Made by a program: the position numbers and the translations under genes. A DNA stretch of 64,000 bases from Novipirellula herctigrandis (lineage in GTDB: Bacteria; Planctomycetota; Planctomycetia; Pirellulales; Pirellulaceae), in contig SJPJ01000001.1 of assembly GCA_007859835.1 (NCBI GenBank), forward strand, positions 4,421,026 through 4,485,025. Reading direction: 5' to 3'. How positions within the stretch are numbered: the stretch's first letter is position 1; each line of letters starts with the position of its first letter. Positions 1-64,000 of this stretch are shown one piece after another. The notes under the pieces are model-generated. The model was given only the letters and a program-made list of their open reading frames with translations. It ran no database searches and was not told where the DNA came from.

Positions 1-717
1 AACCTTGTGGCCGCTAAACGCCAAGAAATCGACATTCCAATCTTGAACGTCGATTCGGCAATGGGGAGCCGCTTGAGCAGCGTCCACCAAAACCGTTGTG
101 CCGTGATCGTGGGCGAATTGGGTCCAGCGTTTGACAGGGAACTCCGTCCCAAGCGTATTGCTGGCGGCGGTGAAGGCAAACAGTTTCGGTTTCCATCGAT
201 CGAGTGCATCGACCACCACGTCGTCCGAAATTAAGCATGCTTCGTCAATCGGTAAGAACTCGATTCGACAACCAGTCCGCTCGGCGAGTTGATGCCATGG
301 AACGATGTTCGCATGATGCTCGGCAATCGTCAGCAAGACAACATCGCCCGCCCCGATATTCGCGTCACCCCATGTTCGGGCGACGGTGTTGATTGCTGCG
401 GTACAACCTGATGCAAAGATAACTTCGCAGTTGTCCTCAGCATTCAAGAAACAAGCCACACCACCGCGAGCTTGCTCGTAGCGATCGGTGGATTCTTCGC
501 TGAGCGTATGGATGCCTCGATGCACGTTGGCATAGAACGTTTCATAGAAGCCCGACATTGCATCGATCACCGCGCTAGGGCGTTGGCTACTTGCGGCGTT
601 ATCGAGAAACGCCAGCGGCATATTGCCAGTCACGGTACGAGTCAGAATTGGAAAGTCACGTCGATAGTTGTCAACGGCGAGCGGTAATGAAGATTCGGCC
701 CTGGGTGCAGTCGTCAT
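1..717 (-). CDS. sufS: Cysteine desulfurase SufS, N-terminal 239 residues (cut by window edge)
   Basis: PLP-dependent class V aminotransferase-fold enzyme that takes sulfur from L-cysteine for Fe-S cluster assembly. I translated the reverse strand by hand: it opens with MTTAPRAESSLPLAVDNYRR, then shows FLDNAASSQRPSAVID, the ANVHRGIHTLSE segment, a GCTAAIN turn, the AEHHANIVPW histidine stretch, VDAAQAAPH (cofactor aspartate) and SGHKV. The Lys of SGHK, residue 238, should be the Schiff-base lysine. The C-terminal part with the active cysteine lies outside the window. The ATG overlaps the stop of sufU as TAATG, so the pair is probably translationally coupled, and SufU is the usual sulfur acceptor of this SufS type. 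A general class II desulfurase such as CsdA cannot be excluded, but the neighbour favours SufS. Confidence 0.9.
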   Translation of the reverse strand, partial: MTTAPRAESSLPLAVDNYRRDFPILTRTVTGNMPLAFLDNAASSQRPSAVIDAMSGFYETFYANVHRGIHTLSEESTDRYEQARGGVACFLNAEDNCEVIFASGCTAAINTVARTWGDANIGAGDVVLLTIAEHHANIVPWHQLAERTGCRIEFLPIDEACLISDDVVVDALDRWKPKLFAFTAASNTLGTEFPVKRWTQFAHDHGTTVLVDAAQAAPHCRIDVQDWNVDFLAFSGHKV

Positions 718-1157
718 TACGATTCTTCGCTCAAGCTAGGGCCACCAAATTGAGGACCGTCGTCGTCGCCATGCTCCACAGGCGAATGCACCGCACTTTG
801 GAGCACACGCCACGAAAGCAAACAGCACTTTTGTCGGTTAGGTGTCAATTTGGGGCCAAACAATTCCAGCATCTCATCGGCCGAAAACGCTTTGACCTCG
901 TCAAGCGTCTTGCCCTCCATCTTTTCGACCAACATCGATGCGGACGCTTGGCTAATCACACACCCATCGCCGTCGAACCATGCCTGCTCAATTTTTCCAT
1001 CAGGAGTCAATCGCAAGTCAATATGAACCACGTCACCACAAAGGGGGTTATTCCCTTCGTCGCAATGTGTCGGATGATCCAAAGCGCCGCGATGGTAAGG
1101 GTCTTCGTAATGGTCGAGAACGTGTTCTTCGTAGATATCGTGTTCGCTGGGTGACAT
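717..1157 (-). CDS. sufU: SufU-type Fe-S scaffold / zinc-dependent sulfurtransferase
   Basis: 146 residues, the usual SufU length. It carries the three family cysteines in context: NPLCGD near residue 40, DGDGCVISQASASML near 66, and KCCLLSW near 111, plus the Asp two residues after the first Cys that completes the metal site. In Firmicutes-type SUF systems SufU accepts persulfide sulfur from SufS through this zinc site; IscU-like scaffolding is the alternative role. The segment between the second and third cysteine carries the SufU-type insertion absent from IscU. It is the first gene of a two-gene unit, its stop sharing a base with the sufS start. No clear Shine-Dalgarno precedes the ATG, common in planctomycetes. 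Residues after about 130 are acidic and low in complexity. Confidence 0.9.
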   Translation of the reverse strand: MSPSEHDIYEEHVLDHYEDPYHRGALDHPTHCDEGNNPLCGDVVHIDLRLTPDGKIEQAWFDGDGCVISQASASMLVEKMEGKTLDEVKAFSADEMLELFGPKLTPNRQKCCLLSWRVLQSAVHSPVEHGDDDGPQFGGPSLSEES

Positions 1158-1627
1158 TTCAGATCAAAGAGGGAAGCGAGTCGGAGTATGAGAATGCATT
1201 AGTCTACTGAATAAAGTCTATGTTTGATGTCAAAAAACGACGAGCCCCCGTCGTTCGATAACCTGCGAACTGCCATTCGGCGCTTTTGTTTCGTCACCGT
1301 CGATCTGATTTCACAACCATTTCGTTTCAAAGTGCCCTGCGATACCACCCCAAATTGGAGTGAAAAAAAGGGGGGGAAATCATGGCTGGGTGTTTGCCAC
1401 CGCTGAACACAAAAACGCTGAACACAAAAAAAAAACGCCCTCCGAAAGTACGTCGGAGGGCGTCTGGGTCGTATTCACATCACAAAAAAAGGCTGGCCTT
1501 GCGGGCTAAGGGACCGACCTTCGGTTAGCCTTGCGGGGTCATTGCCTCGATTCTCGAGAACCACCCACCGTAGAAAAGAGCTTCACGGCGAGTGCTTCGT
1601 TTACTCGCTGCTTACTTTACTCGCTGC
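1158..1627. other. Intergenic region, 470 bases
   Basis: No convincing gene. It holds the upstream region of sufU and, at 1426-1462, a strong terminator for leftward transcription. A second imperfect hairpin lies at about 1504-1531 (GGCTAA/TTAGCC plus CCGA/TCGG arms with a four-base bulge), next to an A-run at 1484-1490 that would be a U-run on the minus strand. The two may act as tandem terminators of the gene at 1628. Confidence 0.5.
1426..1462 (-). terminator. Rho-independent terminator, minus strand
   Basis: A perfect 10-bp stem, CGCCCTCCGA (1436-1445) with TCGGAGGGCG (1453-1462), encloses a 7-base loop. On the minus strand it is followed at once by ten U (A10 on the plus strand, 1426-1435). 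It lies downstream of the small gene at 1628-1852 and upstream of sufU, so it should isolate the two transcripts. Confidence 0.85.
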
Positions 1628-1852
1628 TTACTCGCGTGGGCGAATCGCCCCAGTCAAACCGCTATAGTCGACTCGGTCGGTGGTGTGCCAAAGGGGTTGT
1701 CCAAGTTCGACACGTTTACGGAGCACTTCGATTTTCTCACGACTGCCCGCGGGGGCATCCGTAGGTTCAAATTGCTCATCTTGATGCGGGACGAAATCTT
1801 CATCGTGCCCGTATCGTAAGATCGCTTCAAATACGTTTTTACAATGACTCAT
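1628..1852 (-). CDS. Small conserved-looking hypothetical protein, 74 residues
   Basis: I chose the internal ATG at 1852 (MSHCKNVFEAIL) because residues upstream of it look like untranslated leader. The protein is charged, has no membrane segment, and ends with VELGQPLWHTTDRVDYSGLTG followed by AIRPRE. From memory, this tail resembles a small uncharacterised protein that recurs in planctomycete genomes; I could not search to confirm. It is a lone gene with a strong terminator 166 bases downstream and a divergent yjbQ upstream. No function can be assigned. The coherent C-terminal motif and the dedicated terminator argue that it is real rather than a chance frame. Confidence 0.65.
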   Translation of the reverse strand: MSHCKNVFEAILRYGHDEDFVPHQDEQFEPTDAPAGSREKIEVLRKRVELGQPLWHTTDRVDYSGLTGAIRPRE

Positions 1853-2333
1853 TCTTCGTTCTATATCTCCCGACGGTGAACACCCGATCCTGCCGAGTGC
1901 GGCACCAAAACAATCCAACTTTCAACAATGTCCAAATCCAATGAACAACACAGATGTCTGCACGGCTTGATTATTGACGTGAAGGCAAAAGAGTCAAGAA
2001 AATTGTGCAAACATTTACCGTGGCGTCTCCCCGCCAATGCGAGTTTAGACAGGTTTTGTTTGCTGGAACGGCCCCGTTCGCACCCAAGTGCTAGCTTGGG
2101 ATTTGGGGCTCTTCGATTTGCAAGCTATTGTCAAGGGGGCTTACTTCCACATTGCGATCCTTTGATGGTCCGAAGGGGCACTTGATAAGCAATCGCCTGT
2201 TGTGTTTCCTACGATTGCGTGATTGTTAACTACTAGGCTAACGAGTCGGTCACGCCAGAATAGGCCGTTAATTCCGATGAGAAAAAAAGTTTTTTCCCTT
2301 CGACATTTCCTCCCTCTACAGAGTTCTTCGATT
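1853..2333. other. Intergenic region, 481 bases, divergent promoters expected
   Basis: Separates the small minus-strand gene from yjbQ on the plus strand, so promoters for both should be here. Short frames in it lack recognisable protein features. I see no repeat, RNA gene or obvious regulator site. Confidence 0.4.
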
Positions 2334-2756
2334 ATGTGGATCCAGCAAACCTTGCGGCTTCCCGCTGCACGTCGTGGCTTTCATCTGATTACCAACCACA
2401 TTGTCGATGCGGTTCCTGAACTAGCAGGTATTCATGTCGGGTGGATGCAAGTCTTCGTACAACACACCAGTGCCTCGCTAACCATCAACGAGAATGCCGA
2501 CCCGGACGTGCGAGTTGATTTTGAGACCGCAATGAACCACGCTGTTCCCGAATCCCTTCCCTATGCCCACACCCTCGAAGGCCCAGACGACATGCCCGCT
2601 CATGTAAAAGCGTCCATGATGGGAGCCAGTGTGATGATCCCTATCCGCAATGGCAGGTTGCAATTGGGGACTTGGCAGGGCATTTATTTATGCGAGCACC
2701 GCGATCGGGCCAGTAGTCGCAATGCCATCATCACGATCAACGGAGAACCACGCTGA
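2334..2756 (+). CDS. yjbQ: YjbQ family protein (UPF0047)
   Basis: 140 residues from the ATG at 2334 (MWIQQTLRLPA), matching the family's usual length of about 138. The longer reading frame begins with a basic, unrelated stretch and is rejected. Family motifs are present: FVQHTSASLTINENADPDV in the middle, the acidic and histidine residues of HTLEGPDDMPAHVKASMMG, and the closing GTWQGIYLCEHRD. The family adopts a conserved small beta-rich fold; some members showed weak thiamine-phosphate synthase activity, but the physiological role is unsettled. It stands alone on the plus strand, 201 bases before the next gene, and nothing nearby suggests a partner. Confidence 0.9.
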   Translation: MWIQQTLRLPAARRGFHLITNHIVDAVPELAGIHVGWMQVFVQHTSASLTINENADPDVRVDFETAMNHAVPESLPYAHTLEGPDDMPAHVKASMMGASVMIPIRNGRLQLGTWQGIYLCEHRDRASSRNAIITINGEPR

Positions 2757-2957
2757 CAACTCTTCTTTGGGGGGCTGGATGGCCAATGCCTCTCTATTGA
2801 CAACCTGGAGGCAAAAAATATCTGCCTTTACCTGAGCTCTTCGGTTTGAGTAGTCTGCAGGCCGGACACAATCGTATCGTGGGTGATCCGAGAGTTATTG
2901 CCCTCTTGTTCCCCACGATTTTGGCATTTTTACGGATTGGTAGCCCAAGTGGCGGTC

Positions 2958-5900
2958 ATGGCTAGACACGGACGTCTTTGCCGGCCTAACGCAATAATCA
3001 CCCATCTTTTTGGGGCGATTCTTTTGTGCTGCGCTTCGGTTTGCCTTTTGGCTTGCACCCTCAAGGCGGCGGAAACTGAACTGCAACCCCCTGTCAATTT
3101 GCGACTGGAACTGAGTTGGACTACCGAACTCGCTAACCGATGGCGAATCCAAGTCGAAGTCGTTGATCGCAACGGCACCGCGATTTTGTCGGAACTCGAA
3201 AATCGCTGCCAAGAACCAACCGTTTGCGGTGCATTTCAATTGAATGATGACGCATCATCATGGACGTTTTCACCGCGATTCGCCACTGGCAATGGAGGGG
3301 CCCGTTTCCAAGTGACCGCTTCGGATGCGGCGGAATTGGTCGTTCGAGTTGACTCGTTTGACGCCGCCACAACCCCCGATGATTCGCAATCTGTGTCCAC
3401 TGGCATGGTCACTCGGATACCGCTGCAAAAACTGATTTCCGAGACCGTCAACAGCCAGACCGATCCCACATGGGTTCTCCGCCGTGTCGCCAATGATTCG
3501 GTCCGCGTTTCGTTTGCCGATCCCTCGATCATTCGCCAACCGGGTACGCCGATCGAAACTCGTGTTGTTGGTAACGCATTGGTGGAAGGCAAGTCAAAGC
3601 TTCTTCATTTGGTCAGTTCGATTATCCGGGCGAGCGATGGGAAGGTTGTTTCGACACAAACCGATCCATTTGAAATTGACTCGCAGGGGAACTCAAAACC
3701 AGTTACCGTAGCGAATCGTTGCCCAACCGAACCGGGTGTGTATGAACTGCGTTATGAAGTAACGAACGAAGACCGATTGTGGTCACGTTTGCGGCGCCGC
3801 GAAGATTCGGTCGTTCGCGTCGCTCGGCCCATCGTTGTGCTTCCCGAAACGACTCCTGTGGGTGGTGAGATCGCTTTTGAATCGTGGCCAACGATTAGCC
3901 ACCTCAAATTGACGAACACGACCGATTGGGCCGTACCCCAATTCTTTTCCTTCCGAACCATCCCGCTCCTTCCTTCACCGCTGTTGCCCGACAAGACTCT
4001 CAGTGAGACTAGGTTGGATAGCGAACCGGCAGAGTTCCCCGAAGGGATGCATGAGGGGGAAAAAACAACCATGATTCCGCCAAGCAACTCGTTTGAAACG
4101 GCCTTGAAAAACCTGCGGATTGGTTACCCTCACCACATTACGATCCGCTATCCCGCGAACCAGTCGCTCCATTTGCGGATCCAGATTGCCAATCGTCGTC
4201 AGTCATTCCACGAGTGCCATACCGACTATGTTATTCAAGACGAGCGTCATGCAGTTGATCCACAACGGAGCCGCAATCCTAAATGGTTGACTCAATCGAT
4301 TCTGTATTACCCTCAGGGGCAAGACCGGATTCGAGTGTCCAATATCGACCCCAGTGATTCTGCAGCGATTGAGTCCATTGAGATTAAAAGTGGTCCTGCG
4401 AACTTGGCGGCGTCAAATTTTTCTCCGGAAAAAGATGCGGCTCGAGCGTCGGCGATTCGATTGAACGGGTTCGACTGGGTTCATTCGTTCTCGGACACTT
4501 TGGAACACTCCAGTCTTACGACTGAATCAATAGAACTTTATCGGTTGTACGTGGCTACGGAACGGATTAGCCAATATGCTGCCGTTCTGGGTGCCGATAC
4601 GCTACTCGTCAGCGCAAACGAAGATGGCCGAACATGGTTCCCTACATCACAATTCGCTTCATCCAAGAAGTCCAGCGATTTGGAGGACCAATACCTTGAC
4701 GTGGTGCTCAGTTTGATGGATCGATTCGGGTGCCAAGTCGTTATCGCGTTGGAACCGAACATGACGCTCCGTCGAGCGGAAACGAGTGGTGAAAGCCATT
4801 CACGGGCCTACCGATTTGTGGACCCGATTGTTTCAGAATCAGTCCTTGCAATCACTGATGAAATGATTGCGGTTGCAAAACCGCATCGTTGTTTTGGTGG
4901 GATGGCGATATCGTGCGGAAAGCGAAGCCATTGCCGCCCAATTCCGACAACGTCGCTTCCGAATGATGAGATTTTACAAGCGTTTGCGCAATCGGTTGAC
5001 CAAGAATCGCTCACACTAGAACAACTAAAAACGTGGATCAGCCAAACGGGGTTCCAAACCTATTGCAATTGGGCGATTAATTTGACGCGGAAGCACTATG
5101 AAGCGATAGCAGCCCGCTGTGACGCAAAGGCACTTTGGTTGGTCGACCTGCCCGAATCGGAACTTGTGACCAACAACGCGTCTGCAATGGTCGATTCCTC
5201 ATGGCCAGACGCTTCCACTCATTCAAACATTGTGCCCGTTGCAACGCAGTTTCGAGGAGCCTACTCGTCCTTATCAAAGCAGCTCGATACAGAGAAACTC
5301 GTCGCTCAACAAACCACGTCGCTGGAGCCCCTTTCCGGTCGGATTGGCGTCGCGATTCGCAGTTCGACTTCGGCTGATTACCCTACGTCGGCCATGGTTG
5401 ATCGAATCTTGGGAGTGACTTTGAATCATGCGATCAACCAATTGGATCCAAAGCTGATCGTCATCGATTACGAAGCGATTCAAACCAGTTTGTCCGATGG
5501 CCTGCGTACGGCGATGTTTGTGATGGGCGAATTGTCATCATCGCCGATGAAGGAATTCGCATCAGCGGATCCGGTTACACAAACCGTTCGTGTCCAATGG
5601 GGAATGGAAAACGGCCACATTGTGCTGCTTATTTCAAACAACGCTCCTTGGCCGAGCGAGCTTGAACTCCGTTGTCGCAAGCCGGTTCGTTGGCAAGATC
5701 CGAGCGATTTGCAAAAGTCGTTTGCCATGAGCGATGACAATTTGGTTACGCGTATCGGTTTGCATACGGGGGAGTTGAAGGTGGTGCGAAGTGCACAGAC
5801 CGAACTCCCCGAGAACGTCTTAGCATGGTCGTCACGTGTCCAAGGTGGCGCGGAAGGGATCGAACAAATCAAAGCGGACGTGACCACGGTAGTCGAAAAA

Positions 5901-6656
5901 CTCGGAACGCTTTCCGACAGCGAACCATACGATGCGTTGTCCAACGGCGGTTTCGAAGACGCTGGCGGAGTTGGGATCACGGGTTGGATGCATGCCCAGT
6001 ATCCGGCCGGATCGGTCACGACCGATAGCCACGAATCGATCGAAGGCAAGCAATCGTTGTGCATGACAACCGATGGGCAGGTTGCCTCGCAAACTTGGCT
6101 GGTTAGCGAGACAATTGCACCACCGGCGTCCGGGCGATTGGCGGTGGCGATGGCGTGCCGCGCCAAAGCAAGTGAGGTCACCACACCGCACAAACTGAGG
6201 GTCTCGGTCGAAGGGACTGACTCGGGTGCATCGTTCCGATATAGCCAAGAGGTTGAATTGCCTCGAAATGGCCAATGGCAGCCACGAAAAATCCTTTCCG
6301 AAGCCGCTTCGTTGGATGCATCGAAAGTGGAGTCACTGCGAATCACGATCGACAGTTTGTCGCCGGGGAAAATATGGATTGACGACGTGCGGTTGCACGA
6401 CTTTTTTCCTACCAGCAAAGAACGAACCGAATTGCAGACGCAGGCATTTTTGGCCGTTCAGGGATTGCAACGAGGAAACCTTGAGCCCTCCGCTCGCCTG
6501 CTAAAAAACCGTTGGGCACGTGTGCTCATACAGACAGCATCGGTTGCCAAAGTAAAGGCACCCACCAACGCCGAAACGGATCAAGTGGCTCCCGATGAAA
6601 CGCATGGGGTTGCCCAGCGGATCCGCAATTGGCTTCCAAGACCAATGCGATTTTGA
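2958..6656 (+). CDS. Large secreted protein, possible TIM-barrel glycosidase-like core plus CBM-like domain
   Basis: About 1232 residues from the ATG at 2958; a GTG at 2883 would add 25 unremarkable residues. A hydrophobic segment (AIITHLFGAILLCCASVCLL) follows a basic start and runs into LLAC, a possible lipobox, so it is a secreted or lipid-anchored protein. Residues about 50-500 look like beta-rich modules. About 530-840 contain GADTLLVSANEDGRTWFP and VVIALEPNMTLRR, segments reminiscent of TIM-barrel glycosidase-like proteins, then another barrel-like strand (KLIVIDYEAI). About 990-1150 read as a carbohydrate-binding-type sandwich (NGGFEDAGG at the start, IWIDDVRL at the end). I cannot name the family or catalytic acids. 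It is monocistronic, converging on nadE 39 bases away. Confidence 0.75.
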   Translation: MARHGRLCRPNAIITHLFGAILLCCASVCLLACTLKAAETELQPPVNLRLELSWTTELANRWRIQVEVVDRNGTAILSELENRCQEPTVCGAFQLNDDASSWTFSPRFATGNGGARFQVTASDAAELVVRVDSFDAATTPDDSQSVSTGMVTRIPLQKLISETVNSQTDPTWVLRRVANDSVRVSFADPSIIRQPGTPIETRVVGNALVEGKSKLLHLVSSIIRASDGKVVSTQTDPFEIDSQGNSKPVTVANRCPTEPGVYELRYEVTNEDRLWSRLRRREDSVVRVARPIVVLPETTPVGGEIAFESWPTISHLKLTNTTDWAVPQFFSFRTIPLLPSPLLPDKTLSETRLDSEPAEFPEGMHEGEKTTMIPPSNSFETALKNLRIGYPHHITIRYPANQSLHLRIQIANRRQSFHECHTDYVIQDERHAVDPQRSRNPKWLTQSILYYPQGQDRIRVSNIDPSDSAAIESIEIKSGPANLAASNFSPEKDAARASAIRLNGFDWVHSFSDTLEHSSLTTESIELYRLYVATERISQYAAVLGADTLLVSANEDGRTWFPTSQFASSKKSSDLEDQYLDVVLSLMDRFGCQVVIALEPNMTLRRAETSGESHSRAYRFVDPIVSESVLAITDEMIAVAKPHRCFGGMAISCGKRSHCRPIPTTSLPNDEILQAFAQSVDQESLTLEQLKTWISQTGFQTYCNWAINLTRKHYEAIAARCDAKALWLVDLPESELVTNNASAMVDSSWPDASTHSNIVPVATQFRGAYSSLSKQLDTEKLVAQQTTSLEPLSGRIGVAIRSSTSADYPTSAMVDRILGVTLNHAINQLDPKLIVIDYEAIQTSLSDGLRTAMFVMGELSSSPMKEFASADPVTQTVRVQWGMENGHIVLLISNNAPWPSELELRCRKPVRWQDPSDLQKSFAMSDDNLVTRIGLHTGELKVVRSAQTELPENVLAWSSRVQGGAEGIEQIKADVTTVVEKLGTLSDSEPYDALSNGGFEDAGGVGITGWMHAQYPAGSVTTDSHESIEGKQSLCMTTDGQVASQTWLVSETIAPPASGRLAVAMACRAKASEVTTPHKLRVSVEGTDSGASFRYSQEVELPRNGQWQPRKILSEAASLDASKVESLRITIDSLSPGKIWIDDVRLHDFFPTSKERTELQTQAFLAVQGLQRGNLEPSARLLKNRWARVLIQTASVAKVKAPTNAETDQVAPDETHGVAQRIRNWLPRPMRF

Positions 6657-6695
6657 TGTATTCACATTGGATTTAGTCAAAGGTCCGCTGACTCT

Positions 6696-8687
6696 TTAAA
6701 AAGCATCGCTGTCGGCGTCACTTGGCATTCGCCAATCACCTCGTGGTGACAGGCTGACCGAGCCGACCTTCGGGCCATCGGGAACGCAATTGCGTTTGAA
6801 TTGGTTCTTGAAGAATCGATCAAAGAACGTCGCCAATGTTATCGCGATTGTCTCGGCCGAAAACGGTTGGCTGAACGAAGCTTGCTTCGCTAAAAAGAGG
6901 ATTTTCTCGCGATCAAATCCGCAGCGAACGAAGTTGTAGAGAAAAAAGTCGTGAAGCTCATACGCGCCGATGGATGCTTCGGTTTCTTGGCGGATTGAAC
7001 CGTCTGCAGCGGGAGGCATCAATTCTGGTGAAATCGGAGTATCGGCGACGCGGTGCAAAACGTCCGTCATTTCGCCTTCGAAGTAGTGGTCGGCAACGTA
7101 GCGAACTAAGAACTGTACGAGCGTTTTTGGGATAGATGTGTTGACGTTGTACATCGACATGTGGTCGGCGTTGTAAGTGCACCAACCGAGCGCTTGTTCG
7201 CTCATGTCGCCGGTGCCAAGCACGAATCCGCGACTCATCAACAGCATCGTGCGAATGCGAGCTTGTACATTCTCGAATGTTAGATCCGCTTGGTCCATAG
7301 GGACGTCTTGCAGTAATTCTTGTAATCGTTCCGGAGTCGTCGATGCGTCGATGTGGATGCCGAGCGGTCGATGGCCAATTGCCAGAAACGTATTAAGGCA
7401 AAGTGGGCGAATGTTGATCGTTTCATTCGTGATCCCCGACAATTCCATCAACGAATCCGCACTCGTTTTGGTGTGACTCGTCGTGCCGAAGCCAGGCATG
7501 GTGATGCCGTGGATGCGAGTGCGAGGCAACTCCATCGCATCACAGGCCCGCAGTGCAACCAAAAGCGCAAGCGTGCTGTCGAGCCCGCCGGAAATGCCGA
7601 TTGATAGAGGAGTGGTCGGTGATAACCGAGACAACCTTTTCGTGAGTCCTGCGGTTTGAATCGCAAAGATCTCTTCGCAACGAGCCTCCAACTCGCTCGA
7701 TTGTTTCGGAACAAACGGTTGAGCGTCGATCGTCCGAAGCAGTTTTCGCAACTGGAGCCGGTTCGGATTTCCATGCGATGCTAGATGGATCGTTCGGTAG
7801 CTTGTGTCGAGTGAGCGTTTTCCATCATCGAATGATCCAATCACGCGGCGGTCGTGAGCAAGTTTTCCAAGATCAACGTCACAGGAAACAATGATTTCGG
7901 TCTCGCTGGTGGGGGATGCATCGTCAAGAATGGAGCGACCTTCGGCCAAGATCGTTCCTGCTTCGGCAATCAGGCAATGGCCGCCGAATACCACGTCGCT
8001 GCTTGATTCACCAGGCCCGACCGACGCGTAGGCGTACGCTGCGATACATCGTCCCGATTGGCTGCGAAGTAGATCGCGTCGCCACGCTGCTTTGCCGATC
8101 GTCTCGTTGCTTGCCGACAAGTTCACCAGCAGGTTCGCTCCTGCAAGGGCCGCTTTGCTCGATGGCGGTATCGGCGTCCAGAGATCCTCGCATATCTCGA
8201 TGGCAATCAAAGCGTCGCCAAAACGGAATAGCAGGTCGGTGCCAAACGGAACCGAGTGCCCGTTGATTTCAATCGATAGTGGGTCCGTGTCCGATGCAGG
8301 CCGAAAGTGTCGACCCTCGTAGAACTCACGATAGGTTGGCAAGAATGATTTCGGGACGATTCCGCGAATTTCACCCTCATGGATTACCGCTGCGGCATTC
8401 ATCAAAGAATCGTCGATGCTTGCCGGCAATCCAACAATCACGATACGGTGGTGCGAGCGACTGTGGTCAACCAGTTGCTGCAATGCATCCAATGTTGCGG
8501 AAAGCAACGAATCGGTTGCAAAGAGATCACCGCAGGTGTATCCGGTTATCGCCAATTCTGGAAAGACGATCAACTCGGAATGGACTTGGTCGATAATCCG
8601 CATTATTGCTGCCGCATTGGCTGCTGGATTGGCAACGTGAACAGTGGGTGAAGCGGTTGAGATTCGAAAGAAACCGTGATTGGACAA
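6696..8687 (-). CDS. nadE: Glutamine-dependent NAD+ synthetase
   Basis: 663 residues with both modules of the long bacterial enzyme. The N-terminal nitrilase-type glutaminase has its triad: Glu44 in [10 protein letters not shown], a Lys in [11 protein letters not shown] near 113, and Cys in IEICEDLW near 169. The C-terminal amidating domain has the PP-loop GISGGLDST near 366 and the downstream [15 protein letters not shown] segment. It converts deamido-NAD to NAD with ammonia channelled from glutamine, in the cytosol. The start is a TTG: an in-frame stop lies seven codons upstream and no ATG intervenes. It is 76 bases downstream of the Tat-exported isomerase-like gene on the same strand and may share its transcript. 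Confidence 0.95.
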
Positions 8688-8763
8688 GGAATCGAGCCTA
8701 GCGCATTACAAGTTGGTCGGATAAATATAAGGAGAATTTCCTCGTGATGAGAGAAACCAAATA

Positions 8764-9726
8764 CTAAAAGTCATCCGCTCGCCGGTACGCCGCAATCAGT
8801 TTTTGTTCCCCTTCTTTGCCACGTTCGCTTAATCCGTGCTCCATTCCGACGACGCCTTTGAAACCTTTTTGATGGATGTGCTTGAAGACATTTTGGTAGT
8901 TGATTTCGCCTGAATACGGTTCTTTACGTCCCGGGTTATCACCCGATTGGAAATACGCGATCTCGCTCCAGCTTGCGTCAATGTTCGGAATCAAATTGCC
9001 TTCGGTGATCTGCTGATGATAGATGTCGAAGAGGATCTTGCAAGAAGGACTGTTGACCGCTCGGCAAATCGCGTACGCCTGATCGCTTCGCTGCAAGAAA
9101 ACACCACCATGATTGGCGTACCAATTGAGTGGTTCGAGTACCATTACCAATCCGGCGGGTTCGAGGATCTCGGTGCATCGGCGAAGCATATCGATCACGT
9201 TCGCTGTTTGGTAGCCTTCTGCTAATCGGCCGCCACCATAGCGATTCCAATCGTCATCGGCATGTTGTTGATCAACGCTGCCGGGGACGACGGTACACCA
9301 CTTTGCGTTGACGCGTTTAGCGACTTCGATCGCATTCTTCATCGCATCGAGAATCTCAGTGGTCGTTTCTTTCTTGGGACGTGCAAAGGTCGGTTTATCA
9401 AAACTGCCGTATGCAACAAAGACACCCATTTGCATTCCGAGTGAATCAAGCGTTTTGCCGATTTTCTCTTGTAGTTCTGGCGGTTTGCCTGGCATTCCGT
9501 TGTCTTCCCAAGCGGTGAAGCCTTGCTCCGCCGCAAACTTGATTTGGTCGATGACATCGTCGCCCGCCAAGTTGCGGAACATGCCGGCATGTGGCGCATA
9601 GCCAAGTTTGAATGTGTTCGTTGATTTCGCGGGCGGAGCCGCCTCTTGAGCATTCAAGGTCGTCGCTGCTAGTACAGTTGCAGCGGCGGTTGCACCAGTT
9701 GATTTTAGAAAGTGTCTTCGTTGCAT
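8764..9726 (-). CDS. Tat-exported hydroxypyruvate isomerase-like TIM-barrel protein
   Basis: 320 residues beginning MQRRHFLKSTGATAAATVLA, a twin-arginine signal, so a folded protein exported across the inner membrane. The mature part is a xylose-isomerase-like (AP endonuclease 2) TIM barrel: LEPLNWYANHGG, ILFDIYHQQITEG and VGMEHGLSERG supply the Glu, Asp, His and Glu positions expected for a divalent metal site, as in hydroxypyruvate isomerase. Such exported sugar-isomerase-like proteins are abundant in planctomycetes; their true substrates are mostly unknown, so the enzymatic name is provisional. Its start lies inside the 3' end of the polysaccharide deacetylase gene (22-base overlap), so the two are probably co-transcribed. 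Confidence 0.85.
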   Translation of the reverse strand: MQRRHFLKSTGATAAATVLAATTLNAQEAAPPAKSTNTFKLGYAPHAGMFRNLAGDDVIDQIKFAAEQGFTAWEDNGMPGKPPELQEKIGKTLDSLGMQMGVFVAYGSFDKPTFARPKKETTTEILDAMKNAIEVAKRVNAKWCTVVPGSVDQQHADDDWNRYGGGRLAEGYQTANVIDMLRRCTEILEPAGLVMVLEPLNWYANHGGVFLQRSDQAYAICRAVNSPSCKILFDIYHQQITEGNLIPNIDASWSEIAYFQSGDNPGRKEPYSGEINYQNVFKHIHQKGFKGVVGMEHGLSERGKEGEQKLIAAYRRADDF

Positions 9727-10889
9727 AGTGAAAGCGCATCGGGTGTGGAGACAGAAGGGCTTGTGGGAGAGGCGACCTGCATTATAGCGGCCAACTCATG
9801 CAGAGGCCACAAGCGAGCCCGCGAGGCCAAAGAGCCTACGATTCGATCGTCAACGATTTCGAGTTCGTCTCGTTGCCGCCACCAACTTGCCACGTCACGT
9901 GGTAATGCCTTCCAGCAATCCGTCTGCTCGGCAACGTGGTCGAGGAATCGACGATAAATCTCAAGCCGCTTCGGCGAGTCGAGATAATCGGGATGGGTAA
10001 TCACCATCGCCATACCGGCCATGCTTCGTAGGAATTCAAGCTTCTTAAGCCAAATCCGAGGTGTTGTCTCACCAAGTGAAACCATCAGTGTATGGTCTTG
10101 CGGAAGCGTGTAGGGTAGCTCCACAAACTTTCCCACCATAAATGGCCACACCCCGCCAACTCCACCAGGCATCGCCTGAAATGGATCTGTATCGAAGCTC
10201 GACGCGTCGTATTGGACGTCCAAGTCTTGGAGCCATTGGAAATTTCGATGGACCATCGGCGAACGAAAACCAACGCTTCCGTATTTTGCGATCGCCTTAT
10301 TGATGGAACCACTGCGACGCATAAACGTCCGCCGTGATTCGTAAAGGCGACCGTCATGGTTGTATCCCTGAATGCCAACCTCATGGCCCCGCTGTTGCAA
10401 GTCTTTGATGATGCATGGATCGACTTTGTACTTGTAAGGAACCACGTTCCACGACGAACGCAAGCCGAGCTTTTCTTCCATCGCGGCTAACTGGTCAATC
10501 CATTTCATTCCTTGCGCCGTTTCGATGTCATGGGTCAACGAAACCGCCATCTGGAATCCATCGGGCCATGGATGAATGGCAACTGCGTCACCTTCCCTCT
10601 CAATCGCAGTTTGGAAATCATTCAAGAAGTCGATTGGCAAGTACCAAGACTGGGAAACCTCAATCGATTGATTGCGTCCGCGCTGTAGCCATTGCCGCAG
10701 TGGAATCGGGATAAAAGGACGTAACCGATAATAGAGCTTGAATTTTGCGGACAGCACCGCAAGGTGAACATCTCGTTCAAAATGGTCCTGTAGCACTTGG
10801 CCCGCGCGGCCCCCGAAAGCAAAACGCACTCCGGTGGACGAGGGACCAAGCTTGGCTGTTGGCATTTCACCGGAGTCACTCATTTTCAT
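9705..10889 (-). CDS. Polysaccharide deacetylase family protein (NodB-like)
   Basis: 394 residues. The NodB-type fold shows in AVSLTHDIETAQG, whose His-Asp pair fits motif 1, then RGHEVGIQGYNHDG (motif 2 with metal-binding His), VGFRSPMVHRN (motif 3) and MVITHPDYLD near the end. Members remove N- or O-acetyl groups from polysaccharides. A good Shine-Dalgarno (GGAGG) lies upstream of two nearby ATGs at 10889 and 10883; either could start it. It is divergent from the PKS-NRPS genes across 467 bases and close to glycosyltransferase and flippase genes, which suggests action on the polysaccharide made by this locus; deacetylases of this general kind also occur in exosortase-associated exopolysaccharide loci. 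No signal peptide is evident, so it is probably cytosolic. Confidence 0.85.
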   Translation of the reverse strand: MKMSDSGEMPTAKLGPSSTGVRFAFGGRAGQVLQDHFERDVHLAVLSAKFKLYYRLRPFIPIPLRQWLQRGRNQSIEVSQSWYLPIDFLNDFQTAIEREGDAVAIHPWPDGFQMAVSLTHDIETAQGMKWIDQLAAMEEKLGLRSSWNVVPYKYKVDPCIIKDLQQRGHEVGIQGYNHDGRLYESRRTFMRRSGSINKAIAKYGSVGFRSPMVHRNFQWLQDLDVQYDASSFDTDPFQAMPGGVGGVWPFMVGKFVELPYTLPQDHTLMVSLGETTPRIWLKKLEFLRSMAGMAMVITHPDYLDSPKRLEIYRRFLDHVAEQTDCWKALPRDVASWWRQRDELEIVDDRIVGSLASRARLWPLHELAAIMQVASPTSPSVSTPDALSLCNEDTF

Positions 10890-11356
10890 AGTACCTCCGG
10901 AAATGGGTTGGATCGACGGAGGCCGCGATTTGAATTTGGCACGATTAAACGCGCGAATGACTGTTGGGAACCTACAGGACGGATCCGGATAAATAACATC
11001 ATCGTTGGGAGAAGAACGAGGAAAGACTCACGAGCATAGTGGTAGGGAAAGCTATTCTACGATAGACACCGACTATACTGCTGATCGCCTAGATTAGACA
11101 GTAAATGCGATATTCCTAGCGGCATTTCCGCCAATCAAAGCTAACAGAGGCGTTTTGTTGCTAAGAAATCAGGGCCGCGAAGGCCACTTCGTTATGCGAA
11201 AAGCAGCAATTTAGTGGAATCATTTTGTTACTCAAGGCGTGTTTGCTTGCTTCCGCCATTTTCTAAGATAGTATGGATTATCCGTTTCGGATCCAAACGT
11301 CGGCTTACGCTTTTATGTATATACCCGCGTGTCTTTAAGAGTCGAACGAATAATTA
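10890..11356. promoter_or_regulatory. Divergent promoter region, deacetylase / PKS-NRPS operon
   Basis: 467 bases with no gene. The sequence is AT-richer than its flanks. A weak plus-strand promoter candidate is TTGCTT (11247-11252), 16 bases, TAGTAT (11269-11274), about 80 bases before the PKS start. A TATACT at 11074-11079 has no good -35 partner. On the minus strand a clear GGAGG precedes the deacetylase start. No operator palindrome stands out. Confidence 0.4.
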
Positions 11357-14300
11357 ATGGAAGCTCGCTTGAATGAAGCTGTCCTCGCCATTTCTGCAAC
11401 ATTCACAGCCGAGCCTATCCGCTTGCCGCTGTCGGTGTGGTTGCGCGATTTGAATCAGCCGTTTACGGTTAAATTCGCAGCTTACAACCAAGTAATCCAA
11501 TCGTTGATCGATCCTCGCAGTCTGTTGGTTAAAGACGCAGGGGGATTCAATGTACTGCTAATAAGGCTACAGGATTGGACGCAGTCATCAATCGAAGGAT
11601 TGGTTGAACGAGGCAACGAATTCAGCCAAAAGGTGCGCGAGTTTGCGACGCAAAGCTCGAGCCCGACCCTGATTTGTTTTTGCCCAGACTCGCCGGATGC
11701 ACCCGAGCAAGTGTCGCAAATCACGCGACAGGTCGAGCTTCAAATCACGGCCGAGTTGGCGGATGTTGTGGGGCTTTACCTGACGTCGACCAGGGAGTTG
11801 ATGGATACGTACCCCGTTAACGACTACTTTGACAAAGTGGCCGATCGAACGGGCCATGTGCCATACACTCGACCTTTCTACGCCTCGCTGGGAACGATGA
11901 TTACCAGGCGTATTCATGCAATCCTTCGCCCGCCAACGAAGGTTGTCGTGCTCGATTGTGACAACACCCTGTGGAGTGGAGCTTGCGGTGAACTCGGTAG
12001 TCGTGGCGTTGAGGTGGGGGAGCCGTTCCGAAACCTCCAACGTCAGATGCTTGACTTGCGAGCCAACGGAATGCTTCTTGCACTGTGTAGCAAGAACCAT
12101 GAGCAAGATGTATGGGATGTTTTTGAACAGAACCCGTCCATGCTGCTCCGTCGTGAGCATATCGCTGCATCCGAGATTAATTGGAAGCCAAAATCGGAAA
12201 ACCTGCGACAATTGGCTAGCAAACTTGGCCTCGGTCTCGATAGCTTCCTGTTGCTTGACGACAACCACATTGAAATCGCAGAAGTTCGTTCGCGTTGCCC
12301 TTCCGTTCTGGCTATTCAGGTTCCTTCGCCGAATCGGATTCCGTCGTTCCTGCGACATGTTTGGGCACTCGACCGTCCGAAGATAACAACGGACGATCGT
12401 GGTCGAGCAGACGGCTATTTGGCGGAGCTGCAACGCCGAGATGTGCGTCAATCCTCCGTGTCGCTCCGTCAATTCTTGATGGACTTAGAGCTAGTGGTCC
12501 GCTTTGAGCAAGTCAACGAAACAAATCTGGAGCGTATGTCTCAGTTGACCCAGCGAACGAACCAATTTAATAGTTCGCTTCTTCGAAGAACTGGTCCCGA
12601 ACTTCGCGCCCTGGTTTCTTCCTCTGAGTATTTCGCGTTCGCAGTGGATGTGTCGGACAAGTTCGGCGATTATGGCTTTGTCGGTCTTATGCTCTGTCGA
12701 CAACAAGAACGAAGTCTGTTGGTGGATTCGTTCTTGCTAAGTTGCCGTGCACTCGGTCGTGGTGTCGAACATCACATGATGCGTCGATTAGGCGAGCTTG
12801 CACTTGAATTGAATTTAAGCGAGGTGACCTTTCCCTTCGTGTCTGGTGAACGTAACACACCGGCAGCAATCTTTTTGGAAAGTCTTGGCGAGGGTTTCGG
12901 TTCCCAGAGCCTGCAAGGCATTGAATATTGTTTCCCATCGGCATTGCTTAGGCAACTCGATCCTCTGTCGGCAGCGGAGTCGGGACAGAGCGAGGGGCAG
13001 CACACTGCAGTTTCGGTTGCCACGGTTGACTCAACTCCGAGCAGCGGAGATTCGGAAGTTCTAAGCCGAATTGCGACCGACTTCCAATCGGTTGAGCAAA
13101 TCCAAAACTATTTGGCAACATTTGCCGAACCGCGACCTGATTTGAGCGTTTCGTACGTCACTCCAGCGAATGAGATTGAAACCAAACTATCTCGCATTTG
13201 CTCGGAAGTGCTCAATATTTGCCAAGTGGGAACGGACGATTCTCTGCACGACCTCGGAGGCACTTCGCTACATGTCGTGCAAATCCATAGTCAGATTGTT
13301 CAACAGCTTGGTACGGAAATCCCAATCACCGAACTCTATACGTTGTCGACAATTCGCGAGATCGCCAATCGTCTTCAAGGTACAGATAAAACCAGAATGA
13401 CTTCACCTGCGCCGGCGTTGTCGATGCCACAGAACGATTCGCAACATCGCAATTCTTCGGACGGAATCGCAGTGATCGGGATGGCGGGCCGATTTCCTGG
13501 GGCGGACAATGTTGCTCAGTTTTGGGAAAACCTAATCAATGGAGTGAATTCGATAACGGAGATATCCGATGAGGAACTCAATCTTCCGCCGGATAGCCCG
13601 CTGCGAAAACACCCGGGCTTAGTGCGAAAAGCAGCGACCGTCAACGATGCCGATAAGTTCGACGCGAGGTTTTTTGGGATCTTTCCCAAGGAAGCTCAGG
13701 TGATGGATCCACAGCATCGTTTGATGCTTGAAACTTGCTGGCACGCGTTGGAAGATGCGGGCTACTGTCCTGACGCCGTCGATGCTTCGGTTGGAGTTTT
13801 CGCGGGCTGTTATATGAACACCTATACGTTAGCAAGTTTGGCGAGCAACCCGAAACTGCTTGAAAGTTTAGCGAACTCGTTTCACGGTGGCGATTTGCTG
13901 ACGGAACTTGGCAACGATAAAGATTATTTGGCGACGCGAGTTTCGTTTCTATTGAATCTGCGTGGGCCAAGCATGACGGTGCAAACGGCGTGCTCCACTT
14001 CGCTCGTCGCAGTGGTTCAAGCCTGCCAGGCACTGCAATTGTACCAATGCGAAATGGCATTAGCGGGCGGTTCGACGTTGAAACTGCCGCAAAAACGAGG
14101 TTATCTCTACAGCGATGGTGGTATGGTTTCGCCCGACGGCGTTTGCCGGACGTTTGACGCAGACGCCCGCGGAACGGTGTTTGGCGAAGGGGTCGGCGCC
14201 GTCTTGTTGAAGCGAGTCGAGGATGCAGTCGCCGACGGTGACCCGATATACGGCGTCATCCGTGGTTGGGGAATCAACAACGACGGGCATTCAAAGATGG

Positions 14301-16300
14301 GCTATACCGCGCCTAGCGTCGAAGGGCAATCCGAAGCCATTCGAATGGCGCACCGTAAGGCTGGGATTTCTGCCGACTCGATTAGCTATGTCGAAGCTCA
14401 CGGAACCGGAACGGCGCTCGGTGATCCGATTGAAGTGGCTTCGCTAACGAAGGCGTTTCGCGAGACAACCGATCGTAATCAATATTGTGCGATTGGTTCT
14501 CTCAAAACCAACATCGGGCATCTTGATGTGGCTGCCGGCGTGACGGGAATCATCAAGATTTGCCAATCCATGCATCACGGAAAGATTCCTGCGAGTCTGA
14601 ACTTCAATCGACCGAATCCGAATATCGATTTCGAAAGCACGCCGTTCTATGTTGCCACCAAACAACAAGAATGGAAATCGAATGGTACACCACGAAGAGC
14701 TGGCCTCAGTTCGTTCGGTGTCGGGGGAACCAACGCCCACGTGGTTCTCGAGGAAGCGCCGGTGGAACAGCCATCCGCTCCCGCTAGGGGGCCGCAATTG
14801 TTGATGCTTTCTGCACGAAGTCAAGAAACTCTCGACGCGATCACTGCGGATTTAGCCGGTGCGTTGAAACAGCAACCGGAACTCAATCTGGCAGATGTTG
14901 CTTATACGCTCGCCGTCGGTCGAAAAGCACAGAACTATTCACGTATTTTTGTGGCCGATACTCTCGCCGAAGCTCAGGAATTATTGTGTGAACTCAAGAG
15001 CGGTTCCGTTTTCACGCGACATCAGGTGCGTCGCGGCGTGCCGGTTTCGTTCATGTTCCCAGGCCAGGGAGCCCAACACGTCAACATGGCCCGCGGACTT
15101 TATGAGTCCGACAGTGTCTTCCGAGCACACTTTGATGAGTGCTGCGAACTGCTTGAGCCACATATAGGGTTTGATTTAAAGAGCAAGCTGTTTGTCACGG
15201 AATCGGCTGCTGCAAGTAGTGAAGTCAATCAAACCACAATCGCGCAGCCAGCAATTTTTACGGTCTCGTATTCATTGGCGAAACGATTCGAAAACCTCGG
15301 GATCGTTCCCGAGAAAATGATTGGACATAGCGTTGGTGAGTTTGTTGCGGCTTGCTTGGCTGGTGTCTTTTCGCTGCCGGATGCGTTGCGGCTCATTGCA
15401 TTTCGAGCCAAGAGCATGCAGGCGTTGCCGGCCGGCAGTATGTTGGCGGTTCGTTTAACGGAGCCCGAAATCACCGAGCGGCTTGTCGGAACCAATGTCG
15501 AATTGGCTGCGATTAACGGCCCGTCGCTCTGCGTTGTGGCGGGGCCGAGCGAGGCGGTCGAGCAACTGAGGGAAAAGCTTGAATCCGATGAAGTCGTTTG
15601 CCGGCCGCTACATACATCCCACGCATTTCACTCGGAAATGATGCAACCGGCGGTCGAGCCAATGGCGGAACTGTTGAGGGCTCTCGAGTTAAGCCCGCCA
15701 AAAACCCCCATTGTTTCCTCGGTTACAGGCGAAATGCTAACGTCTGCACAGGCGATTGATCCATTGTACTGGTCGATGCACCTGCGTAAAACCGTTAGGT
15801 TCACCGATGCGGTCGAGCGGCTATTAACAGAAAGTGAAAGCTCGTTGTTGGAAGTAGGCGCAGGACAAACGTTGAGTACGTTGGCTCGCCAGCATCCGGC
15901 GTTTCCTGCTAAACGCACCGTGTTGTCATCGCTTCCGCACGCAAAGCTATCCGCTTCAGCGGCAACTCACTTCATGTCGACGCTCGGACGCCTCTGGCAA
16001 TCAGGAACCAACATTGATTGGGAATCGCTATTCGGTGAAGTGCCGCGAAAGCGAGTTCACCTGCCGACTTATCGATTCGAACGAAAACGCTTTTGGTTTG
16101 ATGAAAACACTCAAGGTGATAATACTAATGTTGAAATCAGTCCGCCGGAAACGCCGCAAGCCGCGAAAATGGTGAACGATCAAGCGGATCGAGATACTGA
16201 TAATCGCGTTACAGATGGTGAACAAGATGAAATCATCGAACAAGTCATCAAGCAACAATTGCACTTGATGAAGCAACAACTTGCAGTTTGGAACAGCTAG
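11357..16300 (+). CDS. Hybrid synthase subunit 1: FkbH-ACP-KS-AT
   Basis: 1647 residues. About 1-540 form a complete FkbH-like unit: N-terminal VKFAAYNQVIQSLIDP, the HAD catalytic strand VVVLDCDNTLWSG (about 196-208), TNQFNSSLLRRT, and a C-terminal acetyltransferase-like part with KFGDYGFVGL and SCRALGRGVE. FkbH domains that have been studied turn 1,3-bisphosphoglycerate into glyceryl-ACP. An ACP follows (GGTSLHV, Ser near 637). The ketosynthase starts near 700 with GMAGRFPG, and has Cys878 in TACSTS, His1015 in EAHGTG and His1055 in NIGH. The acyltransferase has GHSVGE (Ser1325) and HAFH at 1422-1425, the malonyl-CoA signature. No KR, DH or ER is present. The C-terminus (EQVIKQQLHLMKQQL) looks like a docking helix. 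The matching ACP sits on the next protein, whose start is within 10 bases. Confidence 0.92.
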   Translation: MEARLNEAVLAISATFTAEPIRLPLSVWLRDLNQPFTVKFAAYNQVIQSLIDPRSLLVKDAGGFNVLLIRLQDWTQSSIEGLVERGNEFSQKVREFATQSSSPTLICFCPDSPDAPEQVSQITRQVELQITAELADVVGLYLTSTRELMDTYPVNDYFDKVADRTGHVPYTRPFYASLGTMITRRIHAILRPPTKVVVLDCDNTLWSGACGELGSRGVEVGEPFRNLQRQMLDLRANGMLLALCSKNHEQDVWDVFEQNPSMLLRREHIAASEINWKPKSENLRQLASKLGLGLDSFLLLDDNHIEIAEVRSRCPSVLAIQVPSPNRIPSFLRHVWALDRPKITTDDRGRADGYLAELQRRDVRQSSVSLRQFLMDLELVVRFEQVNETNLERMSQLTQRTNQFNSSLLRRTGPELRALVSSSEYFAFAVDVSDKFGDYGFVGLMLCRQQERSLLVDSFLLSCRALGRGVEHHMMRRLGELALELNLSEVTFPFVSGERNTPAAIFLESLGEGFGSQSLQGIEYCFPSALLRQLDPLSAAESGQSEGQHTAVSVATVDSTPSSGDSEVLSRIATDFQSVEQIQNYLATFAEPRPDLSVSYVTPANEIETKLSRICSEVLNICQVGTDDSLHDLGGTSLHVVQIHSQIVQQLGTEIPITELYTLSTIREIANRLQGTDKTRMTSPAPALSMPQNDSQHRNSSDGIAVIGMAGRFPGADNVAQFWENLINGVNSITEISDEELNLPPDSPLRKHPGLVRKAATVNDADKFDARFFGIFPKEAQVMDPQHRLMLETCWHALEDAGYCPDAVDASVGVFAGCYMNTYTLASLASNPKLLESLANSFHGGDLLTELGNDKDYLATRVSFLLNLRGPSMTVQTACSTSLVAVVQACQALQLYQCEMALAGGSTLKLPQKRGYLYSDGGMVSPDGVCRTFDADARGTVFGEGVGAVLLKRVEDAVADGDPIYGVIRGWGINNDGHSKMGYTAPSVEGQSEAIRMAHRKAGISADSISYVEAHGTGTALGDPIEVASLTKAFRETTDRNQYCAIGSLKTNIGHLDVAAGVTGIIKICQSMHHGKIPASLNFNRPNPNIDFESTPFYVATKQQEWKSNGTPRRAGLSSFGVGGTNAHVVLEEAPVEQPSAPARGPQLLMLSARSQETLDAITADLAGALKQQPELNLADVAYTLAVGRKAQNYSRIFVADTLAEAQELLCELKSGSVFTRHQVRRGVPVSFMFPGQGAQHVNMARGLYESDSVFRAHFDECCELLEPHIGFDLKSKLFVTESAAASSEVNQTTIAQPAIFTVSYSLAKRFENLGIVPEKMIGHSVGEFVAACLAGVFSLPDALRLIAFRAKSMQALPAGSMLAVRLTEPEITERLVGTNVELAAINGPSLCVVAGPSEAVEQLREKLESDEVVCRPLHTSHAFHSEMMQPAVEPMAELLRALELSPPKTPIVSSVTGEMLTSAQAIDPLYWSMHLRKTVRFTDAVERLLTESESSLLEVGAGQTLSTLARQHPAFPAKRTVLSSLPHAKLSASAATHFMSTLGRLWQSGTNIDWESLFGEVPRKRVHLPTYRFERKRFWFDENTQGDNTNVEISPPETPQAAKMVNDQADRDTDNRVTDGEQDEIIEQVIKQQLHLMKQQLAVWNS

Positions 16301-16310
16301 GGACACAAAA

Positions 16311-19300
16311 TTGGGAAAACTTCTTACTGGAACGAGCGACCGAAAAGCGTCAGCAGAATCTGCGATTGGATCATTGCTGAGTGAGGCGTCGGGTTTTGAG
16401 CTCAGCGAACTTGATCAGGAAGCTTCCTTTGCGGAACTGGGGCTCGACTCGTTGTTTCTTGTGCAGTTCAGCCAGAAGATCAAGAGTCAGCTAAAAGTAA
16501 AAGTGACGTTTCGTCAGCTGATCGAAGAGATCCCCACGATCAACGCGTTAATTGCGTATGTCGCTCAGCGCCTTCCCGATGAGTTTGTCGTGGGGGGACA
16601 GCCTGCTGAAACGCCCGCTACCGAACCGATCGTTGTCAACGAACCATCGGTGATAGCAGATTCGAGCCAGCCCACAAACACGGCGTCTGCTGATCTTTCG
16701 GCTCCGCCTATTCATCCGGCTTCGCCTGTTATTCCGAATCCACCCGATATTCGGAATTTACCCGTGCAAGCCGCGGCGGCGCTGCCACCGATGCCGATTG
16801 GCACCGGACCAAGTGCAGCTCAGGATCGAGCGAGTCTGTCGCAAATTATTGCACAGCAAAACGAATTGATGAGTTTGCAGTTGCAACTCCTCGCTGGGGC
16901 AAGACCTGCTGCGCCGACACCCTCCACCAGAGCATCCGCGGTCGCGCCGCAGGTCTCCCAAACGGCAAGTCCCTCGGTAAGCAGTTCAGCAAGCAGCTCG
17001 CAAATTAGCTCGGCAAGCCCCTCTCCAAACGGCTCGACAAAGCCCGTCGTGTCCGCACCGCTCGACTCCGCTCCCAAGACGCAAATTCTCGAGCGATTTG
17101 GACCGTTCAAACCGGTTCGTCGTGCGCCCGATGGTGGGCTAACTGACCAACAACAGCGTCATCTCGATAACTTGATTGCTCGTTTTACAAATCGCACTGC
17201 CAAGTCGCGCAAGCATGCGCAGCAACACCGTGGTCACTTTGCCGACCCGCGCGGCGTCGCTGGTTATCGACGGATTTGGAAAGCGATGGTTTATCAAATT
17301 TCCGTGGACCGATCCAAAGGCAGCAAGCTATGGGACATCGACGGAAACGAATACATCGACATTGCCATGGGCTTTGGGTTGAACCTATTCGGCCAGTCAC
17401 CCGACTTTATCACCGAAGCGATTGCGAAGCAGTTAGCAAAGGGTGTCGAAGTCGGCCCGCAATCGCCACTTGCTGGTGAAGTTGCCCAACTGCTCTGTGA
17501 CTTTTCAAGAAAGAGTCGCGTTTCGTTCTGCAACACTGGCTCCGAAGCCGTGATGGCGGCGATGCGTTTAGCCAGAACTGTGACAGGCAAATCAAAGATC
17601 GTTTTCTTCAACAAAGACTATCACGGCAATTTTGATCAGGTTCTTGTTCGGTCGATAACGATGGGTAACAAGCGACGCTCGCAGCCCGCTGCGCCGGGCG
17701 TCCCGCAACCATTAGCCGATCTCACAATCGTCCTTGATTATGGGACCGACGAAGCGTTACAAGCGATTCGTGACAACGCTGATGACATTGCTGCTGTTTT
17801 GGTTGAACCTGTGCAGAGTGCAAATCCTTTTATGAAGCCGAAGGCATTCTTGCAGGAGGTTCGGCAGATCACCGAGGAAAATGACATCGCCTTGATCATG
17901 GACGAGGTCATTACCGGGTTTCGAGCCGCGCCGGGTGGTGCCCAGGAATGGTTTGGCGTTTGGGGCGACATGGCAACTTATGGGAAAGTCCTCGGTGGCG
18001 GATTGCCGATCGGTGCGTTGGCAGGCTCCGCCAAATACATGGATGCACTTGATGGCGGCAATTGGCGCTACGAAGACGATTCCGAACCAACGGCAGATAT
18101 GACGTTCTATGCCGGAACATTTGTGCGACACCCGCTCGCGATCACTGCGGCACACCAAGTATTAATGAAGGTGAAAGAATCAGGCCCAGAGCTCCAAAAG
18201 GGACTTACTGAAAAGACAACCTACCTTGTCGATTCGCTGAATCAATTCTTTGAAAAAGAACTCTATCCCCTTCGCGTTGCCCAGTTCACTTCGCTATTTC
18301 GCTTCATGTTTCCACCAACGATGGAATATGCGGACTTGCTCTACTTCCACCTCTTGGATCGAGGTGTTTTTACACGCGGTTGGGGTGATAATTGTTTCTT
18401 GTCGACGGCACACAGCGATACGGACATCGAGCGGATTATCGAAGCAGTAAAAGACAGTTGCAATGAGATTCGTGAAGGTGGTTTCTTGCCCGACCCTCGG
18501 TCTTCCGATACTCAGAAAATCGAAAGTTCAGCGACGACGCAATCGCCGCTATTCGAAAAAAAAAAGTGTCTGAGATTCCCGCTGACCGAAGCCCAGCTTG
18601 AAATTTGGGTCACGTCTCAAATGGGAAATGAGGCTTCGTGTTCATACAATGAACCGTTTTCGGTTCGTTTTCGGGGCCAGTTGAACTGTGCGATTCTATG
18701 TGATGCGATTCAAACAGTTGTTGCCAGACACAAGACGCTCCACTATCGCATTGCCGCGGATGGGCAATACCAAGAAGTACATAATCCACAGCCAGTCACG
18801 ATTGACCGGCACGATCTTCGCGGTATCCCATCGGACCAGCAAAACACCTCGCTCGCCGAATTCGCTGGCACACTTGGTTCAAAGTCGTTCGACTTTTCAG
18901 CGGGACCGCTGATCCGTTTGGCATTGACCCAATTAGCCGATGACGAGCACATCCTATTCGTTTCTGCGCACCATATCGTTAGTGATGGTTGGTCGACAAA
19001 CTTGATGTTGTCGGAAATCGCCGAGGCCTATACGGCGACTGCCGAACAGCGTGATATTCAGTTGGCCGAACCTGCTGACTATCGCGATTACGCAGCGATG
19101 GAATTGGCGGCCCAGGATGAATCCACCGAGGCGCTCTCTTATTGGAGGGACCAATACCGCGACCCGCCAGCCCCGCTCGAATTGCCCGTTGACCGTCCTC
19201 GCCCCGCTGTAAAGAGCTTTGCTGGTAGTACGTTGATCCATCATTTTAAGGATGACACCTATCAGGCGATGAAGAAAACAGCAGCGGAGAAAAAGGTGAC

Positions 19301-22300
19301 GCTGTTTTCGATGACGTTTGCTGTACTAAACGTCCTGCTTGCTCGGTTGTCCGGTCAGGACGATATCGTTGTTTCAATTCCCACCGCAGGTCAAGTCTTG
19401 CAGGTGAATCAATGTCTTGTTGGCCACTGCGTGAATCTGTTGCCGATACGGTCGCAAATCAAGTTGGACGATTCGTTTGATCGATTCCTGGTTGCTACCC
19501 AAACACAAGTTCTCGACGGCTTCGACCACCAGCAATGTACGCTTGGCAAGATTGTTCGCGAGTTGCGGATTCCGCGTGATCCCAGTCGACTGCCACTGGT
19601 CGAGATCAACTTTAACTTTGACCGCGATGGAATGGGTCTAGAGTTTCCAAGCTTGGAAGTCGAGGTTGCACAAACGGTCAAACGAGCATCAACATTCGAC
19701 CTGTTCTTTAACTTGAACGAAACTGCGGATGGTTTGGAGCTATATCTCGACTACAGTACTGCCCTATATGACGAAGACACGATTCGCCGATGGGTGGGGC
19801 ATTATGAAACATTGTTGCAAGAGATTGCGAAAGATCCGTCGCAGTCATTGGGTGAGATTAGTCTGCTCAGTGACCATGAACGTCATCAGATTCTTGTCGA
19901 TTGGAACAGTACGAATACTGTCCATTCTAATGCAAAACCAGTTCACAATATGTTCGAGCAACAAGTTCACTCGACACCAGGTCGAGTTGCTGTGGTTGCT
20001 GATGATCGCCAATTTTCTTACCAACAAATCAACGAACTCGCAAATGGGCTGGCCCGTCATCTTCAATCCGTTGGCGTGAACTCCGGGGATCTTGTTGGCG
20101 TCCATTTAGAACGTTCCGAGTGGATGGTCATTGCAACCCTCGCCATTTTGAAAGCGGGGGCGGCGTATGTGCCGCTTGACCCGAACTTCCCCGCTAAACG
20201 ACTTGCAATGATGGCGGAAGATGCGGAGTTGTCCGTGATTGTGACTCAGCAGTCGCTTCCTACTGCTGAGATCGCTCCGCATGCAAATCGCATTCTAGTG
20301 GATGAGGATTTGCATGAATCGTTTGCAGCGGATGTTGCAAACCTTGAAGTTTCTATTTCGCCAGACCAAGTCGCCTACGTGATCTATACGTCTGGTTCCA
20401 CGGGAAAGCCGAAGGGAGTGGAGATTGGTCACAGTTCGCTGACGAATTTCCTGTGCTCGATGCAGCATCAACCGGGATTGAATGAGAACGATGTTCTATT
20501 GAGTGTCACGACGCTTTCTTTTGATATCGCGGCATTGGAGATCTTTTTGCCGATTGTAAGCGGTGCACGTGTCGTTTTAGTTTCGAGTGAGGAGGCTATG
20601 GATGGCCCGCGTCTGAGTCAGCACATTGAAGCACTACAAACGACGGTGATGCAAGCGACGCCGGCCACTTGGAAAATGCTCATCGATTCGGGGTGGCATG
20701 GCAAGCAAGGATTGAAAATTCTGTGTGGCGGTGAAGCGATGCCCAATGCGCTTGCTCGCGAATTACTTGATCGTGGTGATTCGGTGTGGAATTTGTATGG
20801 ACCAACCGAAACGACGATTTGGTCGACGGTTCGTCAAATTCAGTCGAGTGAAACGGTTAACATCGGACATCCGATTGCGAATACGGAAATCTTTGTTTTA
20901 GACGAACGCCACCGACCAGTACCGATTGGAGTGGCAGGGAGAATGTTTATCGGTGGATCAGGGTTGGCACACGGGTATCGACATTTACCTGAACTCACCG
21001 CCGAAAAGTTCATCGCCCATCCGTTTCGGAATCAATCGGAGTTGCGGATCTATGATACGGGCGACCAAGCTCGATATCGGGCTGATGGCACATTGGATTT
21101 TCTTGGCCGGCTCGACCATCAAGCCAAGATCCGAGGCTTCCGAATTGAACTCGATGAAATCGAGCATGAACTGTCGAAGCATCCCGATTTAAACCAGGCC
21201 GTCGTTGTGGTTAGTCCGGATGGTGAGGACGCATCGCTTGTGGCGTATTGTGTACCCGATCCCCATTCGGAGTCGCCATCGCCATTGGATTTACGAGAAT
21301 TTCTACGTCAAACGTTGCCTGAATACATGATCCCGTCGATCTTTGTCATGTTGCAAGAGTTGCCGATGACGCCGAATCGGAAAGTCGATCGCCGTGCATT
21401 GCCTAAGCCAGTTTTGGATCGTGAGCAATTATCAGTCGGATACACGGCTCCGCGAGACCACACGGAAATGGAAATCGCCAATATTTGGAAACGCACATTG
21501 AAGTTGGATCGGATTGGACGGGATGACGACTTTTTTGATGCAGGTGGCCACTCATTGCTCGCCGCTCGAATGATGCTCGAACTTGAAAAACGATTCGGAG
21601 AACGGGTACCGCTGGCGACTTTGTTGACTGCGCCAACGGTCCGACAATTTGCCGAGCTCATGAAGCGGAAAGATTGGAGGCCAAGATGGCACTGTTTGGT
21701 GCCAATACAAGAACGCGGCAACAAACCGCCTCTGTTTTGTGTTCATGCAGCACACGGCAATGTGATGCTCTATCGTGAATTGGCGATGCGACTTGGCGAT
21801 GATCAACCTGTTTATGGATTGCAGTCGCGAGGTCTTGATGGAGAGCTTTCCGTTCACACCACGATTCGTGATATGGCTTCGGAGTACGTCGAGGAAATTC
21901 GCAAAGTCCAACCCAACGGCCCTTATCATCTTTGCGGCTACTGTCTGGGAGGAGCGATCGCTTATGAAATGGCGCAACAATTGTCGGCCGAGGGTGAAGA
22001 AATCGAACTGCTTGGGCTCTTTGACACCACGACGGAACAGTTCAAAGAGACCTTTGTTTCAGCAAACTACCGACGACTGCAAAACATTGGTTTTCATGCC
22101 GCGAATTTGGTCCGCCGTGGTCCCCGTGGCGCTTATGCGTTCCTGAGGGGTAAGCTTGCTGAGCTTCGCAGTCGGTTGTTTCGTAGAACGGCGGTTTCCT
22201 ATTCAAGCATCGCGTGTGCATTGAAACTTCGTGAAAACCCGCCGCTGCAATTGTTGGAAAGGATCAATGACAAAGCAAATGAGTCTTACGTTCCGCAACG

Positions 22301-22568
22301 TTATGGTGGCCGAGTGACGCTGTTTAGACCATGCAAAGCCTATGCCGGTTACGAAGATCCATCGCTGGGGTGGGGAAACGGACTCGTTGATGATCTTGAG
22401 GTGGTCGAATTAGATGTTTATCCCGCCGGGATGTTGATGGAACCGTATGTCCAAGATTTGGCGAGTCAAGTTCAGCGTCGTTTGAGTCCGCACCAATGGG
22501 GTGTGCCGGAAAAGTCCATTCAGAATGGCGTTTCGTTGGAACGAGTCAAGGAATCGTTCGTGCAATGA
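16311..22568 (+). CDS. Hybrid synthase subunit 2: ACP-aminotransferase-C-A-PCP-TE
   Basis: 2085 residues from the TTG at 16311, seven bases after AGGGA; another TTG at 16281 overlaps the previous gene. Order: ACP (LGLDSLF, Ser47); Pro/Ala/Ser linker about 105-265; class III aminotransferase about 300-725 with FCNTGSEAV and PLP Lys559 in YGKVLGGG; condensation domain about 753-1180 with HHIVSDG at 887; adenylation domain about 1189-1700 with YTSGSTGKPKG, YGPTETT and PNRKVDR; PCP (GGHSLL, Ser1748); thioesterase from about 1794 with GYCLGG, nucleophile Cys1878. The aminotransferase-in-line layout is that of mycosubtilin-type synthases, which convert a beta-ketoacyl-ACP to a beta-aminoacyl-ACP. 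The eight pocket residues read give the glycine code. Expected product: a beta-amino acyl-glycine. A run of ten A at 18556-18565 lies between two domains. Confidence 0.92.
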   Translation: MGKLLTGTSDRKASAESAIGSLLSEASGFELSELDQEASFAELGLDSLFLVQFSQKIKSQLKVKVTFRQLIEEIPTINALIAYVAQRLPDEFVVGGQPAETPATEPIVVNEPSVIADSSQPTNTASADLSAPPIHPASPVIPNPPDIRNLPVQAAAALPPMPIGTGPSAAQDRASLSQIIAQQNELMSLQLQLLAGARPAAPTPSTRASAVAPQVSQTASPSVSSSASSSQISSASPSPNGSTKPVVSAPLDSAPKTQILERFGPFKPVRRAPDGGLTDQQQRHLDNLIARFTNRTAKSRKHAQQHRGHFADPRGVAGYRRIWKAMVYQISVDRSKGSKLWDIDGNEYIDIAMGFGLNLFGQSPDFITEAIAKQLAKGVEVGPQSPLAGEVAQLLCDFSRKSRVSFCNTGSEAVMAAMRLARTVTGKSKIVFFNKDYHGNFDQVLVRSITMGNKRRSQPAAPGVPQPLADLTIVLDYGTDEALQAIRDNADDIAAVLVEPVQSANPFMKPKAFLQEVRQITEENDIALIMDEVITGFRAAPGGAQEWFGVWGDMATYGKVLGGGLPIGALAGSAKYMDALDGGNWRYEDDSEPTADMTFYAGTFVRHPLAITAAHQVLMKVKESGPELQKGLTEKTTYLVDSLNQFFEKELYPLRVAQFTSLFRFMFPPTMEYADLLYFHLLDRGVFTRGWGDNCFLSTAHSDTDIERIIEAVKDSCNEIREGGFLPDPRSSDTQKIESSATTQSPLFEKKKCLRFPLTEAQLEIWVTSQMGNEASCSYNEPFSVRFRGQLNCAILCDAIQTVVARHKTLHYRIAADGQYQEVHNPQPVTIDRHDLRGIPSDQQNTSLAEFAGTLGSKSFDFSAGPLIRLALTQLADDEHILFVSAHHIVSDGWSTNLMLSEIAEAYTATAEQRDIQLAEPADYRDYAAMELAAQDESTEALSYWRDQYRDPPAPLELPVDRPRPAVKSFAGSTLIHHFKDDTYQAMKKTAAEKKVTLFSMTFAVLNVLLARLSGQDDIVVSIPTAGQVLQVNQCLVGHCVNLLPIRSQIKLDDSFDRFLVATQTQVLDGFDHQQCTLGKIVRELRIPRDPSRLPLVEINFNFDRDGMGLEFPSLEVEVAQTVKRASTFDLFFNLNETADGLELYLDYSTALYDEDTIRRWVGHYETLLQEIAKDPSQSLGEISLLSDHERHQILVDWNSTNTVHSNAKPVHNMFEQQVHSTPGRVAVVADDRQFSYQQINELANGLARHLQSVGVNSGDLVGVHLERSEWMVIATLAILKAGAAYVPLDPNFPAKRLAMMAEDAELSVIVTQQSLPTAEIAPHANRILVDEDLHESFAADVANLEVSISPDQVAYVIYTSGSTGKPKGVEIGHSSLTNFLCSMQHQPGLNENDVLLSVTTLSFDIAALEIFLPIVSGARVVLVSSEEAMDGPRLSQHIEALQTTVMQATPATWKMLIDSGWHGKQGLKILCGGEAMPNALARELLDRGDSVWNLYGPTETTIWSTVRQIQSSETVNIGHPIANTEIFVLDERHRPVPIGVAGRMFIGGSGLAHGYRHLPELTAEKFIAHPFRNQSELRIYDTGDQARYRADGTLDFLGRLDHQAKIRGFRIELDEIEHELSKHPDLNQAVVVVSPDGEDASLVAYCVPDPHSESPSPLDLREFLRQTLPEYMIPSIFVMLQELPMTPNRKVDRRALPKPVLDREQLSVGYTAPRDHTEMEIANIWKRTLKLDRIGRDDDFFDAGGHSLLAARMMLELEKRFGERVPLATLLTAPTVRQFAELMKRKDWRPRWHCLVPIQERGNKPPLFCVHAAHGNVMLYRELAMRLGDDQPVYGLQSRGLDGELSVHTTIRDMASEYVEEIRKVQPNGPYHLCGYCLGGAIAYEMAQQLSAEGEEIELLGLFDTTTEQFKETFVSANYRRLQNIGFHAANLVRRGPRGAYAFLRGKLAELRSRLFRRTAVSYSSIACALKLRENPPLQLLERINDKANESYVPQRYGGRVTLFRPCKAYAGYEDPSLGWGNGLVDDLEVVELDVYPAGMLMEPYVQDLASQVQRRLSPHQWGVPEKSIQNGVSLERVKESFVQ

Positions 22569-23644
22569 CACAAATTGAATTACAATCCAGACGCAATGAT
22601 CCTGTCGAGGACATGCCAAATCCGCGAGGTTCACTCGAACGTATTCCACTTGCGCGGTGGCAAGAGTTTGTAAACACGCAGCCTGAGAGAACCATTTTTC
22701 ATCACGCACGCTGGTTAAGTTTGATCAGCAAACAGTACAAATTCCCAGCGCACATTTACGCTTGGGTTAAAGCAGGTGAAGTGATGGCAGGTCTTCCGTT
22801 CTTAGGAACGAGTACGCTGCGGAGACAAAGAAAACTTGTCTCGCTTCCTTTTACCGACAATCTGCGGGTGCTTGGTTCCGATGCGGAAAGTCTGCTGGCT
22901 CTGCGCGATGGTCTCAAAGCAACCAATTTCTCTTCGTATTACTGTGTCGTCAATAAAACCGACCAACCACTTGGATTTAGCTGCACACCCAGTGGCATTG
23001 TTCGGCACGAACTCGATCTAACAAGATCAATGTCAGAAATTGAACGGGGTTATGCCAGAAGTTTGAAATCGAATCTTCGAAAGGGTCAAAAAGCAAACCT
23101 TCAGTTCAGTGTTAGCCAAGATGCAGCGGCACTTGATACCTTCTATCAAATACATGTCAAGACACGGCATCGGTTAGGTATTCCCGTCCAGCCTAGAAGC
23201 TTCTTCAATCGCCTCTATCGGGAACTTATAGCGACCGGTCTCGGTTTTGTGGCGACAGTATCCCATCAAGGCGATCCTGTTTCGGTGGGCGTGTTTCTGG
23301 TTTACGGGAAGACGATGGTTTTCAAGTACGCAGCATCCGAATTAGCAGCCCTTCATTTACGGCCCAATGATTTTCTTGTCGGCAACGCTATCTGTGATGC
23401 GGTGGACCGTTCACTCGACACATTCGATTTCGGTACCTCCCGTGAGGTCGAAACCGGACTTCGTCGATTCAAGCGTAAATGGGGTGCAACGGAGTATCCG
23501 CTCTTCAATGATTGCGTTGTCGGAAATGTCGCCATCAATCGCTCTGATTCGCTGGCAATGACGTTCGCACGAGCAACGATTCGCCACACGCCATCCATCG
23601 TCTGCCGAACCGCTGGCAAGATTCTGTACCGATACAATACGTAG
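22565..23644 (+). CDS. FemAB-like / GNAT-fold N-acyltransferase
   Basis: 359 residues from the ATG at 22565, which overlaps the synthase stop as ATGA, so it is very likely co-translated with the PKS-NRPS; an upstream in-frame start inside the synthase gene is rejected. The second half is the typical double-GNAT core: ARSLKSNLRKGQKANLQF, then FYQIHVKTRHRLGIPVQP, then DPVSVGVFLVYGKTMVFKYAAS, FDFGTSREVETGLRRFKRKWG. Relatives include FemX-type aminoacyl transferases of peptidoglycan and acyltransferases found in exosortase-type exopolysaccharide loci. The tight coupling suggests that it transfers either the synthase product or another acyl group to an amine or sugar; this is inference. No signal peptide, so cytosolic. 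Confidence 0.85.
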   Translation: MTQIELQSRRNDPVEDMPNPRGSLERIPLARWQEFVNTQPERTIFHHARWLSLISKQYKFPAHIYAWVKAGEVMAGLPFLGTSTLRRQRKLVSLPFTDNLRVLGSDAESLLALRDGLKATNFSSYYCVVNKTDQPLGFSCTPSGIVRHELDLTRSMSEIERGYARSLKSNLRKGQKANLQFSVSQDAAALDTFYQIHVKTRHRLGIPVQPRSFFNRLYRELIATGLGFVATVSHQGDPVSVGVFLVYGKTMVFKYAASELAALHLRPNDFLVGNAICDAVDRSLDTFDFGTSREVETGLRRFKRKWGATEYPLFNDCVVGNVAINRSDSLAMTFARATIRHTPSIVCRTAGKILYRYNT

Positions 23645-23821
23645 CTTTCGCGTATTCCAAACGGACTCACCATCGAGAGGACAGTCGCCTGGTGGTCAGC
23701 GAGAGCTGCTCGTCGTTGGGGTGAGTCTGGAGAATTCGGACTGGAACAAACCACAGTGGATTCGCCACTGATTCGCGTAGATGAGGTCTACCGATCAAAT
23801 CGGAAAATTGCGTTTCGTTGT

Positions 23822-25030
23822 CTACCGGACGATACCGAACAAACCATCATAGAGTGCGACAAGGTGCACCGATTGATGCTTCCAGGTCAATCCGTTGTCG
23901 ATTCGCGACCGAGCAATCTCGCCCATGGACGCTCGTAAAGATGGATCATCCATCAATTGGATAACGAAATCGGCAAACTCGGATACATCGTTTTTGTGGG
24001 CGTAGAAGGCCGCGTCGCCTGCGGTTAGTTGGTTTTCACGCGTGCTGAAACATACTGTCGGCTTTCGTAGTGCCATGTACTCCATTGTTTTGATCGTCGT
24101 ACAGCTGTCGTTGTATGCGTTGCTCGGGTCTGGGGTTAGGCAAATGTCGAACGCTGCGATATGCGAGGGAACCGATGTAAATGGAATGCCGCCGGTAAAA
24201 TGGACTAAGTCTTGTACGTCCAACTCAACCGCTAGGTCTTTGAGGCTCTTTAATGCTGGCCCATTGCCGACAATGACGGCCAGGAAATCATCACGACCGT
24301 GAGCGATTCTCAATTCCTTCACGACTCGGATAACGTTGTCAACTCCGTCCTGGATGCCGATGGCTCCGACATACCCCAACAGGATTTTACCACGGTCCAA
24401 CAAGTCTTTACTGGGCTGAACGTCATTCAGGAAAAGACGATTCGGCCCGTTGCGAACGATGTAGCAATGTTCTTCTTTAGCACCACATCGATCGACTTGT
24501 ACGCTTTTTTGGCTTTCGTTCGTTGCGATCAATCGGTTTGCTGATCTGCACGCCAATCGCTCAAAAAAGCGGAGTACTTTGTAGATGAAATTAGGCTGGT
24601 TATCGTCACGGCGAGCCAAATAGAGTTCAGGAGAGAGGTCATGCAAATCAAATACAAACGATTTCCCCAGCAGTTTGTAAAAGATCGCGATCATGGCCGT
24701 CATGTCAGGCGGTGTGTGAACATGCACCACATCGAAACCGTGGCGCACAAAGACATAGACAGACCCTAAGAATAATGCGGTTAAGCTGTACCCATATTCT
24801 AAAACGTAGCCGAGAAAACCGTGTGCCTCAAAAGGCTGGGGGTACCGATACACGCGGCAGCCTGCAACACGTTCGGCCCACTTCTGCGAGTCGCCGGTTG
24901 GACAAATCACGGTTAAATCGTATCCAGCCGCCATCAATGACTCGGCCTCTAGCATCACGCGAACGTCATCAGGATAGCTCTGATTTTCCAGCAGCATTAA
25001 GATACGATTCGGCTTCACAGACGATTTCAT
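23822..25030 (-). CDS. Glycosyltransferase family 4 protein
   Basis: 402 residues with a GT-B fold. N-terminal RILMLLENQSYPDDVRVMLE is the usual opening, VVHVHTPPDM and FVFDLHDLSPELY belong to the acceptor domain, and the donor domain carries LLGYVGAIGIQDGVDN and TTIKTMEYMALRKPTVCF, the last being the usual E-containing nucleotide-sugar motif region. Retaining transfer of a hexose-type sugar from a nucleotide donor is expected; donor and acceptor cannot be told. It is the last gene of the six-gene minus-strand polysaccharide operon and converges on the FemAB-like gene across 177 bases, where only weak hairpins are seen (for example CAGTGG/CCACTG at 23754-23770). Confidence 0.9.
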   Translation of the reverse strand: MKSSVKPNRILMLLENQSYPDDVRVMLEAESLMAAGYDLTVICPTGDSQKWAERVAGCRVYRYPQPFEAHGFLGYVLEYGYSLTALFLGSVYVFVRHGFDVVHVHTPPDMTAMIAIFYKLLGKSFVFDLHDLSPELYLARRDDNQPNFIYKVLRFFERLACRSANRLIATNESQKSVQVDRCGAKEEHCYIVRNGPNRLFLNDVQPSKDLLDRGKILLGYVGAIGIQDGVDNVIRVVKELRIAHGRDDFLAVIVGNGPALKSLKDLAVELDVQDLVHFTGGIPFTSVPSHIAAFDICLTPDPSNAYNDSCTTIKTMEYMALRKPTVCFSTRENQLTAGDAAFYAHKNDVSEFADFVIQLMDDPSLRASMGEIARSRIDNGLTWKHQSVHLVALYDGLFGIVR

Positions 25031-25046
25031 TGAGAATCCAAGGGTC

Positions 25047-26201
25047 TTACTTACAAAGTGACTTCATGATCGCTTCGGTTCGTTTCGCATTGTTGGGTGA
25101 GAAACGTTCTTCGGCAATCTCACGATTGCGAATTCCCATCTGACGTCGTAGGGGTTCCGATTGATAGACCTGCAGCAACGCATCCGCCAATCCATTGACA
25201 TCCTTCTCATCGACCAAAATCTGCTCGACAATCGCAGGGATCTCGACATGGCGAGTGCTGATGACCGGTTTGCCGCACGCCATTGCTTCGATGATGACCG
25301 TCGGAAAACCTTCAGCGGCACCGAACTCATCGAAATGGCTCGGCAAACAAAACACATCACAAGCATGATAGACAGCTCGTAAAGCCGTATTCGAAAGTCC
25401 TCCAAAGAATGCGATTTGGGACTCGATGCCCATGTCCTTCGCCAAACCCTTTAGATCTACCGAGTCAACTGAATCACGGCCCGTCCCCACAACCCATACT
25501 TCAAATCGTTCATCGTTGAGTTTTTGAATTGCTTCAAACAGAATCCGGTGCCCCTTCTTCTGGGCAAAGTAACCCACGATCAGGACGATGAACTTTTCCT
25601 CCGGTCGATAGGTTTCCAAGTCGACGGATAGTCGTACGACTTCGACCTTGTCGGGGGCAATGCCAAAACGCTGTTGTAACTGGTTGCGATTGTAGTCAGT
25701 GACGGTTGTGATCTGGTCACACGCAGCGATTGCACGAGCAAACATTGCCTCATTAGGGTTGTCGTATATTTCGTACGCGTGAATCGTACACATTAGTGGC
25801 TTGCCAAGAAGTTGTTTGCAGAAGTAGCTAATGAATAGCTTTCGATCACCAAAGGTGGCATAGATCAGGTCGACATCTTTCATCTTGCCTGAAAAGTGAA
25901 CCGCGATCACAAAATCAATCACCGATCGATATCGGATCGCTTCAATGAGCAACTGGACATACTTGACCGGATGTGAAAACAGCACTATCCACTGTGCGAA
26001 AAACAGCGAAAGAAAATTCCAGCGATAGACGTTCCAAGTTTCACGAGGACCGTAGAGCCCATTTTGGTACTTCGTTGGATAAACACTAATGGTGGCACCA
26101 CGATCCTCCAAGAAGGAAAGTTCTCGATGGACAAAGTGCTCAAAGCCATGTTTTACCGATGCAACGGCACCAACGTGGATCGACTGATCGGTTTGCATCA
26201 T
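25047..26201 (-). CDS. Glycosyltransferase family 4 protein
   Basis: 384 residues, GT-B fold. VASVKHGFEHFVHRELSFLE opens the acceptor domain, CTIHAYEIYDNPNEAMF follows, and the donor domain shows VLIVGYFAQKKGHRILFEAI and the canonical PTVIIEAMACGKPVIST with its catalytic-region glutamate. Family 4 enzymes of this kind build repeat units of capsules and exopolysaccharides on an undecaprenyl lipid. Two adjacent ATGs (26201 and 26198) can start it; the stop of the upstream transferase overlaps them, so translation is coupled. It sits 16 bases before the next transferase. Sugar specificity is unknown. Confidence 0.9.
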   Translation of the reverse strand: MMQTDQSIHVGAVASVKHGFEHFVHRELSFLEDRGATISVYPTKYQNGLYGPRETWNVYRWNFLSLFFAQWIVLFSHPVKYVQLLIEAIRYRSVIDFVIAVHFSGKMKDVDLIYATFGDRKLFISYFCKQLLGKPLMCTIHAYEIYDNPNEAMFARAIAACDQITTVTDYNRNQLQQRFGIAPDKVEVVRLSVDLETYRPEEKFIVLIVGYFAQKKGHRILFEAIQKLNDERFEVWVVGTGRDSVDSVDLKGLAKDMGIESQIAFFGGLSNTALRAVYHACDVFCLPSHFDEFGAAEGFPTVIIEAMACGKPVISTRHVEIPAIVEQILVDEKDVNGLADALLQVYQSEPLRRQMGIRNREIAEERFSPNNAKRTEAIMKSLCK

Positions 26202-27472
26202 CGTGACTCCCGGTCAGAGGCTACTAGATCATGGAAAATCGTTTCCATTCGGTGCACCATGTGATCGACCGTGAACATGTCTTCGACTTTTTTACGGCCG
26301 GCATCTCCAAGTTGCTTGGCCAACTCGCCATTCTGCAACAGACTAACCACTTTTTGCGCAAAGAGATCGGTGTCGCCAAAGGGTACTAAGTAGCCGGTCA
26401 CACTGTCATCGATGATTTCGTTGACGCTGCCAACATCGGTTGAGACGACCGGTAATCCCGAAGACATCGATTCGAGCAGCGACAACGGAAAGGCTTCGTG
26501 AAAGGACGTCAAAACAGAAATGTCAAGCGATTGAAGAAAGGTTGGTACGTCGGATACTTGCCCCATGAATTGAACGTTCTTTTCGAGCCCAAGTTTCTTT
26601 GTAAGCGTTACAAGGTTTTCGCGTTCTTTCCCTTGTCCGGCGATTAGGAACAGCGTGTTGGGAGCTTCTTTGGCAATTTTCGATGCCGACTCGAGAAACT
26701 TATCGTGAGATTTCCACGGTCGCAGGGCAGCAACGATACCGACAATCTGCTTGTCGGTCGGTAGTCCAAGTTTTGTACGTGCTTCGCTCTTGTCACGAGT
26801 CACACAAAACCGATGATGATCGATCCCGTTATGTACGACCGCGATTTTTTCTTCAGCGATTTTTTTTGTCGAGGCCAAATATTCTTTATGGCCTTCTGCT
26901 AGTGCGATCACTCGATGATAGGTTGGGTGCAGCATTCGATCGGCGGACCCCTGAACGAGTCTTCGTGCAAAGGGCATTTTATCCCCATCACGAAGCACGG
27001 TATCGAACGAATGAAACGCCAGCACGGTTTTGGTCGTGCCAGCAAAATATGCAGCAAGTCGACCGACGACCATGTTGTGAAAGGCATCGGTCACGTACAA
27101 AATGTCAGCGTTTTCTTGTTTGAGGATTTTGGCGATTCGACCGATATTTCGCGGATCAAGTTTTTGCGTGACTAGATGTTCGTGCGTTTTGCAACCAGAG
27201 TCTTTTAGGCGTTGGCCGAGTTCGCCTAGTTCATAGAGGCAACACAGCACAGGTTCAATGGTTTGTTGGTCTAGACGCGAGATGAGATCGTAAAGAACCT
27301 GTTCGGCACCACCAGCTCGAGGCAGTGAATGTTGAACGAAGACAACCTTTGTTTTTCGGGGGGCGTCTACCTTTGCGTCGTGCAGGTTGTATGGCGGACG
27401 AGGCTGGGAATCATCGATCTGCACTTGCGGTACCTTCCAATGCGGTTTTCTCGCTGGTGGTACCGGTGGCAC
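26198..27472 (-). CDS. Glycosyltransferase family 4 protein
   Basis: 424 residues from a GTG at 27472; a second GTG at 27424 would give 408 residues and a shorter overlap with the preceding gene, and seems equally possible because the first 40 residues are Pro-rich and not part of the fold. The GT-B core begins at KVVFVQHSLPRAGGAEQVLYD. The donor domain has IVGIVAALRPWKSHDKFLE, GQGKERENL and SFHEAFPLSLLESMSSGLPV with the expected Glu. The GGAEQ loop is common in GT4 enzymes of extracellular polysaccharide loci. It overlaps its neighbours on both sides, so it belongs to a tightly coupled operon. Specificity cannot be read. Confidence 0.9.
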   Translation of the reverse strand: MPPVPPARKPHWKVPQVQIDDSQPRPPYNLHDAKVDAPRKTKVVFVQHSLPRAGGAEQVLYDLISRLDQQTIEPVLCCLYELGELGQRLKDSGCKTHEHLVTQKLDPRNIGRIAKILKQENADILYVTDAFHNMVVGRLAAYFAGTTKTVLAFHSFDTVLRDGDKMPFARRLVQGSADRMLHPTYHRVIALAEGHKEYLASTKKIAEEKIAVVHNGIDHHRFCVTRDKSEARTKLGLPTDKQIVGIVAALRPWKSHDKFLESASKIAKEAPNTLFLIAGQGKERENLVTLTKKLGLEKNVQFMGQVSDVPTFLQSLDISVLTSFHEAFPLSLLESMSSGLPVVSTDVGSVNEIIDDSVTGYLVPFGDTDLFAQKVVSLLQNGELAKQLGDAGRKKVEDMFTVDHMVHRMETIFHDLVASDRESR

Positions 27473-28865
27473 CTACCATCCGTTCGATTACCGCGCCGGC
27501 AATCCAAAACATCACAGTGTAATACGAAAAGTAGCTGATCTCTAGACTCATGCCCGCCAAAAGATAAATGGTTATGCATCCAACCATCGCCGCTACGACA
27601 CTGCGTTCAAACGCAGCCGAAGTGAAGAAAATACTCTTGCGATCCTGCAACAGGAGAATCGATTTCGCTTTGGATAACCATCCAAAAACAACACCCCAAA
27701 AACAGATAAACACGAGCCCGCCGTTGTCGACCATCATCGTCATGTAAGTGTTGTGTGAGGTGTCAAAACCATCCTCACTGTACTCGGCTTGCATCAATTT
27801 GTTGAGAGAGCCAGGACCGCGACCAATAATCGGTCGTTCCAAGAATCGTTGCCACGACCAAACAAAACGCTCGACGCGACCGGTTACGGTTTCTTGGTTC
27901 AATAGTCGCCCTTGGACCACGTCACTTTTCGCGAGTGAGCCCCAGACAATCAAAAGTGCAAACGTAACGACAAACCCAATTGGAACGGTCAATTTCCACA
28001 ACCCATTAAAGTAGAACTGGGAAAAACCAAGAGCGATCGCAACGGACAGCCATGCGGAACGAGTGAAACACACAAACACACCGTAGGCCAGAATCATCGC
28101 AATACACCCAAGCGAAATTTTCAGCCAAGTTTTTTTTGCATTCACGCCAATGCACAATGTGGCAAGCAACGACATTCCCATTAGCCCGCCAAAGACGGCG
28201 GAATTTCCAATCACTCCTGCCGCCCGCCCGCCGGGCACATCCATCGTTCGCGTGTTTCCAGCTTCATTGTGAGCGGAGACCGGGAAGATGCTCTCGTCCA
28301 GGTTCAACACTCGCTCGTACACCCCTGTGCCCAAAATGATCAACGCAGAAAGAATGATTGCACCGAGTAGCCACATCAATCGTTCACGCGAATCAACAAA
28401 TCGCTTGACCAAAAAGTATGCCACCACGGCGATCAGTGTCGTTTCAATATATCCGGTAATGCTTGTCGAGCCTCCGGTGCCAAAAACGAGACCATTGACA
28501 ACCGAAACCGCTTTTAAACCGACATAGGCAGCAACCCAGATTGGGAAAGTTGGACTCACGTCCTGATAGAAGTGTGGTACTCCGACATCGCGTGGGGCCT
28601 CTGTTTGATCGATGGGAGACTTTGCCGACTGTCGCTTTTCGAGTACGACCGACATGAAATAGCCTAATACCAACACCGCGACGTAACCGCGTTGAAAATT
28701 CAAGTCGGGAATACCTGCTGGTAGCGGCAGTTCACCATACAATCCAAGGGTTGGCCACGTAATGATGAGACCAAGTAGCAAGCGAAACAGAATCGGTAAT
28801 CGCCAGACGAAGACAATTAGCACATACAAGATGGCGAATTGGGCAAGCAGAGTTAAAGTCACCAT
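27411..28865 (-). CDS. O-antigen ligase / Wzy-like polymerase membrane protein
   Basis: 484 residues, almost all hydrophobic, with roughly ten or more membrane segments. The large periplasmic loop carries GRGPGSLNKL and TSHNTYMTMMVDNGG, the Arg-Gly-Pro-Gly and His-Asn pattern of the O-antigen ligase/polymerase superfamily (Wzy_C). Such proteins either polymerise lipid-linked repeat units in the periplasm or ligate finished chains onto an acceptor. With a Wzx-type flippase next to it and a Wzz-type protein across the divergent promoter, polymerase is the more likely role, since no other polymerase is visible. An eight-T run (28130-28137) lies inside the gene. Confidence 0.85.
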   Translation of the reverse strand: MVTLTLLAQFAILYVLIVFVWRLPILFRLLLGLIITWPTLGLYGELPLPAGIPDLNFQRGYVAVLVLGYFMSVVLEKRQSAKSPIDQTEAPRDVGVPHFYQDVSPTFPIWVAAYVGLKAVSVVNGLVFGTGGSTSITGYIETTLIAVVAYFLVKRFVDSRERLMWLLGAIILSALIILGTGVYERVLNLDESIFPVSAHNEAGNTRTMDVPGGRAAGVIGNSAVFGGLMGMSLLATLCIGVNAKKTWLKISLGCIAMILAYGVFVCFTRSAWLSVAIALGFSQFYFNGLWKLTVPIGFVVTFALLIVWGSLAKSDVVQGRLLNQETVTGRVERFVWSWQRFLERPIIGRGPGSLNKLMQAEYSEDGFDTSHNTYMTMMVDNGGLVFICFWGVVFGWLSKAKSILLLQDRKSIFFTSAAFERSVVAAMVGCITIYLLAGMSLEISYFSYYTVMFWIAGAVIERMVGATGTTSEKTALEGTASADR

Positions 28866-28872
28866 AGCAATA

Positions 28873-30297
28873 TCAGAGAGTTACCGCCGCCACAAAACGA
28901 AATACAACGTAACCTGCCAACACAATGTGTAGGAACAAAATCAATCGCCATCTTAATGCAAACAATTCATGCACAGGCATCATCAGCAGCACTGCCTTGA
29001 CCCAGTATGCCACAAACGTACCTAATGCCGCGCCAATAATCCCGAACCTGGGAACTAATAAATAGTCGACCACTAAATTACAGATTGCCGACAGAATGTT
29101 AATGTTTTGGACATAGCGGACGCGGTCATAGCTATTTAAAACCGGTATAAATAGGTAGCTAATAAAGTAGCACGGCAACGAGCAAATCAACAGCGAAAAC
29201 GAAACATACCCCATCACGTACTTGTCTCCAAAGAACGCGTCAAAAAGGGGCGGAAATAGTACGAGTAGCAACCCGGAACATAGGATAGTTACGATCAAAA
29301 CCAGATGAGGTACTTTTCGGGCAAAGCGAGCGATCGCATCGGGATTTTCGATTTTCCAAGCCATGATCCTTGGAAACAGGATCGAATTTGCAACAAACGC
29401 AAATACTGCGAATTTCAAAAAGATCGAATACAGAAATTGGTAAGCCCCAAGAGCGTCGAGCGTTCCATATTTTCGGATGAAATAGACGTCGACCCAATTG
29501 ACGACATAGATTCCAGCAACGCCGTAGAGTTGGGGTACCACATAACGAACGAACGCTTGTAGGTCTTCGCTGCGAACCCGTTGCATAGGATAGAGAAACG
29601 AACTGCCGCATGATGGCAAACGGAGCAATAGGATTAAACCATTAAGCCACATTAACGCAGAAACGTATCCGATGGCACTCGGTTCAATGATCCCCGACAA
29701 GAATGTTGCCAGGATCACGAGCTTCGCGACTCCTTGGGCGACGTAAAAAAGAGCGTTCGCAAAATGTTTTTCGCGAGTCGCAAGCATGGTCGTCAATTGA
29801 TCGTGAAGAAGCGACACAATTAAGCTGCCGATCAAATACCAAATCAAAACAGGGTTGGCGGCCCCGAGGTAGTCGAGCACGCTCGTTCGGAAAAACAAAA
29901 GTAGTATTACTGCGGTAACGACAATGGGTACTAGGACATATAACCGCGTCGACGACGTGTAGGCCAGGCTTTGTTTTTTATGCAGTTCGTCTTTGCCAAA
30001 TCGCGTGATTCCGGCGGCCGACCAATTGACGCCAAACGCCATCACCAAATCGACAAGCATCTCGAATAGGCTGATCATCGCGATTTCGGGTTTGGCAAAG
30101 ACGATGCCGAAGATCAAAGTCGACAGCATGCCGAGGACCAAGTTGAGCCCTTTGCCTGTCGTTAGGCCGATCGCATCCTTGACAAATTTACTGCGTCGTA
30201 AATCGCCGATTCGTTGTCCCCAGCCTGATGGCGGGATGTGTGCCGCGTCCGGATTTTTTGCATCGGAGGACGCTGCGGTGGTAGAGAAATTGGTCAT
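28873..30297 (-). CDS. Wzx-type flippase (MOP superfamily polysaccharide exporter)
   Basis: 474 residues with about a dozen or more membrane helices after a short hydrophilic N-terminus. It has the layout of the polysaccharide synthesis/transport family: TTGKGLNLVLGMLSTLIFG at the start, FVRYVVPQLYGVAGIYVVNW at the second half, and VPRFGIIGAALGTFVAYWVK in the usual late helices. It should move undecaprenyl-linked repeat units from the cytosolic to the periplasmic face. Its ATG overlaps the stop of the upstream glycosyltransferase as ATGA, and the polymerase-like gene begins 7 bases after its stop. Together these genes form a Wzx/Wzy-dependent export set. Confidence 0.9.
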   Translation of the reverse strand: MTNFSTTAASSDAKNPDAAHIPPSGWGQRIGDLRRSKFVKDAIGLTTGKGLNLVLGMLSTLIFGIVFAKPEIAMISLFEMLVDLVMAFGVNWSAAGITRFGKDELHKKQSLAYTSSTRLYVLVPIVVTAVILLLFFRTSVLDYLGAANPVLIWYLIGSLIVSLLHDQLTTMLATREKHFANALFYVAQGVAKLVILATFLSGIIEPSAIGYVSALMWLNGLILLLRLPSCGSSFLYPMQRVRSEDLQAFVRYVVPQLYGVAGIYVVNWVDVYFIRKYGTLDALGAYQFLYSIFLKFAVFAFVANSILFPRIMAWKIENPDAIARFARKVPHLVLIVTILCSGLLLVLFPPLFDAFFGDKYVMGYVSFSLLICSLPCYFISYLFIPVLNSYDRVRYVQNINILSAICNLVVDYLLVPRFGIIGAALGTFVAYWVKAVLLMMPVHELFALRWRLILFLHIVLAGYVVFRFVAAVTL

Positions 30298-31430
30298 CGT
30301 GCGCAGTTCATACCGAGCGAGGAATCTGCGGTAGACGGTTGGTCCAATTGATCCAGCAAGTCAATGAACCCATCGACATAGCGTTGAGGAGTGAACTGGT
30401 TTTCAAAGCCCACTTGGATGCGTTGACGTTGATCGAGTGGGGCATTGCGAAGCGAATCGAGCCAATCACCAAACTCGGATACTTCGGAAACCACGCGTCC
30501 AAAATCGTTCTTGGCAATCATATTATCGGGGTCGAAAAATCCTACGGTTGGAATGCCTCGCGACCATGCCTGTAGGTATGTATTCGGGAAACCCTCGACG
30601 GACGAAGTGTTGAGCAGCAGACTGGCACCGTCGAAATAACGCTCGGTCACTTCGAGCGTTTGGAACCCAAGGCACTCGACATTGGGTAGGTTCTTGGCCT
30701 CGAGATGCACTTGATCATAAATTGCGGTACCGCGGTTTCCGGGGCCGCCGATCATGATAAATTTTACATTAGGAAATCTTTTTGCGATTTCCAAACAGTG
30801 CATCGGTCGTCTGAAATCCCGCATGCTGCCCACCCAAAGAACGTAACCTTCGCAGGTTGTCAGCGACCGTTTGGGGTATACATTCGGCAAGACGTATCCG
30901 TCCTTGCCGTAGTTTTGTTTCAGCAATCGTTTTTGTTGCTCGGATTGGACCAGGACAAGATCGGCACGGCGCAGCCCCCATTGATAGGGAATTCTTTCTC
31001 GCATTCGGAGATCGGGTCGAGGGGAAAAATCGGAATCGTGAGCTCCGGAATGGACAAACGTGCGACCGTACCTTCGGCAAAAAAGCTCGCAAATTCCAGT
31101 CACTCGATCGGCGCATCGTTGGTAATAGATGTCGGCATCGGCCTTTTTCAGCGTTTGCCAGAGCTTTGTCAATCTCGGGTGCAACAAACGGAGTCCTGGG
31201 AGTCCGTCTTCGGAATCGAATGTCTTATAGATCTTCATCCCATCGATTATTTCATCGTCGCGCCGGCCGTCAAAAACTGTCGTGGCAAACGAGACCTCGT
31301 GCCCGTTTTTTTGAAGACATCGCCCAATAATCGCCTGTTGCAGTTCCGCACCGCCCATTAAGGGGACCGATGTTTGGGCCAGCGCAGCGTACACATTGTT
31401 GGATACAAAGCAGATTCGTTTGGGATGCAC
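30294..31430 (-). CDS. Glycosyltransferase family 4 protein, first gene of operon
   Basis: 378 residues from a GTG at 31430 (MHPKRICFVSNNVYAAL). GT-B features: PLMGGAELQQAIIGRCLQKN, with the glycine-rich acceptor loop, then EGYVLWVGSMRDFRRP and KFIMIGGPGNRG in the donor domain, and SSVEGFPNTYLQAWSRGIPT in place of the usual EAMA motif (Gln where many have Glu-Ala-Met). It is the promoter-proximal gene of the leftward operon and ends in an ATGA overlap with the flippase. Probably it adds a sugar to the lipid-linked repeat unit. Donor unknown. Confidence 0.88.
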   Translation of the reverse strand: MHPKRICFVSNNVYAALAQTSVPLMGGAELQQAIIGRCLQKNGHEVSFATTVFDGRRDDEIIDGMKIYKTFDSEDGLPGLRLLHPRLTKLWQTLKKADADIYYQRCADRVTGICELFCRRYGRTFVHSGAHDSDFSPRPDLRMRERIPYQWGLRRADLVLVQSEQQKRLLKQNYGKDGYVLPNVYPKRSLTTCEGYVLWVGSMRDFRRPMHCLEIAKRFPNVKFIMIGGPGNRGTAIYDQVHLEAKNLPNVECLGFQTLEVTERYFDGASLLLNTSSVEGFPNTYLQAWSRGIPTVGFFDPDNMIAKNDFGRVVSEVSEFGDWLDSLRNAPLDQRQRIQVGFENQFTPQRYVDGFIDLLDQLDQPSTADSSLGMNCAR

Positions 31431-31752
31431 CGGTGCGCTACGTTTCTTGCGGTGAATGGGTTGCTTGCGATGGAGATTAGACCAAGGTGACTAATATACA
31501 CGCGGAAAAACCAACAAAACGACCGCCGTATTAAATTCAAGCTAGCGGGCCATTTTGTCAATATTTGACCGTTTCCAAAGCCATGCTAATAGAAAATCAG
31601 CACTTTTCCACTATAGTTAGCTTAACCAACCGAAGTATTGGTGGCAGTCTCCACTTCGGTTTTACGCGTTTGTTTCTAATCTCATATAGCGCGGACCGAA
31701 AACGCGGACCGCTTAATTACAACCAAGTTATCACGACTAGGGTGATGTTGTC
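31431..31752. promoter_or_regulatory. Divergent promoter region between the two polysaccharide transcription units
   Basis: 322 bases without a gene. A plus-strand sigma70-like candidate is TTGACC (31565-31570), 16 bases, TAATAG (31587-31592), about 160 bases before the Wzz-like start. Nearer the start, CGCGGACCG occurs twice as a direct repeat (31690-31698 and 31703-31711, 13-base period); each copy contains the near-palindrome CGGACCG. This could be an operator, but no regulator gene is adjacent. Confidence 0.4.
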
Positions 31753-33360
31753 ATGGCGATCCGATCACACGAAGAACCTTCTTTACAAGAGATGGTCAAG
31801 GTGGTGCTCCGGCACCGCAAAAAAGTTCTGTTGTTCATGGCTTCGGTCGTCTTCTTGACTGCGGTCGCCGTTGTCTTGTTGCCCCGTAAGTACAACTCCG
31901 AAGCAAAATTGTTGGTTTTGGTCGGTCGTGAGAGCGTTTCGCTTGACCCGGTCGTCGCGACCGGAAAGACGCTCAACATGCAAGCTTCACGCGAATCCGA
32001 GATCATCACTCTCACGGAATTGCTAAAGAGCCGAGTGATGATATCGAAGGTGGTGGACGAAATCGGTGCCGAAACGATTTTGCAGCCACCCGAAAACCCT
32101 GGGCCGCTTGACCATGTGAAGAGCGCGGTGGTCAATACGAAGAAGAACATTAAAGAGACCATCAAAGGTTGGATGGAACCATCGGGCGGATCGTCAAAGT
32201 TGGATGGGAATGCGAGTCGCCGCGAAGAAGCGATTAAGGCAATCAATGAATACGTTGGCGTGGGTTCGAAGGAAGGGTCCACGTTGATTTCCATATCCGC
32301 TGAAACTCATTCTCCTGAGTTGTCGCAGTCGATCGTGTCGAGCTTGGTCGGGCTTTACACCAAGGAACACATGCGGCTGCATAGTACGGCCGGATCGGAG
32401 GATTTTTTCCGGACCGAAAAGGAACGCATTGGAAATCTACTCGAAGAAAAACGGACCCGATTAAATTCGCTGCGGACCGAGCTTGGGATCGGCACTGTCG
32501 AAGCTGAATACAAACGCCTTGAAGATGAAAAAGCAAGTGTCGCGGCCCTGCGAAGTCAGCTCAAACGAGAACTCGCCGGAACGATCGCGAAACGGGATAA
32601 ACTCAAAGAGGCCGTTGATGCCGCCGACGAAGTTGTGCTGACCCAGCGAAACGAGGGGATGCCCAACGCGGCGACTGATGGGATACGGCAAAAACTCTAC
32701 GATCTTGAAGTCACTGAGGGCAAAGCGTCGATGCAGTACAAAGACGACCACCCGAGTTTGATGGCGATTCGTGCCCAATTGGCCGAAATGAGAGACCGTT
32801 TTAAGCAAGAACAAACCGACCGTACCGAGCTTCACTACGGGCGAAACCTGAGTCGCGATACCCTGGGCTTGGAACTTGAGCAGCAGCAATCGCAACTTGC
32901 CGACCTGCAATCGCAATTGCAAGTGGTCGATTCGCAGTGGGATAGTCTTCTCAAAGAAATGGAGTCGCTTAACCTATCGGCCAATCAACTAGACCAACTA
33001 ACACAAGACGTCGCGTTTTTGACGCGTAGTTACGACACCTATTCGGATAGCCTTGAACAATCCCGAATCGGTCACTCGTTGACTAAGCAGCAGATTAGCA
33101 ATGTCAATATTGCTCAACCGGCAACGTTCCAGGGTGAGCCGATGGATTCGAAGCGGATGCTGTTGGCACTAGGTGGCTTACTGGCATCGATCCTAGGTGC
33201 AATTCCATTCGCGTTTGTAATGGAATACCTCGACAACGATTTGAAGTCCCCTGCCGAAGTCGAGGCTGTCACGGGGGTTCCGGTGTTGGCGGCTATGCCC
33301 CGAGAGTCACGTCCATTGCAAATTTCTAAACTCGCGAAAAGTGCAAGCTATGTCCGTTGA
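31753..33360 (+). CDS. Wzz/GumC-type polysaccharide chain-length determinant
   Basis: 535 residues. It has the topology of polysaccharide co-polymerases: an N-terminal membrane helix (VLLFMASVVFLTAVAVVLL, about 20-40), a long periplasmic region with extended coiled coil (about 210-420, rich in Glu, Gln and Arg), and a C-terminal helix (MLLALGGLLASILGAIPFAF) just before a short cytosolic tail with VTGVPVLAAMPRESRP. The tail is the part that contacts the tyrosine kinase in GumC/CapA-type systems. The following CpsD-like gene starts within its last codons (11-base overlap), so the two are co-translated. It is divergent from the glycosyltransferase operon and would set chain length for that polymer. 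Confidence 0.9.
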   Translation: MAIRSHEEPSLQEMVKVVLRHRKKVLLFMASVVFLTAVAVVLLPRKYNSEAKLLVLVGRESVSLDPVVATGKTLNMQASRESEIITLTELLKSRVMISKVVDEIGAETILQPPENPGPLDHVKSAVVNTKKNIKETIKGWMEPSGGSSKLDGNASRREEAIKAINEYVGVGSKEGSTLISISAETHSPELSQSIVSSLVGLYTKEHMRLHSTAGSEDFFRTEKERIGNLLEEKRTRLNSLRTELGIGTVEAEYKRLEDEKASVAALRSQLKRELAGTIAKRDKLKEAVDAADEVVLTQRNEGMPNAATDGIRQKLYDLEVTEGKASMQYKDDHPSLMAIRAQLAEMRDRFKQEQTDRTELHYGRNLSRDTLGLELEQQQSQLADLQSQLQVVDSQWDSLLKEMESLNLSANQLDQLTQDVAFLTRSYDTYSDSLEQSRIGHSLTKQQISNVNIAQPATFQGEPMDSKRMLLALGGLLASILGAIPFAFVMEYLDNDLKSPAEVEAVTGVPVLAAMPRESRPLQISKLAKSASYVR

Positions 33361-34039
33361 TCAGAACATGTCGGTTGAACAGAAAACGAAGCGATCGAGT
33401 CGCATTCCTATTGGCGATCTGGACGAGCGTTATTTGGCGCTTGTCCGGCAGGTTACTGCGTCGGATCCCTTCAAGCGTGATGATGATTCACGCGTGTTGG
33501 GAGTTACCAGTTCTCTGTCGGGTGAAGGAACCACGACCGTTGCTGCGAACATTGCGTTGACGGTGGCCGGAATGGCGTCTGGTCCAGTGTTATTGGTGGA
33601 TGCGAATGACCTGCGTCCAAGTTTGCATAAAGTGTTCGGTCTCAAAAATACAATAGGCTTCCAGAACGCTCTGTCGGGCGGTCATTCGCCGCTAGAGTGC
33701 ATCACGCCAACTGTCTTTGAAGGTCTCTCTCTGACCCTGAGCGGGAAACTGGCCGATGGCGAAGTGGCTCTCTACAGTAACTCGTCCATCGACGAACTTC
33801 TGGACGAGTGGCGAGACACGTTTCGTTGGATCATTTTCGATCTACCACCATCCAATAACGTGACCAGCGGTGCGTTGTTGGCTAGTAGGATGGATGGTGC
33901 ATTGATGGTTGTCGAGGCGGATCGGGTGGACCGTAAAATTGCCGAACGCACTTCGGCGCGACTCCGCCGAGCCCACGCGAATCTTCTCGGCGCGGTCTAT
34001 AACAAAGTCCCCAAACACGCAGGCGACTTGGCGTGGTAG
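33350..34039 (+). CDS. CpsD/BY-kinase-like P-loop protein with altered Walker A
   Basis: 229 residues from the ATG at 33350; another ATG at 33368 is possible. The fold is that of the bacterial tyrosine kinase/MinD group: VLGVTSSLSGEGTTTVAANI at the P-loop, Walker A' VLLVDANDLRPSLH and Walker B WIIFDLPPSNN. However, the P-loop reads GEGTTT, whereas active kinases have GEGKST or GEGKTT, so the nucleotide-contacting lysine is missing. There is also no C-terminal tyrosine cluster. It may still partner the Wzz-like protein as a structural or nucleotide-sensing subunit rather than a kinase. The missing lysine is read directly from the codons GGA ACC ACG ACC. Confidence 0.85.
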   Translation: MSVDQNMSVEQKTKRSSRIPIGDLDERYLALVRQVTASDPFKRDDDSRVLGVTSSLSGEGTTTVAANIALTVAGMASGPVLLVDANDLRPSLHKVFGLKNTIGFQNALSGGHSPLECITPTVFEGLSLTLSGKLADGEVALYSNSSIDELLDEWRDTFRWIIFDLPPSNNVTSGALLASRMDGALMVVEADRVDRKIAERTSARLRRAHANLLGAVYNKVPKHAGDLAW

Positions 34040-34056
34040 GCAACCATGGTACAAGT

Positions 34057-34078
34057 ACGGCCGGTTCCAACCGGCCGT
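34057..34078. terminator. Perfect 22-bp palindrome between convergent genes
   Basis: ACGGCCGGTT, CC, AACCGGCCGT: a GC-rich hairpin 17 bases after the CpsD-like stop and 88 bases after the thrS stop on the other strand. No U-run follows on either side, so intrinsic termination is only a guess; a bidirectional terminator is the simplest reading. Confidence 0.45.
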
Positions 34079-34166
34079 CTGTGGCAAATTAGCGGACTCA
34101 GCCCGAGGGATCCGGCCCGACAGCTTTCAAACAAGTATTATTCAGACGGCGATTTCTCGCTACATC

Positions 34167-36377
34167 TTAGTACTCATGCCCGGTTGAACCCGAATCAACG
34201 GCGGTTGCACTCACCTTGCTTTCGACCGCTTGGCGAACGGTTCGATCGTCGGTCTCTTTCTTTAGTTTCGCAATTGCTTCCGCGATGGGCATTGATCCAA
34301 GGTTGCCATCGATACGGTCACGAAGTGCTACTTGCCCTGATTCCGCTTCCTTTGGACCGACAACGGCCATGTAGTTAACCAGATCTAGTTGAGCGTTGCG
34401 AATCTTCGCTTGCACCTTTCCGTCGTTATTGTCGATCGTCACTTTGAAACCCGCTTCATCAAATTGCTTGGCAACCGCGACCGCATAATCGATCGACTTG
34501 TCGCTGAGCGGCAAAACGCGAACTTGTTCGGGCGATAACCACATTGGGAACGCGCCGGCGAAATGTTCGATCAACATTCCTGTGAATCGTTCCATCGAGC
34601 CGAACGGAGCACGGTGAATCATCACAGGGCGATGCGTTGAGTTATCGTTACCGGTGTATTCGAGCTTAAACCGCTCGGGCAAGTTGTAGTCGAGTTGTAC
34701 GGTACCGAGTTGCCATGACCGGCCAATGCAATCGCTGACCATGAAGTCAGCCTTGGGGCCGTAAAATGCCGCCTCGCCGGCCTCTTCATTGAATTGCAGA
34801 CCGGAATTTTGCATCACGCCTCGTAATGCGTTTTCGGCATGGTTCCAATTCTCTTCGCTACCGACATACTTGTCGCTCTTTGGGTCCCGCAACGAAAGTT
34901 GTACGCGGTAGTCCTTCAATCCAACGGATTCGAGAACGAACTTGGTCAGATCAATTGTCGCTTTGAACTCTGCTTCGACTTGATCTGCAGTACAGAAAAT
35001 ATGGGCATCGTCTTGGGTGAGTCCACGGACGCGGAGCATCCCGTTCAGTTCGCCGGTTTGTTCGTGACGATAAACGGTTCCGAATTCAAACAGTCGCAGC
35101 GGCAATTGCCTATACGATCGCGGTTGTGCTTTGAACATGTGACAGTGGTGCGGGCAATTCATTGGTTTTACCAAGTATCGCTCGTGAACCTTTTGCCAAC
35201 GATGTAGCACTTCCAACTTCGCTTCGTTTGTGGCCGATTGTTTGTAATCCGGTATCTCGGCACCGAGTACCTTTGCCGCTTCCATCAGCTTCTCTTCGGA
35301 GTCGGCGTCAAGCGTGCCGGTTTCAAGTCGCTGCATCCACGCATCGATCATGCCACCCGCTTCGCTGCCGAACAAGGGTGAGAATTGGCTTTCGCGGTAG
35401 TAGGGAAAGTGCCCACTCGTTTCATACAATTCGACGCGACCGATATGAGGGCTATAAACGGGATCGTAACCACGTGACAAAAGTTCTTTGCGCAGGAAAT
35501 CTTCTAATGTTGCGCGGACGCGGGCGCCCTTAGGAAGCCAAAGGCATAGGCCTTGCCCGACTTCCGGGTTGATCGCGAAGAGTCCGTGTTGTTTGCCGAG
35601 GACGCGGTGGTCGCGACGACGAGCCTCTTCGAGTAGTTCCAGGTACGCGGCCAGTTCTTTTTTGTCAAAGAAAGCGGTGCCGTAAAGTCGTTGTAGTTGG
35701 CGTCCCGACGCGTCCCCTTTCCAGTACGCCCCGGCAATACTCATCAACTTGATCGCTTTGATCTTTCCGGCGTCGGGAATATGGGGGCCACGGCACAAGT
35801 CGACGAATTCTCCTTGGCGATAGAAACTGACGGTCGCTTGATCACCTAGACCCGTGTCGATGTGTTCGACCTTAAGGTCCTGGTCCAAATCATCGCAAAG
35901 TTTTCTTGCTTCGTCGCGATCGAGAATGAACCGTTCAAAAGGTTCTTTCTCTTTGATGATTTTCTTGATTTCGGCTTCGATTTTTGGGAAATCGTCTTCG
36001 CTGATTTTCTCAGGGATATCAAAATCATAGTAGAAGCCACCGGAGGTGGTTGGGCCGAACGCGAGCGATACCCCCTTGTAGAGTCGCATGACGGCGCGAG
36101 CCATCACATGAGCGGCCGAGTGACGGAGAACGTCGAGTGCTTCGCTATCACGGGGAGTCAAAAGTCGTAGCGGAATCGGCGAATCGTCTTCGGCTAACTC
36201 CCCTAATGGGCGGTTCGCATCGACGATTCGCCCGCAAACCTCGGCAGCCATGACGCTGCGAGCCAGCCCGTCGCTGATCCCTCGGGCTATGTCCATGGAG
36301 GTGGTGTTGGCGGGGTGTTTGGCGATGGTTCCATCAGGAAGTTGAACTTGGATGGTCGCGGACGATGCAGTCGACAT
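34167..36377 (-). CDS. thrS: Threonyl-tRNA synthetase
   Basis: 736 residues from the ATG at 36377; the in-frame GTG four codons earlier is less likely. Domains in order: TGS ([21 protein letters not shown]), editing domain with RHSAAHVMA and [10 protein letters not shown], class II catalytic core with motif 1 near [21 protein letters not shown], zinc ligand Cys in [10 protein letters not shown], motif 2 [18 protein letters not shown], motif 3 [11 protein letters not shown], and an anticodon-binding domain with [10 protein letters not shown] and [12 protein letters not shown]. It charges tRNA-Thr. Oddity: about 60 residues rich in Glu, Lys and Ala (about 333-395) are inserted between the motif 1 region and the zinc ligand, where typical bacterial enzymes have a short loop. 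Confidence 0.97.
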
Positions 36378-36607
36378 GGCGGATTTCACTAGGAATTGCG
36401 TTTTTTGAATTGTCCATGCGATACGGAGGCATGGATCGAAGAGGCAAAGAATGATTGTTTTCCTAGTGAACCGTCAATCCCGGTTTTTCCTAGAAGCAAA
36501 TCTTCCTGTCCAAAATGGACCACCGTCGAAGGATGCCATTTTATGCAAAGAACCGCCTGTTGGGGAAAGGTTCGGTGTCAACATGAATCTAAACCGACCC
36601 ATTCACG

Positions 36608-39600
36608 CTATCCAATCGTCCGCTCAAGGTGGTTTTTCAAAAACGTTTTTAGCTTTCTGCTACGAACGTGTTTTAGCTCGGTCAGTTGTAGCGTGACCTC
36701 GGTCCGCGAATTTCCGTTGGGCCGGACAGGGCTTTTCATGCCAAGCGAACTGAGTTGTTCCAGGTCGATCGCTTCTTGCGGGCCAGCCAAGGTCACCTGC
36801 AGCGACTCGGGAGTTTTGGTTTCCACTTGCGCCCAGAATTTTCGGTGGCCCTTCGGCCGGACGACCACTCGGTCGGGTGCGTCGAAGCGGAGGGAATTTT
36901 CGCCAGCGACTTGCTCGAGCAGCTTCAGCATTTTGTCAGCCAATTCGATCGGCCACTGTGGCTGGGTGTCATCTGGGAATCCCTTGGGTAACGAATGCCA
37001 CCGACGACCAAGTGCTTGCCACGGATCGGTTGCCGAGGCGACTTTCTTGGTCGCTTTCGCCCCCTTTTTCGTCACTTTCTTGGCTGCCTTTTTTGTTACT
37101 TTCTTCGTGGCCGTCGCTTTGCCATCGACAGTGACTTTCGATTTCGGTTTCACCGCCTTTCCAAAGGCAAGCACTTCGGCTAAGTAGGGCGCGGTGACGC
37201 TGTGGTTTGCCTCGGACGCCGATGCCGCCATTTGCTCTGGGGTGCCCGCAAATACGATCTGTCCACCGTCGATTCCGGCGCCTGGTCCCATGTCGATGAT
37301 CCAATCAGCACTCTTAATCACGTCCATATTGTGCTCAATCACAACCATCGTGTTGCCCATTTCGACCAACCGCTGCATCACAACCAACAATTTTTCGATG
37401 TCATCAAAATGCAAGCCGGTGGTGGGCTCGTCAAGAATGTAGAGCGTCTTGCCGGTCATTGGGCGAGCGAGTTCGGCAGCTAACTTCACACGTTGCGCTT
37501 CGCCACCCGATAGTGTCGGGGCGGGTTGGCCGAGCGTGACATAGTCGAGTCCGACATCACATATCGTTTGCAGAATGCGCGAGATCTTTGGATAATCGGT
37601 AAAAAGTTCGAGGGCTTCGCCACATTGCATCTCTAGCACGTCGGCGATCGATTTGCCATGGAATTTCACATCCAACACATCCGAGTTGTAGCGACGTGAA
37701 TTGCATTCTTCGCATGGAACCCAAACGTCGGGCAAGAAGTGCATTTCGATCTTAAGTTGCCCACTGCCTTCGCACGTTTCACATCGACCTCCGGACACGT
37801 TGAAACTAAAGGTGCGCGACGTAAATCGTCGTTCGGCCGCTTCGGGGATCTCGGCAAACAATTGACGAATCAAGTCAAACATTCCGGTGTAGGTCGCCGG
37901 GTTGCTAGTCGGGCTATTGCCCAATGGAGATTGGTCGACTTGGATCACTTTATCGATAAACCGCACGCCGTCCATCCGCTCATAGCGTCCCGGGCGAACA
38001 CGGGCGCGATGAAGTCGACGAGCAAGCGCCGGATAGATTACTCCTTCAATCAGCGAACTCTTTCCACTGCCGCTTGGACCGGTGATAGCGGTCAAGACAC
38101 CGAGCGGCAGATCGAAATCGATCCCCCGAAGGTTGTTTTCGCGTGCACCTTTGATTGACAGAAGATTGACGTAAGGATCGCCTTTGGGGCTGAACGCAGG
38201 TCGCCGAGCCGATGGAATGGCGAGCGATTTTTTGCCTTGGATGTAGGCTGCCGTCACTGATTGATCGAATGGTTCAACCGATTTCGGTTCCCCTCGCGCG
38301 ACAACACGTCCACCGTATCGTCCTGCACGCGGACCAAAATCGCACAAGTAGTCACTGCTGGCGATGACGTCATGATCATGTTCGACGACAAGCAGTGTGT
38401 TGCCGAGATCGCGCAGCCGATGCAGTGCGCCGATCAGCCGATGATTGTCGCGCGGATGCAAACCGATCGTCGGCTCATCAAGCACATAGAGGACGCCACA
38501 GAGTCCGCTGCCCAATTGTGCTGCCAATCGAATCCGTTGGGCTTCGCCGCCCGAGAGTGTTGCCGCGCCACGATGGAGTGTTAAGTAATCGAGACCGACA
38601 TCGAGCAAGAACCGGACTCGTGACGTGATTTCACGAACCAATTCACCCGCGATTTTTTGTTCACGTTTATCGAGCTTCCATGAGTCAACGTGATCGGCCA
38701 GTTTACCGAGTGGCATGTGAACCAAGTCGGCCATCGTGCGATCGCGGAAACGAACCGCAGCGGCGTCCTCATGCAGTCGTGATCCATCACAAGCACTGCA
38801 GTCGATTTCGTCGACGAACTGTTCCAGTTTGCCTCGCAGTCCTGGGGTCAAACGAGCCGCTTCGGCCAGCGCAGGATAAAAACCTTTGAACTGGTAACGG
38901 AAAAGCACTGTGTCGTTTTTTGTCTTTTTCTTCGGATTGGATTCGCGGTCACTTTCGCGAACTTCGATCCAAGCGTCCCCGGTTCCGTGGAACAACATCC
39001 GCCGCTGAGTCACGGTCAAATCAACAAACGGCGTGTCGATAGGAATGCGGGCATGCCGCGATATTGCTCGAAGCATCCAACGCGAAACGGCCTGATCAAG
39101 CGACGGCCAAAGCAGTGATGCGCCTTCGGAAAGCGTCGACGATGGCGAGGCGATGAGTGCGGCTGGATTTGTACCGGTTTGCGTTCCGAGCCCTTCGCAT
39201 TGGGGACACCAACCGATTGCCGAGTTGAATGAAAAATGATGCGGCGACAAATTCGTGAACGATCGTCCGCAATCTCCACACACCAAGTGCTGGCTATGCG
39301 TCGTCACATCCCAATCGGTTTCAGCTCGATCCGCATCGGCCAAGGCGACCTGCAGCACACCGACACCTAGCGACAACGCTTGTTCGATACTATCGCTGAT
39401 ACGTGAACGGTCAGATGTCTGGACCACGATCCGGTCAACGACCACTTGGACTTGATGTCGTTGACGTGCGTCAAGCATGGGAGCATTGTCAAGCGCGACC
39501 GTGACGCCGTTGATGCGGATACGTTGATAGCCGGTACTCCGGAGCGATTGCCAAGTGTCTTCGGATGCTGGACCTGATTGGACTTCGATCGGCGCGAGTA

Positions 39601-42600
39601 GTAACGCGCGGGTTCCCTTCTTGAGCGACATGACTTTGTCGACGATTTGGTCGGGCGTTTGTGTTCCGACCGGGATTTGGCAATTGGGGCAATGCATCGT
39701 GCCCAGCCGAGCCATCAAAATTCGCAAATAATCGTAGATTTCGGTCACGGTACCGACGGTACTTCGTGGCGAATGACCAAGGTTTTTTTGTTCCAATGCA
39801 ACCGCAGGTGACAGTCCTTCGATTCGTTCGACCTTGGGCTTCTGGACTTGACCGATAAATTGTCGAGCGTACGAGGACAACGATTCGACGTAGCGACGTT
39901 GGCCTTCGGCATAAATCGTGTCCATCGCCAACGAACTCTTTCCGCTGCCGCTCGGCCCACAGAATACTGTCATCGCGTCGCGAGGAATTTCAACGTCAAC
40001 CGATTTCAGGTTGTGCTCCGTTGCTCCTTCCACGGTCACGTGCGTGTGTGAGTTTTGCACTTCGGTGCCAAGCGATTTGCGATCCACAAGCGATTTGGTC
40101 TTGCGGCGTTTGATCCCAAGGGATTTCGCCAAGGCTACACCGGTATAGCTCTTAGTGACTTTCGCAATCTTTGCCGGACGACCTTCGGCGACAACCAAAC
40201 CGCCTCCTTCGCCTCCTTCAGGGCCAAGGTCGATAACCCAGTCGGCAGTTTTAATCACGTCAGTATTGTGTTCGACAATGACGATCGTGTTGCCGCGATC
40301 GGCCAATCCGTGAATCACATTGAGCAGTAATTGGATGTCGGCAAAATGCAATCCGGTTGTCGGTTCGTCGAGCACGTAAAGCGTTCGCCCGGTGTCGCGT
40401 TTGCTGAGTTCACGCGACAATTTAATCCGCTGGGCTTCGCCACCGGAGAGCGTTGGCGAAGGTTGGCCGAGTTTCAAATATTCCAACCCGACATCGACGA
40501 GTGTCTTCAGCTTTTCGGCAACTTTCGGGATGTTCTCGAAGAGTTTTAGTGCCTCGGAAATGTCCATTTCGAGGACATCGGCAATCGATTGGCCTTTGAA
40601 TTGAACCGAGAGTGTTTCGCGGTTGTAGCGGCGACCTTGGCACACAGGGCATGTAACCCAGATGTCGGCCAAGAAGTCCATTTCCAACTTCGTCGCTCCA
40701 TTGCCATCACATGCGGCGCAGCGTCCACCGTCGACATTGAAACTAAACCGGCTTGCCGTGTACCCGCGAGTTTTTGCTTCGGGCAGCTTCGCGTAAAGGT
40801 TGCGAATCTCGTCAAAGACTTTTACGTAGGTAGCGGGATTGCTACGCGGAGTGCGGCCAATTGGTGATTGATCGATGGCGATCGTTTTGTCGAGATGTTC
40901 AAGTCCTTCGATGGAAGCGTGATCCCCGATTTCGCAGCTCGCACCGTTGAGCGCACAACGAAGGGCAGGTTCAACGATTCCGCCTATCAGCGAGCTCTTG
41001 CCGCTGCCCGAAACGCCCGTGACACAAGTGACGGTGCCAAGGGGAATCGAAACGTCAATGTTTTTCAAATTGTGAAACGTTGCGCCACGGATCGTGAGTT
41101 TGGTTTTTGAGTCGATGACACGAAGCGTTTCCGGGGGCTCGATTTTGCGTTTTCCCGACAAGAATTGACCGGTGACACTTCTGGCTGATTTAGCAATCTT
41201 TTCAACATTGCCTGCGGCGACGATTTCGCCACCTTTGACGCCTGGTCCAGGGCCAAAGTCGATCACTTGGTCGGCCGCTCGCATCGTGTCTTCGTCATGC
41301 TCAACAACGATCAAGGTGTTGCCACGGTCGCGAAGTCGGACAAGCGTTTCGATCAATCGATCGTTGTCACGGGGGTGCAAACCGATCGATGGTTCATCGA
41401 GAATGTAGAGGACGCCTACCAAACCGCTACCGATTTGTCCCGCCAGACGGATTCGTTGGGATTCACCGCCGGAGAGCGTTGGTGCGGTACGACCGAGCGT
41501 CAGATAGTCGAGGCCGACACCGAGTAAAAACCCGAGCCGTGTGCGAATTTCTTTGAGCGCTTCGGATGCGATTTTGGCGTCAGTGTTGCCGAGTTTGATT
41601 TCGCCGAAAAACTCGACAAGCGAGTCAATCGGCAGTTCACATAGTTCAGGTAGTGTGAGCTTTGCGTTGCCATGCTCTTGGGTGAATGAATCGCTGCCGG
41701 TCGTCAAAGTCACTGCACTGGCTTGCGGATTGAGTCGCTTGCCGTGACAGTCGAGGCAATCGATCGTACTCATGTACTTTTCGAATTGCTTCTGCTGCAT
41801 CTTGTTGCGATTGGTTTTGTATCGCGTCAGCAGCTCCGGAATGAATCCTTCGAACGAACCGGAATACTTCTTCGCTTTGCGACCGCCTCGCCATGTGAAT
41901 TCCAACGCATCGTCGGTCCCCCATAGCCAAATATGTTTGCATTCGTCCGATAGGTCTTGCCATTTGCCTTCGAGCATGGTGCCCTTTGGCAGATCCATTT
42001 CGCGGTCGATTGCGTCTGCGACCCCTTTGAAAATGTGACGACGATATCGGCCGATATCGCCCCATTTTCCCAGCAGATCGATCGCCCCTTTGCGTACCGA
42101 TTTTGTCGGATCCGGAATTAGCAAATCGGGGACAAACGTGTAGAGGTGGCCGAGCCCGTCACAGGCTTCGCACATGCCTTGCGGGCTATTGAAGCTGAAC
42201 AATTGGGGTGACGGTGGTTTGAAACTTTGGCCACACGATCCACAGGCGTATTTAGACGAGTACAGTAGATCTTCGACAGGTTTTGCCGTGGCGTTTTCGT
42301 TGGCTTCGGTTAGTGACACCATCGCCGTTGATTCGCCAAGTTTCAAGGCGATTTCAATCGCTTCAGCCACTCGGCCACGATCTCGTGAATCAGGATCGAT
42401 GCGGTCGACAACGACCTCGACATGATGACGGTGTTGACGATCCAAGGTGGGGGGGGCGTTCAAATGAATCGTTTCGCCATCGACGCGAGCTCGTGAAAAA
42501 CCTTGTTTTCTTAGGTCTTCGAATAAATCTCGAAATTCGCCTTTTTGCCCACGGATCAGCGGAGCGATCACCCATAACGTCGCTTCGGTGGGGAGCAATA

Positions 42601-43024
42601 ATATTCGTGTAGTGATCGCGTCACGAGATTGGGCAGTAATCTCACAGCCGCAGGCTGGGCAATGGCCGGTACCGACACGAGCAAAAAGGACTCGCAAAAA
42701 ATCATAGATTTCAGTGATCGTACCAACGGTACTGCGCGGATTATTTCCGGAAGATTTTTGGCTGATCGAGATCGATGGACTCAGTCCGCCAACAAAATCA
42801 ACATCGGGTTTGGGCATTTGCCCCATGAATTGGCGGGCATAATTGCTCAAACTTTCGACATACCGCCGTTGGCCCTCCGCGTAGAGCGTGTCGAATGCTA
42901 GCGAAGACTTCCCACTCCCGCTTACGCCCGAAAAGCAGATCAGCTCGCCGCGGGGCAGTGCTAAATCGACGTTTTGGAGGTTATGCTCTCGAGCACCTTT
43001 GACTGTGATTTCCTTCGTCGCCAT
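36608..43024 (-). CDS. uvrA: Double-length UvrA (two complete UvrA copies in one chain) with basic C-terminal extension
   Basis: 2138 residues from the ATG at 43024; a TTG at 43045 would add seven. UvrA, the damage-recognition ATPase of nucleotide excision repair, is normally about 950 residues. Copy 1 (about 1-975): Walker A GSGKSS near 35, signature LSGGESQRIRL near 515, Walker A near 670, LSGGEAQRIKL near 860. Copy 2 (about 985-1945): Walker A near 1021, LSGGEAQRIRL near 1490, Walker A near 1648, LSGGEAQRVKL near 1836. Both copies keep the zinc-binding CxxC pairs (for example GRCAACDGNG and GRCETCEGSG). The copies differ greatly in sequence, so this is an old duplication. Residues about 1958-2001 are a KKATKK-type lysine tract, followed by about 135 residues of unknown function. 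Expected to act as a single-chain counterpart of the UvrA dimer. Confidence 0.95.
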   Translation of the reverse strand: MATKEITVKGAREHNLQNVDLALPRGELICFSGVSGSGKSSLAFDTLYAEGQRRYVESLSNYARQFMGQMPKPDVDFVGGLSPSISISQKSSGNNPRSTVGTITEIYDFLRVLFARVGTGHCPACGCEITAQSRDAITTRILLLPTEATLWVIAPLIRGQKGEFRDLFEDLRKQGFSRARVDGETIHLNAPPTLDRQHRHHVEVVVDRIDPDSRDRGRVAEAIEIALKLGESTAMVSLTEANENATAKPVEDLLYSSKYACGSCGQSFKPPSPQLFSFNSPQGMCEACDGLGHLYTFVPDLLIPDPTKSVRKGAIDLLGKWGDIGRYRRHIFKGVADAIDREMDLPKGTMLEGKWQDLSDECKHIWLWGTDDALEFTWRGGRKAKKYSGSFEGFIPELLTRYKTNRNKMQQKQFEKYMSTIDCLDCHGKRLNPQASAVTLTTGSDSFTQEHGNAKLTLPELCELPIDSLVEFFGEIKLGNTDAKIASEALKEIRTRLGFLLGVGLDYLTLGRTAPTLSGGESQRIRLAGQIGSGLVGVLYILDEPSIGLHPRDNDRLIETLVRLRDRGNTLIVVEHDEDTMRAADQVIDFGPGPGVKGGEIVAAGNVEKIAKSARSVTGQFLSGKRKIEPPETLRVIDSKTKLTIRGATFHNLKNIDVSIPLGTVTCVTGVSGSGKSSLIGGIVEPALRCALNGASCEIGDHASIEGLEHLDKTIAIDQSPIGRTPRSNPATYVKVFDEIRNLYAKLPEAKTRGYTASRFSFNVDGGRCAACDGNGATKLEMDFLADIWVTCPVCQGRRYNRETLSVQFKGQSIADVLEMDISEALKLFENIPKVAEKLKTLVDVGLEYLKLGQPSPTLSGGEAQRIKLSRELSKRDTGRTLYVLDEPTTGLHFADIQLLLNVIHGLADRGNTIVIVEHNTDVIKTADWVIDLGPEGGEGGGLVVAEGRPAKIAKVTKSYTGVALAKSLGIKRRKTKSLVDRKSLGTEVQNSHTHVTVEGATEHNLKSVDVEIPRDAMTVFCGPSGSGKSSLAMDTIYAEGQRRYVESLSSYARQFIGQVQKPKVERIEGLSPAVALEQKNLGHSPRSTVGTVTEIYDYLRILMARLGTMHCPNCQIPVGTQTPDQIVDKVMSLKKGTRALLLAPIEVQSGPASEDTWQSLRSTGYQRIRINGVTVALDNAPMLDARQRHQVQVVVDRIVVQTSDRSRISDSIEQALSLGVGVLQVALADADRAETDWDVTTHSQHLVCGDCGRSFTNLSPHHFSFNSAIGWCPQCEGLGTQTGTNPAALIASPSSTLSEGASLLWPSLDQAVSRWMLRAISRHARIPIDTPFVDLTVTQRRMLFHGTGDAWIEVRESDRESNPKKKTKNDTVLFRYQFKGFYPALAEAARLTPGLRGKLEQFVDEIDCSACDGSRLHEDAAAVRFRDRTMADLVHMPLGKLADHVDSWKLDKREQKIAGELVREITSRVRFLLDVGLDYLTLHRGAATLSGGEAQRIRLAAQLGSGLCGVLYVLDEPTIGLHPRDNHRLIGALHRLRDLGNTLLVVEHDHDVIASSDYLCDFGPRAGRYGGRVVARGEPKSVEPFDQSVTAAYIQGKKSLAIPSARRPAFSPKGDPYVNLLSIKGARENNLRGIDFDLPLGVLTAITGPSGSGKSSLIEGVIYPALARRLHRARVRPGRYERMDGVRFIDKVIQVDQSPLGNSPTSNPATYTGMFDLIRQLFAEIPEAAERRFTSRTFSFNVSGGRCETCEGSGQLKIEMHFLPDVWVPCEECNSRRYNSDVLDVKFHGKSIADVLEMQCGEALELFTDYPKISRILQTICDVGLDYVTLGQPAPTLSGGEAQRVKLAAELARPMTGKTLYILDEPTTGLHFDDIEKLLVVMQRLVEMGNTMVVIEHNMDVIKSADWIIDMGPGAGIDGGQIVFAGTPEQMAASASEANHSVTAPYLAEVLAFGKAVKPKSKVTVDGKATATKKVTKKAAKKVTKKGAKATKKVASATDPWQALGRRWHSLPKGFPDDTQPQWPIELADKMLKLLEQVAGENSLRFDAPDRVVVRPKGHRKFWAQVETKTPESLQVTLAGPQEAIDLEQLSSLGMKSPVRPNGNSRTEVTLQLTELKHVRSRKLKTFLKNHLERTIG

Positions 43025-43041
43025 GCCCGATATTGTACCTT

Positions 43042-43146
43042 TCAAGTCTGCAAATACCCCGATTCACCTTCCACGCTAAGAAGAACCTGTCTGTAGAGAA
43101 AGGGGTAGTGGCTTCGATTCGCCGATTCGGACGTAAAAGTGATCAT
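43042..43146 (-). CDS. Possible 34-residue leader ORF upstream of uvrA
   Basis: An ATG at 43146 is preceded by AGGAGG (43155-43160 on the reverse strand) at 8-base spacing, one of the best ribosome sites in the window. The frame runs 34 codons (MITFTSESANRSHYPFLYRQ at the start) to a TGA that overlaps the alternative TTG start of uvrA as TTGA. The peptide has no recognisable domain. It could be a leader that couples or attenuates uvrA translation, or a chance frame under a fortuitous site. Its position directly before uvrA and the start-stop overlap make coupling plausible. Confidence 0.4.
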   Translation of the reverse strand: MITFTSESANRSHYPFLYRQVLLSVEGESGYLQT

Positions 43147-43257
43147 TAGAAGGACCTCCTTTTGCATTCTGCATCAACCAATCCCCTCGTGAACAGCGAC
43201 AAGCTGCGGTAAAACGGTAGATTACGAATCGCAAGTGAGACAGGGGTAGAGTTCGAC

Positions 43258-44295
43258 ATGGCAAAAGGATTGTTCACTCAAGGGATGTGCGTCCTGCTGC
43301 GCGAACCGGTATCGATCGAAGCATTGGAGGCAAAGCTGTCGGCTTTCGAAGTTGCCGGGCACCATGAATCGATCGAAGACGATGACGCCCCTGAAACCAT
43401 CGTGCTGAAGTACCGCGAGGACGTCGGAGGCCACCTGCTAGTGACCCCCTGCCGCACCCCCTGGCCGGACGATATGGGCGATCCTGAGGAGTCACCGGAA
43501 CGGTTTGTCGCTTGGTCGCTTGGCCAATTTGGCCCGCTGGCCTTTCCAGGGTGCCTACAGCGTGCGGGCGAGCAATCATGGGGATGGGAAGAAGCTCCCG
43601 AAGCGGTCAAGACCCATACGGCCCACATCCGGTTGTTGATCAGCTACGTGCTCGGGATGGAAGAAGTCGAAGGAGAGGATGAAGACGAAGACATTCCGCT
43701 GGTGCCGGAAGAATACGACGCGATGAACGAGATGCTATTCATCACTCGCGCGGTCACCGAACTATTGGAACTGCCACAAGCAATCTGCTACTTCAACCCC
43801 GGTGGCGAAGTCCTACGCGACCAATCGGGACTTCGGCAAGGGCTAAACTATGCCTGGAACCATGAATTGCCAGCGCTCGACATGTGGACAAACGTGCGAA
43901 TTTTCAAAGCCGACGAAGAGTGGTCGCTGATGGACACGGTTGGCAATGGCCAATTGGATTTGCCAGACTTGGAAGCGATTTACCGGGCCGACCAATTTGA
44001 ACCGGCTGACATCGAACGGTTCTTGCGAAACGCTTCGCTCTACATGCTCACTTCGGACGAAGAAGTCGAAGACGGTGATACTGCGGACGGTCCCGGCGAC
44101 ATTAATTGGTTGGCGATGGAATGCGAAGAAGCATTGTCCGATCCACCACGGTCGACCATTCGATGGATTCCGCAAAACGGTAGCGAGCCGCCAGCGGAGT
44201 TGATGGAGCGAGGCAATGCACCGGAGGAAATGGACGAGAGCGACTTTGACGAAGGATTCTTGGACGACGACGATGAGGATGGTGACGAGTTTTAA
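43258..44295 (+). CDS. Acidic hypothetical protein, DUF4261-like
   Basis: 345 residues, very acidic; the last 60 are dominated by Asp and Glu and contain long acidic runs. MAKGLFTQGMCVLLREPVSI opens the protein, and FVAWSLGQFGPLAFPGCLQR and AICYFNPGGEVL lie in the middle. The pattern (a short N-terminal segment, an ACxF-like strand, then TNVRIF) resembles DUF4261 proteins as I recall them; I could not verify this. No signal peptide or membrane segment, so cytosolic. It is divergent from uvrA and its stop codon overlaps the stop of the converging DUF1638 gene. No function is assigned. Confidence 0.75.
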   Translation: MAKGLFTQGMCVLLREPVSIEALEAKLSAFEVAGHHESIEDDDAPETIVLKYREDVGGHLLVTPCRTPWPDDMGDPEESPERFVAWSLGQFGPLAFPGCLQRAGEQSWGWEEAPEAVKTHTAHIRLLISYVLGMEEVEGEDEDEDIPLVPEEYDAMNEMLFITRAVTELLELPQAICYFNPGGEVLRDQSGLRQGLNYAWNHELPALDMWTNVRIFKADEEWSLMDTVGNGQLDLPDLEAIYRADQFEPADIERFLRNASLYMLTSDEEVEDGDTADGPGDINWLAMECEEALSDPPRSTIRWIPQNGSEPPAELMERGNAPEEMDESDFDEGFLDDDDEDGDEF

Positions 44296-45050
44296 TCAAG
44301 GTCCGACCAGTCAATCATCCGATCGTCATGGACGACGGCAACTTGTTTTCCTGGTGGCGTGATTAGAAAATTCTCTTCATCCCATGGGCCGTTTAAAAAT
44401 CGCTCAAGCAACACGGTATCACCTTGGACGACTTGCAGAGGACAATTGTGTTGCTCGGCTTCTTCGCGAGCACGTTCGATTAGCTCCTCTTCATTCTCGC
44501 AGCCGCTGGTGACATAGACTCGTTGAGCGTATTGGCGTGGTTTCAATTGATCGTATAGATAGCGTCCGTTGTCCTCGCCGTATTTTTCGATCAATTCGGA
44601 TAGTTCCCCGTTGAGTCCAAGTTGAGAGCCGAGGACTGTTTTGTCGGGGCCCACTATTCCTTCGGCCATCCCATCGACCCATCCCGAAGTCAAGAAATAC
44701 GAATCAGGTTGCTCTTGGAAAAATGCGATATAGCGATCACGACTTCCGAACAAAAACGAAATGCAATCGTGAGATCGGGGAATCACTAACGGCAAATCGC
44801 GTGCGACAAGTCCGCGAATTCCAAAGTTGCATAATCCGTAGCCCACTAGCACGGTGTCGTAAGCCTCGCTGCTGACCGAATCAACGGCTGCTTGAATCCC
44901 CAAACGAGCCTCGTCGGCGGTGCCACAATGCAACCCGAGGGTTAAGTATTCAACGTCGATATTCCCCTTTGCCCGCTCAAGTGCTTGTTCAATTTCTCGC
45001 TCGAAAATCTTGCAGCTCAGTACTATTCGACGCTCGTTTGGCGGATTCAC
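44292..45050 (-). CDS. DUF1638 family protein
   Basis: 252 residues from a GTG start. Features of the family are clear: VLSCKIFEREIEQAL at the start, EYLTLGLHCGTADEARLGIQ, VLVGYGLCNFGIRGL, IPRSHDCISFLFGSRDRYIA and DSYFLTSGWVDG. Conserved Cys and His residues in these motifs could bind a metal or cofactor. In methylotrophic archaea and bacteria DUF1638 genes sit beside corrinoid methyltransferase genes; none is visible here, so that role is not supported for this copy. The two neighbours are divergent or convergent, so it is transcribed alone. Confidence 0.85.
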   Translation of the reverse strand: MNPPNERRIVLSCKIFEREIEQALERAKGNIDVEYLTLGLHCGTADEARLGIQAAVDSVSSEAYDTVLVGYGLCNFGIRGLVARDLPLVIPRSHDCISFLFGSRDRYIAFFQEQPDSYFLTSGWVDGMAEGIVGPDKTVLGSQLGLNGELSELIEKYGEDNGRYLYDQLKPRQYAQRVYVTSGCENEEELIERAREEAEQHNCPLQVVQGDTVLLERFLNGPWDEENFLITPPGKQVAVVHDDRMIDWSDLD

Positions 45051-45141
45051 GTTTTGGACTCGATTGGGGGGATGATAGACTTTTGCGTCGGCTGCTATTG
45101 TACAATCACTCGCTAGTCCTTTTCAACATCGAGGAAGTGAC

Positions 45142-46296
45142 ATGCCATTGCTGATTCAAGGTACTGCGATTGTGATCCGCAACGACGCACTGGACCGTTG
45201 CTTATCTGGGGGTGCATCTGATTTTATCTCGATCGCTCCCCACCAAGTCTGCTATGGCGATGAACGTGTTTCGCAAGCAAGCTTTATGTCGCCTCACGAC
45301 GCGCAGCTGTACGCTGAGAGTTTGGAGTTGCGTGGGCTTCAGCGGAATTCCGAAGTTTTTGAATTTGTTCCTGACTTTGTGGTCGTCAATACGCACAACC
45401 AATCGACGGAACCAGATTGTGATTGGTTGGTCCTGTTTGAATACGAAGGCCATGTGATTGCAACGATGCGCGGTAACGATTCGAGCACGATCATTGCCCC
45501 CGATTGGTGGAAACCGGGCGAGGAATCGAAGTTGCAGCATCTGTCGTCAGAGGAAGTGCAGGAGCGTTTGGAGTTTGTGCGGCGTGAGGAAAAGGTCGAT
45601 GTCTATCGCGACAAAGAGACTGGGAAACTGCTCTACCATACTCGTTTGCATGAGACCGATGAGGAGATTTTCCAGAAGGCTTACGCCGTCGTTTGGCAAT
45701 ACAATCGTCATCCAGGGACGCCTGCTGCCCCAACGGATAAGCATGACGAGATTCGTCAGGCGATCGGACAATTGCAAACATTGACGGCAAAACATCCCGA
45801 CGCCTGGAACGCGTTTCTGTTTCTTGGAAAAGCTTGGTATGCGATTGATGAGATCCAACGAGCTTACGACTGTTTGAGTCAAGCGGCGAGTCTAGCACCA
45901 ATGAATCCAACGGTGCTCAAAGAATTCGCCGGCACCTGTCTCGAGATGGCAAAAACGGCCGAGGCTTGCCGAGTGGGTGAGAAAGCCGTGGCAGTCTCTC
46001 CGGAAGATGTCGAATTGCTCGGGAACCTTGCTGTTGCCTACCTGCTAGACCGGCAATTGGAAAAAGCGAAAAAAACGATCTCTTATGCGGTATCTCTCCA
46101 GCCCAATGACAGCGTCAACATGGCGGTCGCTAAAATGATCGACGACGTAATTCAAGGCAAAAGGGAACAACCCGGTGTGCTCGCCGATCTGACTCGCGCT
46201 AAGCAAAAACGGGCTGCGCGAGGACAAATGACAGGTTGGTGGAACAAATTTCGCCGTCTTTTGCCAAGATCACGGCATGGCAACCGAATAAAATGA
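45142..46296 (+). CDS. TPR-repeat protein with unknown N-terminal domain
   Basis: 384 residues. The ATG has a good ribosome site (AGGAAG, 4 bases away). About 1-190 form an unrecognised domain (IQGTAIVIRNDALDRCL, WLVLFEYEGHVIATMRGND, ATIIAPDWWKP-like strand). About 205-345 are tetratricopeptide helices: PDAWNAFLFLGKAWYAIDEIQRAY, then a second AYDCLSQAASLAPMNPT, a third with CLEMAKTAEACRVGEKAV and a fourth with NLAVAYLLDRQLEKAKKTI, all with the TPR Ala/Gly pattern. The C-terminus is basic. TPR proteins mediate protein contacts; no partner can be named. It precedes the DUF1549/DUF1501 pair by 38 bases and may be co-transcribed with it. Confidence 0.8.
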   Translation: MPLLIQGTAIVIRNDALDRCLSGGASDFISIAPHQVCYGDERVSQASFMSPHDAQLYAESLELRGLQRNSEVFEFVPDFVVVNTHNQSTEPDCDWLVLFEYEGHVIATMRGNDSSTIIAPDWWKPGEESKLQHLSSEEVQERLEFVRREEKVDVYRDKETGKLLYHTRLHETDEEIFQKAYAVVWQYNRHPGTPAAPTDKHDEIRQAIGQLQTLTAKHPDAWNAFLFLGKAWYAIDEIQRAYDCLSQAASLAPMNPTVLKEFAGTCLEMAKTAEACRVGEKAVAVSPEDVELLGNLAVAYLLDRQLEKAKKTISYAVSLQPNDSVNMAVAKMIDDVIQGKREQPGVLADLTRAKQKRAARGQMTGWWNKFRRLLPRSRHGNRIK

Positions 46297-46334
46297 ACGA
46301 CGTGTCCATTTAGCTTCTCTCAAAGGCCGATCCA

Positions 46335-47993
46335 ATGCCCCGCATGAAAACCATTGTCAATGCGATCGTTCGCTGGGGCTGGCTCACTTTGCTGGTCCTT
46401 TTTGCTTTTGGGTATCTCGCAGCCGGATTGTCAGAGCCTCAAAATGAGTTGCAGAATCAAGGTTCCGGACAGCTAAGCGACGCGTCCCTGAAGGATTTAA
46501 ATCATGTCGAAACCATTCTTGCCAAAACGTGGGAGAATCAGGGGCTTGAGCGAACTGAGTATGCCGATTGGTTGACTGTTTGCCGTCGCATGTCGCTCGC
46601 GATGGTCGGCAGTGGATTGTCGGTTGAGGAGATTCGCTTTCTCGAATCTTTGCCTGAGGATCAACGGGAATCGGTGCACCTCGAATCGTTACTTCTCGAT
46701 TCGCGTTTTCATCATTATTGGTCCGAGCGCTGGTCACGGTTTCTTGTTGGTGCCGACGAAGGGCCCTTTCTTGTTTACCGTCGACGTCGGTTTCGTATCT
46801 GGTTGTACGAGCAATTCGCGTCGGATCGTCGCTATGACGAGATTGTTCGTCGTCTCGTCAACGCCGAAGGCTTATGGACCGATCGACCCGAAGTGAATTT
46901 CTTGACCGTTACCTTCGACAGTAACGATGGTCAGCCCGATCCGGTTCGATTGGCAGCACGGACTTCACGTGCATTTTTGGGGCTTCGCATCGATTGCCTC
47001 CAATGCCACGACGATTTTTTGGGCAATGTCAGCCTTGGTGATATCGAATCACCTCGCGAAGGATTACAGAGTGATTTTCATCAGTTGGCGGCATTTTTCA
47101 GTGCCGCGAAAACAAATGGCTTTCAAGGAGTCCAGGAATCAGAGGCCGATTATCGTTACCAGTATCTCGATTCGGATGAGGATGTCGATGTTGAACCGGC
47201 TGTTCCCTACTCACCCGAACTTTTGCCTGACGAAGGATCCAGCCGAAGTCGGTTGGCCGCGTGGATCACTCATCCCGAGAATCGCCAAGCTGCTCGCGCA
47301 GCGGTCAGTCACGTGTGGGCATTGTTGTTTGGGCGAAGTGCCACTGAATCCGTTGACAATTTGCCGCTCGATCAATCCGCACCCGAGGTGATTGAAGCGT
47401 TGGCCGATGAGTTTATCGCGAGCGAATTTGATCTTCGGCATTTGATTCGATTGATTGTTAAATCTTCTGCGTTTCGTGTCTCGAGCCGCGCGGTTTTTTT
47501 GGTCACGGACGAACATGAAAAGGCGAACGCCGTTTTTCCGCTTACGCGGTTACGGCCCGAGCAAGTTGCTGCGTGTGTGATTCAAAGTTCACGCATTAAG
47601 ACGATCGACCGTGATTCCTCTTTTGTTACCCAATTGCAAAAGTTTGGTAGTACGAACGATTTCGTGAAGCGGTATGGCGATATTGGCGAAGACGAATTCA
47701 CGAACGAAAGCGTTACGATTACCCAACGTTTGGTCATGCTCAACGGCAACATGCTTAAGGAATCGATCAGCGATAATCCCATAATGAATGCTTCAAGCCA
47801 CATCGATTTGTTCGCACCCACGGATGATTTGGCAATTGAGATGGCTTACTTGAGTGTCTTAAATCGTCGACCCAGCGAAAGCGAACGAGTTCATTTTGGC
47901 GAACGGATTTCCAATGCGGAATTTCGTCGACAAGCAATCGAAGACATCTTTTGGGTCCTTCTCAATAGCACCGAATTAGCGTGGAACCACTGA
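46335..47993 (+). CDS. DUF1549/DUF1553-type secreted planctomycete protein
   Basis: 552 residues. After a basic start (RMKTIVNAIVRWG) a hydrophobic segment (LTLLVLFAFGYLAAGL) acts as signal or anchor. DUF1549-like region: SRFHHYWSERWSRFLVG, RFRIWLYEQFASDRRYDEIVRR, and SRAFLGLRIDCLQCHDD, a CxxCH that could bind heme or a metal. DUF1553-like region: LAAWITHPENRQAARAAVSHV, GRSATESVDNLP and EFDLRHLIRLIVKSSAF. These proteins are hallmarks of the Planctomycetes; their role is unproven, though they pair almost always with DUF1501 proteins, as here (the next ATG follows the stop by one base). Somewhat shorter than typical family members, which often reach 700-1000 residues. Confidence 0.9.
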   Translation: MPRMKTIVNAIVRWGWLTLLVLFAFGYLAAGLSEPQNELQNQGSGQLSDASLKDLNHVETILAKTWENQGLERTEYADWLTVCRRMSLAMVGSGLSVEEIRFLESLPEDQRESVHLESLLLDSRFHHYWSERWSRFLVGADEGPFLVYRRRRFRIWLYEQFASDRRYDEIVRRLVNAEGLWTDRPEVNFLTVTFDSNDGQPDPVRLAARTSRAFLGLRIDCLQCHDDFLGNVSLGDIESPREGLQSDFHQLAAFFSAAKTNGFQGVQESEADYRYQYLDSDEDVDVEPAVPYSPELLPDEGSSRSRLAAWITHPENRQAARAAVSHVWALLFGRSATESVDNLPLDQSAPEVIEALADEFIASEFDLRHLIRLIVKSSAFRVSSRAVFLVTDEHEKANAVFPLTRLRPEQVAACVIQSSRIKTIDRDSSFVTQLQKFGSTNDFVKRYGDIGEDEFTNESVTITQRLVMLNGNMLKESISDNPIMNASSHIDLFAPTDDLAIEMAYLSVLNRRPSESERVHFGERISNAEFRRQAIEDIFWVLLNSTELAWNH

Positions 47994-47994
47994 A

Positions 47995-49329
47995 ATGAAT
48001 CTATCTGGAAAAGCTTCGGCCGCTACGCCGTCACTTTGCGACTATGCGGCCCATTTTTCGCGCCGCACGCTTCTTGGTGCCGGGGCGAGCGGATTGATGA
48101 TGTCTCAAATCGCTCACGCATTAGCGATGGCGGACGAAAAAGGGGTTACCGATCCGAAGCGGCCGCTGAGCGTGATTCTGCTTTGGCTCGAAGGCGGCCC
48201 GAGTCAATTGGAAACATTTGATCCCCATCCCGGGACTGCGATCGGTGGCGATGTCAAGGCAATCCCTACGTCCGCTCGCAACATCCAAATAGCAGACACG
48301 CTACCTCGCGTCGCCGAGCAAATGCACTTGGCCTCGTTAGTTCGCAGCGTCACTAGTAAGGAAGGCGACCATCAACGAGCGGTTTATAACATCAAGACCG
48401 GATACCGTCCTGCCACCACGATCGTTCATCCGTCGATCGGTGCTGCCCTTTGCCACAGTTCACCTAGTTTGTCGGATATACCTCGGCATATCTCGATCGT
48501 TCCTGGTGGTTCACCCGGTCGTGGTGGCTACCTCGGTGCAGCCTTCGACGCATTCAAAATCGGCGACCCTGCGGGCAAAGTTCCCGATATCCGCCGACGC
48601 GTCGACGAGGATCGCTACGAGCGCCGATTAGATGACTTGTACGACGTCGTTGAAAGCGAGTTCCGGCGCGGTCGATTGGCGAATTTGGAAAAAGAACGGA
48701 CGCTTCACACGACAGCAACGGATGCTGCCTTGAAAATGATGTCGAGCGACCAGCTCGATGCTTTTGATGTTTCAAGTGAACCAAAAGATGTGCTGAGTCG
48801 TTTTGGTGACCATGCGTTCGGTCGTGGTTGTTTAGCCGCAACACGCTTGCTCGATGCGGGGGCTCGTTGCGTCGAGGTGACATTGAGCGGTTGGGATTCG
48901 CACATTAATAATCACTCGTTGCAATCGAGTGCATGTGAGAAGCTTGACCCTGCATTGGCGTCGTTGCTAGAGCGGTTGAAGGAGCGTGACATGCTCGAGA
49001 CAACGTTGGTAGTATGTGGTGGCGAATTCGGACGGACCCCTTCGATCAATCCGGGTGGTGGTCGGGATCATTGGCCGCACGGATTCTCAACATTGCTTGC
49101 CGGTTGCGGGATTCGCGGTGGGGCAGTCTACGGCGGAACATCGCCCGATCCTCGTTTGGATAGCAGTAAACCGACTGACGATATCACAAACGTGGTCGCG
49201 GTCGCTGATTTGCACGCGACAATTCTTTCCGCACTTGGAGTTCCTTACGACGAAGAACTCTACACAAATGTTGGTCGTCCGATTTTTCGAAGCGAAGGGA
49301 AACCGATCGACGCGTTGTTGTCGAGTTAA
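47995..49329 (+). CDS. DUF1501 family Tat-exported protein
   Basis: 444 residues. A Tat-like signal, SRRTLLGAGASGLMMSQIAH, comes after about 20 residues. The mature protein has the sulfatase/alkaline-phosphatase-like fold of DUF1501: VILLWLEGGPSQLETFDPHP, then DTLPRVAEQMHLASLVRSVT, GDHQRAVYNIKTGYRP, GWDSHINNHSLQ, and GEFGRTPSINPGGGRDHWPH, where Asp and His residues supply a metal site. Function unknown; it partners the preceding DUF1549/DUF1553 gene with one base between stop and start, so the two are one operon. Its TAA stop lies in the first unit of a 17-bp tandem repeat. Confidence 0.92.
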   Translation: MNLSGKASAATPSLCDYAAHFSRRTLLGAGASGLMMSQIAHALAMADEKGVTDPKRPLSVILLWLEGGPSQLETFDPHPGTAIGGDVKAIPTSARNIQIADTLPRVAEQMHLASLVRSVTSKEGDHQRAVYNIKTGYRPATTIVHPSIGAALCHSSPSLSDIPRHISIVPGGSPGRGGYLGAAFDAFKIGDPAGKVPDIRRRVDEDRYERRLDDLYDVVESEFRRGRLANLEKERTLHTTATDAALKMMSSDQLDAFDVSSEPKDVLSRFGDHAFGRGCLAATRLLDAGARCVEVTLSGWDSHINNHSLQSSACEKLDPALASLLERLKERDMLETTLVVCGGEFGRTPSINPGGGRDHWPHGFSTLLAGCGIRGGAVYGGTSPDPRLDSSKPTDDITNVVAVADLHATILSALGVPYDEELYTNVGRPIFRSEGKPIDALLSS

Positions 49330-49370
49330 ACGCCGGTATCTCTTAAACGCCGGTATCTCTTAAACGCCGG
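49326..49370. repeat. 17-bp tandem repeat, about 2.6 copies, at a convergent gene junction
   Basis: TTAAACGCCGGTATCTC occurs at 49326-49342 and 49343-49359, followed by a partial copy TTAAACGCCGG (49360-49370). The first unit contains the stop of the plus-strand DUF1501 gene and the last unit contains the stop of the minus-strand gene, both supplied by the TTAA core. The unit matches the 3' end of the minus-strand gene, so the copies probably arose from it by slippage. Confidence 0.9.
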
Positions 49371-49848
49371 TGTATCGGCAAAGCCGCGACTCGGGATAGC
49401 CGTCATAGAAACGACGGATCCAATGGCGGCCTGACCAATGTTCAAGATGACGCTGCCAGCCCTGTCGCACGAGTATTCGATCGCTGATCGTTGCATTGCT
49501 GACATGGGCAACGATCGCGGACGCACGACGCAGTCGCGTGATCTCGTAAAGAACCTCCACCGCACCTACGGCCGACTTGTATCCGGCTTGGTAGCCACTG
49601 CGGATGTAATCGAGTGTCAAGAACGCGGGCATTCCCAGCGGTTGGTGATAATCGAGCCAGCAGATGTCGTCATTCATCCGGCCGTACTTGGCTTGCCACC
49701 AAACTTGGGCGACCGAGACATTGCCGGTTGTCAAACGATGTTGGACTTCGACGAATTTCCCGCCCTTGATCACGATCCGTCCGCAACGCCAACGACGAAG
49801 TTGGGATGCGCCGGTCTTGAGGTTTGTAACGGAACCGAGGCGAAACAT
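49360..49848 (-). CDS. Hypothetical protein, possible GNAT-like
   Basis: 162 residues from the ATG at 49848 (MFRLGSVTNLKTGASQLRRW); a GTG at 49905 would add 19 residues. The C-terminal half carries FLTLDYIRSGYQAGYKSAV, then VLYEITRLRRASAIVAHVSN, and ISDRILVRQGWQRHLEHWSG with GRHWIRRFYDGYP. The order of an alpha-helical segment, a strand containing AIVAHVSNATISDR and a terminal 'GWxxH' strand looks like the core of an acetyltransferase. From memory similar proteins occur in other planctomycetes, uncharacterised. It lies between convergent and divergent neighbours and stands alone. No Shine-Dalgarno is obvious at either start. Confidence 0.65.
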   Translation of the reverse strand: MFRLGSVTNLKTGASQLRRWRCGRIVIKGGKFVEVQHRLTTGNVSVAQVWWQAKYGRMNDDICWLDYHQPLGMPAFLTLDYIRSGYQAGYKSAVGAVEVLYEITRLRRASAIVAHVSNATISDRILVRQGWQRHLEHWSGRHWIRRFYDGYPESRLCRYTGV

Positions 49849-49963
49849 GGGTGGGATTAGCTTTGTGGTGGAAGGGGGCAAAGTGCGTGCCTTCAAACCT
49901 ACCACATTTTTTCGCCATTCGGCAGATTTTCTGATCCTTTACAGCGTGACGTCATTGCCGTTT

Positions 49964-50998
49964 CTAAACGGGAATCCCGTAACAAAATGGATCATCAGGA
50001 TCGAGGATCAATTGGTTCTCGGAAGTGACCGAGGCTGTTCCTGTAATACTCGGAACAATGATCCCGTTGGATGCGGCAACGTTGGCGGCAAGTGACTCAT
50101 CCTTATGGAGTCCCACGCTTCGGAGTGATTTCAACTCAGATTCTTTCGGCAATCGATAGCGAGCTTCGAAATGGGTTCCGATGATACTTTCTTGACGCCA
50201 CATTTGGTCTGGCTCGAGCTTTCCTTCGGCCGCCAAGCAAGCTACTCTCGCACTGGTGCCCGTCCCGCATGGTGAACGGTCCCATTGACCGCCGGGGCAA
50301 AGCACAAAGTTGCGTCCATCGACAGGCGATGTTTCGCAATACAATTCCACATGGTCGATCATCTTGCCACCATGACCGGTAATATTTTGCTCTTCGAGAG
50401 ATTGACGAATCGCACGCGTTAACGAAAGCAACTCTTCGAGATGTTGAGGGCGAATTTGTTCTGGCTCGTTTCGTGCCGAGAAGAACCAATTGCCACCCCA
50501 CGCGATATCGCCCACGATCGTGCCATGCCCGGGAACGTCCACTGATATACCGTTTCGGTATCGATAACTTGGCATATTTTCGAACGTTACACGGTGCAAA
50601 TCTTCGTCGAGTTCAAATCTCACCGTGCCGGTGGGGGTCTCAAGCAAGTGATGCCCCGGGTCGATACGGCCAAGGTGGGCGAGTGTCACCGCGACACCAA
50701 CTACACCGTGACCCGACATACCGAGACACTCGACGTTGTTAAAGAAGACCACTGCGGCGCAGCAATCAGGATTGGACGGCTTGCATAAAAGTGCGCCGGT
50801 GAGGACATCGTTTCCACGAGGCTCGTTGACGATCGCGCTGCGATAGTGGTCAAACTCGTTTTCGAACCGATGGCTGCGCTGCACGAACGATCCTTTTCCT
50901 AGATCAGGACCGCCCGAGACAACCAATCGTGTTGGTTCGCCAGCGGTGTGAGAATCAAAAACAGAAATGCGTTCAATACGCTGAGGATTGTCTTTCAT
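49964..50998 (-). CDS. Proline racemase family enzyme, probable 4-hydroxyproline 2-epimerase
   Basis: 344 residues. Clear family motifs: FDSHTAGEPTRLVVSGGP at the start, LGMSGHGVVGVAVTLA with Ser95 where racemases and most epimerases have the first catalytic Cys, the GGNWFFSAR strand, VDGRNFVLCPGGQWDRSP, and CGTGTSARVA with the second catalytic Cys at 244. In this family the identity of the two acid/base residues tracks activity: Cys/Cys for proline racemase and many epimerases, Thr/Cys for trans-3-hydroxyproline dehydratases, and Ser/Cys reported among hydroxyproline epimerases. The call is therefore 4-hydroxyproline epimerase with reserve. It is cytosolic and alone; no hydroxyproline catabolic genes are adjacent. 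Confidence 0.85.
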   Translation of the reverse strand: MKDNPQRIERISVFDSHTAGEPTRLVVSGGPDLGKGSFVQRSHRFENEFDHYRSAIVNEPRGNDVLTGALLCKPSNPDCCAAVVFFNNVECLGMSGHGVVGVAVTLAHLGRIDPGHHLLETPTGTVRFELDEDLHRVTFENMPSYRYRNGISVDVPGHGTIVGDIAWGGNWFFSARNEPEQIRPQHLEELLSLTRAIRQSLEEQNITGHGGKMIDHVELYCETSPVDGRNFVLCPGGQWDRSPCGTGTSARVACLAAEGKLEPDQMWRQESIIGTHFEARYRLPKESELKSLRSVGLHKDESLAANVAASNGIIVPSITGTASVTSENQLILDPDDPFCYGIPV

Positions 50999-51099
50999 GT
51001 TAATCGAAAAAATTGAGACACCACGGGCGAATCGTTTATACCGATAAAACGAAGCTTAATGAGCTGAACAAACTGTGTAAATGGTCCTTTGCCCCAGAG

Positions 51100-52686
51100 T
51101 TATTGACGCAATGTTTCGGCCAGTCGCCGCATCAAAGTTTGCTTTCGCAGGTCGTCGTCCATTTCTCCGAGTTTGCCGCTGAGGTCCATCATAAATTGAG
51201 CATAGTCGTTGTGCCAATCGTGATGGGTTTGTGACAGGTCGAGTCGTGGTTCCGGAGCCGCAGTCAAAACCGGCTGTTCTCCAGCCACCAATTCAAAACT
51301 CTCATCAAATTGGGGCAAGAAAACTTTCGCTGCGTCGATTCCGTGTTCGTCTAGGAGTCCACGCATGACTTCGCGAGGCTCATCCTCGCCGTGATTCAAG
51401 AACAACGCGGTTTGGACCGGCCCACGCTCGACCACCCAGTCGATTAATTCCTGTTGGTCGGCGTGTGCCGAATAATTGCCCAGCCGTCGGATTGCCGCTT
51501 CGACCTTGTATTCTTTACCATAAATTCGAACCCGTTTGGCACCGCTGGTGATGATCTGCCCAAGCGTCCCGGGTGCCTGGTAGCCAACGAACAGGATCGT
51601 GGAATTGCGACGCCAAATGTTGTTCTTCAAGTGATGTTTGATTCGGCCGGCGGTACACATTCCGCTAGCAGAAATGATGATGGCTCCTTGCGAGACATGA
51701 TTGATTGCCTTGCTTTCGTTGACACTTTCAACAAGGTGGAAACGTCGATGGCGAAAGATCTTTTCCTCATCGGTTTCGATGTCGTGAAGCGTTGCAGAAT
51801 GCTTGATGAAAACCTCTGTCACTTTTCTTGCTAATGGCGAATCGAGGTACACGTTGCATTCCGGGATCTCTCCGTTGGTCAACAGCACGCCGATATCGTG
51901 CAGCAATTCCTGGCTACGTTCCACCGCGAACGAAGGGATCACGACATTGCCACCTCGTTTGAGTGCGGTGGTTAGTTCTTCTTTCAGCATCTCACGCCGT
52001 GTTTCCAGCGTATAGTCATCACGATTTCGATCGCCATAAGTGCTTTCGCAAACCACGTAATCAAAACCTGTTGGCGCATCGGGTTCCGGATGGAACGCCT
52101 TTTCGTCGGGGCCAAGGTCGCCTGAAAACAACATTCGAATGACTTTGCCCGAATCGGCATCATCAAGTTGTACTTCTGCTGAAGCGGACCCCAGCAAATG
52201 CCCTGCGTTCCACAGCCGACATCGGATTCCGTCTTCTGGTGTGAACCATTGTTCGTAGTCGACTGGTTCAAGCTGACGCAGTGCTTGTTCCGCATCCGCT
52301 TTCGTATAGATCGGCTCGATCAGTGGCTCTCCCTTTTGTTCACGTTTTTTGTTGAGCCGTTCGGCATTGGTTTCTTGGATATAGGCCGAATCCCTCAGCA
52401 TGAACTCAAGCAAATCACACGTCGCTTCGGTTGCGTAGATCTTTCCTTTGAAGCCCCCTTTGACAAGTTTCGGTAGCAACCCGCTGTGGTCGATATGGGC
52501 ATGCGTGAGCACCAAGAAATCGACCTTTGTCGCATCGAATGGAAAGGGCTTGTAGTTCAAGCTTTGCGTGGTTTTGGTTCCTTGGAATAAGCCACAATCG
52601 ACCAAAAATCGTTTGTCGCCGCTTTGGATATGCGAGCAAGATCCAGTCACCGTGCCTGCCGCACCACAAAAAGTAAGAGTCGCCAT
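51100..52686 (-). CDS. Metallo-beta-lactamase/beta-CASP RNase-like protein
   Basis: 528 residues. The MBL domain opens with FCGAAGTVTGSC, has FLVDCGLFQG, the zinc motif THAHIDHSG, then GHLLGSASAEVQL and SGDLGPDEKAFH, and VCESTYGDRN. The beta-CASP insert carries FAVERSQELLHDIG and SASGMCTAGRIKHHL, with HSPLARKVTE-like helix between. The C-terminus returns to MBL: SAHADQQELIDWV and FLNHGEDEPREVMRG. This is the CPSF73-like bacterial family thought to act on RNA, either as endo- or exonuclease; the substrate here is unknown. The last 60 residues form a charged helical tail. It is transcribed leftward, alone, with 120 bases to the gene behind it. Confidence 0.92.
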   Translation of the reverse strand: MATLTFCGAAGTVTGSCSHIQSGDKRFLVDCGLFQGTKTTQSLNYKPFPFDATKVDFLVLTHAHIDHSGLLPKLVKGGFKGKIYATEATCDLLEFMLRDSAYIQETNAERLNKKREQKGEPLIEPIYTKADAEQALRQLEPVDYEQWFTPEDGIRCRLWNAGHLLGSASAEVQLDDADSGKVIRMLFSGDLGPDEKAFHPEPDAPTGFDYVVCESTYGDRNRDDYTLETRREMLKEELTTALKRGGNVVIPSFAVERSQELLHDIGVLLTNGEIPECNVYLDSPLARKVTEVFIKHSATLHDIETDEEKIFRHRRFHLVESVNESKAINHVSQGAIIISASGMCTAGRIKHHLKNNIWRRNSTILFVGYQAPGTLGQIITSGAKRVRIYGKEYKVEAAIRRLGNYSAHADQQELIDWVVERGPVQTALFLNHGEDEPREVMRGLLDEHGIDAAKVFLPQFDESFELVAGEQPVLTAAPEPRLDLSQTHHDWHNDYAQFMMDLSGKLGEMDDDLRKQTLMRRLAETLRQ

Positions 52687-52807
52687 GATCGCAGAATTGC
52701 TCTATTGAAAAAGGGAAGATCCAAAGTGTGTGCTAAATTTGCACCGATATGTTGTACCACAACCGCAATGGAATAGGGTGATGAAGCCTAGGTCGCGATG
52801 AGATCGA

Positions 52808-53758
52808 TTACGAAGTGGGATCGCGATGAGTTCGCGGTTTGCGTCCACACGCCAAAACCAGCAAACCCGTGAAGGTCAGTGAAATCCCCAGCAGCAACGG
52901 CTTCGTAATCGGCTCAGAAAAAAGTATCACGCCCGCCACTGCAGCCATCGCGACTTGGGAGGCATTGATTAAATTGACCGAAACGACCGGCAATGCCTTT
53001 AACGCCGTTGAAAGCGCCACAAAAGCACTGAGGTTAAAAGCACCGCCGAGCACTAGAAACAACCACTGGTGATTCGTGATTTCACCAAGCGAGGAAAGAT
53101 CGATTCGATAGAAAGTGGTTGACCAAAGTGAGATCGCCCCCACGATACCACTGACCAGCATCGCGGCCGGCGCCGAGACGCCAGCGTTAAGCGTTTTCCG
53201 CAGCACGACCCCGAAAAGAGCGTACGAAAAACCCGATGCGGCCGCGCATAGTACTCCGCCCCACACTGGAAGGGCCGTCGTCGATTGCATCGGCGTTTCG
53301 GTCGCATTCGGTAATGACAGCACGATGACCGCAGCGATCAGTGCCACGATCGCAATCATCGTCCGCACACTCACCGGTTCATTCAAAATCAATCGCCCTA
53401 ACAAGGCACCTCCGATAATCAACATGCCCAATGTCACTGGCACCGTAGCAGCCAAACCGATGGAACCAAGAGCGAATTGGAATGCACCATTGCCAACTAC
53501 TTGGGCAAGCAACGCTGTTATGGCAAAGCGAGGAATCATCGCCAAGTTCGTTGCAATCGTTTGTCCTGTCAGTCGCATGAAAAGAACGAAAGGACCGAGC
53601 ACGACGATCGTCGGCAACGCTTTCATCGCTGCGACAAGAAACGGATCGAGTCCGACGTTTTCCCGTAGCGCGATGTTCGAGCATGTGTAGAGCACCGCTG
53701 CAGTCACGCCGCAAACGACGGCCGCAATCATCCCAACGGGCGGGCGAGTTACTTTCAT
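52808..53758 (-). CDS. EamA family (DMT) transporter
   Basis: 316 residues with ten hydrophobic segments in two repeats, the topology of drug/metabolite transporters. It begins MIAAVVCGVTAAVLYTCSNI and repeats the EamA pattern in the second half (VWGGVLCAAASGFSYALFG), with a repeat glycine-rich helix (LGMLIIGGALLGRLILNEP and AAVAGVILFSEPITKPLL). The proline-containing short motif after the ninth helix is typical. Substrates of this group range from amino acids to nucleotide derivatives and cannot be read here. Its stop-to-start distance to the PP2C gene on the same strand is 32 bases, so they may share a transcript. Confidence 0.9.
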   Translation of the reverse strand: MKVTRPPVGMIAAVVCGVTAAVLYTCSNIALRENVGLDPFLVAAMKALPTIVVLGPFVLFMRLTGQTIATNLAMIPRFAITALLAQVVGNGAFQFALGSIGLAATVPVTLGMLIIGGALLGRLILNEPVSVRTMIAIVALIAAVIVLSLPNATETPMQSTTALPVWGGVLCAAASGFSYALFGVVLRKTLNAGVSAPAAMLVSGIVGAISLWSTTFYRIDLSSLGEITNHQWLFLVLGGAFNLSAFVALSTALKALPVVSVNLINASQVAMAAVAGVILFSEPITKPLLLGISLTFTGLLVLACGRKPRTHRDPTS

Positions 53759-53790
53759 CTTGGCCTTTGAACGTGCTTTTGGGAGATCAA

Positions 53791-54858
53791 TTACTCCGAA
53801 ATCGTATCGTCCATTGTCGTGTCCATCTCGCCAAGTGAACCGAGGAAACCCTCTTCTAAGATGAACGAATCAAACTCGCCATGTCCGGTCGCTGTATCGT
53901 CGATCGTCCCATCTTCGACCAATGTCGTTTGCCCAGTGCTTTTGCGACTTTGTCGAATGAGTGAAACGGTGACGGTAATGTTGTCATCGCCACCGGCTTC
54001 GTTTGCCAATCGCACCAATTCTTCGCAAATCGATGCCGGATCGTCTCCTTCAGCAACAGTCATTGCTAACATTGCATCGTCAATGTATCGATGTAATCCG
54101 TCGCTGCAAAGAACCACGGCATCGCCATCGCAAAGGTCGACGGTTTCGACCTGAGTAACCAACTCGCCTTCGATTTGACCACCGAGCACGTTCCACAGCA
54201 CATTGCTCCATCGACTTTTGGCTTCGTCCTCAGGGGCGAGTTCTCCTGACTCCACCATTTTGTGTGCCAACGTGTGATCGGTCGTGATTGGTTTGGCCTC
54301 TCCGTCTCGAATTAAATAACAGCGACTGTCGCCAGCATGCAGCACGATCATGCGAGGCAACTCGATGTACGCCATTGTGAATGTCGTTCCCATCCCGCGG
54401 TGCTCCAACTTCGTCTCCGATTCACGTAGAATCTTGGCGTGAGCCAGACGCATCAACCAGACAAGCCTATTGATAAACGTGGACTCGCGTGGATGCCCAT
54501 TTCCGGAACTCGCGTCATTGAGGCTTTTCACTTCGTTCGCAAAACTGGGCTGGACCGCTTCGATAAGATGCTCTGCCAAAAACTCGACGGCGAGTTGGCT
54601 CGCCCGCTCTCCCGCTGCATGACCCCCCATCCCATCGGCAACAAACAACGCTTCCCCGATCGAGTTACCATAGAAAGTATTGCTTGGCTTCATTGCTAGG
54701 TTGGTCGAGGATACTTTTACGGCACCCCGTAACTCTGCGATCAAAAATCGATCTTGATTGACGTCACGAACTTGGCCGATGTCGCTCTGACCGCTAGTCA
54801 CGATCACCATGCCGGGATCGTTGCATGTGGAGGGAGAGCTATCGTTGGGAGTGTCCAT
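53791..54858 (-). CDS. PP2C-type serine/threonine phosphatase
   Basis: 355 residues from the ATG at 54858 (MDTPNDSSPSTC); a longer frame to 54996 adds 46 unlikely residues. All PPM motifs are present: DVNQDRF (motif 1 with metal Asp), VADGMGGHAAGERAS (motif 2 DGMGGH), MGTTFTMAYIE, HAGDSRCYLI, LCSDGLHRYID and the final GGDDNITVTV with the metal Asp. Manganese or magnesium-dependent dephosphorylation of Ser/Thr is expected. Such phosphatases typically reverse Ser/Thr kinases, of which planctomycetes have many; no kinase is next to this one. It lacks a membrane segment. The C-terminal 60 residues are acidic and not part of the fold. Confidence 0.93.
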   Translation of the reverse strand: MDTPNDSSPSTCNDPGMVIVTSGQSDIGQVRDVNQDRFLIAELRGAVKVSSTNLAMKPSNTFYGNSIGEALFVADGMGGHAAGERASQLAVEFLAEHLIEAVQPSFANEVKSLNDASSGNGHPRESTFINRLVWLMRLAHAKILRESETKLEHRGMGTTFTMAYIELPRMIVLHAGDSRCYLIRDGEAKPITTDHTLAHKMVESGELAPEDEAKSRWSNVLWNVLGGQIEGELVTQVETVDLCDGDAVVLCSDGLHRYIDDAMLAMTVAEGDDPASICEELVRLANEAGGDDNITVTVSLIRQSRKSTGQTTLVEDGTIDDTATGHGEFDSFILEEGFLGSLGEMDTTMDDTISE

Positions 54859-55038
54859 ATGCAGAGAACCGTACTGGCGACGCGGTGAAAAAGTGATGGC
54901 CGGGCACTCATGAATATAACGGCATCGGCATTCCCTATGCACCCCGACCGGGGGAATCCGAAACGATAGGTTGACCTGGGATGAACATATTGTCACGATT
55001 GTCGATAGAAAACGCTATGGGAAAAGGTGACGAGAGAC

Positions 55039-56580
55039 ATGCTGGCTCGACTAAAAACATTCACTCTCCTCGGTATCGAAGCAATGCCGGTCGACGTTGA
55101 AGTCGATATTTCGCCAGCTGCGATGCCGAAAACCATTTTGGTTGGATTACCTGATGCGGCTGTCAAAGAGAGCACACATCGGGTTGAACGTGCCATCGTC
55201 AACAGCGGTTTTGTTCGTCCCCATGATCGAATTGTGATCAATCTTGCCCCCGGCGATTTACCCAAGCAAGCTGCTTCGTTTGACTTGCCAGTCGCTCTGG
55301 GCGTTTTGGCCGGCAGTGGTCAATTGACGCTTGATCGCTTGGAAAAGTATGCGGTTGTCGGCGAGCTCGCCCTTGAAGGCTTGACCCGTCCAATCAAAGG
55401 AGTCTTGTCGCTGGCGATTGAAGCGTCCAAGAATCCAGACCTACGCGGCATCGTCGTCCCTGCTGCCAACGCCAGCGAAGCGGCGGTCGTTGAAGGCATT
55501 GAAGTGATTCCGGTGCAAAGCCTTGCTCAAGCGGTGGCTTTTTTTGCAGACGAAGTTGAACTTGATCCTGTTCCCAGTTGTGTCGAGAGGTTGTTCAAGG
55601 AATTCAGTGTCTATGATCTCGACTTTGGCGACGTCCGCGGGCAGGAGTCAGCTAAACGTGCGATGGCCCTTGCCGCCGGCGGAAATCACAACCTGATTAT
55701 GATCGGGCCGCCCGGCAGTGGAAAAACGATGTTAGCAAAACGAGTGCCAACGATTCTGCCATCGCTGACAGCATCTGAATCAATCGCGACCACACGGATT
55801 TACAGTGCGTTGGGGCAATTGCCGTCTGGACAACCACTATTGGCATGTCGCCCGTTCCGCAGCCCGCACCATACGATCTCTGACGCCGGATTGGTTGGTG
55901 GTGGAAGCCCGCCGTCGCCAGGTGAGATCAGCAAAGCTCATAACGGGATCTTGTTCTTGGATGAATTGCCTGAGTTCAACCGTAAGACTCTCGAAGTGAT
56001 GCGGCAACCGCTCGAAGACGGTGTCGTAACCATTTCGCGAGCACTTCGCAGCACGACGTTTCCATGTGACTTTATGCTTGTCGCTGCTGCAAATCCCTGC
56101 CCCTGTGGGTATCGAAGCGATCCGCGACGCAGTTGCAATTGTCTGCCAACTGCGGTTGAAAAATACATGTCACGTATTTCGGGTCCGTTGATGGATCGAA
56201 TCGACATTCATATCGAAGTCCCTGCGGTTCCGTTTGAAGAGCTTTCCAGCAACAGCACTGGGGGAACGACGAGCCAGCAGATGCGTGACGATGTTGTCAA
56301 AGCACGCGAAGCCCAGCTTGCTCGCTTCGGAAATGGTGATGTTCAGTACAACGCTCAAATGAGTAGTCGCCAAGTCCGCAAATTTTGCGAGCTAAACAAA
56401 TCGTGCCAACACATGCTTCGGCACAGTGTCGAAGAAATGGGCCTGTCGGCACGCGCCCACGACAAAATCTTGCGAGTCGCTCGAACGATCGCCGACGTTG
56501 CTGGTGACGATTCGATCGATCAAGAGCATCTTGCTGAAGCAATCGGTTATCGCAGTCTAGATCGCGATCTTTGGACGTAA
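55039..56580 (+). CDS. comM: YifB/ComM-type Mg-chelatase-like AAA+ protein
   Basis: 513 residues from the ATG at 55039 (MLARLKTFTLLGIEAM); GTG at 55027 adds four. Domains: an N-terminal Lon-type S16-like fold (GLPDAAVKESTHRVERAI, LAPGDLPKQAASFDLP), a AAA+ core with Walker A GPPGSGKTMLAKR, FRSPHHTISDAGLVGGG, and Walker B ILFLDELPEFN, then NPCPCGYRSD and a C-terminal helical part. ComM helps branch migration of transformed DNA, forming hexamers that enlarge the recombination tract; in non-competent species a related repair role is assumed. It is divergent from PP2C and alone. I use the ComM name by homology only. Confidence 0.9.
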   Translation: MLARLKTFTLLGIEAMPVDVEVDISPAAMPKTILVGLPDAAVKESTHRVERAIVNSGFVRPHDRIVINLAPGDLPKQAASFDLPVALGVLAGSGQLTLDRLEKYAVVGELALEGLTRPIKGVLSLAIEASKNPDLRGIVVPAANASEAAVVEGIEVIPVQSLAQAVAFFADEVELDPVPSCVERLFKEFSVYDLDFGDVRGQESAKRAMALAAGGNHNLIMIGPPGSGKTMLAKRVPTILPSLTASESIATTRIYSALGQLPSGQPLLACRPFRSPHHTISDAGLVGGGSPPSPGEISKAHNGILFLDELPEFNRKTLEVMRQPLEDGVVTISRALRSTTFPCDFMLVAAANPCPCGYRSDPRRSCNCLPTAVEKYMSRISGPLMDRIDIHIEVPAVPFEELSSNSTGGTTSQQMRDDVVKAREAQLARFGNGDVQYNAQMSSRQVRKFCELNKSCQHMLRHSVEEMGLSARAHDKILRVARTIADVAGDDSIDQEHLAEAIGYRSLDRDLWT

Positions 56581-56688
56581 GCAAGCTCTTTAGGCCAACG
56601 CAACGCGATTGCCTCAACGATTGTCCCGCAGTCGTTTGCTCGTCAACTGTTTGTTAACTACCGATCTTTCGCTTGGCGGAATTCGTTG

Positions 56689-57810
56689 TTAGGGCTTCCC
56701 TAGACAAACTCCGGTCAACTCTGCGGTTCGGACCCAAGGGTGGTCGAGTGTGACAAGTTTCTTCTTGCCTGCGACATCCTTCAGCGGGATCGCTTCACTG
56801 CCGTCGCCGCGCGCGGCCACCATCACGCCAAAAATTCCGTTGTGTAGCAATTCGGCACACGCGGTTCCAAGACGCGTCGCCAAAATTCGATCCGCTGCCG
56901 ATGGAGTACCGCCGCGCTGCAAATGCCCGAGAATTGTTAGACGCGACTCGATGCCGGTCAGCTCCTCGAGTTGTTTCGTCAGTTTGAGTGTGTGGCCCAC
57001 GTGATTCTCGTGGAATTCCGCCAGCTTTGCTGAAGCTTCCTTGCGCTCCTTTTTCGAATCCGCTTCTTTATTTTGCTGCGCCAAACGTTCGATGGTCTTC
57101 GATTCCTTGTCCGTCATTGCACCTTCGGCAACCGCTACAATGCTAAATCGTCGTCCGCGACGAGCTCGTTCGCGGATCGCGGCTGCGACCGCTTCGACTG
57201 AATAGGGAATCTCAGGAATCAAAATCGCATCCGCACCTCCCGCAATACCCGCACCTAGGGCAAGCCATCCGGCTCGATGGCCCATTGTTTCGACCACAAT
57301 GATCCGGTGATGACTTGTCGCCGTTGAATGCAGTCGATCGATCGCTTCGGTCACAATTTGTAACGCCGTGTCAAAACCGAACGAAGTATCGGTTCCGAAA
57401 ATGTCATTGTCGATGGTTTTCGGAAGCGTGATCACATTCAATCCCGCGTCGGCCATTCGCCTAGCATTTTTCTGCGTTCCACCACCTCCAATGCAAACTA
57501 CTGCATCTAGTGCATGCTTCTTGTAAGTGTCGACGGCGGCTTGAGTCATGTCCTCGGTTCGATCGCCGATAGGCATCTTATGCGGTTTGTCTCGACTGGT
57601 TCCTAGAATCGTTCCGCCATCGGTCAGAATCCCAGCCAGTTGTTCGCCACCGACACGCAAGACTCGGTCTTGTGTAAGGCCACGAAACCCGTCGCGAAAC
57701 CCAAGGACCGATATGCCAAACTCGTCAATCGCCGCTTTGCCCACTCCACGAATGGCCGCGTTAAGCCCAGGACAATCACCACCGCTCGTTAGGATTCCAA
57801 TCGATTTCAT
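56689..57810 (-). CDS. pfkA: 6-phosphofructokinase, group III (mixed-type signature)
   Basis: 373 residues. [17 protein letters not shown] opens the Rossmann-like domain, [12 protein letters not shown] is the nucleotide-binding turn, [10 protein letters not shown] carries the catalytic Asp, [12 protein letters not shown] the effector segment, EGAMTDKES a loop and [16 protein letters not shown] the substrate Arg motif. It phosphorylates fructose 6-phosphate in glycolysis. The pair of donor-discriminating positions is mixed: the GGGGT turn has Gly at the E. coli 104 position (ATP type), but PKTIDND has Lys at 124 (pyrophosphate type). Actinobacterial enzymes with that mix are ATP-dependent, so ATP is the more likely donor. 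The turn also has Gly where classical enzymes keep the Asp that binds Mg. Confidence 0.92.
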
Positions 57811-58065
57811 CTATCACGGTTCCTCTAGTCGAAAAAAAGAATGCCTCAGCGCCCCCAGTCTACTGGTACATTAGCGAAACGGAAACCGCGTTCCCTATCA
57901 CGTAGAGTAACTTCATACTTTCAATCTGGAGATGGAAACGTTTCGAATCGATATAGAAATGACCGTGAACTTGCCGACGGGGCTAGTTAGCGGGCATGCG
58001 AGACAAAACGACAGGACAACGATTGATCATTTAGGGCGTCTTGGTCGCCTTCGGATTCGCAGCCA

Positions 58066-59295
58066 TCATGGTTCGATGATGCCCAGGATTTGGCTATCCG
58101 CAATCGGTCCATAGTTTCGACTATCGACAGAGGCCGGCACATTGTCGCCGACGATATAGTATTCGGTTGGGCCTAGGGTGATGGGAAAGACGCTTTGGTC
58201 ATCGTATTTGCGTAAACGGTACTCGACGGACCGAAATAGGTTCAATTCATCGAAGGATGCAATGCCGCTCGTAACGCGAACCGCCATGGGGGCTACGTCC
58301 GCCAGTTCGAGTGCTGCATTGCCGTGACTCACGCTTGCTTGGTCGCAACGGATGATCGTTGATTCGCCGATGATAACTGGGTTGGTCGTACGGGTTTCAC
58401 CGTCGATGAAAAATGCGACTTCGACGGTGGCATGTGAATGGGCGTTCGACGTGATGCCGATTGCCATTCGGTCGACAAATGCCATTCGCCGGGATTCGTC
58501 TACATTGATTGGAACATCGTCCATGACAGCGGCAGCACGCATTTGGTCGTAAACCGCTTGGTGATGATAGATCAGCCAATCGTTTGCGTTGGAGGCACTC
58601 GGGGGGGTGAACCTCCATTTGCCTTCGCTACGGGTCCATCCCGAACGCGACAGTTGTGGTTGCCATCGCGATTGTTTGCGATGTGAATCGTAGTCGACGG
58701 GGAGCGTTGCTACTGATTTGTTGGGGGCAGCCGCGAGGATGTCTTCGAGTCGCTGTGTATTGACCAGCAGTCGCAAAGATTCGATTGAGATTGTGTCGCC
58801 TGGCGTGCCGAGAATCCGTTTAACACGAGGCTGCTCGTCGATGTTGGCGGCAATGATGTCTCCAAGCTGCAGCTCGGTCGGCGTGGGCACAATTTTGATT
58901 AAATCACCTTCCACTGTGACTGCCTCGCCCTGGACAAGGCTGCGTGGATGAGGCTTTCCACAATGCCAACAAGGCACTTCGTGACGTCTGAACTCAGTGG
59001 GCAGCGGCAACGTGACACCACATTCAGTGCAGTTCATTTCAAGATGTGCACCTACGAAGGTGGGGGCCATTGAATGGCCTGAAACGCGAAAGGTTGGAGG
59101 CGGGCAATCGGTTTGGAAGTCTTTGGAACATCCAAAAATGATAGCCGTCAACGCGATTATGATGGCGCCGAACGTGACCATTGCGCGAATTGAGCTCGAA
59201 ACTCGCGTAATCCTGAATAGTGACAGAGCGGCTGAATTACTGCAAAAAACAGCTCGAAACGCTCGGCATGTGGTCGTTTGTGCCCTTTTTAGCAT
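58066..59295 (-). CDS. lepB: Signal peptidase I (S26) with cysteine-rich insert
   Basis: 409 residues. Catalytic motifs: box B SGHSMAPTF with nucleophile Ser75, box D VKRILGTPGDTISIE with general base Lys159, and box E VGDNVPASVDSRNYGPI. A hydrophobic N-terminal segment (MVTFGAIIIALTAIIFGC, from residue 39) anchors it; the first 38 residues are a loose basic leader, so a later ATG at residue 39 is possible. Between Ser75 and Lys159 the sequence has CTECG and CWHCGK, two CxxC pairs that look like a zinc ribbon. It cleaves secretory signal peptides at the membrane surface. A long insert (about 190-330) further enlarges it relative to typical 200-300 residue enzymes. Confidence 0.9.
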   Translation of the reverse strand: MLKRAQTTTCRAFRAVFCSNSAALSLFRITRVSSSIRAMVTFGAIIIALTAIIFGCSKDFQTDCPPPTFRVSGHSMAPTFVGAHLEMNCTECGVTLPLPTEFRRHEVPCWHCGKPHPRSLVQGEAVTVEGDLIKIVPTPTELQLGDIIAANIDEQPRVKRILGTPGDTISIESLRLLVNTQRLEDILAAAPNKSVATLPVDYDSHRKQSRWQPQLSRSGWTRSEGKWRFTPPSASNANDWLIYHHQAVYDQMRAAAVMDDVPINVDESRRMAFVDRMAIGITSNAHSHATVEVAFFIDGETRTTNPVIIGESTIIRCDQASVSHGNAALELADVAPMAVRVTSGIASFDELNLFRSVEYRLRKYDDQSVFPITLGPTEYYIVGDNVPASVDSRNYGPIADSQILGIIEP

Positions 59296-59562
59296 TTGAC
59301 GGCCCTTTTTGTCTGCGGTAAAATGTCACAGTTAAAGGCGATTTAGTAATGTCCACTTGAAAAATTCGCCCTCGCCGATTTTGCCCGCCCGATCAAACCT
59401 GCCTCACAATCGACTACGGAATTCCTTTTCGGCTTCGCAGCCATGGCTTGCAGCACTGTTGCAGGTTCCGTTTCAAAAGTCGATGGGATGAAACACTTCC
59501 CTCGGTCTCATTATTTCCGCAAAAATCAAGTTACCGCTTTCTCATTTCGGAGAATCTCCACC

Positions 59563-60864
59563 ATGCGTTGTTACGGAAACCCACTGAGTCGTCGCGGCTT
59601 TCTCGCTGCGGGCACCCTCGGGGGCCTTGGACTGACGTTGCCCGAATTGCTCATGCGGCAAGCCGTTGCTGAGCAGAAGCAGTACGACTTTGTCGAAGCC
59701 AAGGCAAAAAGTGTCATCCATATTTTCTTGCCTGGGGGTCTCGCTCAACAAGAATCGTTTGACCCGAAACCTTACAGTCCACTGGAATACCGCGGTGAAC
59801 TGAGAACGATCAAGACGAACACCGGCGAGGAGTTCTGCGAGACGGTTCCCCAGCTAGCGAAGCGAGCGGATAAGTTTAGTATCATTCGGTCGATGTCGCA
59901 CGGCGAAGCGGCGCACGAACGTGGTGTTCACAATATGTTTACCGGCTATAAGCCGAGTCCCGCACTGCGGTACCCCAGTTTTGGTTCGGTGGTCAGTCAT
60001 GAATATGGCCCTCGCAACAATTTGCCTCCGTACATTTGCATCCCCAACGTCCCCAACGAATTCGCCGGTACCGGATATTTGCCGAGTAGTTTCGGAGCGT
60101 TCTCGTTGGGGGCAGACCCGACGCGCGATGATTTTAAGGTTCGCGACTTGGACTTAGCCGGCGGAGTGGACCAAGAGCGATTCGTGCAGCGCAAGAATGC
60201 GTTGGAAATTGTCAATCGTCATTTCGTTTCGACGTCGGCGGCAGACAATGTCCAAGCGATGAACACGTTCTACCAGCGCGCCTACGATTTGCTCGACACG
60301 CCTGCTGCGAAGGAGGCGTTCGACATTTCCAAAGAGGACGCCAAAATGCGAGACCGTTACGGCCGTAACCAGGCTGGACAACGGATGTTGATGGCTCGGC
60401 GTTTGGTGGAAGCCGGCTCTCGGCTGGTTACGTTGACATACGGAAGCTGGGACATGCACACCGATATTACTGCGAGCATTCGCGGACAAATGCCCGCGCT
60501 CGATGTTGCTCTTTCCACACTCCTCGATGATTTGTCCGAGCGAGGTCTGCTCGATGAAACATTGGTGATGTTGACGAGCGAGTTCGGTCGAACGCCCAAG
60601 ATCAACGCGGATGCCGGTCGGGACCATTGGCCGAAAGTCTTTAGCGTGATGCTTGCTGGTGGTGGCATTAAAGGAGGCATGATTCATGGAGCATCTGATT
60701 CGACGTCGTCCGAACCCGAAGAGAACGCGGTTTCCCCCGCCGACCTCGCTACCACGATGTATCGATTACTCGGTATTGTTGCCGACAAAGAATTGATGGC
60801 TCCCGGAGATCGCCCTATCGAAATCGTCGATGGTGGAAAGTTGATCGAACCGCTGATGGTCTAA
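59563..60864 (+). CDS. DUF1501 family Tat-exported protein
   Basis: 433 residues from the ATG at 59563 (MRCYGNPLSRRGFL); an earlier frame start at 59443 adds 40 poorly protein-like residues. The Tat signal is SRRGFLAAGTLGGLGLTLPE. The mature fold matches DUF1501: VIHIFLPGGLAQQESFDPKP, then FSIIRSMSHGEAAHERGVHN, MFTGYKPSPALRYPSFGSV, GRNQAGQRMLMARRLVEAGS, and SEFGRTPKINADAGRDHWP. His and Asp of the last motif are expected metal ligands. It is the second DUF1501 copy in the window and is followed by another family-typical pair of genes, probably one operon. Confidence 0.92.
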   Translation: MRCYGNPLSRRGFLAAGTLGGLGLTLPELLMRQAVAEQKQYDFVEAKAKSVIHIFLPGGLAQQESFDPKPYSPLEYRGELRTIKTNTGEEFCETVPQLAKRADKFSIIRSMSHGEAAHERGVHNMFTGYKPSPALRYPSFGSVVSHEYGPRNNLPPYICIPNVPNEFAGTGYLPSSFGAFSLGADPTRDDFKVRDLDLAGGVDQERFVQRKNALEIVNRHFVSTSAADNVQAMNTFYQRAYDLLDTPAAKEAFDISKEDAKMRDRYGRNQAGQRMLMARRLVEAGSRLVTLTYGSWDMHTDITASIRGQMPALDVALSTLLDDLSERGLLDETLVMLTSEFGRTPKINADAGRDHWPKVFSVMLAGGGIKGGMIHGASDSTSSEPEENAVSPADLATTMYRLLGIVADKELMAPGDRPIEIVDGGKLIEPLMV

Positions 60865-60948
60865 GCCCATCGGTATGAGGCTGCATTGGAAGCTGATCTG
60901 TTTTGCACGGTTGCATTTCGTCCCCAATCCAAACCAACTGCCACGACT

Positions 60949-63393
60949 ATGAAACCAAGCTTCCGGCACACAGCGATCTTCCTGGTTGCGATTTGCTTTG
61001 CTTCTTCCAACGCGTTTGCGACGTTTCCGATTGTCGAACGACTGAGCCCGCTTGGGGTCGTTCGCGGGGAAGAGTCGACGATCACGCTGGTAGGAAAGCG
61101 TGTTGGTGATGCCCACCAAGTCCTGACGGATTTGTCCGGTATTACGATCATCGAAGTCAAGCCGATCGATAACCAAAAGGTCGAAGTGAAATTGAAGGCG
61201 GATGCCACGCTTGCACCTGGTTTGTACCCGATTCGGTTGGTGACTAAGGGGGGAATCGCGAATCTAAGACTGTTGGGCGTCGGAACGATGCCAATCGTCA
61301 ACGAAACGGAACCGAATAGCGATTTCAACAAGTCACAGCCGATCGAATTGAATCGAACCGTTGAAGGAGTCATTGATCGCGAAGATGTCGATCACTTTCA
61401 AGTGAAACTTGCTGCAGGCCAAACACTCAACGCCGAGATCGAAGGGATTCGGCTTGCCTATTCGCTCAACAACCGAAACATTCTCGATCCTTACATTGCC
61501 ATCTTGGATGAACGTCGTTTTGAAGTCGCCTCAAGTGACGATTCCGCATTGCTCGGCCAAGACGGCGTTTGTTCTTTCACCGCTACCGAAGCGGGTACCT
61601 ACACGGTGTTGGTCCGAGACAGTTCCTTCGGCGGTAGTTCGGTTTGCGGCTATCGCCTGCACGTCGGCACGTTTCCGCGACCGGTTGCAGCGATTCCCGG
61701 CGGTGGACTTCCTGGTTCAACGCTCAACGCAAAACTCATCGCACTCGATGGCGATTCTTCGGACGCAGCGGTTCTCTTGCCCAGTAAACCAGAGGAAAGA
61801 TGGCCTGTTGTCACAGAAAACGAACACGGTATCTCGCCATCGCCAAATTGGATTCGCGTGAATTCGCTCCCCGTGATGGTCGAGCAAGAACCGAACAACG
61901 ATTCCCGAAAACCGAATGTGTTCACTGTCCCCGCAGCCTTTTGCGGGACGGTTGATCAAGCAAATGATTTCGATTGTTTCGGGTTCGAATGCAAAAAGGG
62001 CGAGAAGTACCGGATAGCGGTTTTCTCGCGAGATGTGCTCCGCTCGCCGCTCGATGCCGTTGTCAACGTCTTTGATCCAAACAATAAGGGGGTTCTTTAT
62101 TCTGATGATATTGCTGGGAAAATGGATCCGTTTCTTGAACTAAACGTTGCCACCGACGGAATGCACACTGTTCGTATTTTTGATCATTTGCGAGGCGGAG
62201 GCCCAAGTCATCAATATCGAATCGAAGTGACCAAATCGAATCCCGAGTTTGATTTATCGCTTAAGGAGCTTCGACGTGATGAAGCACAAGTCGTCTCGGT
62301 CCCAATTGGTGGTCAAATGGCGATGATGGTCACTGCGGCGCGGCGCGGATACAATGGTGAGATCAATATGGAATTGGCTGGACTTCCTGATAAGGTGACA
62401 CCCACAACCTACCCGATTCCGGCTGGGCGGCCTGAAATCCCGATTCTGTTGACCGCCACTTCGGACGCCACGCATTCCGCTTCGTTGTTTGAAATCGCCG
62501 CCGTTGGTAACGAAAAGAATCCAGGCGTCATCGGTGAGCTTGGCCAGACGCACAAGTTGGTCGCTGGGCAAAATCGCCGCGTCATGTGGGGCTACACGAC
62601 CGATCGAGCCGCCGTTGCAGTTACGGATGCGGCTCCCTTTTCCATTGAATTTGTTCAACCAAAAACGGCGATTGTTCGAAATGGAAGCAAGAGTTTGGTC
62701 GTAAGGATCAACAAGAAGGATGGCTTCGATGAGGCTGTCTCTTTCAAGACGCTTTACAATCCGCCGGGCATCGGGATCAACAACAGTCGCACAATCGCCA
62801 AAGGTAAAACGGAAGTCGAAATTCCGATTACGGCAAACGGTGGTGCCGCAATCGGTTCATGGCCATTGATCATGATCGCAAAGTATTCGACGAAAAATGG
62901 CCCCGCTGAAATGGCGACGCCTCCGATTATGTTGGACATCCAAAGCCAGCTTTTTAAGTTCCAGTTTCCTCGTGCTACGGCGGAATTGGGAACCGAAGCG
63001 GTTGTTGCGGTGGATGTTGAAGTGCTCGGTGATTTGCCTGGCAAAGCCGAAGTGCAGTTAGTCGGAATTCCGAACGGCGTGACAAGTCCCGCCGCCGTTC
63101 AACAAGTCACGAAAGAGACCACGTCGCTTACTTTCCCCATTGTCGTTGCTGCGGATGCAAAGCCTGGTAACCACAAAACCTTGGTATGCCAAGCGAGGGT
63201 GAAAGTGGGCGACGAAGTGATTGTTCAAACGGTTGGTACCGGTGAACTTCGGGTCGATAAGCCGCTTCCCCCTAAGGTCGAAGAAGCCCCCAAAGTCAAA
63301 GAGGCTCCGAAGCCTGTCGAAAAGAAGCCTGTGCAAGCCAAACCGTTGACGCGGATTGAGCAACTTCGACAAATGAAGAAGGAACAAAGATGA
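60949..63393 (+). CDS. Secreted beta-rich protein with PPC-like domains
   Basis: 814 residues from the ATG at 60949. A signal peptide ([20 protein letters not shown]) ends near NAFA-TFP. The rest is beta-sandwich modules: IPT/TIG-like start ([20 protein letters not shown]), then [18 protein letters not shown] and [18 protein letters not shown], the 'EPN(N)D' signature of the bacterial pre-peptidase C-terminal (PPC) domains, each followed by a [18 protein letters not shown] or [15 protein letters not shown] strand. The last 50 residues are a Pro/Lys/Glu tail. Such proteins are found beside DUF1549 proteins in planctomycetes, as here: its stop overlaps the next start as ATGA. Likely a surface or periplasmic binding protein; the ligand is unknown. 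Confidence 0.88.
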
Positions 63394-64000
63394 ACACACA
63401 TTTGCATAAGTCACTTTGCTTTGTTGTAGCGGCGATGGTAAGCGTATTCTCCGTGCCTTGCTTGCTCGCACTGGCGGAGGGTCCGGAGTCGTTGACATCG
63501 ATCCGTGACGCTACTGCGAAACCTGACATCGTGGTGTATCCGGAAGAGATCAAGCTTGGCTCGGCGCGTGATTTCCAGTCCTTCGTTGCTGTGCTTCGAC
63601 GCGACGATGGCATCACCGAAGACGCTAGCGAGCGAATCGATTGGTCGATCGCGGACCCTTCGAAGGCTCGTCGCGAGGGCTTTGTGCTGTTTCCTGTTGC
63701 GGATGGGCAAACCGAATTGGTAGCCAAATACGCGGGTTCCGAAGTCCGGATTCCAATCGTAGTCTCCGGTGCAACATTGCGGCCGGATGTTAGTTTCACA
63801 AAAGACGTCATGCCCGTGCTCACTCGGTCGGGCTGTAATACGGGTTCGTGCCATGGGGCGGCACGAGGGAAAGATGGGTTTCGATTGAGTTTGTTCGGTT
63901 TTGATCCCGATGGAGATTACTTTCGCGTGACTCGCGAGATCGGTTTTCGCCGCATTAACTTGGCCATTCCCGAAGAGAGTCTGTTTCTGAAAAAGGCAAT
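63390..64000 (+). CDS. DUF1549/DUF1553-type protein, N-terminal 203 residues (cut by window edge)
   Basis: The ATG at 63390 overlaps the stop of the PPC-domain protein as ATGA. I read a signal peptide ([20 protein letters not shown]), an Ig-like strand region ([31 protein letters not shown]) and then [20 protein letters not shown] followed by [17 protein letters not shown]. The GCNTGSCHG segment is the CxxxCH-type cytochrome-like site (PSCyt1 region) at the start of DUF1549 proteins. The remainder lies outside the window. It completes a DUF1501, PPC-protein, DUF1549 operon. Function unproven; an exported redox or metal-binding role is commonly supposed. Confidence 0.88.

Follow-up and report, generated by a model that had tools for sequence, protein, structure and literature searches.

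The mycosubtilin synthase MycA has the domain order ACP-aminotransferase (AMT)-C-A-PCP. MycA starts from a fatty acid via an acyl ligase, converts a carrier-bound beta-keto group to a beta-amine through its type of AMT, and extends to a larger lipopeptide. A fatty-acyl ligase start and a multi-module lipopeptide also define the iturin family. In Nod factor synthesis, the deacetylase NodB unmasks an amine, and NodA and NodE-NodF provide its N-acylation from a dedicated carrier-bound chain. NodB/CE4 deacetylases carry an HxxxH motif with both His residues. Mycothiol and bacillithiol are made by pathways that pair a glycosyltransferase with a deacetylase. FkbH domains, such as those of the vioprolide and cystomanamide lines, load 1,3-bisphosphoglycerate and dephosphorylate it to glyceryl (PMC8949500). 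The thioesterase (TE) of Pks13, a Ser1533 enzyme (S1533A), is reported to release its chain onto polyols, with trehalose preferred (PMC9210659). SulM and ObiF have NRPS TEs with a Cys nucleophile and a small product; in both, the catalytic His (His2956 and His1284, respectively) follows the last strand (PMC11298585, PMC6668435).

The DNA analyzed here (the window) is a 64,000-nt stretch of Novipirellula herctigrandis (assembly GCA_007859835.1, contig SJPJ01000001.1, positions 4,421,026-4,485,025 of the forward strand). Domains were called using Pfam and NCBIfam profiles with their cut-offs. The comparison set consisted of 199 genomes of the same family (Pirellulaceae), the window's own genome counted. 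The synthase and its downstream neighbor comprise the following features.

11357-16300, forward strand: PKS protein, FkbH-ACP-KS-AT (Pfam/NCBIfam profiles and motifs)
16281-22568, forward strand: PKS-NRPS protein, ACP-AMT-C-A-PCP-TE (Pfam; the first in-frame start is TTG)
21672-22565, forward strand: TE domain with a Cys nucleophile at domain residue 91 (motif and alignment)
22496-23644, forward strand: FemAB/GNAT (Acetyltransf_6) protein (PF13480, 62 bits; TIGR03019, 119 bits, under the cut-off of 260)

A preliminary description had treated 11357-23644 as one line. The synthase was confirmed at 11357-22568, while 22496-23644 is a separate FemAB/GNAT-like open reading frame, for which a later start (ATG at 22562) looks likelier. 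The domain order proposed for the two synthase proteins agreed with the profiles, and no change in that order was found. The first protein matched FkbH (TIGR01686, 298 bits, cut-off 147), PP-binding, KS, and AT. The second matched PP-binding (two stretches in all), Aminotran_3 (188 bits), C (294 bits), A (299 bits), and TE (101 bits, over the first half of the model only). Catalytic motifs are readable in both proteins, including GHSVGE and HAFHS in the AT. Chance was ruled out for the synthase, since its long frames (1647 and 2095 aa) give whole-domain matches and the AMT is kept at 70-100% identity in 20 of the 199 genomes, own genome counted.

The FkbH domain has the HAD motif DxDxTLW, CSKN, DDN, and the Cys of LSCRALGR, all conserved in 10 of 10 aligned FkbH domains (window included); the HAD DxDxT and conserved Cys of a starter domain are thus both present, and this Cys probably carries the glyceryl group. 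The best PDB match of the AMT is MycA (6kfm, 448 bits), followed by the glutamate-semialdehyde aminomutase family (201 bits), and the domain is 47.5% identical to the AMT of bacillomycin D BamA. The PLP-lysine motif YGK[VI]LGGG occurs in 19 of the 20 close genomes, window included; in the remaining one the contig ends before the site. With a class III AMT that follows an ACP and a KS, lies nearest to MycA, and keeps the PLP lysine, the line belongs to the MycA-type beta-transaminating PKS-NRPSs. It falls outside the iturin family proper, given its FkbH start and single NRPS module. Fourteen further genomes with an AMT of 44-50% identity were set aside as a different type; just two of them have the deacetylase p394 introduced below.

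The A-domain code in the window reads DILQLGLIWK, which we take to specify Gly. A Gly-type code was found in eight of the nine non-starter A domains read, window included; the ninth, in G087, reads DIAQITLIWK. A literature search on the code letters, with most subscription journals outside its coverage, returned nothing. LgrA module 2, a Gly module, was dropped as evidence because modules 1 and 2 of LgrA resemble the specificity region to much the same degree. The expectations of a C3 (glyceryl-type) starter, one malonyl extension (single KS-AT), no reductive domain, conversion of beta-keto to beta-amino, and glycine as the acceptor all hold on these data. The glyceryl, malonyl, beta-amine, and Gly assignments draw on knowledge of the respective families, and the best collinear prediction is a carrier-bound (3-amino-4,5-dihydroxypentanoyl)-glycine.

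The TE has the type I fold, an alpha/beta hydrolase with the nucleophile after strand 5, and scores above the cut-off of PF00975. Its AF2 model (pLDDT 80.4) retrieved NRPS/PKS TEs in Foldseek, and the Pks13 TE ranked among its better matches by both sequence and fold. The nucleophile is the Cys of GYCLGG, and the loop after the last strand has no His. A clear score gap separates this class (members at least 212 bits, others at most 154 bits, across the 199 genomes), which is present in 24 of the 199 genomes. The Ser/Cys-His-Asp triad with a His after the last strand is absent from 22 of the 24 members, window included; G046 and G166 have a His in the loop. A lid His and an Asn are invariant in the class, and an Asp is nearly so. 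His142 and Asp200 (domain numbering) are candidate partners of Cys91. Without the usual His, hydrolysis would be slower and the Cys thioester would remain open to attack by an amine.

The gene diverging from the synthase encodes p394.

9705-10889, reverse strand: p394, NodB/CE4-like carbohydrate deacetylase (profile and motifs)

A profile of 17 p394 homologues matched the polysaccharide deacetylase 3rxz in the PDB (E 5e-12), which relates p394 to the solved polysaccharide deacetylases. Its motifs run in the order THDxE, (H or Q)GYNHDG, GFRxPMxHR, FDxD, and THPDY. The window copy has no Pfam match, and DUF2334 was found below the cut-off in one relative. The first residue of HxxxH is Gln in the window, G087, and G037, and His in the other 14 of the 17 printed rows covering the site (29 sequences aligned); to judge from the motif, this Gln may weaken p394. 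An AF2 model of p394 built from four sequences was of low confidence (pLDDT 46). The phylum sample included 391 genomes outside the family, of which 7 gave p394-like matches, at 30-40% along part of its length.

The synthase is located in a polysaccharide locus, which continues downstream as follows.

23822-25030, reverse strand: GTa, a GT4 glycosyltransferase co-inherited with p394 (Pfam)
25047-26201, reverse strand: GT4 glycosyltransferase (Pfam)
26198-27472, reverse strand: GT4 glycosyltransferase (Pfam)
27411-28865, reverse strand: Wzy-like polymerase/ligase (PF04932, 45.8 bits)
28873-30297, reverse strand: possible Wzx-like flippase (weak; MATE 31.8 bits and MurJ 18 bits, both below cut-off)
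30294-31430, reverse strand: GT4-like glycosyltransferase (Pfam)
31753-33360, forward strand: Wzz-like chain length protein (PF02706, 28.9 bits, cut-off 25.5)
33341-34039, forward strand: CpsD/BcsQ-like ATPase of polysaccharide export (PF06564, 27.6 bits, cut-off 21.3)

An XrtA/PEP-CTERM exopolysaccharide locus was considered and dropped; the genome has exosortase genes, though the nearest is about 1.15 Mb away.

All 24 TE-class genomes have p394, compared with 7 of the other 175 (Fisher p 5e-25), and 22 of the 24 have GTa, compared with 8 of 175 (p 1e-20); both tests ignore kinship. GTa is present in 29 of the 31 p394 genomes and in 1 of the 168 others. Among the members in the hit lists, the genera g29, g45, and g46 have all three genes or none (all three in 2 of 4, 2 of 13, and 2 of 3, respectively). 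In g24 the association is looser: of 11 listed members, 2 carry p394 and GTa but not the TE, and 1 has GTa alone. Since p394 and GTa occur together in seven genomes that lack the TE class, the pair can work with another donor.

By standard collinear logic, the line would release a small secondary metabolite, either free beta-aminoacyl-glycine or a cyclized version of it, and the polysaccharide genes would be mere neighbors. MycA-type lines elsewhere do release peptides, and in 11 of the 24 TE genomes the TE has no shown linkage to p394 or GTa; in three of these (G006, G103, and G072) all are on one contig and certainly far apart, with 0.2-1.1 Mb between the TE and the other two genes. A free product is nevertheless unlikely in our assessment. 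TE, p394, and GTa are co-inherited whatever their linkage, and the TE and p394 remain constant while the line chemistry varies in starter, in beta-amino or beta-hydroxy group, and in the presence of Gly. Because the usual His is missing from 22 of 24 TEs and the TE is co-inherited with the deacetylase and glycosyltransferase even when unlinked, a glycan-bound product is likelier. The beta-amino acyl-glycine chemistry of the preliminary description was therefore kept, and its simple release, free or cyclized, was given up.

A glycan link could also be of low molecular weight. By analogy with mycothiol and bacillithiol, GTa would glycosylate the chain and p394 would deacetylate the attached sugar, and the two proteins do form one open frame in three genomes. 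We regard such a small glycoconjugate as improbable, as GTa lies amid Wzy, Wzx, and Wzz/kinase-like genes in the window and G006 (Pfam), in G103 by similarity, and with part of the set in G046. The G006 run, ending with GTa, is hexapeptide transferase-DegT-Wzz/kinase-like-Wzy-Wzx-GT-GT-GTa (Pfam).

If a polysaccharide is acylated, the window FemAB/GNAT protein competes for the transferase role, since its relatives, found in 8 of the 199 genomes (own counted), are confined to p394 genomes (8 of 8). FemAB-type proteins transfer aminoacyl groups, and other GNAT proteins adjoin the synthase, GTa, or p394 at further loci; the TE would then only free or proofread the chain. Four of the eight genomes are TE-class genomes; at least 16 of the 24 TE genomes have no close relative. 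Neither of these two GNAT clusters was represented in the stretches read of G028, G140, G197, G006, and G103, where the TE class is constant. With relatives in only 8 of the 199 genomes, the protein was dropped as a fixed partner, and acylation by a GNAT or FemAB protein seems distinctly improbable.

From the domain identities, TE sequence features, locus content, and co-inheritance established above, we infer that the chain is transferred to a sugar, that this is an amino sugar, and that the TE, rather than a GNAT or FemAB protein, is the transferase. FkbH would load glyceryl onto the first ACP, KS-AT would add one malonyl unit, the AMT would convert beta-keto to beta-amine, and coupling of the beta-amino chain to glycine would follow on the NRPS module. 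GTa would add the amino sugar of an exopolysaccharide repeat, p394 would remove its N-acetyl group, and the Cys-TE would hand the acyl group to that amino sugar. We give this scheme, in which the synthase supplies the acyl group for an exopolysaccharide amino sugar, an even chance of being correct. More tentatively, with the balance slightly against it, interchangeable mini PKS-NRPS lines with a fixed Cys-TE lacking the usual His may acylate the p394-unmasked amino sugar and so diversify the surface glycan. No report of such an assembly-line role in a surface glycan was found in a literature search whose coverage left out most subscription journals. If true, some small PKS-NRPS loci of Pirellulaceae that genome mining would list as sources of free metabolites are part of surface glycan biology, and polysaccharide hydrolysates, rather than culture extracts, are the place to look for what they make. 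A TE class whose altered active site favors amine transfer would also be useful to enzymology.

Compared with known systems, the window shares the HAD DxDxTLW motif and conserved Cys with the vioprolide and cystomanamide glyceryl loaders; here, a line of two proteins couples FkbH to KS-AT, an AMT, and a single Gly module. SulM and ObiF share the Cys nucleophile and keep the His after the last strand, unlike 22 of the 24 class members. Pks13 offers the example of a PKS TE that passes its chain to a sugar, but with mycolate, trehalose, and a Ser1533 nucleophile. MycA has the closest AMT and the common ACP-AMT-C-A-PCP order; it differs in its fatty-acid start and larger lipopeptide, whereas the line in the window begins with FkbH, adds a single Gly, ends in a Cys-TE that lacks the usual His, and sits among polysaccharide genes. 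The proposed scheme follows the same deacetylation-then-acylation logic as NodB, NodA, and NodE-NodF in the Nod factor pathway, but within a polymer locus with Wzx and Wzy.

The preliminary description had read, from the sequence, an FkbH-ACP-KS-AT protein followed by an ACP-aminotransferase-C-A-PCP-TE protein, and Pfam and NCBIfam searches bore out this domain order. The features considered here are as follows.

9705-10889 (-), p394, a NodB/CE4-like deacetylase, transcribed away from the synthase across a 467-base gap and on the opposite side from the glycosyltransferases
11357-16300, PKS protein of 1647 aa, FkbH-ACP-KS-AT
16281-22568, PKS-NRPS protein of 2095 aa, ACP-aminotransferase-C-A-PCP-TE
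22496-23644, FemAB/GNAT-like protein, for which the ATG at 22562 is the likelier start
23822-34039, polysaccharide genes: four GT4-type glycosyltransferases (including GTa, 23822-25030 (-)), Wzy-like, weakly recognised flippase, Wzz-like and CpsD/BcsQ-like

The KS Cys and both His-bearing KS motifs are legible in the window translations, as are the carrier Ser motifs, the PLP Lys motif, the C-domain HHxxxDG, and the AT motifs GHSVGE and HAFHS, which we take to be of the malonyl type. Among PDB structures, the nearest to the aminotransferase was 6kfm (448 bits), the aminotransferase of mycosubtilin synthase subunit A; the next family scored 201 bits. At what we take to be the ten GrsA code positions, the window A domain reads DILQLGLIWK, and DILQLG-type codes presumably specify glycine. 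Eight further non-starter A domains were read: seven gave DILQLGM(I or V)WK, with Ile in G197, G140, G063, and G183 and Val in G025, G046, and G166; the code of G087 deviated (DIAQITLIWK). The HAD motifs of FkbH and the Cys of LSCRALGR were kept in all 10 aligned domains, window included. 1,3-Bisphosphoglycerate is the source of the glyceryl loaded by FkbH domains (PMC8949500). By domain collinearity, the predicted product is a carrier-bound (3-amino-4,5-dihydroxypentanoyl)-glycine. Elsewhere in this genome (C1:5958804-5961968), a second aminotransferase-like stretch (32%, one stop) precedes an A-PCP stretch, and a 2145-aa protein at window 36608-43045 (-) joins two UvrA units in a single polypeptide, UvrA_inter and UvrA_DNA-bind each being matched twice.

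The aminotransferase was matched at E 1e-60 in 34 of 199 same-family genomes, 20 of them (own included) sharing 70-100% identity and the other 14 sharing 44-50%. At E 1e-90 in the phylum sample, 11 of 392 genomes matched, own included, the remaining ten being 44-56% identical. Among the best 80 matches in named genomes, members came from Neorhodopirellula pilleata Pla100, Roseimaritima sediminicola JC651, and a number of planctomycete MAGs; the rest comprised a 66% partial match on a contig with the label Rhodothermaceae, and further ones at no more than 56%. That contig (L184) may reflect horizontal transfer or a misbinned MAG. Scored by comparison with the window proteins, the C-A-PCP part was present in eight of the 20 genomes with the close aminotransferase (its beginning only in G170, where the contig is cut) and absent from ten; in the other two, G132 and G177, the contigs are cut. 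Their starter part was FkbH in 10, A-PCP in one (G037), unrecognised in six, and cut in three. G065, which had neither the close nor the 44-50% aminotransferase, carries A-PCP-KS-AT-KR-PCP-TE adjoining GTa and p394; its starter A code, DFWNIGMVHK, is presumably that of Thr. G046 and G166 carry PCP-KS-AT-ACP-C-A-PCP-TE lines with no aminotransferase match. A formyl transferase-like gene adjoins the synthase in G162 (L038:2505-3413).

The window TE has the nucleophile motif GYCLGG and the loop VYPAGMLMEP after the last strand. A profile of 11 TEs, with no more than 11 candidates per genome scored, gave matches at E 1e-30 in 71 of the 199 genomes; 24 scored at least 212 bits and the next 154. These 24 are the 20 genomes with the close aminotransferase plus G052, G065, G046, and G166. 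Cys91, His142, Asn145, Lys161, Tyr206, and Pro251 are invariant in the class, column 118 is split evenly between Asp and Glu (12 each), and Asp200 and Arg168 each occur in 22, being missing in G046 and G166. In the alignment, 22 of the 24 lack a His in the loop that follows the last strand; the exceptions, G046 and G166, carry one at column 252. Six lower-scoring TEs all have a Ser nucleophile, with a loop His in both of those whose loop was covered. In the AF2 model (pLDDT 80.4, pTM 0.81), Cys91 comes after strand 85-90, and helices 128-148 and 192-205 contain His142 and Asp200, respectively; Foldseek matched it to NRPS, PKS, and fatty acid synthase TEs, including 7crn, Pks13, and NocB. The lost His may be replaced by His142 with Asp200 or Asp/Glu118, or a base may be needless for attack by an amine.

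The window p394 had no Pfam match. Its 17-row profile matched a solved polysaccharide deacetylase at E 5e-12, and the motif order, by our own assignment of the motifs, is compatible with NodB-like enzymes. p394 was found in 31 of the 199 genomes (E 1e-20) and GTa in 30 (E 1e-60). With kinship ignored in each test, p394 occurred in 24/24 TE-class genomes versus 7/175 others (Fisher p 5e-25), GTa in 22/24 versus 8/175 (p 1e-20), and GTa in 29/31 p394 genomes versus 1/168 others (p 2e-31). The p394 genomes without GTa are G132 and G051, the latter with a GT4 that adjoins p394 and shares 25% identity with GTa. Among the members in the matches listed, genera g29, g45, and g46 had TE, p394, and GTa all or none (all three in 2/4, 2/13, and 2/3); g24 had all three in 5/11, p394 and GTa only in 2/11, GTa only in 1/11, and none in 3/11; and g67 had p394 and GTa only in 5/9. 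In the contrast group with the 44-50% aminotransferase, p394 occurred in 2/14. In 13 of its 24 genomes, the TE has p394 or GTa no more than 30 kb away; in G006, G103, and G072 it is on the same contig but 0.2-1.1 Mb from both, and in the remaining eight they lie on separate contigs. GTa and p394 form a single open frame in G023, G025, and G170. By Pfam, GTa ends a run in G006 of hexapeptide transferase, DegT aminotransferase, Wzz/kinase-like, Wzy, Wzx, and two GT genes; G103 has a matching run by similarity, with a first gene that reads differently.

The acyl-building line differs between genomes while the TE and p394 are constant and GTa nearly so. From this pattern, we give about even chances to the acyl group being put on an unmasked exopolysaccharide amino sugar, with the TE as putative transferase. 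Nod factors are a precedent for acylation of an unmasked amino sugar. Another precedent is the Pks13 TE, which hands its chain to polyols, with trehalose preferred (PMC9210659). Against the glycan reading, the co-inheritance statistics ignore kinship, and Gln replaces the first HxxxH His of p394 in three of the 17 printed rows that cover the site (window, G087, and G037), the remaining 14 having His. A further point against it is that seven genomes carry p394 and GTa in the absence of the TE class. A line yielding a free metabolite is unlikely, and a small glycoconjugate as product somewhat less probable again. FemAB is a competing transferase candidate, and its relatives (E 1e-40) occurred in eight of the 199 genomes, own included, all with p394; the GNAT protein as transferase is slightly the least probable of these alternatives.

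A scan of neighbours in two of the seven genomes that have p394 but lack the TE gave FemAB and PEP mutase in G151 and ATP-grasp in G187. A PEP mutase gene near p394 and FemAB (L147:7304-8320) lies in a polysaccharide-like locus, with possible phosphonate decoration, and L149 and L150 resemble L147 by gene lengths. At L138:7102-9354, GTa and p394 are separated by ATP-grasp and phosphatidylserine-decarboxylase-like genes. Other neighbours were a formyl transferase-like gene near p394 in G051 (L137:7258-8034) and, close to p394 in both G046 and G166, giant proteins containing 14 DUF11 stretches (L143:4342-11061, L148:2435-9079).

In the literature searched, which excludes most subscription journals, we found no report of this combination of parts or of this TE class. 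Known relatives exist for every part of the system. The structurally solved Cys-TEs SulM (PMC11298585) and ObiF (PMC6668435) have a His after the last strand, whereas 22 of the 24 TEs of the window class have none in that loop.
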